Shown here piece by piece: positions 1 to 64,000 of a DNA stretch of 64,000 nucleotides (the stretch's first letter is position 1; every line of letters starts with the position of its first letter). The stretch lies in contig NC_088786.1 of the NCBI RefSeq assembly GCF_949628265.1, forward strand, positions 41,065,681 through 41,129,680. Direction: 5' to 3'. The position numbers were made by a program, and so were the translations under genes. The notes under the pieces were generated by a model. That model saw nothing but the letters and a program-made list of their open reading frames with translations, was not told where the DNA came from and ran no database searches. This stretch comes from Cloeon dipterum (lineage: Eukaryota > Arthropoda > Insecta > Ephemeroptera > Baetidae).

Positions 1-2901
1 GTCGAGGGAGCACCACCTGAAATTTGAGGGGCACCCCAGGTCCGTTCCGGAAAGCCAGTAGTCACCAATGGTCAACCACGAATATTCTAGCCCGAATTAA
101 ATTTTAAATGTCTTTAAACAATTAATAATATACTTGTAATCAGTTTGGAAATGCAATTCAATTTTCCAGTCGACTCTACGGAGGTTAAATTCAAACCTAT
201 TTCGCAGCACTGGTCCCTGGCATTTTTCCAGGTAGACTTTTATAGGGGTTGTGGTGAATTATTGCATTTACTATCTATTTTAAACCTTGGTTTTGGTGTA
301 AGTCAAAATGTTCCGGCCACAGCTGTCGTACCACTCGCCATAAGAAGTGTAATCTAAAACAAAATTAATTTAAAATCTTTGGTAAAAAATATCCATACTT
401 AAAAGAACGTTATTTGTCGAGTTGAACAGGTTGACCTATTAATTTAATTTTATTATTTATAATTAATTTGTAAATTAATTCGAATACATCTCGCTGGCAT
501 TGATTTAAAGGGCACGAAGCAGCACACGCCGGCTTTTCAGTCGCAATTAATTGCGTCTATTTGAAATAGTTTTTAAATTACTGTATAACATATTTTGAAA
601 TAAATAAAATGCATGCCTTGCAAGCGTAAACGTATCTGTTGGCGCAGTTCCTGTCGCTCATGATGGTGCCTGTCGCATTCAAAACGAAGCGAAAATGCAC
701 GCAGCTCTCGTTTCCATTTTTGTTGTCGGGCTGGCCGCGCTCCCAACTCAAATCCTGGCTGAAAATCGTGGGTCCCGTGGGTTCGCAAAACGAAAACTGG
801 CCTTCGGGAGAGCCTTTCGAGGTGCTGGAAGTCCAGTAGTTTAAATTCGCTATCCAGTTGGCTAAAAATTCTTTTGTTAAGGATGTACGGAGTTTAATTT
901 TAAAACTACTTTTGTTGTAACCGGCCGAAAAGCGTGTTAGTAATTGTTGCTCGGCAGCATTGTCGATGTTGAGAGACTCCATTCCCAAAGCATAGCATTG
1001 TTGCATGCTTGCCAACCAAGACATCTATATAGCAATCGTTTTATATTTATATAATTTTTGTTCAATTTCTAAATTGAAATACCGGTTTGTTTCCCAAAAG
1101 ATAGGTGTAGCTGCCGATGTTGATCCAGACACCGTAAGAAGTTCGATCTTGAAACAGATTTTAAAATACTCAAACTAAAATTCTTGGCATTCTTTCATAC
1201 TTATCAAATTTCCATAAGAATCAAATAAGTTTGTCTGGATTTTCATAAATTTTTGTAACAGAATTTAAACAAATATTTTAATTCTAACGTTTTTGGTGAA
1301 CTGCTTGGGACAGTCGACGGGAAACTGGCAAATGTAGGGCAGTGCGTCATCGCATTTTCTGTGAGTCATCCCCTGCTCCTGCTTTTCGGAGTGGTGGAGA
1401 TTTCCAGGGCCAAACAGCGTTGGAGGGTTGACAATGGTGCAGGGGTTGGCAGCCAGAATTTGGACATTGATGTGAGAGAGGTCGACATGTTGTAGCCGAT
1501 CGAGCACCACGCGTATTTCTTTTCCAAATCGCATTTTGGATCTTCATTGGAGCCGCTTGTCCAGTAAGTTCCATCTGTTTTTGACAGGAAAATTTAAAAT
1601 TTCAATCTTTTTAACTAAAGAAACCTTTAAAACTGGAGAGACAGTTCATTTCCTCGAGAGATGTGACTGCCAAGAGGGACATTTTCAATGCAGAGCAACG
1701 CAATGCCGCTTCGTTCCTCGTCACCTTTTAAATTGTAATTAATTTACCTGATTTTGGATTTAATTTTTAATTTTCTTACAGCAACATTTGAAACGTAATA
1801 GAGCCGGTTGCATCTTGACGCCTTTTGCACTGAACCGTCCGCTAAAAAAATTAATTTAAAAAATCCCTAAAAATTTTAATGGCTCATTTTACATTGTGAT
1901 GGTTTCACTGTTGGGGTTTTCTGTAATTTAAATTATTTACTATAAAAGTTTAATTATTATTTCGGTTAAAAATATACTGTCAGGAAGTTATTGAAATCTG
2001 TACACGATAAGATGCACGAGAGAGGCTAAAATTATATAAAAATTAATTTTTTTTATCCTTTAATTCCCTCGAATTAAACCAACTAAAGGAAATAAGGTAT
2101 CTCCAGATTGGGTTGTTGCAGTTTTCCCTCCGTTAAGTGCTGAGGTGACTGAAATCGAAGATTCAAGTGATATTGGATTGAGTTTAATTGTTTCTGACGA
2201 TCCTAAAGCGTTTGCTGTGACGGAAGATGGTGACGTCATCAGAAAAGTCACATTTTCATCCGTAGTGGCGCCACTGGTGCTTTCTTCCGAAGTCAAAGCG
2301 TCGGTTCTGCTTCCTCCTTGATCTTCACTAGTTTTTCCATCAATTCCGCTATCCCTGATATCCGAAAAATCCCTGCTAGACGGTTTAGCTTTAAAAATGT
2401 GAACATTTTATTTGTATAATTATTTAAAATTTATTTAAATATTTCTTCACTAGCAGTTGTTGGACCGTTCTGCTTGCTGTTGCGGGCACTTCCTGTCGAT
2501 CTAGCCGCAATATTCTGCATTGTAATGGTGTCAACCTTCTAGAAAATTATTTTATTTAAAACAATTTCTAATGTAATTATTTTTTGCGTTCTACAGTCGC
2601 AGTTGAAGATGTCCTTAATCTTGTCGAGTTAGTTGGCCCGCAAGTTTTCCGCCCGCAACACTTGATGATGGTTCGTCTACGCGACGACTTGGAAAATCGA
2701 GCTTTTCGTGATTTAAATGAAAACCATCCTCCATAATTTTAATTAACCTTCTCACCAGCATTCTTTGACTTCGATTTTTTATTCAGCATTTCAAATCAGA
2801 GAATAAGAGTTTTTTAATAGAATTATTCCACTTACTTGGAGAGTTACTTGTCCAATGCTGATAATTATCATCAAAATGAGACACAAGTTGCCGAGTTTCA
2901 T
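1..2901 (-). CDS. Secreted multi-CTLD protein, paralogue B (3' end lies beyond the window)
   Basis: Start is the ATG at 2901, which opens an 18-residue signal peptide (MKLGNLCLILMIIISIGQ). Exons read on minus: 2848-2901, 2595-2687, 2451-2538, 2084-2388 (Ser/Thr-rich), 1978-2025, 1893-1920, 1780-1841, 1625-1724, 1312-1574 (these last three form CTLD1), 1083-1147, 910-1024, 617-861 (CTLD2), 488-556, 399-435, 286-353, 134-236 and 1-86 (start of CTLD3). CTLD2 shows the sugar-contact motif QPD, followed by NKNGNESCV and a final Cys. Exon sizes match paralogue A almost one for one (65, 115, 245, 37, 68, 103 bp). Exon 1312-1574 is 263 bp where A has 258, so the CTLD1 reading frame is lost before its PYICQF block. 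The gene may be a recent pseudogene or an assembly error. The end of exon 1 (2848 or 2836) is uncertain. The OBP and CTLD4 parts, if present, lie left of base 1. Confidence 0.75.
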
Positions 2902-3409
2902 GTTGCACGATTTCGACAGTGTGTAGATCGAGCTCTCGACTAAATTGTGCTGGATAGTTTGTTCGCTTAATGACTGTTTTTGACGTCACTTTCCCCGTAT
3001 TTCAATGACGTATTTTCCTGTTTTCGCAACAGTTTGTTTCACTTTTCGCAGTGTGAGTGTGAACGATGGCAAATATTACGCAAAAGCATCCGGCACGTGC
3101 CTACATTGTAAAATGTAAAATTTTGGTCTCGAATATTCTATTGCTGCAATTCTTTTACCATCTAGTGTGCAAAAATTGAAAGCAGAAAATTAAGTCAGGT
3201 TAACAATGTCTAGTTTTGATGAAATGCTTAACGGTGGGAGGCATTTTAGAAAACAATTCCCACAGGGCACCCTTGATTAAATCGCTTCCCTATCTTCCTA
3301 TGTAAAAATATCGCCAAAAACGAGAATTTTGGCTTCAAACCCAGCTAATCGACGCCTCTTGGTGCCAAATAAAGTGTCCGACAGTCAAACTCACCCTCCG
3401 GCCTCTAGG

Positions 3410-4010
3410 AGAATTAAGAAAAAAATCAGAAGAAAATGTCGTTTTAGCATAGATTTTTGGGGGTTCGGAGGTGGCGGGGTCGGATGGGGGTGGCTAGGAT
3501 GCTCAACGTACGCAGAGTTTTACCACGAGTCCAATGAACATTAGTTTTTCACTGTAGGACCCATAGGAGCCGAGCTATGAATTATTTAAGGAGCGAAATC
3601 GTGGTTTGTGACATTACAAAAATTTTGTTTTTGGGGCCCGGGCGGGGCCCTGTGGACCGACCGGCGGTGATTTTTGCACCAGTCGATGCCCCTTGGTGTA
3701 ACGCGTACGCCTGTGTACAGTTTTTCAAAATTAGACCATTTTTCAAATTGCTACGAATTTTTAAAAGCCCGATTTTTGGAAAAACTCAAATTTCGGTTTT
3801 AATTTTCTATTAATTCAACGGGTTGATGGATTTCAAGTCCCGAAGTCTCAAACGATTCGTCGCGACAAGCCCTACGGACGTACATAGCCTAACGACCTTT
3901 TTCAGGGTGCCCCACCCTGAGATCGGCCCCGGAGCCACTTTTCACGATTTTTTCAGCACCGCTGACCATTCCGACGCATTTCCAGTGCATCCGCTTGCGA
4001 TTTTTTTGGG
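3410..4010 (+). repeat. Dispersed repeat family R1, copy 1
   Basis: Shares ordered blocks with 10868-11900, 23930-24225 and (inverted) 19110-19420. The blocks are a 'tttaccacgagtccaat' segment, 'aggagccga', 'gacattacaaaa', a GC-rich core with 'cagtcgatgcccct', then a tail with 'agacctttttcagggt' or its near match and 'ccccaccctgaga'. No coding potential, terminal repeats or target-site duplication was found, so the class is unknown. Ends are approximate. Confidence 0.6.
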
Positions 4011-4404
4011 GTTTTAAACACTATTCCCGAGAAATGGCAGAGCCTGAACGCGAGCCGCGTGACTGTCTCAAAGAGCCGTCCCTAACATCGCTGGAAAGGT
4101 GCACAAATCCCAAAAATCAACTATTTGAGCCATTCTTCCAGTCACAAAATTAACTAGTTTTTAAATTCAAATCATGGAACGTTTTGGCCCAGTTCTGATG
4201 AGTTGCCAAGCCATCCAATAGGTGGCGAAAGCTTCAACTGTCCGGCAAACATCGCGCCTCGCTCGCGAGTCCATCATATAGAAAAAATCTAGCCCATTTA
4301 TTGAAGCGAGATATTCTTTAACTTTGCTAATAAATAACACTTCTTCTATAGGATGTTTTTAAATAAACAACAAGATTTAATAACACGGCAAACCAAGCAG
4401 CAAT

Positions 4405-4410
4405 TTTATT
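4405..4410 (-). terminator. Poly(A) signal of the CTLD-OBP gene
   Basis: AATAAA on minus, 30 bases past the stop codon of the gene ending at 4440. The position suits a very short 3' UTR. Confidence 0.45.
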
Positions 4411-4439
4411 AAAAGACACACTTTTTACTACAATCTCCA

Positions 4440-7400
4440 TTACAGTGGCTCGCATATAAACGATGCTAAATTATTATTTGTGATAGGATCAAAATTATAG
4501 AACAATTCGTGGATGTTCCCGTTGGCGACGCTGATCAAGACCAGCTTGAGAAGGCCGATGTTGACCGTGACGATGGATTCTGTGCACGGATACCTGTGTA
4601 CTCCGGTTGATAAGAAGTACAGATCCTGAGGCAACATCTTGCGGCTGTGACACCACACCTCCCGCGTCTGGTCGATTGATTCCGTGTCGCCCACAAGCAC
4701 GTTGAATGGCGTTTGGTTTTCTGTGAAAGCGAGATTTTGAACTTTAACAATGCACTTTATAGAAAAAATTGAAAACTTGATATATTCAGGGCCAATTGCA
4801 GGTCTGCCAGGGTCGCTGGTTCAAAGAGTTTCATTCCAAGGTTACAGCAGCGTTTGAACGCTGCAGCCGCATCCTGAACAAAATATTAATAAACAGGTCG
4901 AAAAATTAGTGAAACCTGCTCCCACCGTGTTGCCAACGGTACCGAAAAAGTAGGTCCTTCCATTGACAATCACCCTGCTGCCGATGTAGTCTATTGAATT
5001 CATTAGTTTCAATTTATTTCTTAGAACGATTTTAATTCTAATTGCCTGCTCCATTTTGGATGTTGAGGCTATTGATGACCGCTGGCTACAATTTAAAATA
5101 AATGAATATTTTTATACGAATAATAAAATTCATACATCCGAAGTACAGGGATACCGATCGGACATCCAGCAGCTTCGACGCTTTGGAACACAGGGAAGGG
5201 GAGGGGAAGCCTTAAAGAATAATTTTAATACGAAAAAAATAAAATATTTTAAATACAGACCACTGGTGATGCCTTAATGTCACTTTGCGCATTATTTTGG
5301 ACGATTTTCGCGACCAAATCAGGCTCCTTTTCCAGACCGCATTTGTATGTGTCGTAGGCAGACACGCACTCGTCGTCAGATTCTATTAATTTAATTATAA
5401 AATGTATTTTTAAATCAAACTTTTGCTGCTGCATCCGTCGTAAGCCGCGAATCCCTGTTCCATCTTGACAGGATCGTCTTCGGCGGCGATTTCTACTTGA
5501 CGCAGCATGTCAATGCCGCTCACACCCCCGGATTTAAACTAGAAAAAATATATTAAACAAAGGTCCACCAGGCATTTTGCCTCGAAATACCATTCCAACC
5601 TCCACGCCAACGCATTTCAAGAAGCACTATGCGATTAGAAAATAAATTATTTTATACTAAAAGAGAAATTTTGTACCAGGCACCTTCAAATTTAACGAGA
5701 TGTTTGCTGAACTAAAAACACTGACGTTCAAAAGAAAGTCAATTTCGTCTAAAATTTAATTTAGTCAGCTTTTTATATTATAAACTAATTCATAATCTCT
5801 ACAGGTGCTAATATTCCAAATTTCTCTGCATTCAGATTGAATCTGAAGTTGAGAGGAGGCTGCACTTCTCCGAACATCGCACAAAAAATTCTTTTCCTCT
5901 GCGCAGTCGGCGGTGGCCAGACGCGAGGATTCGTTTCTCGCCTCAAGATAAACGCAGTTTAGGCCTTTTACTGGGTGTCCCTCCTTCCACCTGAGCTCAG
6001 GGTTGACGAAATCGCGGTCGAGGGAGCACCACCTGAAATTTGAGGGGCACCCCAGGTCCGTTCCGGAAAGCCAGTAATCGCCAACGGTCAAAGACGCGAA
6101 TTCTTCGATCGAATTAAATTAAACAAGTTTAAAATTCTAAATAATTTTACTTGTAATCAGTTTGGAAATGCAATTCAATTTTCCAATCGACTCTATGGGC
6201 GTTAAATTCATTCCAATTGCGCAGCACTGATCCCTGGCGTTCTTCCAGGAAGACTAATTTAATCGATTATAGGCGGAGAATTTTTATAAAAATTTATTTA
6301 CCCTAGTTTTGGTGTAGGTCAAAATATTTCGGCCACAGCTATCGTACCACTCGCCGTATGACGCGAAATCTATACCAAAATATCTAAAATCTTATCTTAA
6401 AAAAAGAAATCCTTACCTAGAAGAAAGTTAGTACTCGAGTTGAAAAGGTTGACCTTTATTTAAATAATTAAAATTATACGCACTAAATTAAATTAAATTC
6501 AACGCACATCTCGCTGGCATTTATTCAAAGGGCAAGAAGCAACACACGCTGGTTTTTGGGTCACAGCAGCAGTGAGTTGCGTCTGAAATAAATTTAAGGT
6601 TTTCATATATTTTACGAATATTTCGAATGGCTTCCTGCCTTGCAAGCGAAAATGTATCTGTTGTCGCAGTTCCTGTCGGTCATGATGGCGGCCGTCGCGT
6701 TCAAAACGAAGCGAAAATGCACGCAGCTCTCGTTTCCATTTTTGTTGTCGGGCTGGCCGCGCTCCCAAGTCAGGCTGGGGCTCAAAATCGCGGGTCCAGT
6801 GGATTTGCACCACGACCACTGACCCTCAGGAGCACCTTTCCACGTACCGGAAGTCCAGTAATTGAAATTCACCTTCCAGTCGGCTGGAGTTTGTTTTTTA
6901 TGTTATTAATTTCTTGATAATTTTAAACACAAACTGGCGTTTTTTCCAAGTGTCAAGCTGGACAAGGCCCGTTGCTCGGCCGCGTCGTCCAGATTGAGAG
7001 CCTCCATTCCTAAAGAGCAGCAATGCTGCCAACTGGACGACCAGGACATCTATATGCCAAGAATAAATGAATTCCTCGAGTTTTATTGATTAAATAATTA
7101 TTAACTGGCTTGTTTCCCAAAAGATACGTGAAGCTGCCAATGTTGATCCACACTCCGTAAGAATTTTGGTCTAAAAATGACCAATTTTTATGTAAAGACC
7201 ATCTTTGAGGAAGTTTCTGAGCCCACCAATCGATTCCTGAGGGTCGAATTAGGTAAAGTGGGTGTTTTTTCCGTTAAAAAAGTGCAGCGCGACGTGCGAA
7301 CATTTTTCCCGCCAAAACAATTTGAACATATTTGCGAGAAATGCGCATGCGTCAGAGCTGGCTGGATCTGAGAAACAAGTCATTCGTACAGGCGGTCTCT

Positions 7401-9051
7401 CTGCAAGTGCTCAAACCAGCTCTCACGCATGCGCAGTTCTCGAAAATACGTTTATGTTGTTTTGGCGGGAAAAAAGTTCGCACGTCGCGCTACACTTTTT
7501 TAACGGAAAAAACATCCACTTTACCTAATTCGGCCCTCAGGAATCGATTGGTGTGCTCAGAACTCAGAAACTGCATCAAAGATGTTCTTTAAACCGTACC
7601 AATTAAATTTCCTGCTGAGTCGAATAAGGAATCCTGCGAAATTGAAAATAATTTCTATATTTTTTCCAAATAATTCTGAGATCGCACGTTTTTGTTGCAC
7701 TGTTTGGGACAATCGACGGTAAACTGGCAAATGTAGGGCAAATTCTCTTCACAATTCCTGAGGACCATCCCCTTTTTGGGGGTGGTTGAGAGGTCAAGGG
7801 CCAGACAGCGATGGAGGGTGGACGGAGCGGCAGTGGTAGACATCCAAAATTGCTCCGAAGAAACCAATTCCGAGGAAATATTGAAGCCGGTTGAGCACCA
7901 AGCGAATTTCTGCTCCAAATCGCAGTTGAGGTCTTCGTTCGAGCCGCTCGTCCAAAAAGTTCCAACAGCTGATTCGAGTTTATAGATTTCTGTGTAAAAA
8001 TCTGAGCAAACCTGTCAAAGTGGCCAGACAGTTTAGCTCTTCGAGAGAAGTGACGGCCAAAAGCGCCATTCCCATCGACTTGCATCGCAAAGCTGCTTCG
8101 TTTCTCGTCACCTAATATTTATTTTATTAATGTTAAAATTTGTTAGGAATTTTTACAGCAATTTTTGAGAGGAAATATTGTTTTCCACACAGTGCTGCCA
8201 TCTGCGTGGAACCATCCGCTGTTAAATAAAAATTTTGTTTAGTTTTAATTAATTTAAAAAGTATAAATGAGCATTATTTACATTGGGCAGGTCTTATTGC
8301 TGGAGATTTCTTTCAAAAAATAGATTTGAGTGGTTAATATTGAAAAATTAGGGAGTAGTTAACGCATGATAATTACCAATTGGTAGTTTGTGTAATCCGA
8401 ACACGTTAAATGACAAGGCGCAGGCTTAATTTAAAAATAATTTGGCCTCATTAACATTTTTAATTGCTCAAATGTATGACTCACTGTGGTTGTTGGTGCC
8501 GTTTCTTCAATTAAATTAGAAAGTGTTTCTGAATTTTGCGGGATTATCGTCGTGGGAGAAGAACTATCTGAGGACAAAAAGGTCGAAACGATCACTTCTC
8601 CATTTTCTGTGCCAACAGCCACGGAAATAGTCTCTCCAGGATTTTGAGCTGCTGATTTGTCCTCTTAATTTTTAAAAATGTTTTTAATTTTTTGGTTATT
8701 TATTTACTAGTAATCATTTCTGCAGTAAATTTCGAAAGCGGCGTTGAAGTGTTGTTCTGCTCGTGGCATTAATTAAATTTTATTTTAAAAATATTCAAAT
8801 AACTTACTCCGAGTGGCTTTGAAGAAGTTCTTCTTTTTGCCGGACTGCAAGTTTTAGATCCGCAGCACTTGATGATATTTTTCCTCCGCATCGACTTCGA
8901 AAGACCAGAATTCCCTTTCATTTTCTTGGCATTCCTTTGAATGCTCTATTTAAAGATGATTGGAATTCAAAATCTTCTAAAAATTTGGTATATTTACTTG
9001 TCCAATGCTGATGAGAACCATCAAAACGAGGCACACGTAGCACAAATTCAT
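4440..9051 (-). CDS. Secreted CTLD-CTLD-CTLD-OBP-CTLD fusion protein (paralogue A)
   Basis: ATG at 9051 opens a signal peptide (residues 1-18). Exons on minus: 8998-9051, 8808-8924, 8708-8756, 8485-8663, 8377-8424, 8282-8309, 8157-8218, 8012-8111, 7711-7968, 7106-7170, 6935-7049, 6639-6883, 6508-6582, 6417-6453, 6302-6369, 6151-6253, 5803-6102, 5684-5748, 5591-5626, 5421-5538, 5264-5382, 5147-5180, 4926-4990, 4777-4873, 4440-4720. The sum is 2718 bp, 905 aa. Layout: basic patch with KCCG (19-57), Ser/Thr-rich (58-160), CTLD1 (about 170-298), CTLD2 with QPD (299-440), Cys linker CPLNKC, CTLD3 (about 480-620), OBP module (626-747), CTLD4 (about 759-905). CTLDs suggest carbohydrate or surface binding and the OBP fold suggests binding of a small hydrophobic ligand; both are family inferences. 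The joins around 5155-5264 and the exon ending at 7711 are the least certain. A MITE sits in the 7171-7710 intron. Confidence 0.82.
5147..5845 (-). other. Odorant-binding-protein module inside the CTLD protein
   Basis: Read across exons 5803-6102 (last part), 5684-5748, 5591-5626, 5421-5538 and 5264-5382, the peptide has six cysteines spaced C1-X30-C2-X3-C3-X42-C4-X8-C5-X8-C6, the classical insect OBP (PBP/GOBP) signature. C1 is the TGC at 5828-5830. C2-C3 is CFLKC at the start of exon 5591-5626. C5-C6 is CVSAYDTYKC. All splice phases agree. The exon at 5803-6102 encodes the last CTLD3 cysteines (FLCDV) and OBP C1 without interruption, tying the two folds into one protein. Confidence 0.85.
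7194..7593. mobile_element. Long-TIR MITE, copy 1 (intron of the CTLD-OBP gene)
   Basis: About 400 bp, nearly a complete fold-back: the left arm (…AAAGACCATCTTTGAGG, CCACCAATCGATTCCTGAGG) returns inverted on the right arm to …GTTCTTTAAA. The inner arms carry 'cgcatgcgt' and 'gttttggcggg' blocks in opposite orientation. Two other copies lie at 32079 and 34659. There is no transposase inside. Ends look like TTAA followed by AAAGAC, which hints at a piggyBac-type mobiliser; that is inference. Confidence 0.75.
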
Positions 9052-10293
9052 TTTGCATTCGTCTCTTTCGCTCAACTGGGTTTTGATTTTTGCGATTTTT
9101 GATTTCGCTTCGACGTACGTGTTTCTCGTCGACTCGTAAATGGCGCTGATTTCCTGTTTTCCAGTCGCAATGTGGGATTCCCAAATGAGAACACGAATTG
9201 ACCGTACATCATCATCGTGTCGCGTTTTCGATAAAAGGTACAAAATTGAGAGAGGAAATTCACAGCGTGTCGTATTTTTCAAACCTCAACGCTTTTCCAT
9301 TTCTCTGATATATTTTTCCGCCCATCCTGTCCATGATTTGACACTGCATTTCGGGAAAATCCAGAATTTTTGACGGGAAAATTTCAAATGACCCACTAAT
9401 TGATTCAAATATGAGCTATTTTCAAATTTGTTGAGTCAATTATTATTAAATTCAGCTTTCTGGACATTGCAAAAATTTAAAATTCACTTAAAATGTATTT
9501 TTTCATTTAATTTTGAAACTTTGGGTCATGATTTCAAACTTAAAATGTCGCCAAAATGGGTCGTTTCATTGCCTGAAGACACGCAGGGCTGCTTGTCCCC
9601 GAATTCCAGGCAATTCTGCCGACTCCTTTCAAGTTCCAAGCGATTGGAGCACTTTGTTCATTCTTTTCCCTACGCGCGCTTTGCACCGAAAGAATTGGTT
9701 TTCAATAATGGCGTGGCGCTGTCATCGCAGCCTGGCAGACACACAGCTAGTGCGGGAGACAAGTTGTTAAGTGTGAGATAAGGAGCAAAAGAAATAAAAT
9801 GTACTTTAAATTAAAACTGAGCCAAACATTATTTAAATGAAATTTTAAACGGTTCCAAAATATTAAATAATATTAAAATGCAATTAAAACCATAAATTTT
9901 TAGTTTAAACCTCAATGTGTTTATATATTCTCAATCTCCTGATCTCACTATCCTTGGCGGCCTGCATCACCGGTGACGCCCACGTAGTATCAGAACACAG
10001 GAAAATGTAAACAAACAACCAAGAACCGCTTGGTTTTTTTCTAATTTGTGATTAATAACCCCGTTTTTCTTCAGGAATTTCCATTCCCATTGATTGTAAA
10101 TTATTTCCATCAAATGGCGAAAGAGACGAAGCCTGACAAGTCATTTTTTTAATTTATGGGGGACTCACACTTTTCGCCCAACACTCACACTTCTCGCTAG
10201 GATAGGGCATTACATTGATTCTTCCCATCAAAAAACGAGAAGTGTGAGTCCCCCATAATAATTGTATTTTGAAATGTAAAACATCTGGACAAG
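9052..10293. promoter_or_regulatory. Divergent intergenic region, CTLD-OBP gene / ANKLE1-like gene
   Basis: 1.24 kb between two genes read outwards. No TATA box stands out. Overlapping short open frames near 9428-9781 look like chance. The right end holds a perfect-looking small hairpin (10155-10257) close to the start codon of the plus-strand gene. Confidence 0.4.
10155..10257. repeat. Short inverted repeat (hairpin) just upstream of ANKLE1-like start
   Basis: Arms 10155-10176 (tatgggggactcacactttt…) and 10236-10257 match as reverse complements with one mismatch over 22 bases, around a 59-base loop. The loop itself carries one more partial copy of 'actcacacttctcg'. The right arm ends 37 bases before the ATG at 10294, so it lies in the 5' UTR or core promoter. 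It could be a tiny MITE or a structured 5' leader. Confidence 0.6.
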
Positions 10294-13200
10294 ATGGAAA
10301 ATAAGCTTCTCTGCGCCGCAATCGAAGAGCAGGACCTTAGGTAATTTATTTTAAACTAAATTCGTACAGGTAATAGTGATTGAAAACAGTTGGGCCACTT
10401 TTCTGTTGGGAGAGCTGAACGCCGAGCCGAACAAAATCGACCCTGAGAGCGGCATCGCGGCCATCCACCTGGCCGTCGGCATGTCTTCAGCCTTATCGGC
10501 GCAATTCGTCCAAACCCTTCTCTCCTTCGGCGCCGATCCGAACCTCAGGTAAGACCTGCCCTGATTAATTTAAATCTGAATTATACATATTTTCGGCAGG
10601 TCGGCAGACGGCTGGACGCCTTTGCACATCGCGGCCGGCTGGTCCAAGACGGAAATCTTGCAGAATCTGCTCAAGAGTGGCGCCGATCCGGATCTAAAAG
10701 ACTCGGAAGGCCTGACGCCCATGGACTACGCCGTCGAGCAGGGAAATTTTGAGGTCGTTAACGTCCTTCGATGGCATTGCAAAGAGACGGAGATGGAGGA
10801 ACTTCAGGATCAATTTACTTATGGTGTGAATTTATTTCTTATTATTTAAAATGTACATTTTAATTCGAATAAGTTGATTTAAAAAAAAAATCGAAGAAAA
10901 GGGGATTTTTGCGCAGTTTTTGGGTGCTTGTAGGGGGCCGGTTAGGGTCCATTAGACGCAGAATTTTACCACGAGTCCAATAAGCATTTGTTTTTGGCTG
11001 TACGACCCTTAGGAGCCGAATTATTAATTTTTTAAGACCGAAAAATGAGTTATGCGACATTACAAAATGGGGTATTTGGGGCCGAGGAGGGGTCCTGTGG
11101 GTCGGAGGAGGTTGATTGACGCACCAGTCGATGCCCCTCAGTGGGGCGCGTCCTCCCGTCTGCATTTTTCTAATAACAAACCATTTTTCGATTTTTTAAG
11201 AATTTTTTTCTGCAAAATTTTAGAATTCTTAAAAGTTAAATTTGTTTCAAAGAAGAGATTTCCCAGACATGATGGCTATCCACCTTCGATAAGTATCAAA
11301 TGAAGAACATTTTTTGGGATTTTAAAGAAACTTTTCGTTAAAATTTGAAATAATTAATTTTTTCCGTTTTTTTCGACCAATTTTGGCTTCCACTGGCCAT
11401 ATCTCCGGTCCAGGACAAAAATTAAAAATTCGACAACGCGGGCCCTCTGAAGAATTAATTTACGCGTTTATTGACACCAAATACGTCCATTTATCTAAAA
11501 AAATTGAGGTTTCGGAGCTAAAAAACGTGACTTTTGGGCTTTCTCCGTAAAAATGGAAAAATCGCCATTTTTCCCGCAAGGGGGCCCAGATTGCGATCTT
11601 TGCTAATCCACCGTACACGTAGGCCCGACGCCGGTCTGGAGACAAATTTTCAGATATTTCGCCCCCATAAAAAAATTAAAATTTGATTTTTCAGTTTTTT
11701 TTGCGTCTGAAACACGGGATAATTGTTTTATTTTTGTTTAAATTCGACGCGTTGTTGCATTTTAAGTCACGAGATCTCAAACGATTTGTCTCGACCAGCC
11801 CCACCACCTGACATACCCTGAAGACCTTTTTCAGGGTACCCCACCCTGAGATTGGTCCAGGAGTCACTCTTCGCGATTTTTCCAACAACTCGAGCGCACA
11901 CGCAAGCGCAGAGCAGTTGTTTAATAAATAAATAAGGGGCCAAGGTTCGTTGTTCGTTATTCGTTTGAGTTTATTTGTTTATTCATTTCCTTTGTCTAAT
12001 CGAGTCAATCCTTCAGCTCTTTGAATTAATTCGTTTCCGATATTTTTCAGAAAGAGTTGAAATCGAAGATGCCGAGACAGTCTACTCTTTGGCTTTGGTA
12101 AGCAAATTCAAATTTTCTGACCCTCCTGAACTAATTTTTATTGTTTAGTCTTTGGAAGATGTCAGGCTGGAGGAGCCAGTGTCCAAAAAATGGTGTGACG
12201 TCGAATCGAGGAGCGATGCAAAGTCCGACGTTTGCTTATCAGACGACGAGTTTAAAAGCTGCGTCAGCTCGTTGTCAGTCGTGTCCCAGGTTTTCCGATA
12301 CACAGACCGCACCACAGGCGTTTCACTCATCGAGAAAAGACTCAACAGGTTAGATTTTTATTTCATTCCTTTCCCAGTACAATATTCGAACCAGAGATTT
12401 CTTTCTTTCTTTTTGAACACAAATTGTCCTATTGAAAGCGTCTAAGTCTTTCTTTGATTTTCTAAATCAATTTTGTTTTCAACTGTAAAATAAAAACAGC
12501 CCATAAACCGAATTGAAAATATCCAGTCGATAAAATTGACATAAAATTATTATTATTAAATTTCCTCAATATTCAGAGTAATAACTATGGTTATTTTCAT
12601 TAAATATTATTTCTTTTTAAGTTAGGATTGTCCCGAGAAAATTATTTGAGGCATTTGTCGTCAAAAATTTCAGTGCGATGGGCGCGGTGGCCGGAAAAGA
12701 ACAGAGCGTGGCCTCGGAAGGTACAAATCTAACTGAAAAAAATTATCCAGAGTAAGCAAATTTAATTATTTTAGACGTTAGAGGGTCGCGGAACAGCCTG
12801 GTGTCGATTTCTTCGGAGCTTGGTTACAGTTCCGACCACTTGTCGAATGCCTTGCGGGAGAAAGGAGCGAAACCTGGTCCAATCACCAATTCCACAAAGG
12901 CCGTCTACGCCAGGCAACTGGCTCGGCTTAAGAAGGGACGGAAAGGGCAGCAAATTGAACAGGAAAACACGACAAGTACGTTGAAATTGTTTGAATGTGT
13001 CGTAATGAAGCGTAACGAGCAGTCGGTGTTATTGTTTGAGTCGTAATAACATTCACTGGCTCTATTTAAAATCGAACAACAGCTTTGAAAACATTTAATT
13101 CACAATTGTATTAAATTTTCTGGAAATATATTTGCTTAAAATACATGTTATAGGAGATTGTGAATCGATTTCCATTTTTTCGTAATTTTGAAACCGTCGA

Positions 13201-14411
13201 AAAATTAAATTTATAAAGTTAAAATCGATCTGTGACCCTTAATTTCTCGTCTAAACCTAGTTTTCCATCCTGAACAACTTTTAATTATGCTTAAAAGTGG
13301 CAGGTTTACGACCTTTTATCAAAAATTCGATTTTTCAGGGTAAAAGTCCCCTCCTCTCCGACTTTAAATTTAAATGGACAAATTTTAAACACAAAAACGA
13401 ACTCATTTCAACAAAATATCTTTTTTCTAATACAAAATCCCGTATTTCAAATCCAGAATTCAGCCGGGAGCTCGAAAAGACCCTGAAAAACCCTTCGTCC
13501 TTCGACCCCGCTCCGGCTTTGGCCCTGGAGCAGCGGTTGGCGACGGAATTCACGTCCTCGGTGGAAAAAGGGAGGGAACTGCGGGGCGGGCACCTGAAAA
13601 CCAGCTTCACCTACCTCTTGCTCGACCCCAGGGTGACCCTGAACCTTCCCCTCCGCGCTCACGACCTGGGCCCTAAGGAGACCTGGAGAACTTTCATTCA
13701 GAGCGTGTTTTACGTCGGTAAGGGGAAGCGTTCCAGGCCCTACTGCCACCTGAATGAGGCGATCGCCGCCGGGAAAGGGGAGAATCAAGGTCGACCTGAG
13801 CCCGGAGCAAAGATCAAGCGCATCCTGGACATCTGGAAGGCTGGCTGTGGAGTCGTCTGCCTCCACGTCTTTCACAGCGTCATCCCTGTCGAGGCGCACA
13901 CCAGGGAGGCCGCCATGATTGATGCGATAGGTTAGACCTTTTTCAGGGATTTTATTTTTTTGCTATTTTATCTCAAAAATTGACTTACGCACACCAACAG
14001 GAGCCAAATTTAACCTTCAGGGCCTGACCCTGACTTTACCCTGAAGGTCAAAATGTTGTTTTATTAGATTTTTATCAGTTTTAATTTCGAAATTTTGATT
14101 ATTTTGATCTTTCAGGGTCTAGTCAGGTTTACCCTGGAGGTTATCCCTGACCTTTTAAGGTTAAATTAAATTTTATTTGAGTTTAGCTCTTTGGAAGTTA
14201 AATCGAATTAAAACTAATCGTTATTCTTTTTCCTGTTTTTCCGTCAGGGTTGTCGAACCTGTGCAACATGAAAGGTGGCGAGTACTACGGCGTGGTGTCG
14301 ACCAAGTCGGCGAAGGAGCAGTGCCACTTTGGAGTTCACCTGCTGCGCAACGCAATGAACATTTTTCTGCACGAAGGGGAGAGACAGTTGTTTCCCTCCG
14401 ACATCAGCTAG
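10294..14411 (+). CDS. Ankle1: Ankyrin-LEM-GIY-YIG endonuclease (ANKLE1/LEM-3 family)
   Basis: Exons 10294-10340, 10390-10548, 10600-10823, 12051-12097, 12149-12348, 12674-12720, 12775-12975, 13457-13930, 14248-14411 join in phase (1563 bp, 520 aa). Residues about 15-140 are ankyrin repeats (AAIHLAVG, TPLHIAAGW, TPMDYAVEQG). A LEM domain follows near 250-300 (LREKG, KPGPITNSTK, VYARQL). The C-terminal GIY-YIG nuclease begins with YLLLDP and FYVGKG and ends with a segment around GGEYYGVVST. In animals ANKLE1/LEM-3 cuts branched or bridged DNA at cell division, acting in cytoplasm and midbody; the role here follows from the family. It is shorter than human ANKLE1 (about 615 aa). The large third intron is filled by repeat R1. 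Start chosen as the first ATG, followed directly by LCAAIEEQD, typical of an ankyrin start. Confidence 0.9.
10868..11900 (+). repeat. Dispersed repeat family R1, longest copy (ANKLE1 intron 3)
   Basis: Fills most of the 10824-12050 intron. It has the 5' block (tttaccacgagtccaat, gacattacaaaatgggg, cagtcgatgcccct), a middle with 'ccatatctccggtcc' and 'cgtaggcccgacgccggtctg', and the tail 'agacctttttcagggt' with 'accccaccctgagattgg'. It is about 1 kb and appears closest to full length. No open frame or terminal repeat was recognised. Confidence 0.6.
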
Positions 14412-16023
14412 TCGATGCCAATTTTCCGATTTCTACGCGTTCTCAGACTGATTTTCCTTTTTTATTTATACAAACACGAAAGATTTGTAAATTGTAGCAA
14501 GTGTGTCTTTTTTGTGATCTTGGTTTGATTTTTAAATCTTTGAGTCAATAAAACGAAGGATATTTTTTTATTTTGTGATGGAAACAAATTTTTCATTCGC
14601 AACTAAACCCTATATTTTTTACTGTATGATCAATTATCTTGAATAATTTAAAAAGCCGCGATCTCTGAGATATGCTAAAGGCGTGAAATAAAAAGAAGAA
14701 AGAGCGAGAGAAAGTAACAAACACCGCACGGTCGGTCACTCTGATTAGGCTATTTTTCTGATAAAAACTTGAGACTGCATCTCGATAAGCAATGAATCAA
14801 CGCCAGTTGCATAAATCCACTCGCAGCAGGCGCTGGTTTTCAAAGGAATATAATTATTAATTACGTATTTTATTCTAATTATTTAGCTATCATAAAATTA
14901 AACCCAATGTGAGAATCGGAGCGAATGCTGATTCTAGCAGAATGAAGGAAAATCAAATTTAAAAAACACGTGTTTATATGATTCTAATTTTTTGTAAGTG
15001 ATTTTTCTCACAAAAATTTGAATCACGGGCACATTGCGATACTATAAGGTCTGTTGAATTTATTTTCCGCTAATTTAGTTACTCATCCGGTGTTTAACAA
15101 TGACTTTGACAATATTAATATTAAGCGATAGAACAAAAAATAATACGAGTTTTAAAAACCATGCTTACCATTTTTGTTGCTTGTGCAGAGGAGCGGGAAT
15201 CTCACGTCTCTACAAAGCGAGAATGAAAACACGACTGACATTCTCCCCTTGCTTCAAAGGGAGAATCCAGCTAATTTTGACAGGTGGTATATTCCCGGCG
15301 GCGGCGGCGGCCTCGAACGCTCTCCAAAATGATTGGTGAAATATCTTCCCTTTTATTTTTTTTCTATGCGATGCTCATCCTATTCATTCTCCCACGCTGC
15401 TGTTTCTTTTCTTGCATTCCAACGTGTTTTTCTGATTTTATTCAATGCGCGCAGCGAGGGAAACAACAAAGACCCTTCACACAATGATTTATCCCTCCAG
15501 CAGCGCGGAATTTACTCATTCTTAAAACCGTTTTTGTCAACCTTGGATCCAACTATAACAAATTAAGGTAGAGGCGAGTAAAATGAAAGAGATAAATCCT
15601 TTCTCTCTTTAACATTGACTTTTTTATTGCTTTCATATTTTTAAAATCACACAGCTTCTACGACGTGATCACTCCAGATCGAATTGTAAGCTTCTTCTTG
15701 ACTAAATCCGGCTTGAATTATGAATACACGCGAAATGTGAGCGTAGATAATTGATTTTAATCGACTAAGTTACATGTTTTCAACGGTTAAAGAGTAACAA
15801 CAAGTTCAACAACTGCTCTATCAGATTAAATATGTATTGTCTAGCTATCCATATGATGTATATAGGTTTGCGTCTTTGGCCTAAGCGAATGTCTATTGGA
15901 ACAACGACAAACGAATCAATCAAAATTTCAGAGGCAAACGATAGTAAAAAAATTATGGAATTAAATAATTTAAATTCGAGTTAAACGATAAAACGAACAC
16001 CAAAACACAGAGAAAGGAGCGGC
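14412..16023. other. Intergenic, ANKLE1-like 3' UTR to Rogdi 3' UTR
   Basis: Convergent genes. A plus-strand AATAAA at 14547-14552 suits the ANKLE1-like mRNA. The rest (14560-16023) is AT-rich with a short GCG-rich run near 15298-15312. I see no gene, repeat family or RNA gene in it. Confidence 0.5.
14547..14552 (+). terminator. Poly(A) signal, ANKLE1-like gene
   Basis: AATAAA 136 bases after the stop at 14411, followed by T- and TG-containing sequence. Confidence 0.55.
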
Positions 16024-17136
16024 TCAGGTCGCGACCGAGCCTGCTCGAGAGGTGGCGTAGAAATCGCGGTACTGCGCGAACACGCAAATCTGCAAAAATA
16101 AATTAATATCGATAAAAGATATTTTCATGAGAAATTTATAATTTTAGGCACGGAGAACGGTTCTGACCTTGTCCTTGAGCTGCTGGCAGGTCTGGAGGCC
16201 GACAGTGAGCAGGACGAGCACCTCGTTGAGCCACGGAATGGAACACTCGGCCTGCGAAGTGTCGAACTTGAGCGCACCGTGCACCATGCTCACTTGGTAC
16301 ACGGCGAAAATCAGCTTGTGGCTCTGGATGTAAAAGCTCACCGCGATTTCGTTCGGCAGCGGCGGCAGCAACGACTTCTGTACAATATAAAATTGTAATT
16401 TCCTTTCGATTTCGAAAAAACAAGTTTTTAAAATAATAATTACCATGTTCTTGCTGTTAATCAAATCGTCCATGGAGCGCTTCCTGGGCACCAACAGGAT
16501 GGTCCTGGACCTCTGCACACAGCTGAGAATGGCGCCCAACAGGTGCAGAACCTCCTCCGAAGACCTTTGGAAAATAAATTAATAAATAATCAAAACCGTT
16601 TGATAAAAGAGTTACTTGAATTTATAATCATCGTGCACGTTCTCGATCATCCTGATGGCCTGTTGCAGGTGGTTGGCGGCGTCCTGCACCTGCTGCAGCT
16701 TCCACGGACAGTCGCTGGTGACGCTGGTGCGGTGGACGACGTTCTGCTGCCGCCGAGACTTGAGTTGGATCTCCTAATCACGCGGATGAGCCGATAAAAA
16801 AATCAAAATTTTAATTAATATTATCCGTCTCACGGCGTGGCAGATGCTGTCTCCGGTCAGGGTGGCCACGCACTTGACCTGGTCCTGCGTGGTCAGGTGG
16901 GACGGCGACATGAGGAACTTTTCCTGCTTCAGCGGCTGCGTCGTCTCGCTGTTGATCAAGGGAAAGCGGCGGTGGCACTCCTCCAGGATGCTCAGCAGCT
17001 GCTGCAGGATGTTGTGCACCTCGTGGTGCAGCACCCACTGGAACTCGACATGCTGAAAAGGCGCGATTAGCTTCCGGCAAAGAAATCAGGGCCGGCTCAC
17101 CAGATTGTGGCTCTCCTCCTTCTCAAGGTCAGCCAT
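16024..17136 (-). CDS. rogdi: Rogdi homologue (leucine-zipper-like, V-ATPase/RAVE-associated)
   Basis: Exons on minus 17101-17136, 16834-17052, 16616-16773, 16444-16564, 16168-16377, 16024-16089 give 810 bp, 269 aa, close to the 287 aa of human ROGDI. Recognisable blocks are FQWVLHHEVHNILQQLL and ILEECHRRFPL near the N terminus, ICHA, RTILLVPRKRSMDDLI in the middle, and LQTCQQLKDK then CVFAQYRDFYA at the end. Rogdi proteins are all-helical/beta cytoplasmic subunits linked to V-ATPase assembly with DMXL2/WDR7 in animals and are needed in neurons; this role is family knowledge. The start MADLEKEE is the only in-frame ATG of the first exon. It is divergent from the NCKIPSD-like gene with a 706 bp shared upstream region. 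All splice sites are canonical. Confidence 0.95.
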
Positions 17137-17842
17137 TTCGATCGGTTTGGCGGAGAAAGCGGTGCCGCATGCAGCAGCGCAGGCCAAATTAATCCGAAAA
17201 TCAAACCGAAACACGGGACAACAATACAGCTCGATCCATACTCTCTTTGACAGATAATTATGTCAACAAGGACGAAGCAGCAGACGAATCAAATCTCTTG
17301 TTTACGAATAAAAACTCGGCTTCCCGCTTTGCTAACAGATGGCGTCGTGATGATAACCGATAGAATTTACCGGTTTTTTTCAAATGAGTCAAGAATATTG
17401 GTGATAATTAGCTGTATTCTCGAATAAAATTGTGATTATATTACTTATTTAAATTAATCATTAAGTTTTTACTTGAAAATCATGTATTTAAATCGTTTTT
17501 CATCAATTATTACAAGACAATAATACCGGTAGTTCGCTAAAAAATCACCGCCAGCTGGTGTAGTGCTGCCACTGTTTGGCCAATCTGCCGCCACACGTAG
17601 AGGCAATCGCGCAATCTGATTGGCCCATCCTCTCCGCACTCTCCGGCTGGTAGCAACACACTGCCACGCCCCCGTTTTAAAGATTTTTGGCCATCTCTCC
17701 GTAAAAGGCGCTCTGTCGCGGGCTGCAGGAGCAACAACCCCTGAACTTACAATTAGTGCGCCAAGGACGAGGAAATTCGCGTCCGTCCTCCTGGCGAGAG
17801 AAACGCAAGCAAAAAGGGCGCGTCCCGAGCAAAGCCGGCCAG
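17137..17842. promoter_or_regulatory. Shared upstream region of rogdi and the NCKIPSD-like gene
   Basis: 706 bp between the two start codons, read outwards. It is AT-rich on the left half and GC-richer from 17560 on. It should hold both promoters and 5' UTRs. No TATA box is evident, as expected for broadly expressed genes. Confidence 0.5.
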
Positions 17843-20800
17843 ATGAGCGAGAACAACAATAATGACCTAGGTATTAACATCGATAAGCGGATGAAAATGT
17901 TGTTTATTCAAAGAGGATTATTTTTTTGTTATTTTAAAGAGTTGCTGCGAGCGCTGTACGACTTCAACGCAACAGACCCAAAGACGCTGAGTTTCAAGCA
18001 CGACGAGCTGTTCATCAACCTCGAGAAAAACATCGGCTCGCGCAAGTGGTGGAAGGTGGTCAGCAAGGATGGCCAGGTCGGCTTCATCCCCTGCAACTAC
18101 GTCAGCAGCCAGGAGGCGAGTACTATAAAAGGTCAAAATTTGGTTGTTAAATAATTAATAAAAATTCAGGAGAGCGTGGAGGACGTGCTGAACTTCATAG
18201 ATGTGTGCTGCATCGCGCTGCAAAACTCTGGAGGCTCGTCTGCAAAGCTGCTGAGCGAGCTGCAGGCGAAACGGAAGCGCGTAACCGGCGCGTGTGATTC
18301 ATTCGAAAGCTCAAACCCCAGAGCTCCGCCCGAGGGGGCGCCGTCTCTGCCAAACAACGAAATTAAATCGGCCTCTTCCCACTCACTTTCCACAGACATG
18401 AACGTAAATAGAGATAATTTATTAAAAAGGGTGAAAATTTAATTTTTTCTCGCCAAGGAGGAGCAAAGAGCGGAGGCAGCCTACGAGCTGGTGCAGCAGG
18501 TGCGGCAGAAGACCGGCCTGAAGCACGAGCTGTCCTGCGTGGCCGTCAGGGTGGTGCTCGAGGGCATGCGCCAGCTGCCCTTTGACATGGTGTCCGCGCC
18601 CGTCGTCTCGGTCGCCGGCTCGCTCATCTCCTTTCTCGACGCCGCGCACGAAATGCCTGATTCGGTCCTCGACAACACCCACGATGCCTTCAGGTCAGCA
18701 AAAAATATCATTTTTGTGCCTTTTTTTTATTAAAAATCTTTTTTCAGGTTGCGTGTTGTGTTAGAGGAGTTGGCCACCGCGAAGGACGACGACCAGCAAC
18801 GAAGCTGGATGCTGCACGAGGACGAACAAACCCTGAAGGATTATTTGTCCGAACTGCAAAGCATTCTGGTTAGTTATTTATTATTGATTGTGAGAGGATG
18901 CGTCAATTTAAATCGTGTTTTGACCTTTGCAAGCCGATTAATGCCACGCGCTGAAATGGCAGTGCAAGGTCAAGGGTGAGGGGGGATTATAAAGTCGTTA
19001 ATCGATAAATCTTTTAATTATTTGTTTATTTTTACGCAATAATTATGTTTCCTTGAGGATTTTTTACAATAAATTAAAAGGTGCAGTCGGAGAACATTTT
19101 AATCCAATTTTAAATAAGCAATGAGGATTCGGCGGCGTTGGAAAAATCGCGGAAAGGAGCTCCAGGGCCGATCTCAGGGTGGGGTACCCTGAAAAAAGGT
19201 CGTCAGGGTATTCAGATGGTAGGGCTGGCCGAGACAATGCGTTTGAGACCTCCTGACTTGAAATCCATAAACCTGTCGAATTTAAACAAAAATAAAACAA
19301 TTTTATTATCGAGCGGCAAAGGAAAAAACCCGAAAAAAATCAAATTTAATTTTTCTATGGGCGTGAATAACTTTAAAATCGGTCTGCAGACCGGCGTCGG
19401 GCCTACGAATGGGATGGAACAGTAAAAGCAGCCGGATTCAATCCTAAAGAAACCTCAGAAAATCCAAACAGTGGTGCCATCTGTCGGCATTCTTGTAGTA
19501 ACAAAAATTGTGATGAATGTTGCAGCGTGATGCTGACTCGAAAGTGTGCATTCGCGTGCTGGAGCGGATGCAGTGGGAGGGTGTGGAGGTGCTGCTGCAG
19601 TTCTACCAGATGGAGTGCCGGTGGAGCGTGCGCGAGTTCCTGCTGCGGGCGCTGTCCGGTCTGTGCGCGCTCCACAACACGCCCAGGGTCATCATGCTGT
19701 CCTCCGTGCTGCCCATGGAGCTCGCCAGGGACATGATGAGCAACCCCAACGACCTCGCCAGGCTCGTCGACTCGGCCAACCTGCTCACCATGATCTTCAG
19801 CACGGGACAGCCCATGCCGGTCACACACTTGGGTACCAAAATCTTTATTTTATTCCAAACAAATTTAGATTAGGCAATTTCTAGTAGAAAATTTGTCACT
19901 TTCGCTGTGAAATAGAACAAAATTACATAAACTTGTCCTTAAAACACTTAAAAATTTGATAAAAACAGGTTTTCAGCACACCACACATCCCCCCTCAACT
20001 ACCGGAGTCGTGATTTGAGGTGTTTCCGATACCCGTTTTGTCAATTTTAGTATTTGATAAGCAGACTTTAATCAAATAGAACCGTTTGTATCATTTTAAT
20101 ACCACCAGGGGCATAGTTAGCTTATCAAACTTCCGGTAAGGGAGAGGGGGCCTAGTGTGTGGTTTAAAATTCACTTGAGTTTTAAAAATCTAACAGACAT
20201 TTTATTCGTAAACTGAGCAATTCTTCCTAAGCTAACATAAGAAATGTATCGAAAAAGGGGCGTGGCCTTAAAAAATTTAAAATGGGGCGTAACTAACTGT
20301 CATTTTTCGCCCTGGTGGCTCAATTTAAGGGCATTGGTGGAAGAAATGAACGAAATACACGCTTATCAAGTTGCCAACACGAGATTTTTGCCACTCCAGT
20401 CAAACAGGGGGAGTCGAGTGTGGTGTTTTCAACGTTTAAACGGAAAATGATGTTTCAGAACACATGGGAGCGGCGTTTGTCGAGTTCCTGCACAACAACG
20501 TCGAGCAGCCGCCCGAGTGTGACGTGGCAGACCAGATTCCAGACGTGTTCCTGCGTCTTCTCGTGGCCATAAACTTGCAGTTTGAAGATGGCAGCGAGAA
20601 CGTGCTGCTGTACGTGCTCTCCAAGTGCTCCGTCGCACAGAGCTTCACCGAAAAGGTGCTGCTCATGTTCAACAGAGAAGGTAGCACATACATTCCATCC
20701 GCCATGTTTTAATTTGCCTGAGTCTTTTCTCTTCAGATGACCCCGTGGCCCAGTTTTGTTCCTCGTCCGCTAAAATTCATTCCATCGTAAAGCTGTTCCT

Positions 20801-22003
20801 CGATTTGTTCAGCAATGCAACCACCGCGCAGCTTTTCTACACCAACGATGTCAAAGTTTTGCTCGACATCATTTCCCGGCAGCTTGCAGACCTTTCTCCA
20901 GGAGATGAGGTACATAAAACACTTATTTTGTCCCTTTTTCATCCATTTGCAGCTCCCGCCAAATTTTAAAATTTCCCGCCGGCCTAAATTGACAGTTTTC
21001 CGCTGGTAGCCCTGTAATCAAAAGCCATTTAACTTACAAATAAATCGTCCTGATATTTGATTAAAGACTTACTGGACCGCAATCACGTGACGCGGGCGAG
21101 TGTGCTGATTGGTTGCTGGCCACGCCCACTTTTTCACTCGCAACAACTAAAAATTATGGTGTGTTGAGTCATGCGCAATTTAATTGACACCAAGACGTTT
21201 TCATATTATAGGCGTGACTGAAAAAGTGGGCGTGAACAGCAACCAATCAGTGCGCACGCCCACGTCACGTGACCGTACCCTGCATGTCCAGGTCACTGCT
21301 TATCCATTCGTTGAAGGCTGCCTCTTTTTTCAGCGATTTTCCAGCCACGCCCCCTTTCCTGCCAATTTTTTTAATCGACGGTTTTCCGCCGGCAGCCCTG
21401 TGATTAAACGCCATTTTACCTTACAAATTGTCTTCAAGCGATTTCCTGGTATTTAAGTAAAGAATTTTTCAACCGCAGTCACGTGACGCGAGCTATAGCG
21501 CGCTGATTGGTCACCCCCACTTTTTCAGTCACTTAACACAACAAATCATCTTGGTAGCGTTCATAGCGTTCAAATTGTGAACCACAATGAAAAAGTGGGC
21601 GTTGGCAGGAACCAATCAGCGCGCTCGCTTGCGTCACGTGACTCTGGACCTTCTCACCGGCGCTACATACCTTGTCCGCGTCACTGCTTTATTCACTTTT
21701 AAATTCATAGAAGGCTGCCCCATGTTCTAGTCACGCCCCCTTTCCCGCCAAATCTAACATTAAAGAATTTTCCATAATATACATGTTTTTTTTCTCTAGC
21801 GGCGTGGGCAGTATTTGGAGCTGTGTCGGCGGGTGGTGCGAGAGTCGGACTACACGGAGCACAACCACCGGAAGGAAGACCTGGTTCGCAGCCTGCAACA
21901 CATCCAGTCCGAGGAGAACGACGACAGCCGCGCCGACCAGCAGCTCGTGCGCAAGATCTTTGACGAATTTCCGCACATTTTCGCCACCGCGTCAGACAAT
22001 TAA
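17843..22003 (+). CDS. NCKIPSD: NCKIPSD/SPIN90-like SH3 adaptor
   Basis: Exons 17843-17870, 17940-18115, 18170-18403, 18458-18693, 18748-18868, 19526-19832, 20459-20680, 20737-20909, 21800-22003 (1701 bp, 566 aa; human about 720 aa, the loss being in the linker). An SH3 domain covers residues about 10-66: ALYDFNA, KWWKVV, GFIPCNYV. A short linker carrying PRAPPEGAPS (human has a longer Pro-rich part) leads to the conserved leucine-rich C-terminal domain (WEGVEVLLQFYQM, MSNPNDLARLVDSANL, and the end block YLELCRRVVRESDY). SPIN90 binds and activates the Arp2/3 complex to seed linear actin filaments and contacts Nck; family knowledge. The intron after 18115 needs a GC donor (GAG|GCGAGT) to hold frame. 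Introns contain an R1 fragment (19110-19420) and a fold-back array (20950-21760). Confidence 0.93.
19110..19420 (-). repeat. R1 repeat fragment, inverted, in NCKIPSD-like intron 5
   Basis: Reverse complement of the R1 tail: contains 'ctcagggtggggtaccctga' as in copies 1 and 2, and the segment with 'accggcgtcgggcctacg'. Only the 3' third of the element is present. Confidence 0.6.
20950..21760. repeat. Two tandem fold-back units with CCAAT and E-box motifs (intron 8)
   Basis: Two units about 390 bp apart (compare 'agccctgtaatca' near 21008 with 'agccctgtgatta' near 21394). Each contains an inverted repeat whose arms read 'cacgtgac…gattggt…cccactttttca' and back again. Perfect GTCACGTGAC palindromes lie at 21264-21273, 21478-21487 and 21633-21642, with a near match at 21082-21091. 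Each sits beside an ATTGG/CCAAT box. A third unit may begin at about 21740. Probably a MITE-derived tandem duplication. Confidence 0.65.
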
Positions 22004-23690
22004 TCTTATAGCTTTATTTCCAAACTCTTCACAATAACCTAGCGAGACTAACGCCGCAATCGGCAGAGATCTGAAGTAAAAGAAAAACATGGCGCCGCGG
22101 TTTTTTGTATATACATGGATGGGAAGATTCGTTGCGTATGTATTTTTGGAGTAAAAAGCAGGCTTCAGTTTTCCTCTCCCGGCAGTGCAACTGCGCTCGG
22201 CAACTGAGTTTTGAAACCAAAGTTCAAATTTTCCGCGTAGCCTCAAAAGATTATAAAAGATTCGAGAATCTCGCCTTTATCGCACTGCACCATCGCCCGC
22301 CCCCTGGGTCTTGAAACGCGTAATACGCAGCATTTTTAGTACTAAACGCCTCAACGTGAACGAGGTATTTCGTTGCATAAAATTCTTGGAAACAAACTCA
22401 AATTCAGGGTCAATGAGGGTGTCACGCGGCAAAGTAACCTCAGAAATGGACTCCTCGTGCCTTTTTATGTCAGATTCGTCACTTATCTGGCCTCTTAAGA
22501 CCGTTTTTTGGCCAGAATGTATGATAATAAAAATGGCGGGAAATTCAGATCGGAAATTCGCAACGATTATAATGAATGGTGGGCGGTATTTCAGTGTTTA
22601 GATTAATTCTGACGTAAAAAGGACATAAATCATCAATCCCACTGTTTATTACCGAAATTTCACATCAACGGTCGTTTGAAGTTCCCGCCATTTTTATTTT
22701 CGCTCGTCTTCGGCTATAAATCCAACTAATCAAGCCTAGTTTCGACTTTATCTTACGTAAAAAGTGGCGAGGAATCGATTTCTGTGGTTTATATCCCGAC
22801 TTATATCCTCAATAACCCGGAAAATGCGAAATTCTTCAAGAATTTTACACGAAACGTCATTTTACTCCATCTCAGCTGAGCAGTATTGAGCTCTTGAGAC
22901 TCCGAGGGTGGCCAAACGCGATGGTGCAGTGGCCTATCATTCCGTATTCTCAAGTTTCTAAGCTGAAATGTCTATAAATTGCGTTGACTGCGACCAGCTC
23001 CGAGGGAAGCTGGTCCGAAATAATTTTATTCCGCGTGTTGACGGTTAAATCAGTGCCAAATTTGGTGTTTTCGTTCCTTGGCTTTGTATTTTTTAGAGTT
23101 TAAAATAAGTCAATCAAAAAGCAGCTGCTGTGCAGATCTATCAGTGAATTAATATTATATGTATATACTCCGATGTTATAGATTAATCCAGAGATTTATT
23201 AAATATATTCATTCAGGCAAAGGGGAGGATCGCAGCTAGACGAGAAATTAAGAATCCACGCTTCTTGTGGTTTGCAATGTAAGTTTTTTATTCCATTTTT
23301 CTCCTGGGCAGAAAAAAAGGTAACATTACACGACACTCTGAGTAACCAAAGATAAAGTATACAAAATTAAATTATTCACAATACAAATTAAGTAAAAAGA
23401 AAAAAGCAGGGCGTTTTCATTTCGCACGACCCACTCTTTTTGTTTCTTTCTTTCTTTTCAAGTGTTGCATGGCTGTGTGTGTGTGTGTGTGTGTGGAGGG
23501 GGGTAAAAAAAGAGTCTTGGACAACGACGGCACACGCGGAGAGAGCGGCAGTTTCGCGACAATTTGGACAACAATTTCGGAGAGAGAAAATGCACTCAAA
23601 TTTTTGTGTTTTTTGCTTCCGGTGTTTGCTGGAATTCGGCCTCTCCTTGAGCAGGGCAGCTTTCTTTTGAACCGGCGTCAAAGTCCGCGT
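22004..23690. other. Convergent 3' UTR region, NCKIPSD-like / troponin C
   Basis: Possible plus-strand AATAAA at 22526-22531 and minus-strand AATAAA at 23287-23292 end the two mRNAs. A (GT)n run lies at 23475-23494 inside the troponin C 3' UTR. Between 22600 and 23280 I see no gene; short open frames there have no recognisable content. Confidence 0.45.
23475..23494. repeat. (GT)n microsatellite
   Basis: About ten GT units followed by a G-rich run, in the troponin C 3' UTR as read on minus ((AC)n there). Confidence 0.85.
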
Positions 23691-26600
23691 TTAACCAGTC
23701 ATCATCTCCATGAATTCTGATTCAGAAAATTAATTCAACTTAGGCTGGAAAGATTGAATTGTTATTTACCATCAAAGTCTACGGTGCCGGAGCCGTCAGA
23801 GTCGATCTCCTCGATCATCATGTCGAGCTCCTCGTTGGTCAGCTGGTCGTCCAACTCGCGCAGAATCTCACGCAGACACGTCGTGGGAATGTAGCCGTTG
23901 CCTGGAATTATAAAACAAATTTAATTTTTATATTTTGGGGTTGCTCAAAAGACGCAGAATTTCCCAGTGAGTCTGAAAGTGTTTGGTTTTTTACTTTACG
24001 ACCCATAGGAGCCGAGTTATTAATTTTTAAAGTCCAAAAAACGCGATTTATGACATTACAAAATTTCGTTTTTGGGGCCCAGACGGGTCCCTGTGGGCCG
24101 GACGGCGGTGATTCCGGCCCCAGTCGATGCCCCTTGGCGGGACCCATCCGCCCATGTGCGGTTTTTCAAAATCCAACCATTTCTCGAATTTTTTTCGGCT
24201 GAATTTTCGTAAAAGTCAAAATTGTCTTTCTTCAACCGGCTCGTTTGTGATTCACACGTCGTGGATCGAAAATGACACCGATTTCCGCTTGTGACGCGCA
24301 AATTAATCGAATTTGGGCGTCTATTTCTGCGTGGTGGCAGGTGCGGGAGAGAGAGAGAGCGAGAGAGAGACTCACCCTCCTTGTCGTAGAGGCGGAAGGC
24401 CTCGCGCAGCTCCTTTTCCATCTCCTCCTCGTCCTCCTCATTCATGAACTTGGCAGCCAGCTGGACGAACTCGTCAAACTCGAGGAAACCCGACTCTGCG
24501 AGCAGAGAACAGCCGTGAAATATCGCTGCCAGGAGGCGAATAAAAAATCGAGAGTGACTCACTGTCGGCGTCCACCTCTTCGATCAACTCTTCCAGGATC
24601 TGGTGGTTGAACGGCTGTCCCATCAGCCGCAAAATCTCGGGCACGATGTCCACGGAGATGCTGCCGTTCTTTTCACGGTCGAACGCGTTGAAAGCGTTGC
24701 GCAGAACTGCAAAATTGAATTTTAAATGCGGTTAATTTTTACGAATCTAAATAATCAACATTGATCAACGCTCATCAACAACGGCGAAAAATGAAAATAC
24801 TACTAACTACATTAGGATATTTTCGATTTTAATTATTTCCATCGAAAATTGCCACTTTTGACATCGTTAATTGATTTTTGGTTGAACGTCAACGACTCTG
24901 ACTCTCAAGGGATATTTTAATTTTCTTTGAGGAAAAAGAAGAATTTAAGTTAAGGGAGCCTTTTTAAATCGTTTACTTGGTTAAATATCATTCTGTAACG
25001 ATCAACGTTGATCAACGCATTCTCGATTCAACGCTGAACGTCAACAACGGCGAAAAATGATTTAAATTTAATTGGAAATGGATGACTCCTACCATTTTCA
25101 TTTTTATTATTTGTCAGAAAGTGCCATTTTTGGCATCGTTGATTTTTGGTTGACCTTCAACAATCATGGCTTTTACTTCATGGAAAATGAAGAATTTAAG
25201 TTCAAATAATCTTTTTCCACTATTTTCCAATTGGCAATATTTTAGTATATTTGAGAATTCGACGTTGATTCAATGTTTAATATTAAAATTTGAATATTCA
25301 AGGTATTATCAATTTATCAAGCATCCACGGAGTTAAAATAAGACAAATTTATTTGAATTTAAAATGAAATCTTGAACAAATTGGACAAGGTAGCTATTTT
25401 AATAAATAGATAAAACTAAAATAATCCTAAAAATAATTTAAACCAATTTTTAAATCCTTCATGAAATTAAATAGCATTAATACAAACTTCCTGATTAAAT
25501 AGAACTCGAGTTGCAGTGCGAGAAATGTGTATGTCGGTGGATTTTTCGCATGTTCGTGGTCTGGCTTAGGCACAGACACCCTTATATTAAAAATTAGGAA
25601 ATAAGGGGCGCCTAAAGCAGGCGGGGCTGATTTACACCGAGGATATGAGGTGTAGTGGATTGGCCGTTTCTTGAGAGGACTCAGTAACTGTGAAGCATTA
25701 CGACCACATTTTTTTTAATTAATTTATTCTCGATAATTCGCTTTGCTTTGTTTCGCGTCGAGAGGCAAAAATAGCGCGTGGGCGTTTCTCTCTTCTGTGC
25801 TGGGTGTGTGGAACAACGGCTAGATGGGAAAGGCAATAAGGTCGAGGGGCATGTGTGTGTATCGTACAGCCGATTGCCGGCTTCTTTTATTACGCGCGCG
25901 GGGCTAAAAGCGGCGGCGGCGGCGGCGAAGCTTTGATGCTGGCGGCGTGCCACCCTGCTTTTATTTCTCACTCACTCGCACTTCTTGCACCGATGCATCT
26001 CGATTTCCTCCGCATCCTATTTTCAGCGCCGCGCGCGCCCGCTCGCCCGATCCTTCATAAATAAATAAATTTATATATTTTTCTCTAATTTTTCTGACGC
26101 GTTTCATTAGCAAACGCACAAAAGGTGGACTGTTTCGCGCTAGTTTTCTGCTGTTTGTCTTTCGCACGCACGCCACATATGCCCCGATCGAAATAGACGC
26201 TTGATAATCCACTGGAAAGCTTTTCACCACTGACGGAAGCATCCAATCAACGCTCCAATTGTTTGCTCCGATTTTATGGCGACTCATTCTCGGGTTTTGG
26301 CGAAAATTTAATTTTAGAACGTCGGAAACTCAAAATTGATTTTTTTCTTTCTTTTGGTTTGTGTTTTTAAACAATTTTTCTCTGTTAATTTGTTTTTTTA
26401 ACTCCTTAGGATCGAAAAATCCTCTATAGATAAAATTTGTACCCTGTTTAAATTATATTTCGGTAATTTTTAAACAATTTAATTGTGGAAAAACATAAAT
26501 TTCTATTTTTATTCCGGCTGAAAAGTTTAAATAAAAATCCCGCAGATTAAAATATTAAAAGAAAATTAGAAATTTAATTTTTTTGAGCCAGACTTTAATT

Positions 26601-28932
26601 TAAAAAAAAATTAAAAAAGTGGTCGTAATGCTGCACAAGTAAATCCTGCTTTTCTGAAACGGGCTTGATAAAGAAATGTTCGTTTGCCTCCCCGTTTCCT
26701 CTTTTAAGAGTGGCTATGCTGCTCAGCCAGACCACGGAATTGTGACAATTTCACCGATGAATACCTTTCTCGCTCCGTAACTCGAGTTGTATTTAATAAA
26801 TAATTTGTTTTAATGCAGTTTAACTCTGCGAAGGAATTAAAAATAAATTTCTATCATTTTTCCTTTCATTTTAATTTTTTCTAATTTTTAAAATAACCCG
26901 TTTTCGACTCACTTTTTGCTTTTTGAGTTTATTATTGCAAGAATAAATTATTAAAAAATTAAAAAGTGGTCGTAATGCTGGACAGTCTACAGGGGACATG
27001 AAACGGAAGTTTCCTGCTTGTAAGAGTTGCTGTGTTGCTCAGCCAGACCACGAAATTACGACAATTTCCCCGATGAATACCTTTCTCGCTCCGTGACTCG
27101 AGTTGTATTTAGTCTGAAAATTTATTTCAACGCCATTTAACTCTGCGAAGGAATTAAAAATAAATTTGTATCATTTTTCCTTTCATTTTAATTTTTTCCA
27201 ATTTCTAAAATAACCCGTTTTCGACTCACTTTTGCTTTTTGAGTCTATTATTGTAAGAATAAATTATTAAAAAATATAAAAAAGTGGTCGTAATGCTGGA
27301 CCGTGATTCACTAATCAAGAAACGGAATTTCCCTCTTGTGAGAGTTCCTGTGCTTCAGCCAGACCACGAAATTGCGACCATTTCCCCGATGAATACCTTT
27401 CTCGCTCCGTGACTCGAGTTGTATTTAGTGAATAAATTTATTTCAACGCCACTTAACTCCGTGAAGGAATCAAAAACAATTTTCTGCAATTTTTCCTTTC
27501 AATTTAATTTTGTCCAATTTATAAAATAAATATTTTCGACTGACCTTGCATCTGCTCTGGTGGAATATCGTCGCACTGCAAAGAGAGAGAAAAAAGGGCC
27601 GTTAATCAGAGGGAAGGATTTGATTTAGGAACAATGGCTATTTCGAGTGCTCGATTAACGTTCGACTTTTTGCGTGTCGCGCCCCGCGCGTCGCGTTATT
27701 TGCCTTTCTGCCAAGTGTCTGTCTAATTCGAGCCGTCCAAACAACGCGAATTAATGGCCGGATCGGTTGGCGCTAATTGACTCTGATTAGTCGATCGCGC
27801 GAAATGAACAACTCGATTTCCTTTTTCCTCGTCGCCGCGCAGCCATTCGTTTTATTTAACAAAAAAAAACCTAAATTGGGTGACAAAAGCGTGTTAAACC
27901 TTTTTTAAATTAATTAAAACGGGAGTTTTTGGATGGCGAATAGTCATTTATTTAATTTTTACTCAATAAAATTAATTTCCACGTTTTTACTCAATTAAAC
28001 GACGCCTGACGGGCTCTGTAATTATTCCAATTGTGAGATTTGCACTCCGTTGGAACGACTAAAGTCGAGATCTTTCAGATTATGTGCAATTCGGCCTTTT
28101 AAAAGCAACCAGGGCGCTCAGGTAACAACCTGATATGCTCAAAATATCATTCCTAAACACCGCTCATTGAGAAAATAATTTAAACAAAAGCGAATTAAAT
28201 AAATTATTTTATTTTATTTTTTAATTCAATTGTATTTTTTAATTTGTTTTTAAGTGGTGACTCGTTAAGTGAATTATAAATTAATTAGTGCCATTAAATT
28301 AAAGTCAAAGATCGTTGCAAAGTTACGAAAGTATCAAAAAATCCCTTTTCGTGGCTTTGACTTTTTTTAAATTATATTTTGCAGGCAACAATTGATTTAT
28401 TTAATCAGTTAGAGCGGAATCAAATGCTTTTTTGTCTCTTGTGGAATAAATAAAAGAGAAACAGATCAAGGATTTGTTGGGTTTTTTTACCTAACGAGAA
28501 AATAAAATATCTTAAAGGAAGTTATTTCGACTCAAACTAATTGAAAATTCAATTTTATTTTGGCTTCTGCCTTAAAATTAAAAAAAAAGGTAAAAAAATC
28601 CGTGATATTTGAGAAAATTTTGAGCTAATCTAGTGGTTCCTTACTGTAAAATAACGATTTGTATCATAATTTAGCCATTTTTTCCTCGAAATTTGATCTC
28701 AGTTAGATAGATTGCATCAAGAGGGATCGAAATCAAGCGAAAAAAATAATTTGTAACCATTTTAGAGACAAACTGTTGCGTAAAATTTACTAACAATGTA
28801 TGTAGTTAATCGTAAATCCCTTTTTACTCTGAATAGAGGAAATGTTTAGCAAACACATTAGTGTGCGAGCGTGACCGGGGTTGCGACAGAGCGCAAACAA
28901 ACAAATAAATAAAGAGGATTGTCACTCACCAT
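23691..28932 (-). CDS. TpnC: Troponin C, two-calcium-site form
   Basis: Exons on minus 28930-28932 (the ATG alone), 27545-27575, 24563-24706, 24376-24495, 23770-23901, 23691-23716 give 456 bp, 151 aa. The protein has four EF-hands. Loops II ([12 protein letters not shown]) and IV ([12 protein letters not shown]) have all calcium ligands. Loop I ([12 protein letters not shown]) and loop III ([12 protein letters not shown]) lack the acidic last position. That matches insect troponin C isoforms that bind calcium at sites II and IV. It ends EFMEMMTG. Troponin C is the calcium sensor of the thin filament in striated muscle. The ATG-only first coding exon followed by a large intron is usual for insect troponin C genes. 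Intron 2 is rich in tandem and inverted repeats. Confidence 0.96.
23930..24225 (+). repeat. R1 repeat fragment in a troponin C intron
   Basis: Carries the 5' half of R1: 'aggagccgagttattaattttt', 'gacattacaaaat', 'cccagtcgatgccccttggcggg'. It lies within the 23902-24375 intron and is opposite to the gene. Confidence 0.6.
24750..25230. repeat. Imperfect tandem duplication, about 250 bp period (troponin C intron)
   Basis: Segments at about 24760-24960 and 25010-25230 share 'gatcaacg', 'aacggcgaaaaatga', 'gatttttggttga' and 'aagaatttaagtt' in the same order. No other feature is recognised. Confidence 0.5.
25505..25710 (-). repeat. Inverted member of the troponin C intron repeat (R4)
   Basis: Contains the reverse complements of the R4 landmarks: 'aactcgagttg', 'gtggtctggct' and 'gcattacgaccac', in the inverted order. 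It faces the three direct copies at 26619-27545. Confidence 0.5.
26619..27545 (+). repeat. Three tandem copies of repeat R4 next to troponin C exon 2
   Basis: Units start at 26619, 26966 and 27284 with 'gtggtcgtaatgctg'. Each then carries 'cagccagaccacg' and a nearly invariant block (ccgatgaatacctttctcgc, ctcgagttgtattta), and ends 'tcgactcac' or 'tcgactgac'. The first motif can pair with a downstream 'gaccac' and, in copies 2 and 3, with 'att(a/g)cgac'. The third unit runs into the splice donor of exon 27545-27575. Confidence 0.65.
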
Positions 28933-29317
28933 TGTTGAGCTTTAGAGTTGTGTCGTACGCGAACGGAAAGGGTGCAAACAAAGTGGAACAAAGGCGAAAA
29001 GCGAGCGAGTGAGTGAGTGAGAGAGAGTCGAGTCGCGGGGTGCAGTGTCAGCGGGCGCGAAAGGGCTAAGGAAGTTATAGTGCCGCGCCCCCCACCCCGC
29101 CCCGCCCGTCCGCATTTATTTCCATCCTTCCTTTCTAGTCGTTTGTCGCCAGAGAGCGCCGCGGGAAAGATGCGCGCGGCGCCTTCGACAATAGCCTGGA
29201 AAACAGCAGCAATCGCGCGCGCGACGCGTATTTCGGGCCCTTTCCACTCAACCCCTTGCCTCGACCAGAGCAGAATAGATATACAGCAGAGGTACTGCTT
29301 CCGCTCTTCCGCTTCGC

Positions 29318-29325
29318 TATATATT
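29318..29325 (-). promoter_or_regulatory. Possible TATA box of troponin C
   Basis: TATATAG on minus, about 390 bases before the start codon, upstream of GC-rich sequence that would be the 5' UTR. The placement is inference. Confidence 0.3.
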
Positions 29326-30689
29326 GGCACTGCTCCATCTTTTGCACAGCTTTTTTCCTTTCTTGGACATGATTTTTGTTTAAAATTAAGGAAACTACCG
29401 TAAATTTGAGAAAAATATTAATTATATTAATTTTTCATTATATTAAATTGAAAATTGATTAGAAAACTCTTTTTATTTATTAATTAGACTTTTCCTCGTC
29501 AAAAATATGTTAATAATTTTATCCATGACTTTTTAAAGCACCGTTTTCAAGCACAATCCATAGTTATTTGAGGCTTTTCAAGGTTCAATTTTAGGAAAAT
29601 TTTATTTATTTCGATAGAAATATAGAAAATTGATCTATTTTACATCAAAGGGTGGATAGTATTCGGATTATTCCACTAAAATTATTAAAATAAATTTTTC
29701 AACCCCGGAATTAAGGCTACCAAAAAAGAGAAATGGAAGATTTTTATTCAATTAAATAAAAATAAATCCCTTTTAAACTTATAGACGGTGTAAACCGATG
29801 AAAACACGATTTAAGGAATTAAAATTTGATGAAGTCAAGTCCAAATTTGAATTTCTCGTGTTGAAGAACATATAGAACGATAAAAAAGTCAATTTAACTC
29901 CAAATTTCCACCTCCAGGTAAAAGGGAGTGAGTCTCGGCCCCCAACCATCATCTTGAAAAGTCTAAATTAATTATTTTTATATAAAATTGCGTCAAATCC
30001 CCTTAAAATCTGCACGGTAATTAAATTAATTAAAAAGAAAAACGATTAATTTTTTTAAATTTGACCTTGATTTTCTCAAAAACGAAACAAAATCAATGCA
30101 CCACCTTTTTGAAAATTTTTATTTCCGAAATTTTTACACATTCGGCGTGATTTTTAGCTTTTACCCACGGTTTAAAGATGAAACGGAAGTTTTCTAGGAC
30201 ATTCCCTTCAGTTTAAATTAATTAACTCAATTAAAAATGATTGTAGGTTCTCAAAATAATTTCAAAAACGATTATTAAAAAAATTATTAGCAAAAAACAC
30301 GCGTTAAAATTTTTTTAAATCGATTTTTTTTAATTATTTTTGTATTAATTTCACGGTTGTGTTAAGTTGAGTAAAAAAATTTGTTCCCACTGCGAGCACA
30401 CGGAGTAAATTATAGAAAGGACAATTAATTGTTCCGCTCGAGAATTGGCACCGCTTCAGCTTTGTCCGTTTTTTGCAGCACGCACATTTTTTATAACGTG
30501 TTTAAGTGGTTTTAAATCTGTCTTTCATTTCCAGAGAACAAAAAGCTGTTGAAAACAAATCATATAATTTAAAATCTAAAAAAATACAAACTTAATTTGC
30601 TAATACGAAACAATTGAAGGATGCGATTTGTGTTGGTTTCCGTCAGTTAAATTACCTTTTTTATAGTTAAATTAATCAGATTGAAAAAT

Positions 30690-31040
30690 TCCCTATTTTG
30701 AAGCTGCGCAGTAAACTCGTGCGCATTTTAAGCATGCGCACTATGCTCAGATCGCTTCTTCGTCTCACAGGGAGGCTGAAACTCATCACTGCGCATACGT
30801 GACCCAATTTAAAACCTTCTGCGCAGTCGTAGTTCCCACCGGGGTCCGGGTTGCGATCTGTGTTCGTTCCCGCCGGGCAGAAGTCAATATGGCGTCGAAA
30901 TAATGGAGGCCAATCAGGAGACGGTCCAGCGGCCAATCAGAATGGTCAAAAAAGGTGCGTGCCGAACTAATAATTTCATTCCCGCGTATTTTATTACATT
31001 TCCATTAGCCTGATGTGCCATCTAACGGTCGATTCGCCAA
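30690..31040. promoter_or_regulatory. Promoter-like segment with NRF1-type and CCAAT motifs, no gene attached
   Basis: Contains 'gcatgcgcac' (30731-30740), 'tgcgcatacg', several 'ctgcgcag' and two GGCCAATCAG boxes (near 30907 and 30930), with 'atggcgtcgaaataatgg'. The only in-frame start closes almost at once, so no coding gene is called. It could drive a non-coding RNA. Confidence 0.35.
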
Positions 31041-32078
31041 TTACCGTGGGATAATCAGCTGTTATTTAATGAATAACAACAAAAATATTCATTGTTCGCT
31101 CTCTTCCAAACGCCATATCTGCGCGTCTCGTGAATCCAGGCCCAGTGTAAAAACGTACGCATCAATTTTTCGATTTAAAAATTTATTTGAAATATTTTTT
31201 TCAAATTTAAAACTTCAAACATTTGAAAATAAACAGCCCGACACATTTCAACAAGTTTGTAACACTTGTGAGTTTTCCGCATAAAACGCGGGCTTTTTAT
31301 TTTACGAGGGTCGATCGAAACGCTTCATAAATTCGTAAAAACGGTGTCGTAAAGTTGTAATCCGCGATGATTGACGGCGGCGAAATTTAGTCCCGAGCAG
31401 CTGCAGCCTCTCGCCGACGAGAGAAAATATGAAAAAAAAGGCAAAGCTTGCAAAAATAATAAATCCACTTCTGCGCGAGACAAATTTGGCGTGAAGTGCG
31501 TCGTTCTTCTCAATTAGCCGGCGACTCAAGTGCAGCGTGAAATTTCGAAAATGCAGGCAGCACTTGAAGGCAGGCAGGCAGCGCCTTTTTATATTTTTTA
31601 TTCCGCTCGACCAGAGTTACAGCTTATTTTCGAGAGCACCGCCGGCTAAATTTAACTCTTCACCCTCGCGTACAGCCTCTCATCTCGATCTCGATCTCGC
31701 CTAAAGCTGCACCCAGCCACCAATCATTCTCTTCGCTTTATAGCTGCTTTAATTTTCGCTCAAGAACAAATCTGCAAATTTAATAATAATAATATTTTGT
31801 GAATTGTTTATTAAGTGAAAAATTGTTTAAATTTTATTGCTTCATTAAAACATTACGTAAAATATATTAAATTTTAGGAATTTTAAATTTAAATTGTAAA
31901 AAATTCGACATCAATTCTAAATAAAGAAAATCAGGTTGATAAAATTTTTGTAAAATAAATTTAAATTATTTTAAATCGAAATTATTTGAAAAAAAGTTAA
32001 GGAAAAGCGCAAAATTGTTTTGTGTCTGGATTTATTTTTGCTTTTCACATGCCGACGGATTTTTCAAATTTTGAAATT

Positions 32079-32478
32079 TTTTAAAGACCGTCTTTGACGA
32101 CGTTTTTGAGCCCACCAATCGATTCCTGAGGGTCGAATTAGGTAAAGTGGACGTTTTTTCCGTTAAAAAAAGTGCAGCGCGACGTAAGAACTTTTTTCCC
32201 GCCAAAACAATATGAACGTAAATTCGAGAGCTGCGCATGCGTGAGAGCTGGTTTGAGCACTGGCAGGGATACCACCTGCACGAATGACTTCTTCGTCACA
32301 TCCAGCCAGCTCTCACGCATGCGCATTTCTCGCATTTACGTTGAAATTGTTTTGGCGGGAAAAATGTTCGCACGTTGCGCTGCACTTTTAGGTCAGAAAA
32401 AATATCCATTTTACCTAATTCGACCCTGAAGAATCGATTGGTGGGCTCAGAAACTTCGTCAAAGACAGTCTTTAATTT
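32079..32478. mobile_element. Long-TIR MITE, copy 2
   Basis: Starts TTAAAGACCGTCTTTGACG and ends with the inverse …CAAAGACAGTCTTTAA. The same internal blocks as copy 1 (tcctgagggtcgaattaggt, tgcgcatgcgtgagagctgg, gttttggcggg) occur in both orientations. TTAA lies at each end. Confidence 0.8.
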
Positions 32479-34658
32479 TTCGAACATCCAAAGTACATAT
32501 TTTTTTATTTTCTGCTAGGTTTAAGGGAAAATGTTTCCCCAAGCGTCTTTCACATACCTAGATTTTTTCAAGATGGAGAAACCAACAATATTTGTTTATT
32601 TGGACAGCCTAAAGTTTAAAAATTGCCGTTTTGTGTCCGTGAAAAATATAGAAATTAAATTTGACGCCGCGGAAGCCAGTAAGGAGTTGTCCCTGAGGTC
32701 TGTAACGAGTTTTAATTAAAAATAGCAGTGTAAATAAATAATTTTCGGCTATTTATCATAAAGAAGAGAAGGAAATAAAGCTGTATGCAAATTAATTTTC
32801 GCTCGCGGCCAAGCAATTACGGGACAGGCTCGTTTGGTGGAAACATAAAACGGCGTCGCGAGCTCTTGAAAGAAATTAATTTTGGTTTTCTCGGCCGCGC
32901 GCGAAAGATCAAATGCGCGTCGCGTGCATCAAAGAAAGCTCTCTCGTGTTTGGCCGCTTTTTGTGCGGGTTCGCCGACCCGCGGACCAAAGAGAGATAAA
33001 AAGAGAGAGAGAGCGAGCGAATCGAAAAATTGGCCGCCTGACAAATCAAAATTAACTTCCGCGCGCCCTACACATTTTTCGACACCTGCCACTGGATCAA
33101 ATTCACTCTTCAATCCAATTTACGCCCCCAAATCGGTCAAATTAATGTTTTCTAAGGTTTAAAATTGACTGGAACTTTCATAAAAAATTATGTCACAATT
33201 TAAAATAGGAAAAAAATTATTTTTAAATTAAGAAAACAATTTGAAATTAGTTTTAATTTCATTTTTCTATGAAAATGTGTCAAAATTGTAATTTTAAAAA
33301 ACCGAATTTTTAGAATGTTCAGTAAAAAATCAATTTAAACTCGAGAAAAGAGAGAAATTCAACGAATCTGTTGTTGTTTGTGTCTTCTATTTAAAGAATC
33401 ACGACGCCGCTATTTACTCGTCTTTCAATGCTGCAATGCGCATTTCGAAATCTTCGAGTTGCAAAACGCGGCAGGAATTTATTCTTCTCTTTTTCTCGCA
33501 AGCAGTCGTCGAAACCGTCATATTTCTCTACAAAGTCGGACGGCAGAGACAAAGTGTAATTTTAGCGGGCGGTCAAATGTTTCGAGAACGGCGATAATTT
33601 ATTTGCGCCGCGCACACACAACTCGCTTGCGCTCGCGATTTATTTATTTGCTCTGCTCTGTTCGCTCTCTTTGTGCTCGCGAAAGAAACAGAATTTAAGA
33701 CACAATGACTACGTGTCGGATCGCAAGCCCAACTTTCGCTCGCAAAAATTAAATTCTTTCTTTAAAAAAATGGAAAATGATTAATTTTTAATTTAATTAA
33801 TAAGGAATAAACACAATAAAGACGATTTTGAAGCATTTTCTCCAAAAGTAATGGTTAAAAAGGCGAAAATTTTGAATTTCCCGCGAAATTTGACACCTGC
33901 CACGCCTACCTTTAAAGGTTTATGGGAGGCACGCCCCTTTTAAGTACCAAAAGTACGAGTTAAATTGAAACCATTCAAATAAATGAATTAATTTGAAGAC
34001 GCCGCCGTTAACTTCCTTTTTTTTCATTGAAGAGAGGATGAATCTAGATGAAAACGTGAGATCGTAGGCGACGTGACGGAGGTCAAGCCGTCAAAGCGGC
34101 CGCTTTTAGATTTCGGAGGCGAGAGTAAAATTGTCACGCGACCCACCGCGCGCGCACTTTTATCGTTGGCAAAAAACAATGCGCGCCGCGCGCGAGATAA
34201 ACAAACGCGTTCGTCGTGTTCTTTTCATTCGAGAAGCAGGCGTTTTGCTTTTCGCTTGCGGCTAGTGCACCGAAATAAATAAATAACTGGGCTAATTGGA
34301 ACTTTGTATTTTGAATGGCAACTGCGCGCTTCTTCTCTCTCTTCTGCAGTGAGTCAACCAACACAAGCTTCTCGACGCTGCAAACTGTAAACAAATAAAA
34401 ACTGCGGAAATAGCACCGCTCGCGCTGCCACAATTTGCCACGTTTATGACGCAAAATTTTTCCAACCGCGTCGTCTAAATATTTTCCTTCGTCCTCTCAC
34501 GCCGTAAAGAAACAGTTATGATGGCCCCGCCGTTAAAACCAGAGATAGAAAAACAGATTAACATTTATTTTTGTTTGTTTTCAATGCTCCTCGACGACAG
34601 GAATATTTTTTTTTGGTTCTCGGAAAGCGTAAATCTTAAGAAATTGCATTTTTTGGGG

Positions 34659-35055
34659 TTAAAGACCGTTTTGGCGAAGTTTTTGAGTCCACCAATCGAT
34701 TCCTGAGGGTCGAATTAGGTAAAGTGGACGTTTTTTCCGTTAAAAAAAGTGCAGCGCAACGTGTGAACTTTTTTCCCGCCAAAATATTCTGAACGTTAAA
34801 GCGGGAACTTCGCATGCGTCAGAGCTGGTTTAAGCACTTGAAGAGAGACCACCTGCACGAATGACTTATTTGGCAGATCCAGCCAGCTCTCACGCATGCG
34901 CACTTCACGCATTTACGTTCAAATTGTTTTGGCGGGAAAAAAAGTTCGCACGTTGCGATTGAATTTTTTAACGGAAAAAATATCAAATTTACCTAATTCG
35001 ACCCTCAGGAATCGATTGGTGGGCTCAGAAACTCCGTCAAACACGGTATTTGATT
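34659..35055. mobile_element. Long-TIR MITE, copy 3
   Basis: Left end TTAAAGACCGTTTTGGCG, right end the inverse near 35055 with a decayed terminus (…GGTATTTGA). About 300 bases upstream of the ionotropic receptor start. Same structure as copies 1 and 2. Confidence 0.75.
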
Positions 35056-35346
35056 TTAAATTTTAAATTTATTGCGTTCCACTGTTTAAAAGGACACATG
35101 AGGACGAAGAAACAAAATCCCAAACAACAAACAAATCTGTTTTTCCTCCCTCTCGCCGACGAGTGCCAAAGCGGATCTGCGTCGAATTTCGACTCGGAGA
35201 AAGTTTTGGCAGAAGTGCATTGGCGCCGACCTTTCCCAAGCCCGAATATGAGCAGCGTCTCGTCTGCGTCTGCTGACTCTGCTGCACCAAAGGACATTTT
35301 TTTCCCTCTCTATTTCAGGTGCGAACAAAAGAGCGAAAAGGCGAGA

Positions 35347-38309
35347 ATGAGGAAATTGGCACGCGATTTGTTTTGCTTGTTTGGCCTGTGGAGCGGCGTG
35401 GCTTTGGTTGGCGCCGCCACCGCCGCCGCAAATAAGTGCGTCACCGCCTTCGCCGCCGACGCGCCCAGCATTGTCCTCGTCGCGCCTTTCTGTCCGCAAA
35501 TAATCGCCGGCCTCCGTCCCCACCCTCGACAACCCATCACGCTCCTCTGCGGACTCGATCAGCGGTAGGAAAAATAACTAAAAGTAAAATTAATTAACTC
35601 GTCTCAGTAGGTTTCCCAATGGCGTGAGTTTGGGTTCGAAAGTGACCCTGATCCTTCAGTTGGGACAACATGGAAACCTTTCGGAGACGTTGGTCCAGCG
35701 CTTCATCTCGACGCACAACAAACTCTTTTGGGAAACGCGAATCGTGGTGGTCGTGGAGCAAAACCCGGAGAGTGTCTCGCGCGTTTTGTGGAGGCACAAT
35801 TTGCAGAGGAGCACGATTGCCGTTCTTGAAGGAGACAAAGGTAAACCCTGAAGGTGGAAAACTGGCAAAAATCATCTTAATCGATATTTCAGTCATCTTT
35901 TTCAGGGCGTATTCGGAGACTGGAGGCGTTTGTGAAGGAATGACGCCTCCGGAGCTGACCAAAGTTGCAGAGTGCTCAGGGGAGGGTGACCTGAAAGTCC
36001 TGGAGGCAGGAAAATTGGAGGTGTCGCCAATGCTAGACCTGAACGGATGTGTCGTCGACGTGGCTACCATTAATTTTCCTCCCAGTGTCATCCTTTTTTC
36101 CGGTAATATCATGGATCAGGGGTCACCACTTTCAATTAAAATATGGTAGGGGAGGGAAGTCAGGTATAGTCGTGAGAAAGGTAGAATTTAAGATCGGATC
36201 AAAGAAGAATGAAGGGGTGGAATGAGAAGTAACTGGGAGAGGGGAGAGCCAGATTTATAAGGAGGGGAGGGGTTGGAGGGTAAACCAAAAAATAATGATA
36301 TCTACTTAATGATCATTTTTAAGGGTAAGAGGGGAGGGAAAGGTTTTACATTAATAAAATGGTGGTCAGGAGAGAGACAAAACAGAAGCAAAACTTGCAG
36401 AAAAGAAGATTAGGAGAGGAAAAATCATTCAATTCAATTTAAGGGGAGGGTAAATCAGGTACTAATCCACTATCAAACCACACAGAGACAGATCCATCGC
36501 CGAACGCGTCAACCGGAGTAGTCGAACCTTTAGGTGGAATCGAAGTGGCGCTGGTGCGCAGCGTCGGCGCCGCAATGAACTTCCTTCCCCGCTTCTACGT
36601 GTCAGCGGACAACCAGGGTTGGGGCGCTGGACACGAGAACGGCACCTTCAGCGGAATGTTGGGCGAATTGACGGCCGGAAGAGCCCAAATCGCGATGGGC
36701 TGTCTGATGCCTCTGCCTGTGCGCTTCCGCTTCTTGGACATGGCCGTGTCGCACGGCCACCGCAGCCTCGCGTGGGCCGTCCCGCCGCCGCGGCCGCAGC
36801 CCCGCTGGGCCGTCCTGGTCGAGGCGTTCGCCCCTGACACCTGGGCCGCCGTCGCCGCTGTCCTGGTGCTCGCCTTTCTCGTCCTCTCCGTCATCTCACA
36901 CGACCTGATTCCAGGTGAGTACATCATTTTATTCAAAAGACCCTTTTTTCCCCTCCCCTCTTTCCTCAGACGGAGCTCTGCTGTTCGTGTGGGCGACGAC
37001 CCTTGGCGTGTCGGTGGCGCGGCTGCCACGGGCTTCGTGGACCCGCACCCTGCTGCTAGGGTGGCTGCTCGCCTTCCTGGTGCTCAGCGCCGCTTACCAG
37101 GGCGCCCTCTTCAGCTTCCTGGCTGCGACACGATACGAGAAGGCGCTGGATTCGTTCAAGGACATCGTGTTGCGTGGCCTGCCCCTCGTCGCGCACCCCA
37201 ACTTCGAAGAACTGCTCGACGCTGGTGACGCCACCATCTCACAGCGGGCTAAAGAGTAACTAAAATAATTTGAAGTGGGATTTAGTCATGAATTTTTCTC
37301 TCTGGGACAGACTGTACGAGCCATCGGTGGACGGGGTGCTCAGGCAGCTGGACGTGATGGCGAAGGGCGGCCGCCAGGTGGCATGCATGGTCAACAAGGA
37401 GATGCTCGTTTGGTACAACTACCAGCAGAGACACTCCGGACATGTACGAACGTGTAAATTCTCGTGTTTTGATGATTTTGGAGGGAAATTATGCGTCTCC
37501 TAATTTAAAATTAAATATTAACGGTACAATTAGAAATTTCCTAAGTGCTTGGAGCTGGTAATAGATGGCTCCACAGCTCATTGACATTCCCAGGGGCCAA
37601 TTTACCGCGGCATAGGGAGAACTAACGTTGAATCCATCAGGATTCCACCTAGATCCACCAGGATTGGCAACTTAAAACCCTATAATTACATATTTAACCC
37701 TGCTATTGCGAATTTTTTGTGCAAAAATCCTAAAAACCGTGAAAATTTGTACATTTTGTTGAGCGGGAAACTGAAAAACGTGGTATTTTCCTAAAAAAAA
37801 CTTTCTAAAATAAAAAAATTATAATTAAGAATGGCGGTGAGACTGCTCCTACACATAATTTAAATCCCTTTTATGAGATTGGTGGTGGAATTATAAAACG
37901 TAACCAATTAGAACGTCGTTTTTACACTGAATTTCAAAATATCACGCAAGAATTCACGTTTCCCGCCTTTTTCTCTCGTGAATTTCAGATGGTGCACATT
38001 GCGCGGGAAGAAATGACCTCGTACCCGACGGTGGCGTTCCTGCGGCAAGGCTCGAGTCTGGTGGCTCGCTTCGACGTTTTGGTTCGGCGGCTGCTCGAGT
38101 CTGGCCTGGTGGACAAGTGGTTCGCCGAACTGTCGCTGCCGGTGGCGCGCACGCAGGTCGACGCGCCCCTCGTGCTCGGTCTGTACCACCTGAGCGGCAT
38201 CTTCATGGTGCTCGTCGTCGGCATGGCGCTCGCCACCCTCGTCCTCTTGCTGGAACTGCTCGTCCACCAGTGGCACCGCATCCACGACGCCTCAATCCAG
38301 CTTTTGTGA
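35347..38309 (+). CDS. Ionotropic receptor (insect IR family, divergent)
   Basis: Exons 35347-35564, 35611-35840, 35893-36102, 36486-36914, 36970-37255, 37311-37443, 37989-38309 join in phase (1827 bp, 608 aa). The start ATG opens a signal peptide (LFCLFGLWSGVALVGAATA). The N-terminal half resembles IR ligand-binding leads (IVVVVEQNP, VATINFPPSV). TM1 is VAAVLVLAFLVLSVIS, a pore segment follows (LLFVWATTLGVSV), TM2 is LLLGWLLAFLVLSAAYQGAL leading to a motif in the place of SYTASL, and TM3 near the end is MVLVVGMALATLVLLLELLV. The architecture is that of ligand-gated IRs, odour or taste channels in sensory-neuron membranes. It is too divergent to name a subfamily; it lacks an obvious long amino-terminal domain, so it is not IR8a/IR25a. 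Intron 3 (36103-36485) is purine-rich. Confidence 0.88.
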
Positions 38310-39873
38310 AGACAAAATGCCTTTAAAAAATAATTAGGATTCTGAGATCTCTTAGATTACGTTTATTCTACTTTGAAAACTGCACTTCATTCCATTTTTT
38401 ATGTATTTCAACCGTGGTAAATATAAGTAGCATAATTAAATACATTTATGCTGAATGGGAAAATATATTTTGTTTGAAATCGATATGTAAATTTAATTTG
38501 TGAAAATAAAAATTTCCACAACCTCTTCTAATTTTGCGATTATTTTTTTTGCCCCGTTCTTCAACGTGAAATAAAATAAAACTTTATTGTAAGGTCTCAA
38601 AACAACCTTACGCTCTCCCAACAGCCGCGCGGGGACTGCTTTTAATGTGCACGCAGATTTAACAAAACACGCGATAGATGGCTAACGCTTCAACTACACA
38701 CCCGACTCTTTTTCTCTTCGCTGCGCGACTGCGAGAGCCGCGGAACTAAACCAGTTCAATGTTAAATATAGACTGCCTCATGTCAGACGCATTAAAAGTC
38801 TTATTTGCTTTCGCGAAGCGGATATTCGCAGAGAAAAACAAAAGAGGCTATATTTTGAATATATTAATTTTTTATCAACAATTTAACCAAAGATCAGAAT
38901 AATTAAACATTTTTCAAACCGAACAAACTGGAAATTTTAATAAAAAATAAACATACTTTCAAATTTTATTTATTTATTTCCATTTTTCTAATTCGATTTC
39001 ACGGAATATTTAAGAAATTTAACATCGTATCTGAAAAATTAAAATTCAAACAACTCTCTTTCATAATTTGCCTGATTGAACTCCTATTTTTATTCCTTTT
39101 ATATATTTCGCATCACAACTCAATTAGAGATATAATTATAGAAGAGTTGAGGAAAACCAGACTGTTTTCCCGTTATAACACTCTTCCGGGTTCCGCGCAC
39201 TCGCTCTGCTGTACATTGCACAAAATTAGCAACAGCGAAAAGTCTATGACCTAGAAAGTCTATCTCGAAATAGAATGCTTTAAATTCGCGTGAGACGCAG
39301 AGTTCGATGCGAGTTTTGATTCTTCGGTCGCGAGAGCAGAGAGCGATACACTGTCGTAAGTTCAACTGAATTCAATTTTTAGATCTTGGAGTCCTATATA
39401 TAGATTTTGGGTTTATTTTTATTATTCAAAACATTATGGAAATAGGAATTTTCATCTTGGGATTTTTATTTGTCGTCTACTTTTTATTTTCTTGCACATT
39501 TTAGAATTGGTTTTGAATCATAGGCGGTTTTGGTCAGTTTTGAACCTATTGATTTCAGGGTGCTAGCAAATTTTATTGCAATTAAGAAAACTATTTTTTG
39601 CTTAAAAAAGCTTTTATATTTATGCAAAAAAATTAAAAGCAATATATAATCATAGATATTTCTTGAAGCCTTTTTACCATTGTCAGAGCAGATTTAAAAT
39701 AAACTCTGTCACACAAACAAATGTACCCCATTTATGAGGATTTTTTAATGATTGTTAAAATTGAAAAAGCATGTTTTTAGAGCCACTTATTTTGATTATA
39801 ATTTATTTAAATGAGTAAAATTTATTTTTATAGGTACTGGTTGACGTATAGGAATCAAAGCCACGCATAAAAG
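38310..39873. promoter_or_regulatory. Receptor 3' UTR and 5' region of GTPase gene 1
   Basis: AATAAA at 38505-38510 ends the receptor mRNA. A dispersed 'agatggctaacgcttcaac…gcgactgcgagagccgcgg' motif lies at 38670-38760 (also near 53510, 56930 inverted and 57700). At 39140-39700 is a segment duplicated at 44870-45345; it holds a likely non-coding first exon of the GTPase gene ending at a GTAAGTTC donor near 39356, with the acceptor at 39832-39833. Confidence 0.5.
38505..38510 (+). terminator. Poly(A) signal, ionotropic receptor
   Basis: AATAAA 196 bases past the stop at 38309. Confidence 0.5.
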
Positions 39874-42739
39874 ATGGCAGCTCGTCGAAACGCTCAAGAG
39901 CTGGATTCCCTATTAAGGGTAAACCTTTCTTCCCATTTATAAATACAAAAAAATAACGCCCGCCTCTTCCACAGAATGGAGTGCAATCTATCGATATGCT
40001 TGGATCTGATGAGTTCATCGTCCTCGTCGGCTGCACAGGGAGCGGAAAAAGCACCTTCCTCAAATTCTTCCTGAAAGACTCAACGTTGCGCATTGTTGAA
40101 AACAGGCAAGAAGACTGCATTTTTATTGATGGCGAATCAACAATTGGCAGTGAAGACTGCCTCACGTCCAAAACCCTGATGCCCAACCTGAAGAAGGATG
40201 AAAAAAACGGATTTGCTGTCTTGGACTGCGCCGGATTTGAGGACACCCGCAGCGAGGAGAATGATTTAATCGCATCATTCCTGAATAGAATGGTTTTGGA
40301 TAAGTCCAAGAAAATCAAGCTAGTCATCGTCGAGAGTTACGACAAGCTCAGGTTGAATGTAGATCGGAATGCGTTCATGAATGTCCTTAGCCTAGTTTCT
40401 GGTCTCCTTAAATACAACTACAAATCATTCAAGGACTCAATCTGCTTAGTGGCGACTAAAATTGAGTCGCTAAAAAGTGATGATGCCTTGATCCGCTCTG
40501 TCAAAACCTTCTTTAACGATGCAATCAAGAGTCTGGAAGAGAAATACGGCGCCCAGCCCATTTCAGAAGATAAATTGAGAGAAATGGAAATTCTTCGCTT
40601 TCTAATTGCAAATAGTCAAATTGGTATATTCCGCAGACCAAGTGAGGTTGCTGCCGACCCATGGAGCTTGCCAGAACTACAGGAGAATTTCAAAAACTTG
40701 AGAAAACTCGTCATCGAAGATGTAAAGTACACGCCTGATGATTGTGGCATATTCAATATCGTGGTTGCCCCAAAAACTCAAATCTGGATACGCGGACCTT
40801 TGATCGAGAACACCATTGAAGACTTAAAGAGACTATTGGCGTCTTTAGCCGACACCATTGAGAAATCAATTTTTGTGAAACTCGGGGACAATGGCGGGGA
40901 TCTGGAGGAAAAATTGACGAGAATCGCTGAGCTGGGAGAACTGATCACCGTGCTGCTCTCCTCTATCCAATCACCAGAGGACCTCGCGGATTTCGCAGTG
41001 AAGGAAGGAGTGAAGAAAGAAACCATTCAAGAGTTGCGATATCAAACAAAGAAGACATGTTTTCTCTTTGGTGTAGCTGGAAGGGATGAGAGTGAAATCA
41101 AAGATTTGATCGTTGGTTTGAACGGCGGTCGTGATGAAATAATCTCGAAGGTCAAAGCACTGGTCGAAACGAACATGTTCATTGTAAATCTGGCAAAGAA
41201 TGCGGAATCGCACGAAGTGCGGCTGGTGAACGACGAGTGCATGGAGCTCTTCAATGAACTGAATACTTCCAATTTCCCGCTTAAAATGATTAACCTCCGC
41301 AGACTGGGATTCAGCGAGCTCGTTTCTACACAAGCCCTAAACCTGAAACACTTGAGAAACAACCAAATCAACGATTTGAAGACTCTGTACAGAAAGAAGA
41401 ACGAAAACTTTTTCATCGCAAGGTGGGAAGGCGATCGTCTGCTCGTTCTGGGAAGGTACGTCTTTCTCAGCCAAGTTCTAAGAGAAATCAACGCGACAAA
41501 TCGGTCGCAAGTGAATCAGGTCGTTGTGGCAACTACGCAGCATTTCTACATCGATTGCGACCTGATGTTGAAGCACACCCATCTTTCCCTGATTGGACCA
41601 CTGATTGAAATCGTCAAGGAGAAAAGGGTAATCACTCTCAATGGAGAAGACGGAGCTCCTCATCTCACAAAACAAGCTCCGGCATCTAAGGGCGATCGTC
41701 CTGGACAAGATGGGCGGGATGGAAACGCAGGATTCAGCTCAGGCAGCTTCACACTGATTGCTTTGGATGTTCTAAATCCTACTCTGCTGGAGGTTCGATC
41801 AAAAGGAGGGAATGGAAGTGATGGCCAGCATGGAGGAGACGGCAAGAGTGTTACTCCGTGCCAATATCCAGTTTTAGAAAATATAGATGGACCAATTGCT
41901 GAAGCGCTGAACGTTCATGATTATGTCGAGTAAGTATAATTTTGATCTTGCATTTTGAACTCTAAAAGTGGGTCTACAAATTTCGCCAATCACCTTTTTT
42001 TCCTCCCACCGTTATAAGAATGCTGGACAAAGCGAATGAATACTATATACATTCCTATGAATGCAACAAATATGAGCTGTTGGTATAGGCAATCGCGGAA
42101 GCATAAATTAATAAAAATGTTTTTAAAATATACGATTTTTGTTTCAGGGATCACTGCAAGGCTAAGGGTTACGAAGTGGAAACGAGGAACAAAGAATTGA
42201 GGTACCCTGGCCTCCTGCTGGTTGGCATGACACATGGCAATTTCGACCTGACTCTAAGGAATTACCCTGATGACAAAGCTACGGACGGAGGTCGCGGAGG
42301 CGACAGTGGCTCACTTGCCGTGGCAGGCGAGATGAATCTCAAGATTCGAAACAGCGCTGCCGTGAACAAAGTTTCAGTCACCTGTAGCAAGGGTGAAAAC
42401 GGCAAGCCGGGAGCAGGAGGAAGAGCTGGCAACAACGCACGGGGAAAGTTCCGGAAATTCAAATGCATGTATCGCGCTATAATGACAGTTAGTTGGAGGG
42501 TCACCGTGGATCAATTATTAGAACAAGGGGAATGCCACTCTAAGGGCCATGATGCCAGGGACGGTAGAGACGGAAGAATTAAGGAGGGAAACAATCTGCG
42601 TTACAAGTACTCAGAGAGATCTTTGCTTTCAATTGACAAAATAGCTGAATATTTGGACGAATACGCTACTGAGCATGATTTTGACCATGATCCCCATTTT
42701 TCTACTTTCAAAAACTTTGTGCAGCAATATTTCTTGTAG
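39874..42739 (+). CDS. P-loop GTPase-like protein with glycine-rich C-terminal half, gene 1
   Basis: Exons 39874-39918, 39975-41929, 42148-42739; 2592 bp, 863 aa. The Walker A motif GCTGSGKST is at residues 34-42. A G3-like DCAGFEDTR starts at 99. A G4-like ATKIE lies near 175-179. This order fits a TRAFAC-type GTPase with an AIG1/GIMAP- or septin-like look; exact class unknown. A helical region with many charged residues follows (about 230-490), then a segment TTQHFYIDCDL…LIEIV. From about 570 glycine-rich, collagen-like blocks alternate with beta-like stretches (GQDGRDGNAG, GGNGSDGQHGGDG, DGGRGGDSGS, NGKPGAGGRAG, DARDGRDG). There is no signal peptide, so a cytoplasmic protein is likely. I know no named family with this layout. 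ATG chosen because the exon 1/2 join is in frame and shared by all three paralogues. AATAAA at 42920. Confidence 0.85.
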
Positions 42740-44294
42740 AAACAATGAATTTAAATCACAAACCTCTGAGCTTCGTAATTGTTTTCATTCCGATTTTTAG
42801 TAATGCATATTTAGCAAACAGTTAAGTTATAAAATTGCGAAATTAATGCTTAGTTTAGATAATATTAACTACAAATAATGTAATTTACTTGCGCATCATT
42901 TTTAGTTGTTTCCAGAGTAAATAAAATGAATTTTTAAATGTGAATGCTTGGTTTGATTTCTAAAAAATTGGTATTGTTTCAACCCTTATCTCATTTACGT
43001 AATTACCGCACGTTTTAATGCAACCAGCTTGACGCATTAGTGCACAGAAGAGGAATTCAAACCTTCCATACTAAACCTGACTCGTGAGATCAGCCGGGTT
43101 GCCTGCTTTTTTCTCGCTCAAAGAGTTAACGAGAAACACAGATGGCTAAACAAGCACAACCCCTCTTGGCAAGCCGCAGGCCAAATCTGGGCTCAATGGA
43201 AGCGATGAGTTCTTTGCAGGTGTTAAAATATAAATTATTGTTAAACTACCGAAAATAATAAAAAAAAACATTGCTATATATAATCCATCTAAAATTCCAA
43301 TTACTGTAGTACTAAACCATTTTTAATATTACCGTTCGAATAGAAAAAAATAATCTAAAGACTAGCGGAAATCCAATGTTATATATTTGAAATTACGAAG
43401 AAAGTGATGGTGGCCCAGGGTTAATTAAATATAAACCGAAAGAGAAGAAATAAATTGCCCTACCAAATATCACCCATGAGGATGGCCGTTTTATTTTCTG
43501 TAATTCAAATATTCTTTTAAACTGAACGAGGAGAACCACGCAGTGTTTTCCTTTTTAGGGCAGAGCATTCCCTTTATGTCAGCAAACCATTTTAATTTCA
43601 TGCATCACTTTCCTTAATTCCAGATCGCTGCAGGCTGTGCCCACTGTTTATCTTCTGCCACATATTTTTAGCATCAGTGAAAAGTCTATGTTGTGACGTA
43701 AAGAGTAGACTATACTTGCTTCTCAAGAGAATAGCAGCTTTAAATACGCGGGAGGCAACTTTCAAGGTGCGCGCATCTGTAGCGAGTTGGCGATCAAGAA
43801 CCAAAGAACTGTGATCATCTATAAACTTTTAGTCAGTTGAGTCGTTTTTTGCTTTGCTTTATTTTTATGGTGCGATCAAAATTATCTTAATTTTTATTTG
43901 TGAACAATTAACACATACACATACAGGAAACAGTATTTTTGCTAAACCTTTATATCTGTCGGTGGCATATTTATTTTGTTCCCATGGATTTTCGTAATCA
44001 TTATGTTTTACAGCACGCGCTATTCCCATCTCCATTTTTAGGAAATAAAATATTTCGCTTCATCCGTCAGGGTAGTCACACGAGCAACAAGTGCATTAAT
44101 TGCAATTTAGTTGAACTTGGTTGTTCATTTATTGCATACTCTCGGATTAAAAGGGGCTTCCTGCAGCCAGCAAGACGCAGATCGTCAGATTTTTCTTAAA
44201 ATTTTATTAGAGTATGGTCACAAAAATCATGAACCATTGTAAAAAATTCATTTTCACGTTGAGTGCAAGTTGCGAGAGAGCGTTTTTAAGCCTC
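42740..44294. other. Intergenic after GTPase gene 1
   Basis: Poly(A) signal AATAAA at 42920-42925. A stretch at 42955-43030 ('gtttcaacccttatctcatttacg…') recurs near 52315-52375 after gene 2. A weak relative of the 5'-exon repeat lies at about 43665-43830. No gene is seen. Confidence 0.45.
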
Positions 44295-44760
44295 GATGGA
44301 AATTATTATGTCTCCTAATTTAAAAATTAATTATTAGCAGGACAATTAGAAAACTCCTTGGGGAAAATTTTCTGGTTTTCTGTTCAACTTGTTAAATCCC
44401 TATGTTTATACATATTCAATCCTGCTATTGCGCATTCTTGGTGAAAAAAAACTTCATTTGTTGAGCTTGAAACCCAAAACTTTGGTATATTCCTCTAAAA
44501 CATTCTTAAATAAAGGTTTTTATGTTTCAATTAATAACGTTAACATGAGACCAATCAGAATGTTAATTGCTTTTACACAGAATTTCAAACAATTGACCGA
44601 TTGTATAGCCCCTTTTAGTGTTCGAAACCACCAACAGAAACAGATGGCGCAACAGAGTGTACTTTCTTTTAAAAAATAACTAGTTTTCAGGCATTTCCGC
44701 TGCGATTTCAGACTTAATCTAGCTACTCTGCATTCTTCAATTAATATTATGCTTTCTTTC
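44295..44760 (+). pseudogene. Duplicated 3' end of the ionotropic receptor, coding exon lost
   Basis: 44295-44600 matches receptor intron 6 (about 37490-37950) block by block: 'atgtctcctaatttaaaa' against 'gcgtctcctaatttaaaa', 'cctgctattgcg', 'tttgttgagc', 'accaatcagaatg' against 'accaattagaacg', 'tttacacagaatttcaaa' against 'tttacactgaatttcaaa'. After 'cagatgg' (start of receptor exon 7) most of that exon is missing, and 44660-44760 resembles the receptor 3' UTR (ttaaaaaataa…). It is the left boundary of the unit duplicated to make GTPase gene 2. Confidence 0.65.
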
Positions 44761-44869
44761 GACGGGCTGAAAACCAAAATCGGTTCAGCCAATCGCCGTA
44801 GAATCGTCGAACTAGCTTTTTTGTTTCTAAAAATGGTTTTCCACAAATTAAAATTTAATTTTAAATCGG

Positions 44870-45345
44870 TCGAGGAAAACCAGACTATTTTTTCTGGGTT
44901 CCGCCCTGCTGACTGCTCGCGGCCCCCACGCTCTGCTTGTATACAATATATTGCACAAATATAGCAGCAGCAGCGAAAAGTCTACCACAGAATGCTTAAA
45001 ACTCGCGTGCGAGACAGTGTCCAGGGCGGAGAGTGAATCTGCGTCTGCGAGCTGTGCGATACTCTGCTCGTAAGTTCATCTGGAAACTCTCTCACATATT
45101 TTTAAATAACTTGAACTCTCACTTTTTATTTTCTTGCACAATTTTAGTATTGGTTTTGAAAAAGACGCGGTTTTGTCAGTTATAAACCGATTGAGGCAGG
45201 GCGTTAGCCAATTTTTGCAATGCAACACACTATTTTGTAGCTTTAAAAACGCTTTTTTTGTGTGAAATTCAGGTTTGCACGAAAATTGTGAAAACAGCTT
45301 AATCATAAATCTTGAAGCCTCTTTTCATTGTCAGAGGTGTGAGCC
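44870..45345 (+). repeat. Duplicate of the 5' region of GTPase gene 1
   Basis: Parallels 39140-39700: 'gaggaaaaccagact', 'cagcgaaaagtct', a 'cgatac' segment ending in a GTAAGTTC donor near 45069, 'actttttattttcttgcaca', 'attggttttgaa', 'cttgaagcct…ttgtcagag'. It sits upstream of gene 2, so it may be the original first exon of that gene, now about 3 kb away. Confidence 0.65.
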
Positions 45346-45469
45346 GCGCAATTTTTGTCAGCTGCTGCCTAAATCTCGCGGCTGCGGCGACTAGCCTCTA
45401 ATATAGTTGGCTGCTGACTCACACGGCGCGGCTCGCGGCGTCGCTCGAGTCACCCACAATAAAAAAATC

Positions 45470-47460
45470 ACTTTCTTTTTGGGGCCTCTCGGGGGCAACG
45501 GGGAGAACTAGGGGGTCGAAACCGGTTCCGTCGCCCGAAGAATTTAACGGCCGCGATTTCACGAACACCGGTTTTGGGCCGTCGGTTCCATAACGGCCGA
45601 GATATAAAATTCAGAAGGTGCAAAAACGCAGTTTGGACATTAATTATTTTTTTCGGCAGGCCCGCGCGCAGGCCCACGGGGCCCAAGGGACCGCCGCTAC
45701 CCCGCGTTCGAAAGAAGCTGCAATTAGCTTAGCATTTTGATGTGCAGTTACGCCATCCTGCTCCAACGGCGGCGGAGATACGAGGGCCCAAAGGGTTAAA
45801 AAGAGGGAAAAATCGAAGCTCCCATAAGGTGCATTTACACGGCCGCAGACATGGAAAGCTAAAAATCTAAAAACCCCATCAAAAATCAATTTTGCCCATC
45901 CTAAGACTTCCCAGCGAGTTTTAGGCCTGTGCGACCTCCTCAGGGTCAACGGCGACCTTTCAAAGGTACAAAACGCGATTTTTCGATATTCGCGGCCCCC
46001 CGCAGGGGGCCCTATGGGCCCCAGGGCCCCAAAACTCGAGATTCGAACAGGCGACGAGTAGACGAAGCCAACGGTGTGCAGAAAAGATTTTTCCGGCCCA
46101 TAGCAAAAAAGTTATAAAACGGGCAAATTTGCCAATTTGTTCCCTGAGTACCTTTCGGCAGGCATATCTCCGGACCTGAGCAAGATTTCTTGCAAAACGC
46201 TCTAGGGGCAATGCGCAATTTATCTGCAAACATTTTAAGACCAAATTCGACCTGATCGGATGAAGAACCGCGGAGGAGTAGCGTTTGGCGCGCGGCGCGG
46301 AACGGTTTTTCGCCTCCCTTAAGCTTAACATGGGAATTTCGATTTCGGGTTTTCGGGTAGCAAAAAATTCTTTTCGCCCGCGACTGCTACGCCACACTCT
46401 TCCGCCCGGCAAACAGTCCGTGCAAACCGATTTTGGTGGAAATCCGGGCCATAGGCGAATTACGGCGGAGCATTGAAAATCCGCGTTTTGCTCAGCTCGC
46501 AAATGGCCAGGATGAAAATAAGCGCGGTGCCGCCGCGGAGCCGCCGGGCTGAATACCCAATTTGACCATCGGACACACACGAGTGCGTGCGCGTGAGTCT
46601 GAAACCAAATTTTTAGTGGTTTTGCGCAGCCCAAATCTATTTTATAAGGGATTTTCTGTTTTTGGTGTGCAAAATGTGTGCACAGCAGTGAACACGTTTT
46701 ATTTTTGCCGAAATTCGAGTAATCGCCGCAGCGACGACCGCGACCCCTCATTCGAAATTGCTCGCCAAGCGCTTCAACCTGGCGTGCCCAAACGACCTTT
46801 CTCAGGGTCCCCCGACCTGAGACCGATTCCCATTCGAATTTAATTGCGTTTTCGGCGTTTTTTAACATGTTTGACGCTGCGTTGCGGCGTCTTCCCACAT
46901 TTCAAACCACAAACCTTCCTCAGGTCACCCACCCTGAGCTCTTTTACTGCGCGATTCTGCCGGCGACAACGATTCATTTCGCTTCCTTCGTTTGATTTAG
47001 AGTGCATATAAGAGCGTTTTGAATTCGCGCGAGCGGAGCAGCGTGCACTGCAAGCGCATTTCGCCCAGCGCGAAGACATTTTTTATGCCAAAATTCGAGT
47101 ATTCACCGCAGCGTCGACCGCGACCCCTCATTCGAAAGTGCTCGCCAAGTACTTTAACCTGACGCAACCGGCCGACCTTTTTCAGGGTCCCCTGACCTGA
47201 AACCCCTTCCCAGGTTTAATTTGAACGATTTTTTCGCGGTTTTTGCGTAAGTTCGTGAATGAAAGTGCGGCGCCGCGCGGCGCCGCCAACAATGATTTTA
47301 CGTTGCGGCGAAGCGCTTTTCCGGGACGCGTCGAGCGGCGGCGGATCGCAGCAAGCTGCGGCGTCGAATGCCAGTTTTTTTTCGAATTGCACGAATCAAC
47401 TTGAACCGCACCGCGGAAATTCAGCCCCCGCCGCGATCTCGAGTTTAAAAAATAACGAAA
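45470..47460. repeat. GC-rich dispersed element, about 2 kb, unclassified
   Basis: Abrupt rise in GC between AT-rich flanks. It has blocks reminiscent of R1 (gggccctatgggccccaggg, 'tcagggtcccc', 'ccaccctgag'). An internal duplication brings back 'cgaccgcgacccctcattcg' and 'tcagggtccc' at about 46735-46820 and 47110-47195. A related inverted piece is in an intron of GTPase gene 3 (60360-60760). Long open frames (for example 45960-46898 on minus) are open on several strands at once and match nothing I know. Confidence 0.5.
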
Positions 47461-47649
47461 ATTGAAAAATTCCCATTTTTTCGACGTTTAGTGTTTGGAA
47501 TTTCTTGAGAGAAGTCCAACTTTATGAAATTTTCTGCAAAGTTCAATTATGGAACAACATTTGAGTACATTTTCTAATGTTCAAAATCATTTAATCGTTT
47601 TTCAAATATATTCCTTTAGATTTTTTTATTTTTCAAAATATTTGATTTA

Positions 47650-47935
47650 TGGTTATGGTGGGTCGATAGCACTAACAGTGATCAATATTTTAAGATTTTA
47701 TGTTTCAACCCCGATTTTATTTTAAACACATATACCACGTGACAAACAGAAAGTAATCGGTACATGGAAACCATGTTAATGGCTACTTTGCAATTATTGT
47801 CACAGGTTTTTAAATAGTACCCGGCTGGCTGGCTCAGCTCGAAAAATCTAGCAGCTGCGGCTTGCTCAAAATTTGACCATAAAAAGGTGGCGCGGCTCGC
47901 GCAGACCTCTAACTCAGTCAGTCACGCCGAAAATT
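47650..47935 (+). promoter_or_regulatory. Proximal promoter of GTPase gene 2
   Basis: An ATAAAAA box at 47879 lies 37 bases before an arthropod-type initiator TCAGTC (A at 47916). Upstream are 'taccacgtgacaaacagaaagtaatcggtacatgg' elements (47732-47767) conserved in an inverted copy at 54640-54930. A first non-coding exon would start at 47916 and splice to 48266 (acceptor TTTGCAG). Confidence 0.5.
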
Positions 47936-48305
47936 ACCAATATTGTAACGCACGATCGCGTGATGCGTACTCGCGGATTTTTAGGGGCTCACTCAGTGCG
48001 TGTAGCACCAGTGCGGCTGGTCATAGAATTTATTTTCTTTTTATTTTTAACTTATTTAGCAGGGGTTTTAGTGATAGCTTATAAAACATTTTACATCAAC
48101 ATCGCGGAATGCTTTTTATACATGTTCCGTAGAGAATTTCAATCAGCCTAAATTAGAAATATTTAAATATAACATTTTTGTGATTTTCAATAACACAAAA
48201 ACGCGTGTTATTAAATCTGATTATTTTTAGTAAATTTATTAAAGTTAACATTAATATTTTTGCAGGCACTGGTTGACGTCAGAGTCAAAGCCGCGCACAA
48301 AAAGA

Positions 48306-51300
48306 TGGCTCAAGAGCTGGATTCCTTATTAAGGGTAAACCTTTCTTCCCATTTAAAAATAAAATAAATAACATCCAGCATTTTCAAGAATGGAGTGCAA
48401 TCTATCGACATGCTTGGAGCTGATAAATTCATCGTCCTCGTCGGCTGCACAGTAAGTGGAAAAAGCACCTTCCTCAAATTCCTGCTCAAAGACCCAACCT
48501 TGAACATCATTAAAAACGAGCAAGAGGACTGCATTTTTACTGATGGCGAGACGACAATCGGCAGTGAAGACTGCCTCACGTCCAAAACCCTGATGCCCAA
48601 CCTGAAGAAGGATGAAAAAACCGGCTTTGCTGTCTTGGACTGCGCCGGTTTTGAGGACACTCGCAGTGAAGAGAATGATTTAATCGCATCATTCCTGAAT
48701 AAAATGGTTTTGGTTAAGGCCAAGAAAATCAAGCTCGTCATTGTCGAGAGTTACGACAAGGTTAAGTTACACGGAGATCGGAATGCGTTCATGAATGTCC
48801 TTAGCCTAGTTTCTGGTCTCCTTAAATATAACTACAAATCATTCAAGAACTCAATCTGCTTAGTGGTGACTAAAATTTTTGAGCCGTTCAAGAGCGACGA
48901 TGCCTTGATCCGCTCCGTCAAAATCTTCTTTGAAAAAGCATTCAAGAGTCTGGAAGAGAAATACGGCGCCCAGCCCAGTTCTGAAGATAAATTGAGAGAA
49001 ATGGAAATTCTGCGCTTTCTGATTGCAAATAGTCAAATTGGTCTGTTCCGCAGACCAACTGAAGTGGCTGAAAACCCATGGAGGTTGCCAGCACTAAAGG
49101 AGAATTTCAAAAACTTTAGAAAACTCGTATTTGAAGAAGTGAAGTTCACGCCTAATAATTGCGGCGAATTCAACATCGTGGTTGCCCCAAAAACTCAAAT
49201 CTGGATACGCGGACCTTTGATCGAGAACACCATTGAAGACTTAAAAAGACTATTGGCGTCTTTAGCCGACACCATCGAGAAATCAATTTTTGTGAAACTC
49301 GGGGACAATGGCGGGGATCTGGAGGAAAAATTGACGAGAATCGCTGAGCTGGGAGAACTGATCACCGTGCTGCTCTCCTCTATCCAATCACCAGAGGACC
49401 TCGCGGATTTCGCAGTGAAGAAAGGAGTGAAGAAAGAAACCATTCAAGAGTTGCGATATCAAACAAAGAAGACAATTTTTCTCTTTGGTGTTGTTGAAAG
49501 GGATGAAAGCGAAATCAAAAATTTGATTGTTGGTTTGAACGGTGGTCGTGATGAAATAATCTCGAAGGTCAAAACACTCGTCGAAACCAACAGGTTCATT
49601 GTAAATCTGGCAAAGAACGCGGAGTCGCACAAAGTACGTCTGGCGAACGACAAAGTCATGAAGCTGTTCAACGAACTGGATGTTTCAAACTTTCCGCTTA
49701 AAATGACTCATCTTTGCGAACTGGGATTCAACGAGTGCATTTCTTTTCAAGCCCAAAACCTGAAACAGATGAGTATCAACCAAATCAGCGATTTGAAGGC
49801 TTTGTACAAGAAGAAAAATGAGAACATTTTGATTTCAAAGTGGGATGGCTATCGTTTACTCTTTCTGGGAAGGTACGTTTTTCTCAGCCAAGTATCAAAA
49901 GAAATCAATCGGTCGCAAGTTGAGCAGGTGGTTGTGGCAACCACGCAGCACCTCTACATCGATTGCGACCTGACGTTGAAGCACACTCATCTCTCCCTGA
50001 TTGCACCATTGATTGAAATCGTCGAGGAAAAAAGGGTCATCACTCTCAATGGAGAAGACGGAGTTTCTCACCATGTGAAACAAGCTTCTGCATCCCAGGA
50101 CAATCGTTCAGGAGAAGATGGTCTGCACGGAAACGCAGGATTCAGCTCAGGCAGCTTCACACTCATTGCTTTGGATGTTCTAAATTCTACTCTACTGGAG
50201 GTTCGATCAAAAGGAGGGAACGGAAGTGATGGCCAGCATGGTGGAGCCGGCAGGAGCGCTTCTGCGTGCGAATATCCACTTTTAGAAGATATAGATGGAC
50301 CTATTTCTGAGAGATTCTCAGTTAATCAATATATCATGTAAGTATAAATTTTACAGTGCCATGCATTTCTAACCCTAAGTAGCTATTCATTGAACACCTT
50401 TTTTTCTCCCAATTTTAGAATGCCAACATATCTTTTTCGTCTGATTTTTTTTGCTTTTATATTATTTGTTGGAACCCATGATGAGAACGTAAATCAATTG
50501 ATTTTGAATGGCTTGTAGCCAAAGAGTTAAGGTAGTGAGTTAAAATCTAGAAATAATACATGAATAGTTGGAATGAACATATTTAATAGCAACTTAAATT
50601 GGCAAACCGTAGAAATCTCGTACAACATCAATTCCCGCGCAATTTGCAAGACATTTTGAGCCGTTGCTAGGCAACCGTAGGAGCCCGCCCTATTACATAA
50701 TTTGCTTCTGTAATTGAAAAAAGCTTTGATATTTCAGTGACCACTGCAAGGCTAAGGGTTATGAAGCAAGTATAGGCACTGGAGAATGGACGAACTATTT
50801 CCTTTTAGTGGTTGGCTTTGGGCGTTCCCAGTTCAACCTGACTGTAAAGAAGAACCCTGATGACAAAGCTACGGACGGAGGACGCGGAGGCAACAGTGGC
50901 TCACTTGCCGAGGCGGGCGAGATGAATCTCAAGGTTCTAAATAGCACTTCCTTGAACAATGTTTCAGTCACCTGTAGCAACGGTGAAAACGGCAAGCTGG
51001 GAAAAGGAGGAATAGCTGGCAGCAACGCAAAAGGAAAGTCCCGGAAATACAAATGCATGTATTGCACTTATTTTGTACTTAATTGGAAGGTCACCGTGGA
51101 TCAAATGTTAGACTCTGATAGGGAATACGACTATAGTGGCCATGTCGCTAGGGATGGAAGAGACGGAAGCATTAACGATGAGGGAAACAATCTGCGTTAC
51201 AAGTACTCGGAGGAATCTTTGCTTCCAATTGAAAAAATAGCTGACTCTTTGAACGACTTCGCTGCTAAGCATGATTTTTACAAAGATCGTAGTTTTTATA

Positions 51301-51509
51301 CTTTCAAAACCTACGTGCAACAAAATTTAGGTAGCAAAACTAGAGCGACCGTGACAGAAAACCGAAACTCGACACAGCAGCAGGAATTGAGTTCGGTTTC
51401 TCAAACGAAACCGGAATCACTTCAACCGGAATCACTTCAACCGGAGCAGGACCAGACAGGTTTTTCAATTTACAAATGGTTTACCGGTCTTTTCAAAAAA
51501 CAAAAATAA
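48306..51509 (+). CDS. P-loop GTPase-like protein with glycine-rich C-terminal half, gene 2
   Basis: Exons 48306-48335, 48389-50337, 50738-51509; 2751 bp, 916 aa. Tandem paralogue of gene 1 with the same three coding exons and phases. Walker A is GCTVSGKST, G3-like DCAGFEDTR, G4-like VTKI. The stretch at 49180-49470 is almost identical in DNA to gene 1 (three differences in about 290 bases) while the rest differs much more. The C terminus is 50 residues longer than gene 1: a polar tail with a repeated PESLQ and a last helix FSIYKWFTGLFKKQK that could bind membranes. Gly-rich blocks are GEDGLHGNAG, GGNGSDGQHGGAG, DGGRGGNSGS, NGKLGKGGIAG. The start ATG and the exon 1 peptide MAQELDSLLR align with gene 1 (…AQELDSLLR). 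Confidence 0.85.
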
Positions 51510-52654
51510 CAAAAAAGTAAACAAAAATCTTATTAGTTTCAGGGTGTTATTTTTATTTTTCGAGCTATTCCAATTCTAAAATTAAAAAAAAAAATCGATT
51601 TCTTTTCATCTCCAAATTTCACGTTCTTAACCATAAGAATTGGAAACACTGCCCAGCGCAAGACTCGTAATGACTTTCACTGACCAGCTTAAATACATAT
51701 TTAGGGGTGCTAATCACCATCCCCTTTCAACCAAATTGCTTGAATTTTGGTAACACAAATTTAATCATGCTTTTCCTCTGGGCAAAAAAATATTTTTAAA
51801 TATTCCAAAATAGACCAACTGTGGTTAATTTTTGTAATTCTTATACAGCTCTAGATTTAGAGTTGCAAAAATAATGAACTGTGAGTAATTCCTATTTTCT
51901 CTAGTTTTGAATTTGAAGGGAAATAAAAATGCCAGCTCTATGAAATTTGAATAAGCGCACCGCAGGCCGCACGCAGGGACCCAGCCCATTGATGGGCCAC
52001 TTGCCTCCGCAGTCTCCGCACCGAGGACTGCATTGAAACGCTAGACATTCGTGTGCCGTGAAGTCAAATCACGCATGCTGAAAAGGTGCAAAGCAGCCCG
52101 TTGAGCAATTAGAGCATTTCGAGCATTTCGAGTCACTAAACTAACCACTTTCTTAACAAAATCTCAGGTAACAAAAGCTAATAGAAATATAATATTCCAT
52201 CGAATCGAAATGTAAATCTATTTGTGCTCTTTTTTACTAGTTTTGAGAATAATAAAACTAAAAAATGAATTATACATGTGTTATGGATGTTTTCTACGCT
52301 TGATTTCTATACAGAATGGATTTTGTTTCAACCCTTCTCGCATTTACGAAATTGACAACTTCATGCAACAGGATTGTCTAATATATTGTAGGATTTTATT
52401 TTTTTCTACCTTGTAGTTGATGTTGTAACAAATAAAGAGCATAACTCTATTTTGCAAAATGTACTAACCCAGAGAGAGAATATTTGTGTGGCACTCTGCG
52501 AATCCAAAATATTACAAATTTTTAATATATATACATATTTGATTATTTTTTGTGCCTGTCCAGAATAACAGAAATAAACAAATTGTTTGCCAACTACCTG
52601 AAAGTCTCAATTTTTAACACTAAAAATACCATAATTCTATACCCGATCTTCCAA

Positions 52655-53590
52655 AAGGTGAAATTCAAGATTATGCAACCGGCTAAGACGAACACGCGCG
52701 GCAGGTTGCTTCTTTCAGACTTTCCGGGATGCTGACAACCTTCTTTTATCTCGTCGGAAATGCAGCTGAAAATGGAAGAAGATGAGGGGGTGTTGGTGCG
52801 GCAAAAGAAAGAGGAAGAACGTGTGTTAGGCAGCTAAATTTATTTAATGACAAAACCTTTGAGAGAAGAGAGAGAGTAGGGGCAGCAAGGATCTTCGGGA
52901 ACAGAGACACGCTTAGCGTGCAGACAATTCTTTTCAGAGTGTGTGTTGTGTGTGCCTTCGCCAAGACGAACCAACCTGCCCGCCGAATGAAGAATATCTC
53001 GGACTTTTCTAAACTGGTTAATTCTTAATTATTATTTAAAAAAGTTCTTTTCGTATTTACGGGTTAAAAATTCTAGCAGATTTAAAGGGAAAATATTACG
53101 AAAAGAATTATTTAGGATTTTTTTATTAAATTCGAAATAAGTTTTTAATAATAGAAGGTTTGCTCTTTAAATTGAATTAAAAATTCAACATTGCTCAAAT
53201 TGATGAAATCGATTTATTCTTGCTTAGATCAAAATGCAATAAAATATACAAATTATGAAAGCAAAGAAAGGGCGAACAGTATTGGCGAAAACAATGCTAA
53301 AACGATCCATCAAAAGTAATATCACGCCGCAATGAGCCGAAAATATCTCTTATTTACACTACTTGCAACAAGTGCTTTTTGCAGAGCGAGAGGGAAATTC
53401 AGCAGCTGCGTGTGCATTCCAGTGACACATCGTTCGGCACGTTAACACTCTGCAGACCTACAGCCGCCGAGACTACTTTTGCGTGTGCACAGAATTAAAA
53501 AACGCACGACAGATGGCCAAAGCTTCAAATTTCTCGTCGCTGCGCGGACTGCGAGAGCTGCGGACATATGTTTTCACTGAGAAAAATCAC
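52655..53590 (+). repeat. Left arm of a large inverted duplication
   Basis: In order: 'gcaaccggctaagacgaac', 'gcaggttgcttc', 'gttggtgcggcaaaagaaag', 'gaacgtgtgttaggcagct', 'gagagaagagagagagtagg', 'gcagagcgagagggaaattc', 'cgttcggcacg', 'acagatggccaaagcttcaa'. Each has its reverse complement, in reverse order, at 56880-57690. Confidence 0.7.
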
Positions 53591-54639
53591 AAAAAGATTA
53601 TTTTTAATATTTTATAAATTATTCAAATCAAATTTTATGTACAATTTAATCTATAAACCAGATGAAGTTTTTAGTTTGCAGATCTCGTGAGTTAAAATAT
53701 CCTTAACATTATTCTGAAATTTCAAAGTTTATATGAGACCGATATTTGGGAAGTTCGGTCTGTAATAATTTCGATTAAACTGGACAGAAAATTTCAGTGA
53801 GCTTTTGGATTATTGGGCAGCGTCAGCTATTATGTGTTTGGTGTTTACGGCGCCCGGCCAAAAGTCAGGGCCAAACGGGAGATAAGTTGTTGATTGTTGA
53901 TAGAAGATCCAGAGAAAATTAGAGACACTACACTGCATTCATGGAATTAGGTAAAAAGGGTGCCGAAATTTACAGTGCTAGACTATGTTTTCTCACATGA
54001 TTTCAAATATAATCTGATCGAAATGGAGTCTTTTTTTGGGGGAAATGCGGAATTTCAGTGAAAACGGCGATTGCAAAATTCCTTTGAGATTTCTCCATTT
54101 AAAACAATGCTAAGTTTGAGGCCATATTCTCGAAAATTTACTGTGCTTCCTCGCTCTATGTATTTTTTTAACTGTACATGATCCTCAGGACCTAATCTGT
54201 ATGCGTGTTAAAGGATTTTGCCGGGAAATTCACCATCATTTTCCTTTAAATAAGAATTCTCGGCGGCGAGACGTCTAAGACTTGGCGCGGCGCAGAGCGA
54301 TCCGCAACGAAAAGGAAATGTGGGTCGCCCGAGCAGAGGAGGCAGCAAGCAAGCGTTTTATTTCAAGAGAGAACTACCATCGTGTTAGCATAATCACGGG
54401 CGAGCGGAGGCCAAGGTGACGACCCAGCAGCTGATCGCTCACAGTTTAACAGCTACAAAACAATTCAAAACATTTCAAATCTATTTTAATTTTTCTAATG
54501 CGTTTTGAATTTTATGGAATATCTAGAAATTTGACACCATCCTGTTTAATTACAAATTACACTTCAATCCACTCTTTTATTATAGTTTGTAAATACAGGA
54601 ATTATTTTAAATTTATAAAGTTTGGTGCAAAGAAAACTC

Positions 54640-54930
54640 GACTTTTTTCGCGTTGGTCTTTAGTCGCTGACCGATCGCGGCGCTCGCTGCGGCTAGACAT
54701 TATATTAGCAACTAGAAGTCTGCGTGAGCTGATCCGCCTTTATTGCTCAAATTTAGAGCCGGCCAGCCGGGAACTATTTTAAAAACTGCGACTTCCATTG
54801 AAAAAATAATGCCGTTCCATGTACCGATTACTTTCCGTTTGTCACGCGCTCACGTGGTATGTGGCTAAATTCGTGCTCGAAACTTTCTCATGGTCATGGT
54901 GATCCACCGCACATAATCTATTTAGTAAAA
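54640..54930 (-). repeat. Inverted copy of the GTPase gene 2 promoter region
   Basis: Its reverse complement repeats the gene 2 upstream order: 'cataccacgtg', 'gacaaacggaaagtaatcgg', 'tacatgg', 'tcccggctggccggctc', 'caataaaggcgg', 'acgcagacttcta'. It may be the remains of the promoter of a lost, inverted fourth gene. Confidence 0.6.
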
Positions 54931-55194
54931 AAATGTATAAAAATAATAAAAAATCTAAATGTATTTTTGAAAATGCACATTAGAAAATGTATTTAAAGGT
55001 TTTCCCATGTCTTAATTTTCCGGAAAATTTCAAAGAGATGGATTTCTGATAGTTAGAATTCAAAATTTGGAGAAGAAAATAACCCAAAAAACCGAAAAAA
55101 TTTCTTGAAAACTTAATTTTGAACCGACAGGTTTATTTAGGCGGCTAAGCCGGTTTAGGCGACAAAAATTGGGGCGGCTCAGACCTCTATTTTT

Positions 55195-55345
55195 TGCAAT
55201 ACATATTGCAACTTGCAACAGCGAAAAGTCTGGCGTAGAAAGTCTACCCTCATTAAAAAAATGCTTAAATCTCGATCGCGTGAGCCGTGGGCGGCGCGTG
55301 TGTCAGTTTCCAGGGCGGATCTGCGCTGTAATCTCGCAAGTTCAA
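55195..55345 (+). repeat. Copy of the GTPase 5'-exon repeat
   Basis: Shares 'gcaacagcgaaaagtctgg', 'agaaagtcta', 'atgcttaaatctcg', 'tccagggcgga' and 'gcaagttcaac' with 39215-39370 and 44945-45085. The splice donor position reads GCAAGTTC instead of GTAAGTTC. No GTPase coding sequence follows. Confidence 0.55.
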
Positions 55346-56879
55346 CCGTAAAATCTATAAGTTTTTAATTTTTGAATCATAGAGTCAATTAAATTTTAGG
55401 GATAGATTTCCACTTGAATTTTATGGTCATACTTTTTATTTACACTCTAAATAAATCTTGAAATACCGTTGAAATTGGAATTTTTAACAACTATAAGACC
55501 AGTGCTCTAAATTTTTAGATTTGTGTTTATTGTTCTAATACACACGACACACGTGAATTATTTTGGCCTTTATGCAATATTTATAAATTTATTACGTATC
55601 ACGTATCGCATCCTGGGAAAATAAACTTCAATCAAATTGCCTGATTTTACTCCTATTCATTTAATTTTTGCTTCGCACCTCAATTTAAAAGAAAATAAGA
55701 GCATAATGTTAAAGGAAATTTAGACTTTAAACAGCAAACGCATGTTAGACTTTTGTGTATTACCGCATTGGTAGGTAGGTTAGCTCGAAAAGAAATGAAA
55801 ACGAAGACCACGAAGGCGCCAGAGCAATCGGCCGAGCAGACGCGAGCAGAGCAGCGAGAGCATGGTCAGCAAAAGGACAGCAGGCTGCGAGCAGGGTAGG
55901 AAAGAAGCGGACGCAGGAGTGAGACCCACTAGCTGCCCGATTTAGCTCACAGCACGCCACTTTCCTTCTGCAACAGCTGTGCAAGGTGGACAATTGTGCG
56001 GGATTTTCGTGTTTTCATTCCTATCTAAAAAGCTGTTTAAATTGACGTTTGAAGCGTTTCTGTATTTCCTAATCGATAAAATAGAACTCATCTTTTACGC
56101 GGTTTTACATGGTACGTGTTTTTCAAGCTTAGGAAATTAAAATGATATAAGATTTATTTTCTCTATTTTAATATGCATCTAATGCTGTAACCAAGAGACT
56201 AACTTCATTTCCTAAAAGAACATTAGCCCAGAGAGAATGAGAGAATATTTTTGTGCCTCTCTGTCATTCAAAATAATATATAATATTTTACCTTCATTGT
56301 CGTTGTGTGCTGCCTGTCCAGATTAACAGAAATAAACAAATTGTTTCCTAACTGCCTGCATGTCTTAATTTTTAATCTAAAAAGCGGTGTTGAGTGCGCT
56401 CGCCTCTTCGCCAAGCCACCTGCCCGCCGAACTATATTTTTTCTAAGCTTCAAATCATAGCGGGAACATCAAATGAGCACGAATCATGCAATTTTATGTT
56501 GTTAACTGACTATTTCGTGCTATAAAATCTTGAAAATTATATATTTTAACCAAATTTATGCAATTCTGATGGTTAGAACCTAGATTAGAGACCAGTGACA
56601 ATATTTGCAAAAATAAATATATTGTAGTGCCTGTCAATAGGTGGCACTCTCCTCCTCCTGTTCCCTGAGCTGTGAACTATTTAAATTATAAAAATTGGGG
56701 TTTCTTTAAATTTTGAATTAACGACCACTGATCACACGGCCAATATATTTTTCTTTCCCGAAATTCATATAAGATGATAACCACGCCGATCAGCTTTATT
56801 TTCTCCGTGCTGCTTTTATTTCTGCGAAACTTTGATATGCTGCACCCCTTCCAATTAATGATCGCAATGAGCGGTCCTG

Positions 56880-57690
56880 GAATTTCATCTCTCTATCTCT
56901 AAACGTGTTTTGTTGCGCGGCTCTCTCAGTCTGCGCAGCGACGAGAAAATTGAAGCTTTCGCCATCTATCGCGCGTTATCGAGGCAAGATTAGAGCAGTC
57001 TCGGCGCCTGTCTGTCTGCAGAGTGTCAAGTGGTCCAGCCGTGCCGAACGATCTGTCACCGGAATGCACGTAACAGCTGAATTTCCCTCTCCCTCTGCAA
57101 AAGCTCTACACTTGTAATCAGTGACAGTATAATAGTGTTATCTGCGGCTCAGCGCGGCGTGATATAACTTTGTGATTGATCGGTTTAGCATTTTTCGCTT
57201 CTTTTTTCTGTGATATTTTTTTTAATTTATTTTATTTGACCAAAGCAAGAATTAGCAAGAATGTATGTATTTTCAATATTTTTTAATTCACTTTTAAAAA
57301 GGCCTTGTAAAATTCTTCATAAAATTTATTTAAAAAAATATAAAATGACAAAATTAGCCTCTTTGTGATAATTTTACTGTAAATCCGCTTAAGCTAGAAT
57401 TTATTTAACCCCTTAATAAAAAGGACTTTAAATAATAATTGCCGTTGAACCAGTAAGCGTGAAGGTCCTATAGCTGCCCCTTCTCTCTCTTCTCATAATT
57501 TTAGTCATTAATTTTTTTTAGCTGCTTAACACACGTTCTGCCTCTTTCTTTCGCCGCACCAACAGCCTCATCATCTTCCGTTTTCAGCTAGATTTCTATG
57601 ATAAGATAAGGTTGGCAACATCCAGTAAAGTCTGAATGAAGCAACCTGCTGCGCGCGTTCGTCTAGCCGGTTGCATAATTTCCACAAACA
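56880..57690 (-). repeat. Right arm of the large inverted duplication
   Basis: Reverse-complement partner of 52655-53590. The arm contains 'cagtctgcgcagcgacgag', 'gccgtgccgaacgatctg', 'gctgcttaacacacgttctg' and 'gtctagccggttgc'. The spacer between the arms is about 3.3 kb. Confidence 0.7.
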
Positions 57691-59489
57691 AAACGCACAT
57701 TAGATGGCCTAAAAGCTTCAACTGCACACTCGTCGACTCTCGCCTCGCTGCGCAGACTGCGAGAGCCGCGGAGATATGTGAACCATGATTTCAACGGCAA
57801 TTTTAATATTTAAAAATAGTCCACCTCGTTAAAAAAATTGTAGCTTTGGCAATACTGTAAAAATATGGATTTTTTGACATTTTATGTTATTTCAAATGAA
57901 TTTTTATAAGCAATTTGACCTCTAAAGGACAGAAGGTTGGTTTTGTTTTTGAGATGAATTAAAAATAATTATTAACAGTTTCCTATTATTATAGCAAACT
58001 TTGAAAAATTATATTAAGTGTTCTATTTTTTGGTCTTCTGGTGGCTGATTTTCAAATATTCCCTTTTTTGGTAATTCATCATGTGAATTTTTTCGGAACC
58101 ATGCGCTGATAAGTAGCATAGAAACCCGCCAAAAACAGTTTTTTGCAATGCAGTGGGTTTTTACGAAAAATGCTGATCTGCTGGGCTGCACGAGGGACAG
58201 CAGCGCAAGGTTGCGGGCCGCAAAGCCGCGGAGCACTCGAGCGGCCTTTGCGCGTCCCACAGATAAATGAGTGTTGTCGCGAGCGACGCAAAGCGAGAGA
58301 TACCAATTTAATCCGTTCTTAAATGAAGTGGCTGCTTTTTAGTGGGCCTCTTCATACTTTACCCAATTTTACTCCAATATTCCCTACTCTTTAAACTCGC
58401 GTGAGACAAGTATTCAGGACGAATTATGAATGTGCGATCGTGAGCGGACTGCGTGACTGCGCGAGAGCCGCGGAATAATACGGGTAGAGATGAAAAACCG
58501 CTCATTGGTTTCACATCATTAATGAGCGAATAGTGGCGCGGTAACCAAAGTTTCGCTGAATGCAGCACGGAGAAAATAAAGCTAATAATTGATGGGATTA
58601 TTAAAACTATTATCTTTTATTAATTTTGGAAAGAAAAATATATTCGGCGTGCGTAATTCTCTGTTGTAAAAAGCCCAAGATCAGTGATCGTTAATAATTC
58701 AAAATTTAAGGAAAATCAATTTTTGTAATTTAAATAGCATTTGGGTTCAAAAACAAAAACAGGATGAGGATTGTATGGGAAAATAATTTATTCATTAGAA
58801 AAATATAAACTGGATTTTATCAAGAAATCGTTTTCGAGTGTGCCGGAGAAATCATAACAAGAAAAAGGGTCGGAGGCAAAGAACCCCTTCTTCCTTGGAT
58901 GTGCAAACAGATAAAAAATGATGGTACGAGAGGCGAAGTTTCCTTGTTGCGAGGCGAGCAGCAAGGGAAAACCGCGGCTGTCGAAGTTGGGAAAGGGAGA
59001 AGAGAAGGTAGCAAACATTTTTGGACTTCTATCCACTCCAGAACAAAAATCTCACCCGGCGGAGCAAGCTTTTTTTGCTTGCTTTCTATCCCTGTCCTCG
59101 GAGCGGAAAGGGCGCCCGATAACGCGCAAAACGATATACTTTAGAAATAAAAGTGTGTACGCATCGGCTAAATTATTTTAATCGAATTTGTTTGATTCAA
59201 AACACCAGAAAATCAAGTTTTTGCTATAATTTTAATTAAATTTAATTTAGTTTTTTTAACTTAATTTAATTTGAACAATTTTACCATGCTCGCATTAAAT
59301 TATAATAATTTAGAAACAATCTAATTAAACTATCACATATTCAAACTTATGAATTTTTATATTTAATCAATTCTATATTAATTATTATTAAAATTAGATA
59401 TTCCGACTATGTGTTGTTAAAGGTGTATTATAAAATTATTACTCACTCTAAAGAATAATAAAAAACAATTTCGGTGCTTAAATTGAAAA

Positions 59490-62400
59490 TTAAAATGTCC
59501 AAAATTGGATTAACTGCTGATAGTCTTCCTCATCTTCATATCCATGTTTGGCGGAAAAGGCAGCAAAATCTTGCTTAATATCTTCAGAGGAGAGCAGACT
59601 GTCCGTGAATTTATATCGTTGATCTGAATTATCAGGGCCGGATTGGCCATCTGCCCCATCGCGGGATTTGGATAGCACACATTCTCCTGATTGCACGACC
59701 TCGTTAATGTTTTGTACTTTCCAGCATGAGACAGTCTTAGTACCAGTCAGAGATGAAGCGATCCATGAAATCACTGGTACTGCTACAACATTAGCTGCAA
59801 TTGCTAACATTTGGTACATCGGTACAGTGGCTAAGGCGGCGGTCCCGGCCGCTGCTACTTGAGATATGCCAGTGGCTACTTGAGTTATTGTTTCTGGATT
59901 CACTGCTTCCTCCTGCTCTCTCTGGTAAGGGAGGACTGCGCAGTTGTATGTTCGGTACATTCCTCTGGCTTCCCCGCCTAAACCTCCTTTTCCCGCATTT
60001 CCATTTTTCCCGTCTTGGGGGATTATAGCTACTTGATATTTGGCTGATATGTTTTTTACACGCACTTCCACTTTTCCAGCCGCTGCTGACGGTCCAGCAT
60101 CACCACCTTTTCCGCCATCTGAGGGCTTCAATTCAGGATCAGGATGATTTTCGAGGCGCAGGTGAAAGAATGAAAGATCATCGCCTGCCTTGTACGTCGA
60201 CTTTGTAGCACCTTCAATTTTAACGTCGTGGTAGTTTTGCCGAATGTTTCTGAAAAAAACGAAAACATTAACAATTTGCCTGTAAATTTTCCTCTACACT
60301 GATTTTTGTTTCAGTCCCACTGCCAAAGATTAAATTTAAGCTTTCGATCGATTTTTTAAAAAGATATATATTCATTTAATAATAAAGTGGCGGGCGCCCG
60401 ACGGACCGCTCCACTCTGCCGCACTGATTGTGAGCTCCGCAAAAAGGTGTGCCGCCGAAAAGTGCTTCGCCGCGCCTCACGCTGCCACAACGAACGCACG
60501 CCACTACATCGCAAATCATCAAAAGCGCGCGCAAGACAACCCGCGCGCCGCCGTGTGCGTGGCAAAATCGACCGCCGCCACCCCGCAATGGAACACCGTT
60601 CCCCACCGCACCGCTCGCGCCGCGGAATGGATTTCAGGTCGCATTACCCTGGAAAAGATCGTTTGGGTATTGTACCTAAGAGTGCATAAAAAGACCTGTC
60701 CGATGAGGGGTCGCGATCGACGATTGGTCGAATTTTAACAAAAATCTACCAAGGAAACGTAAAAAATGATCACAAAATTTAACCTACGTTTGAATTTTGA
60801 ATAGAAAAAAGGTAAATTTCTCAAGCTGCATTATATTTGAAATTTTGTAGAAGAAATTTAAATTTATTGATCTTTAGAGCAATCACTAAATAGATTTTTA
60901 AACTTATAACAGACCCACCTGAGAAATTCATCCGTCTCAAAGATTTGATTTTCTGCTTGGTATCCTTCGAAAATAGGAATAGCGCTTGAAATGCTGTTGC
61001 CATCCCCTCCATCCTGGCCGTCGCTGCCGTCGCCTCCTTGCGAGTGAATTTCCAGGAGTTTAGGGTTGCGTACATCCAGAGCAATTATTTTACAATTTCC
61101 AGAACTGAATCCTGGATTTCCATCAAGACCATCTGCTCCTGGGGTGTCGTTTTTGGACGATTTGGCTTTTGTTTCTGCATGTTGAGTGCCGTTTTCTCCC
61201 AAGAGCTTGATCAGCCTTTTTTCTTTGACGATTTCAATGAGTGGTGCTACCAGAACCAGATGAGTATTTTCCAGAGTTAGGTCACAGTCAATAAAGAGAG
61301 TTTGGGTCGCTTCCAACACCATTTGGCGTCTCTGTTGGCGATTCCTCTGCAGGAATTCCTGCTGCTGGCTCAAAAGGATGTATTTGCCACGGATAATGCA
61401 AATGTTTTTTTGCTGGGAGATAGACAAGTCATCATTGAAACTTTTTCTCGAATAACATTTGAAATTGTCCAAATGAGAGGCACTGATCTCCTTTATGTTT
61501 AGCGCTCGTTTTGTAATTTCCTCGTTTAGCCCAATGGATCCACAAAGATTCAAAATTTCCGTTCTGACGTTGGTGACGTTCATAGAATCGATGCGTTCTA
61601 GAATTTCATCTTTCTTCAAAAGCACCTCATGCCGACGAGTTTCTTTAAAAAAGTCAACAACCATCTCATGGAATTCCACGACGTTAGCGGTTTTCTCAAT
61701 CAGGATTTTGCGTTGGCCGTTTAGTCCAACAATGAGGTCTCCAATCTTCTGTTCGTTCTTGCCAACAACTCCGTAGATGAATTTCAATTTGTTCATACAA
61801 AAAAAGAGCTCTTCGGCTTCCTCCGGTTTAGCGTGTGTGCGGCTCCAAGATATGACGTCTTCTTCACACTTGACATTTTCAAGCATTGCGACGATTTCTC
61901 TTCCGACTGCGATCACGCTTGATATTTTCTCCTTCAGTGTTCCTTCTACGTTGTGCAGTTTTTCGTTAACGCTCTTCTTCAAACCTCCGATGATGGGATT
62001 GAGTGACGATTTTAACGCGATATATGATTCATCAATCAGATTTCTGTTTATCCAAAGATAAGTCGTTGGCGCCACGGTGATATTGAATTTGTCACATGCA
62101 TTGTCCGCATACTGCAGTTTTTCAAAAATCAGTCTCCTCAGGTCGATGAGGTTTTGTTTCAATTCGTCTAATTCCCACGGTTCATCTGCGACCTTTGATG
62201 GCCTCCGAAGGATACCAATGCGACCGTCCTCCAGGTAACTGATGATTTTCAAAGCTCTCAGACAGTTGTCGTCTCCAAAGTCGGCTTCTTTGCCAGACTT
62301 CTCGTAAATGAATTTCTTCAGTTCATCCATAAATCTTTGAACATTTATAATCTCAGTTTCGTCTGATTTTGTTGAGTCCACCTTAGTTGCAATGACGCAA

Positions 62401-62967
62401 ATGGAAGTTTGTAGGAACGTGTAATTGGATTTAAGAAGCTGAGAAATTTGCATCAGGTTTTTCACGAACGCGTCCCTGCTCAGGTTCAGTTTAAAATTGT
62501 CGATATTCTCGACGATGACGATCTTGATCCTCTTAGCCATCTTTAGATACTCGTTATTCATGAAGGACGCAACAAAGTCCGTCTCGCTGCTCCTGGTATC
62601 ATTGAAGCCGGCGCAGTCGACGATCGTGCATCCAGTTTTTTCGTCTTTAACAACGTTGGGAAGAAGAGTTTTCGATTCAAAGCTTTCAGAACCGATTCCA
62701 CTGATGGTTTCCTCCGAGTCTACAAAGATGCATTCATCTTGAGCGTTCTCAATGATTTTCAGTGATTCGTCCTTGTTTAAAAACTTGACCAGAGCACTTT
62801 TGCCGCATCCTGTGTTTCCAATCAGTGCGATTATCTCGTTTGCTTCCCTTGAGGCAGTAGATATCAACTTGTGGCTCTCCTAAGAGGATATATTTTTTTA
62901 TAAAATTATTTTAAAAAATTCTTCTTACCTTTAAAACCCTATCCAGGTTGATTATCTCGTCTTTCAT
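59490..62967 (-). CDS. P-loop GTPase-like protein with glycine-rich C-terminal half, gene 3 (inverted)
   Basis: Exons on minus 62929-62967, 60919-62879, 59490-60249; 2760 bp, 919 aa. Walker A is GNTGCGKSA (last position Ala), G3-like DCAGFNDTR, G4-like ATKVDS, the best TKxD of the three. Same exon plan and phases as genes 1 and 2. Gly-rich blocks: GADGLDGNPG, GGDGSDGQDGGDG, DGGKGGDAGP, NGNAGKGGLGG, SRDGADGQSGPD. Unlike the others, the last exon carries a hydrophobic insert of about 60 residues (VAAAGTAALA, MLAIAANVVAVPVISWIA) that could be one or two membrane segments. The conserved 'FSSG…IALDV' beta block is kept. It is more diverged than genes 1 and 2 are from each other. The start ATG precedes MKDEIINLDRVLK, joined in frame to the P-loop exon. 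Confidence 0.85.
60360..60760 (-). repeat. GC-rich insert in intron 2 of GTPase gene 3
   Basis: Lies within the 60250-60918 intron. Its inverse shares 'gcggcgaagc' and 'cgcgacccctcat' with the 45470-47460 element. Several frames are open on both strands only because it is GC-rich and short of stops. Confidence 0.45.
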
Positions 62968-64000
62968 CTTTGATGTGACTTATCCTCCACAAAGGATTGC
63001 TCACGCTGAAAAAATCCCTTCGAAGTGACGGTTGCTGCAACAATAAAGAAAACGTTTTTGTTCGTTTTTTAATTAATATGAGATGAAATCAGGCAGGTTT
63101 ATACACAAAAGTAATATAATTTAATTGTTTCATATGAATAATTTATATATATTTAATTTTATTTTTGTAAAATTTTCAAGGCTTTGATGAATTAGAAAAT
63201 TAAAGATTTAAAATCACGATCGAATAAGCGCCTGTCCAAGGTGTGTTGCCGGCTGCGCGAGCTTGTCTTCGCTCATTTTTTCACTCTATTTCAAATAAAA
63301 TTCAATAATTTTTCCACAAAACCAATCGTAATCTTTCAATTGAAATTGAAAGTCTTGTGCGCCTTCCTACTATATATAGTCACTGGAAGCATTATTTGAA
63401 TTCACTCCGCGGCCGCGAATGCGTGCCTCTCTTCCAGCCGCTGCTTTTCGTGCCGCAGAGACGGCGGGCGCGAGCGAGCGAGCGGCTCTCCGCGGGAGAG
63501 GCAGCCGAGAGAGCGACGCGGACGCGCGCAGAGATGCTCTATTTACGCGGTGCGCGGTGGCCGGCGACTCGGCGAGCCAACAAACTTGCTTCACTTGACG
63601 CGCCGCTCGCTCCCTGCCATCAATCCCGAAATTTGTAATTTTGTAATTCGGGACAGGGACAATCTGCAGCGTGACGAGGGCCATAGTTTTATCGGCAGCA
63701 ATGGCTGCATTAAAAGTCTAAGGATTCCCGTTCAGTTTGTCAGTTCGAGGAGGAAAGGACGCAACCGCAGGCTTCGCCAATTTTACAATTCGCAAATATG
63801 CAGCACTTGTTTAAGGCGCAAAAATCAGCTGGAAAAAAACACCAGTTTTATCCGCATTTTTCCGAAAAAGTTCAGAAATTTTGGATAGTTACGATGCGAG
63901 TTTAAATTTTTGGTCTCTTGGTGAAACCGCAGTGCTGTGTTCACAAAATACCGCATTTTTTTGGAAAAAATTCCACTGCATTGCGGAAAACCTGTTTTTT
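62968..64000. promoter_or_regulatory. 5' region of GTPase gene 3 and right window edge
   Basis: A 5' UTR acceptor (TTTTTTCAG on minus) is at about 63007-63015. A palindromic CTATATATAG at 63370-63379 could be the TATA box for minus-strand transcription. 63400-63640 is GC-rich. From 63650 to the end I see no gene; the two open frames there overlap on opposite strands. Confidence 0.4.

Follow-up and report, generated by a model that had tools for sequence, protein, structure and literature searches.

In most descriptions, odorant-binding proteins (OBPs) are small, free carriers, and for many of them the function beyond smell is poorly understood. As far as the accessible text of the cited sources extends, the following systems are closest to the gene described here. 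The classic OBPs of Drosophila comprise 111 to 280 aa (PMC2258175), while in the dimer OBPs (PMC2258175) and the D7 salivary proteins (PMC3285218) a secreted chain unites OBP domains with a further domain; D7 genes were proposed to derive from an ancient OBP fused with an unknown gene (PMC6123390). Among insect multidomain C-type lectins, the partner domains reported for the CTL-X type are Ig and CUB (PMC7379682) as well as serine protease, CCP and coagulation factor 5/8 (PMC9954269), and CTL-X proteins have one CRD by definition (PMC9954269). For Cloeon dipterum, 191 OBP genes, some of them gill-specific, were reported in a compact 180-Mb assembly (PMC7250882).

We investigated a window of 64,000 nucleotides from Cloeon dipterum (contig NC_088786.1, the whole stretch of DNA analysed), in which, with high probability, one gene encodes a fusion of C-type-lectin domains (CTLDs) with an OBP domain. 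The most fitting class for the predicted protein is that of CTL-X-like multidomain proteins, here with a new partner. Similar to CTL-X proteins it combines CTLDs with an additional conserved non-lectin domain, here PBP_GOBP, but with three Lectin_C stretches instead of one CRD it is only CTL-X-like and lies outside the definition given in the accessible text of PMC9954269. Six-cysteine frame and Pfam PBP_GOBP match are shared with classic OBPs such as LUSH and the best PDB match, 4pt1. In contrast to these, the OBP part is an internal domain within 958 aa with no signal peptide of its own and a probably shortened helix 1, so that the model departs from the classic hallmark of a small secreted protein that stands alone and has a signal peptide. 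As in dimer OBPs and D7 proteins, an OBP domain is joined with another domain in one chain, with the exception that the partner is a CTLD array and that one OBP domain occurs instead of two. The OBP expansion reported in the available part of PMC7250882 is a candidate setting for such a fusion gene.

In agreement with the preliminary description, whose author knew of no CTLD-OBP fusion, none is described in the open-licence literature searched, within the accessible portions of PMC7250882, PMC13205551, PMC2258175, PMC6275457, PMC3285218, PMC7092997, PMC8235521, PMC7379682, PMC9954269, PMC5289563, PMC6123390, PMC13267129, PMC3091792, PMC4349049 and PMC8672594. An OBP is not named as CTL-X partner either, the word "odorant" being absent from the main texts of PMC7379682 and PMC9954269 as available, and "lectin" is absent from the corresponding main text of PMC7250882. 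Where the accessible literature mentions CTLD and OBP together, the domains sit in separate proteins. The fusion would add a new partner domain to the insect multidomain C-type lectins.

The gene lies on the minus strand (9051-4440) and is modelled with 27 exons, giving 958 aa. It is accompanied by a tandem copy:

8998 to 9051, minus strand: exon 1, encoding the start Met together with a hydrophobic stretch that resembles a signal peptide (hydropathy)
8282 to 8945, minus strand: exons 2-6, N-terminal linker of low complexity, rich in Ser/Thr (residues 19-166), with uncertain exon boundaries
7688 to 8218, minus strand: exons 7-9, CTLD1 (about residues 170-303) and beginning of the next unit (Lectin_C)
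6639 to 7633, minus strand: exons 10-13, CTLD2 unit with QPD at residue 428 (Lectin_C, PDB matches)
5876 to 6582, minus strand: exons 14-18 (first part), CTLD3 unit (Lectin_C)
5803 to 6102, minus strand: exon 18, CTLD3 end joined in frame with OBP C1, free of Met
5264 to 5748, minus strand: exons 19-22, OBP C2 to C6 and C-terminal tail (PBP_GOBP, PDB, coding scores)
4440 to 5210, minus strand: exons 23-27, degenerate fourth CTLD-like unit, to the stop (weak profile similarity)
1 to 2901, minus strand: tandem paralogue sharing the N-terminus and CTLD1-3, its CTLD3 truncated by the start of the window

The 958 codons contain no internal stop. The phases are consistent through all 27 exons, as stated preliminarily, but since the splice sites were picked to fit homology and the GT/GC-AG rules, this agreement is not an independent test. 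All 26 acceptors of the model carry AG; GT is found at 24 of the 26 donors and GC at two, and the leave-one-out donor scores of the model's own sites range from 1.2 to 7.3. The lowest of the 26 acceptor scores (-0.7, leave-one-out) belongs to exon 9 with its start at 7968; an alternative acceptor at 7990 was rejected because it would leave an intron of 22 nt. The shortest intron of the model measures 38 nt, and the GC content is 0.48 in exons compared to 0.28 in introns. An AATAAA at 4410 lies 30 nt beyond the stop codon (4442-4440). The N-terminal exons are uncertain: coding scores in the linker are weak for exons 3, 5 and 6, and for exons 3 and 6 an alternative frame outscores the modelled one. 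The length of 905 aa given before is replaced by 958 aa, subject to this uncertainty. The signal peptide proposed there was recovered by hydropathy as a hydrophobic Met start at 9051. Minus-strand peptides between 9100 and 4400 that begin with Met and have 15 aa or more were screened by a hydropathy cut alone; only this start and one peptide starting at 4440, overlapping the model's stop, passed.

The lectin part was recognised by Pfam in three Lectin_C stretches of the whole protein (E 3.4e-14). Searched per segment, CTLD1, CTLD2 and CTLD3 reached 24.3, 27.7 and 28.4 bits at a cut-off of 22.6, and the CTLD2 unit matched 48 sequences in the PDB with E values no higher than 0.1 (best 9.8e-8). 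The motif QPD is present a single time (residue 428), EPN and WND occur nowhere in the 958 aa, and by eye the WND position of CTLD2 reads MTD. Because EPN and WND are absent and QPD appears just once, sugar binding by the array is doubtful on the basis of these motifs.

The OBP domain is supported by several lines of evidence. PBP_GOBP matches residues 646-751, the only such stretch in the 958 aa, with 34.5 bits and E 2.4e-8 in the whole protein (cut-off 22), and the segment alone reached 38.5 bits (E 1.3e-9). As both PBP_GOBP and Lectin_C exceed their curated cut-offs in one translated model, this profile search, suggested in advance as a check, supports the fusion. The six cysteines reported before were found as C652, C683, C687, C730, C739 and C748 with a spacing of exactly 30-3-42-8-8, a pattern which occurs once in the model and which we take to be within the classic OBP range. 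The fold had been called complete, a description that goes slightly too far: the alignment spans profile positions 13-112 of 113. With the first 12 positions missing and the match beginning at position 13, helix 1 is probably shortened; 16 residues separate the last CTLD3 cysteine from C1. In the PDB, 16 sequences matched the segment at E up to 10, 15 of them named odorant-binding proteins; the sixteenth, AGAP010489-PA, gave the same alignment as the OBP 3q8i. E values below 0.01 were obtained for 11 of the 16, including seven LUSH variants, and the best match was 4pt1 (best E 5.2e-6). With codon usage learned from CTLD1-3 only, the modelled frame of exons 20, 21 and 22 scored 10.5, 25.5 and 23.5 bits, more than both other frames. 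Exon 19, which links C1 and C2, counts against the fusion with -1.0 bits and a GC content of 0.32, the modelled frame being the sole stop-free one of its three. The segment had no match in NCBIfam, a prokaryote-oriented library, and among viral contigs searched for its relatives none of nine pattern-matching stretches was confirmed.

Both parts meet in exon 18 (6102-5803). As described preliminarily, this single exon carries the CTLD3 end and C1 (codon 5830-5828); its frame is open from one into the other with no stop and no in-frame Met, and between exon 1 and the model's stop no signal-like Met start for the OBP alone was found among minus-strand peptides of at least 15 aa. Since exon 18 is open into C1 and the OBP lacks a signal-like start of its own, an OBP gene apart from the CTLD gene is unlikely. 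A pair of adjacent or nested genes, one for a CTLD protein that stops after CTLD3 and one for an OBP (with the fourth unit or without it) under its own promoter and with its own signal peptide, is thus judged very improbable, although a signal exon shorter than 15 aa would escape the screen. An acceptor-like CTTCAG/ATT before C1 (first base 5842, score 0.25) might be used by an independent first exon, but at least 15 of the 113 exonic AGs outscore it. Directly behind C1, another acceptor-like AG (first base 5825, score 4.1) ranks fourth of these 113 and counts against the fusion; used as such a first-exon acceptor, however, it would lose C1. Read-through of exon 18 would meet a stop near 5765, followed by ATTAAA at 5760 in intron 18. 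This signal and AATAAA/ATTAAA in several other introns also count against the fusion, and allow, without showing, early transcript ends. A 33-nt intron (5875-5843) between CTLD3 and C1 was rejected in view of its acceptor score (0.25) and a length below that of all model introns; its length is divisible by three, so the fusion frame is kept with or without it. The main product might instead be a CTLD protein devoid of OBP, with the OBP as an optional cassette included or skipped via the donor-like GAT/GTTCGG (last exon base 5876, score 3.1). This site counts against the fusion: it corresponds by homology to the place where CTLD2's last exon ends, and a splice from it to exon 23 would leave out the OBP and preserve the frame, both sides being in phase 0. 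The site is not distinctive, since higher scores (4.3 or more) are reached by at least 15 of 127 exonic GTs, and we regard this arrangement as rather unlikely.

A decaying gene or pseudogene with the OBP as fossil insertion could be suspected from the degenerate fourth unit and from the tandem neighbour, whose CTLD1 exon 9 differs in frame from the model through an alignment gap of 8 nt. Against this stand the 958 stop-free codons, splice sites usable throughout, all six OBP cysteines and a dN/dS of 0.16 between the copies, obtained from 244 codons in nine exon pieces that were in frame and trimmed to ungapped, conserved stretches, with none from the OBP. These leave out exon 9, where the frames differ, exons 1-7 and 10, which were unaligned, and everything past the start of exon 18, where the window ends. 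Decay is accordingly held to be very improbable. A component of matrix or mucus (cuticle, egg coat, gill mucus), with the OBP as a disulphide-rich structural module without ligand role, is a tentative alternative; several CTLDs nearly devoid of sugar motifs, the Ser/Thr-rich linker and 15 N-glycosylation sequons, three of them between C1 and C2, would be in accordance with it.

Returning to the encoded fusion, the in-frame gene structure and the domain matches are shown directly, whereas we infer secretion, glycosylation, ligand binding and tethering from the sequence. The product would be a secreted, probably N-glycosylated protein of Ser/Thr-rich linker, CTLD array and one classic-type OBP domain. 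The most likely origin is that OBP exons devoid of a signal-peptide exon entered the intron of phase 0 separating the CTLD3 and CTLD4 units, and that CTLD3's last exon lengthened past the old donor position into OBP sequence. The OBP module might hold a small hydrophobic ligand and the array might anchor the protein to a surface, matrix or partner, whereby a normally diffusing carrier would be kept in place. Such a tethered carrier is a possible but tentative function, and the chances for encoded fusion, origin and tethered carrier as one statement are about even. There is a slim chance that the CTLD scaffold captured the OBP to form a new class of tethered sensor. It would read a small hydrophobic cue, e.g. 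a lipid from microbes or the environment, jointly with a glycan or protein on a surface, perhaps serving pattern recognition in gill, gut or mucus layer, and OBP inclusion would be switched by splicing. Fusion to a lectin-like array would give the OBP a fixed extracellular address and thereby a concrete, testable handle on non-olfactory OBP functions. The observation behind the preliminary description, that one gene encodes CTLDs and an OBP as a fusion, has good support from the DNA and is confirmed at genome level. Its interpretation is partly supported, ligand presentation at a glycan-coated surface being weakened by the single QPD and the absence of EPN and WND.

Four CTLDs had been counted, of which three are Lectin_C stretches; the fourth unit (exons 23-27) is degenerate, had no Lectin_C match in Pfam and no CTLD match in the PDB, where the one hit (E 0.92) was a non-CTLD protein. 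Compared to a profile of CTLD1-3, built from three sequences only, its first half gave an hhalign probability of 69.8 over 44 columns, and the unit scored 16.5 bits, which none of 2000 shuffles attained (best 6.6). This points weakly towards a degenerate relative of the N-terminal half of CTLD1-3. The exon phases (0,0,1,0,1) are common to the fourth unit and the CTLD3 unit.

The minus-strand gene at 9051–4440 was modelled with 27 exons and a product of 958 aa, in which a Ser/Thr-rich N-terminus is followed by three C-type-lectin domains (CTLD1–3), an odorant-binding protein (OBP) domain and a last unit (residues 774–958). The preliminary description had suggested a comparison with the Pfam profiles Lectin_C and PBP_GOBP, and both match above their curated cut-offs. 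Lectin_C recognizes three stretches (E 3.4e-14), whereas PBP_GOBP matches once, at residues 646–751 (profile positions 13–112 of 113, E 2.4e-8; E 1.3e-9 for the OBP segment searched alone). The six OBP cysteines (C1–C6) at 652, 683, 687, 730, 739 and 748 reproduce the reported spacing 30-3-42-8-8. Among PDB sequences the OBP segment matched 16 up to E 10. Fifteen of them are named odorant-binding proteins, and the sixteenth, AGAP010489-PA, aligns as the OBP 3q8i does. An E-value below 0.01 was obtained for 11, seven of these being LUSH variants; the best match, 4pt1 (E 5.2e-6), covers only residues 41–123 of the 134-residue segment.

The introns are 38–67 nt long in 25 of 26 cases, and the GC content is 0.48 in exons versus 0.28 in introns. 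Introns so short and AT-rich mark the window as eukaryotic. All 26 acceptors are AG; 24 donors are GT and two GC (after exons 13 and 24), and by eye the site matching the end of exon 13 in a neighbouring tandem copy also has a GC donor (TGCAAG/GC). Splice sites were selected to suit homology and the GT/GC-AG rules, so their agreement is not independent evidence for the model. The remaining intron contains a repeat:
7175–7600, inverted-repeat element, MITE-like, in the 429-nt intron 10; relatives in both orientations near 32075–32475 and 34660–35051.

On the question of one gene or two, exon 18 (6102–5803) has an open frame that runs unbroken from CTLD3 into OBP C1 and contains no Met. Signal-like starts were sought with a hydropathy cut applied to minus-strand peptides of 15 aa or more that begin with Met, from 9100 down to 4400; only those at 9051 and 4440 passed, the latter overlapping the stop codon of the model. 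The cut is a rough substitute for a signal-peptide predictor, and a very short signal exon would escape it. A coding score trained on the codon usage of CTLD1–3 alone supports OBP exons 20, 21 and 22 in the modelled frame, at 10.5, 25.5 and 23.5 bits. That frame scores best in 25 of the 27 exons (exceptions 3 and 6), the CTLD1–3 exons being the training set. The weakest join is exon 19, with −1.0 bits and a GC content of 0.32; here the modelled frame is the only stop-free one of three. Because exon 18 lacks a Met, no signal-like start lies near the OBP and exons 20–22 score as coding, we read a single gene. A CTLD–OBP fusion, seen in one genome as a gene model from DNA alone, is thus credible. 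Two bases past the C1 codon, at 5825, an acceptor-like AG counts against our reading (score 4.1, rank 4 among 113 exonic AGs); if used, it would yield an OBP without C1.

The surroundings of exon 18 also bear on how the fusion could have arisen. In CTLD2 the last exon stops directly 3' of the final cysteine, at phase 0. At the corresponding place in CTLD3 a GT is present (GAT/GTTCGG, scoring 3.1 as a donor, with 5876 as the last exon base), exon 18 extends 73 nt further, to 5803, and OBP exon 22 rejoins the first exon of the next unit at phase 0. In this one gene, these features fit a history in which OBP exons entered a phase-0 intron separating two CTLD units and a former donor was overrun. 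Since the GT at 5876 and phase 0 on both sides would preserve the frame if the OBP were skipped, an OBP-less isoform is possible; the GT itself is undistinguished, as 15 or more of the 127 exonic GTs score above 3.1.

Of the four CTLDs claimed in the preliminary description, three stand as Lectin_C matches, and the last resembles CTLD1–3 weakly, in its first half. The last unit has no Lectin_C match in Pfam and no CTLD match among PDB sequences, but its first half resembles CTLD1–3 (hhalign probability 69.8, 44 columns), and the unit scores 16.5 bits against the three-sequence CTLD1–3 profile, a value reached by none of 2000 shuffles. Its exons (75, 40, 65, 97 and 281 nt; start phases 0, 0, 1, 0, 1) repeat the size and phase pattern of the CTLD3 unit (75, 37, 68, 103 and 300 nt, the last including the OBP start; same phases). 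It thus appears to be a degenerate CTLD.

The neighbour copy (2901 to the window start, minus strand) repeats the N-terminus and CTLD1–3; the expected place of an OBP falls beyond the window start. Nine trimmed exon pieces, together 244 codons, give a dN of 0.092 and a dS of 0.56; the dN/dS of 0.16 therefore indicates constraint on the compared CTLDs and, as the pieces are CTLD exons, has no bearing on the OBP. In exon 9 (CTLD1) of the copy an 8-nt alignment gap against the main gene shifts the frame; the copy may be damaged, the assembly wrong at this point or a splice overlooked. Among the short pieces dS is very uneven, being 0.15 for exon 18 and more than 1 for exons 8, 12 and 16, which may reflect gene conversion.

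The fusion is a new combination of known parts, and no description of it was found in the searched portions of the open-licence literature. Insect C-type lectins with extra domains (CTL-X) have Ig and CUB among the partners named in PMC7379682, and CCP, factor 5/8 and serine protease among those in PMC9954269. As the latter source gives CTL-X one CRD, the product is CTL-X-like rather than a CTL-X. The OBP fusions described in the sources consulted are OBP–OBP, namely dimer OBPs (PMC2258175) and long D7 proteins (PMC3285218); for D7 genes an origin from an ancient OBP fused with an unknown gene was proposed (PMC6123390). OBPs are absent in mites and, by the authors' statement, in crustaceans and myriapods (PMC6275457), which speaks for an insect as the source; a mayfly is a possible one. 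Cloeon dipterum is credited with 191 OBP genes in a compact genome (PMC7250882), and in the mayfly Parafronurus youi OBP genes have 6–8 exons (PMC13205551), in line with the five exons over which the OBP is distributed in the present gene.

From its hydrophobic start the product is predicted to be secreted, its 15 sequons (three between OBP C1 and C2) suggest N-glycosylation, and family membership suggests that the OBP binds a ligand. The only QPD motif lies in CTLD2, where the WND position reads MTD by eye; EPN and WND are absent throughout the model. QPD points to galactose-type ligands by a rule with exceptions (PMC8235521). With a single QPD and neither EPN nor WND, the CTLDs are read as attachment or protein-binding modules, and the product might then serve as a tethered carrier. 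This is the function we favour, tentatively and with considerable doubt; a purely structural product is just as likely. The explanation as a whole (fused gene, OBP entry and tethered carrier) has in our judgement an even chance of being right.

Other features of the window are:
10580–10849, plus strand, ankyrin repeats (E 5.6e-14).
13285–13935, plus strand, LEM-3-like GIY-YIG domain (E 1.1e-40).
17705–18154, plus strand, SH3 domain of an adaptor-like protein (E 1.6e-13).
36443–37228, plus strand, ligand-gated channel glutamate site, weak match (22.9 bits against a cut-off of 30).
39957–42739 and 48368–51509, plus strand, and 59490–62879, minus strand, P-loop proteins, long frames with Gly-rich stretches, three sets alike by eye.

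The separate ankyrin and GIY-YIG pieces perhaps belong to one ANKLE1/LEM-3-type nuclease gene. The match at 36443–37228 is possibly an ionotropic receptor, from another chemosensory family. The three P-loop sets gave weak Pfam P-loop matches, one of which exceeds its cut-off (KAP_NTPase, 22.5 bits, 59490–62879).
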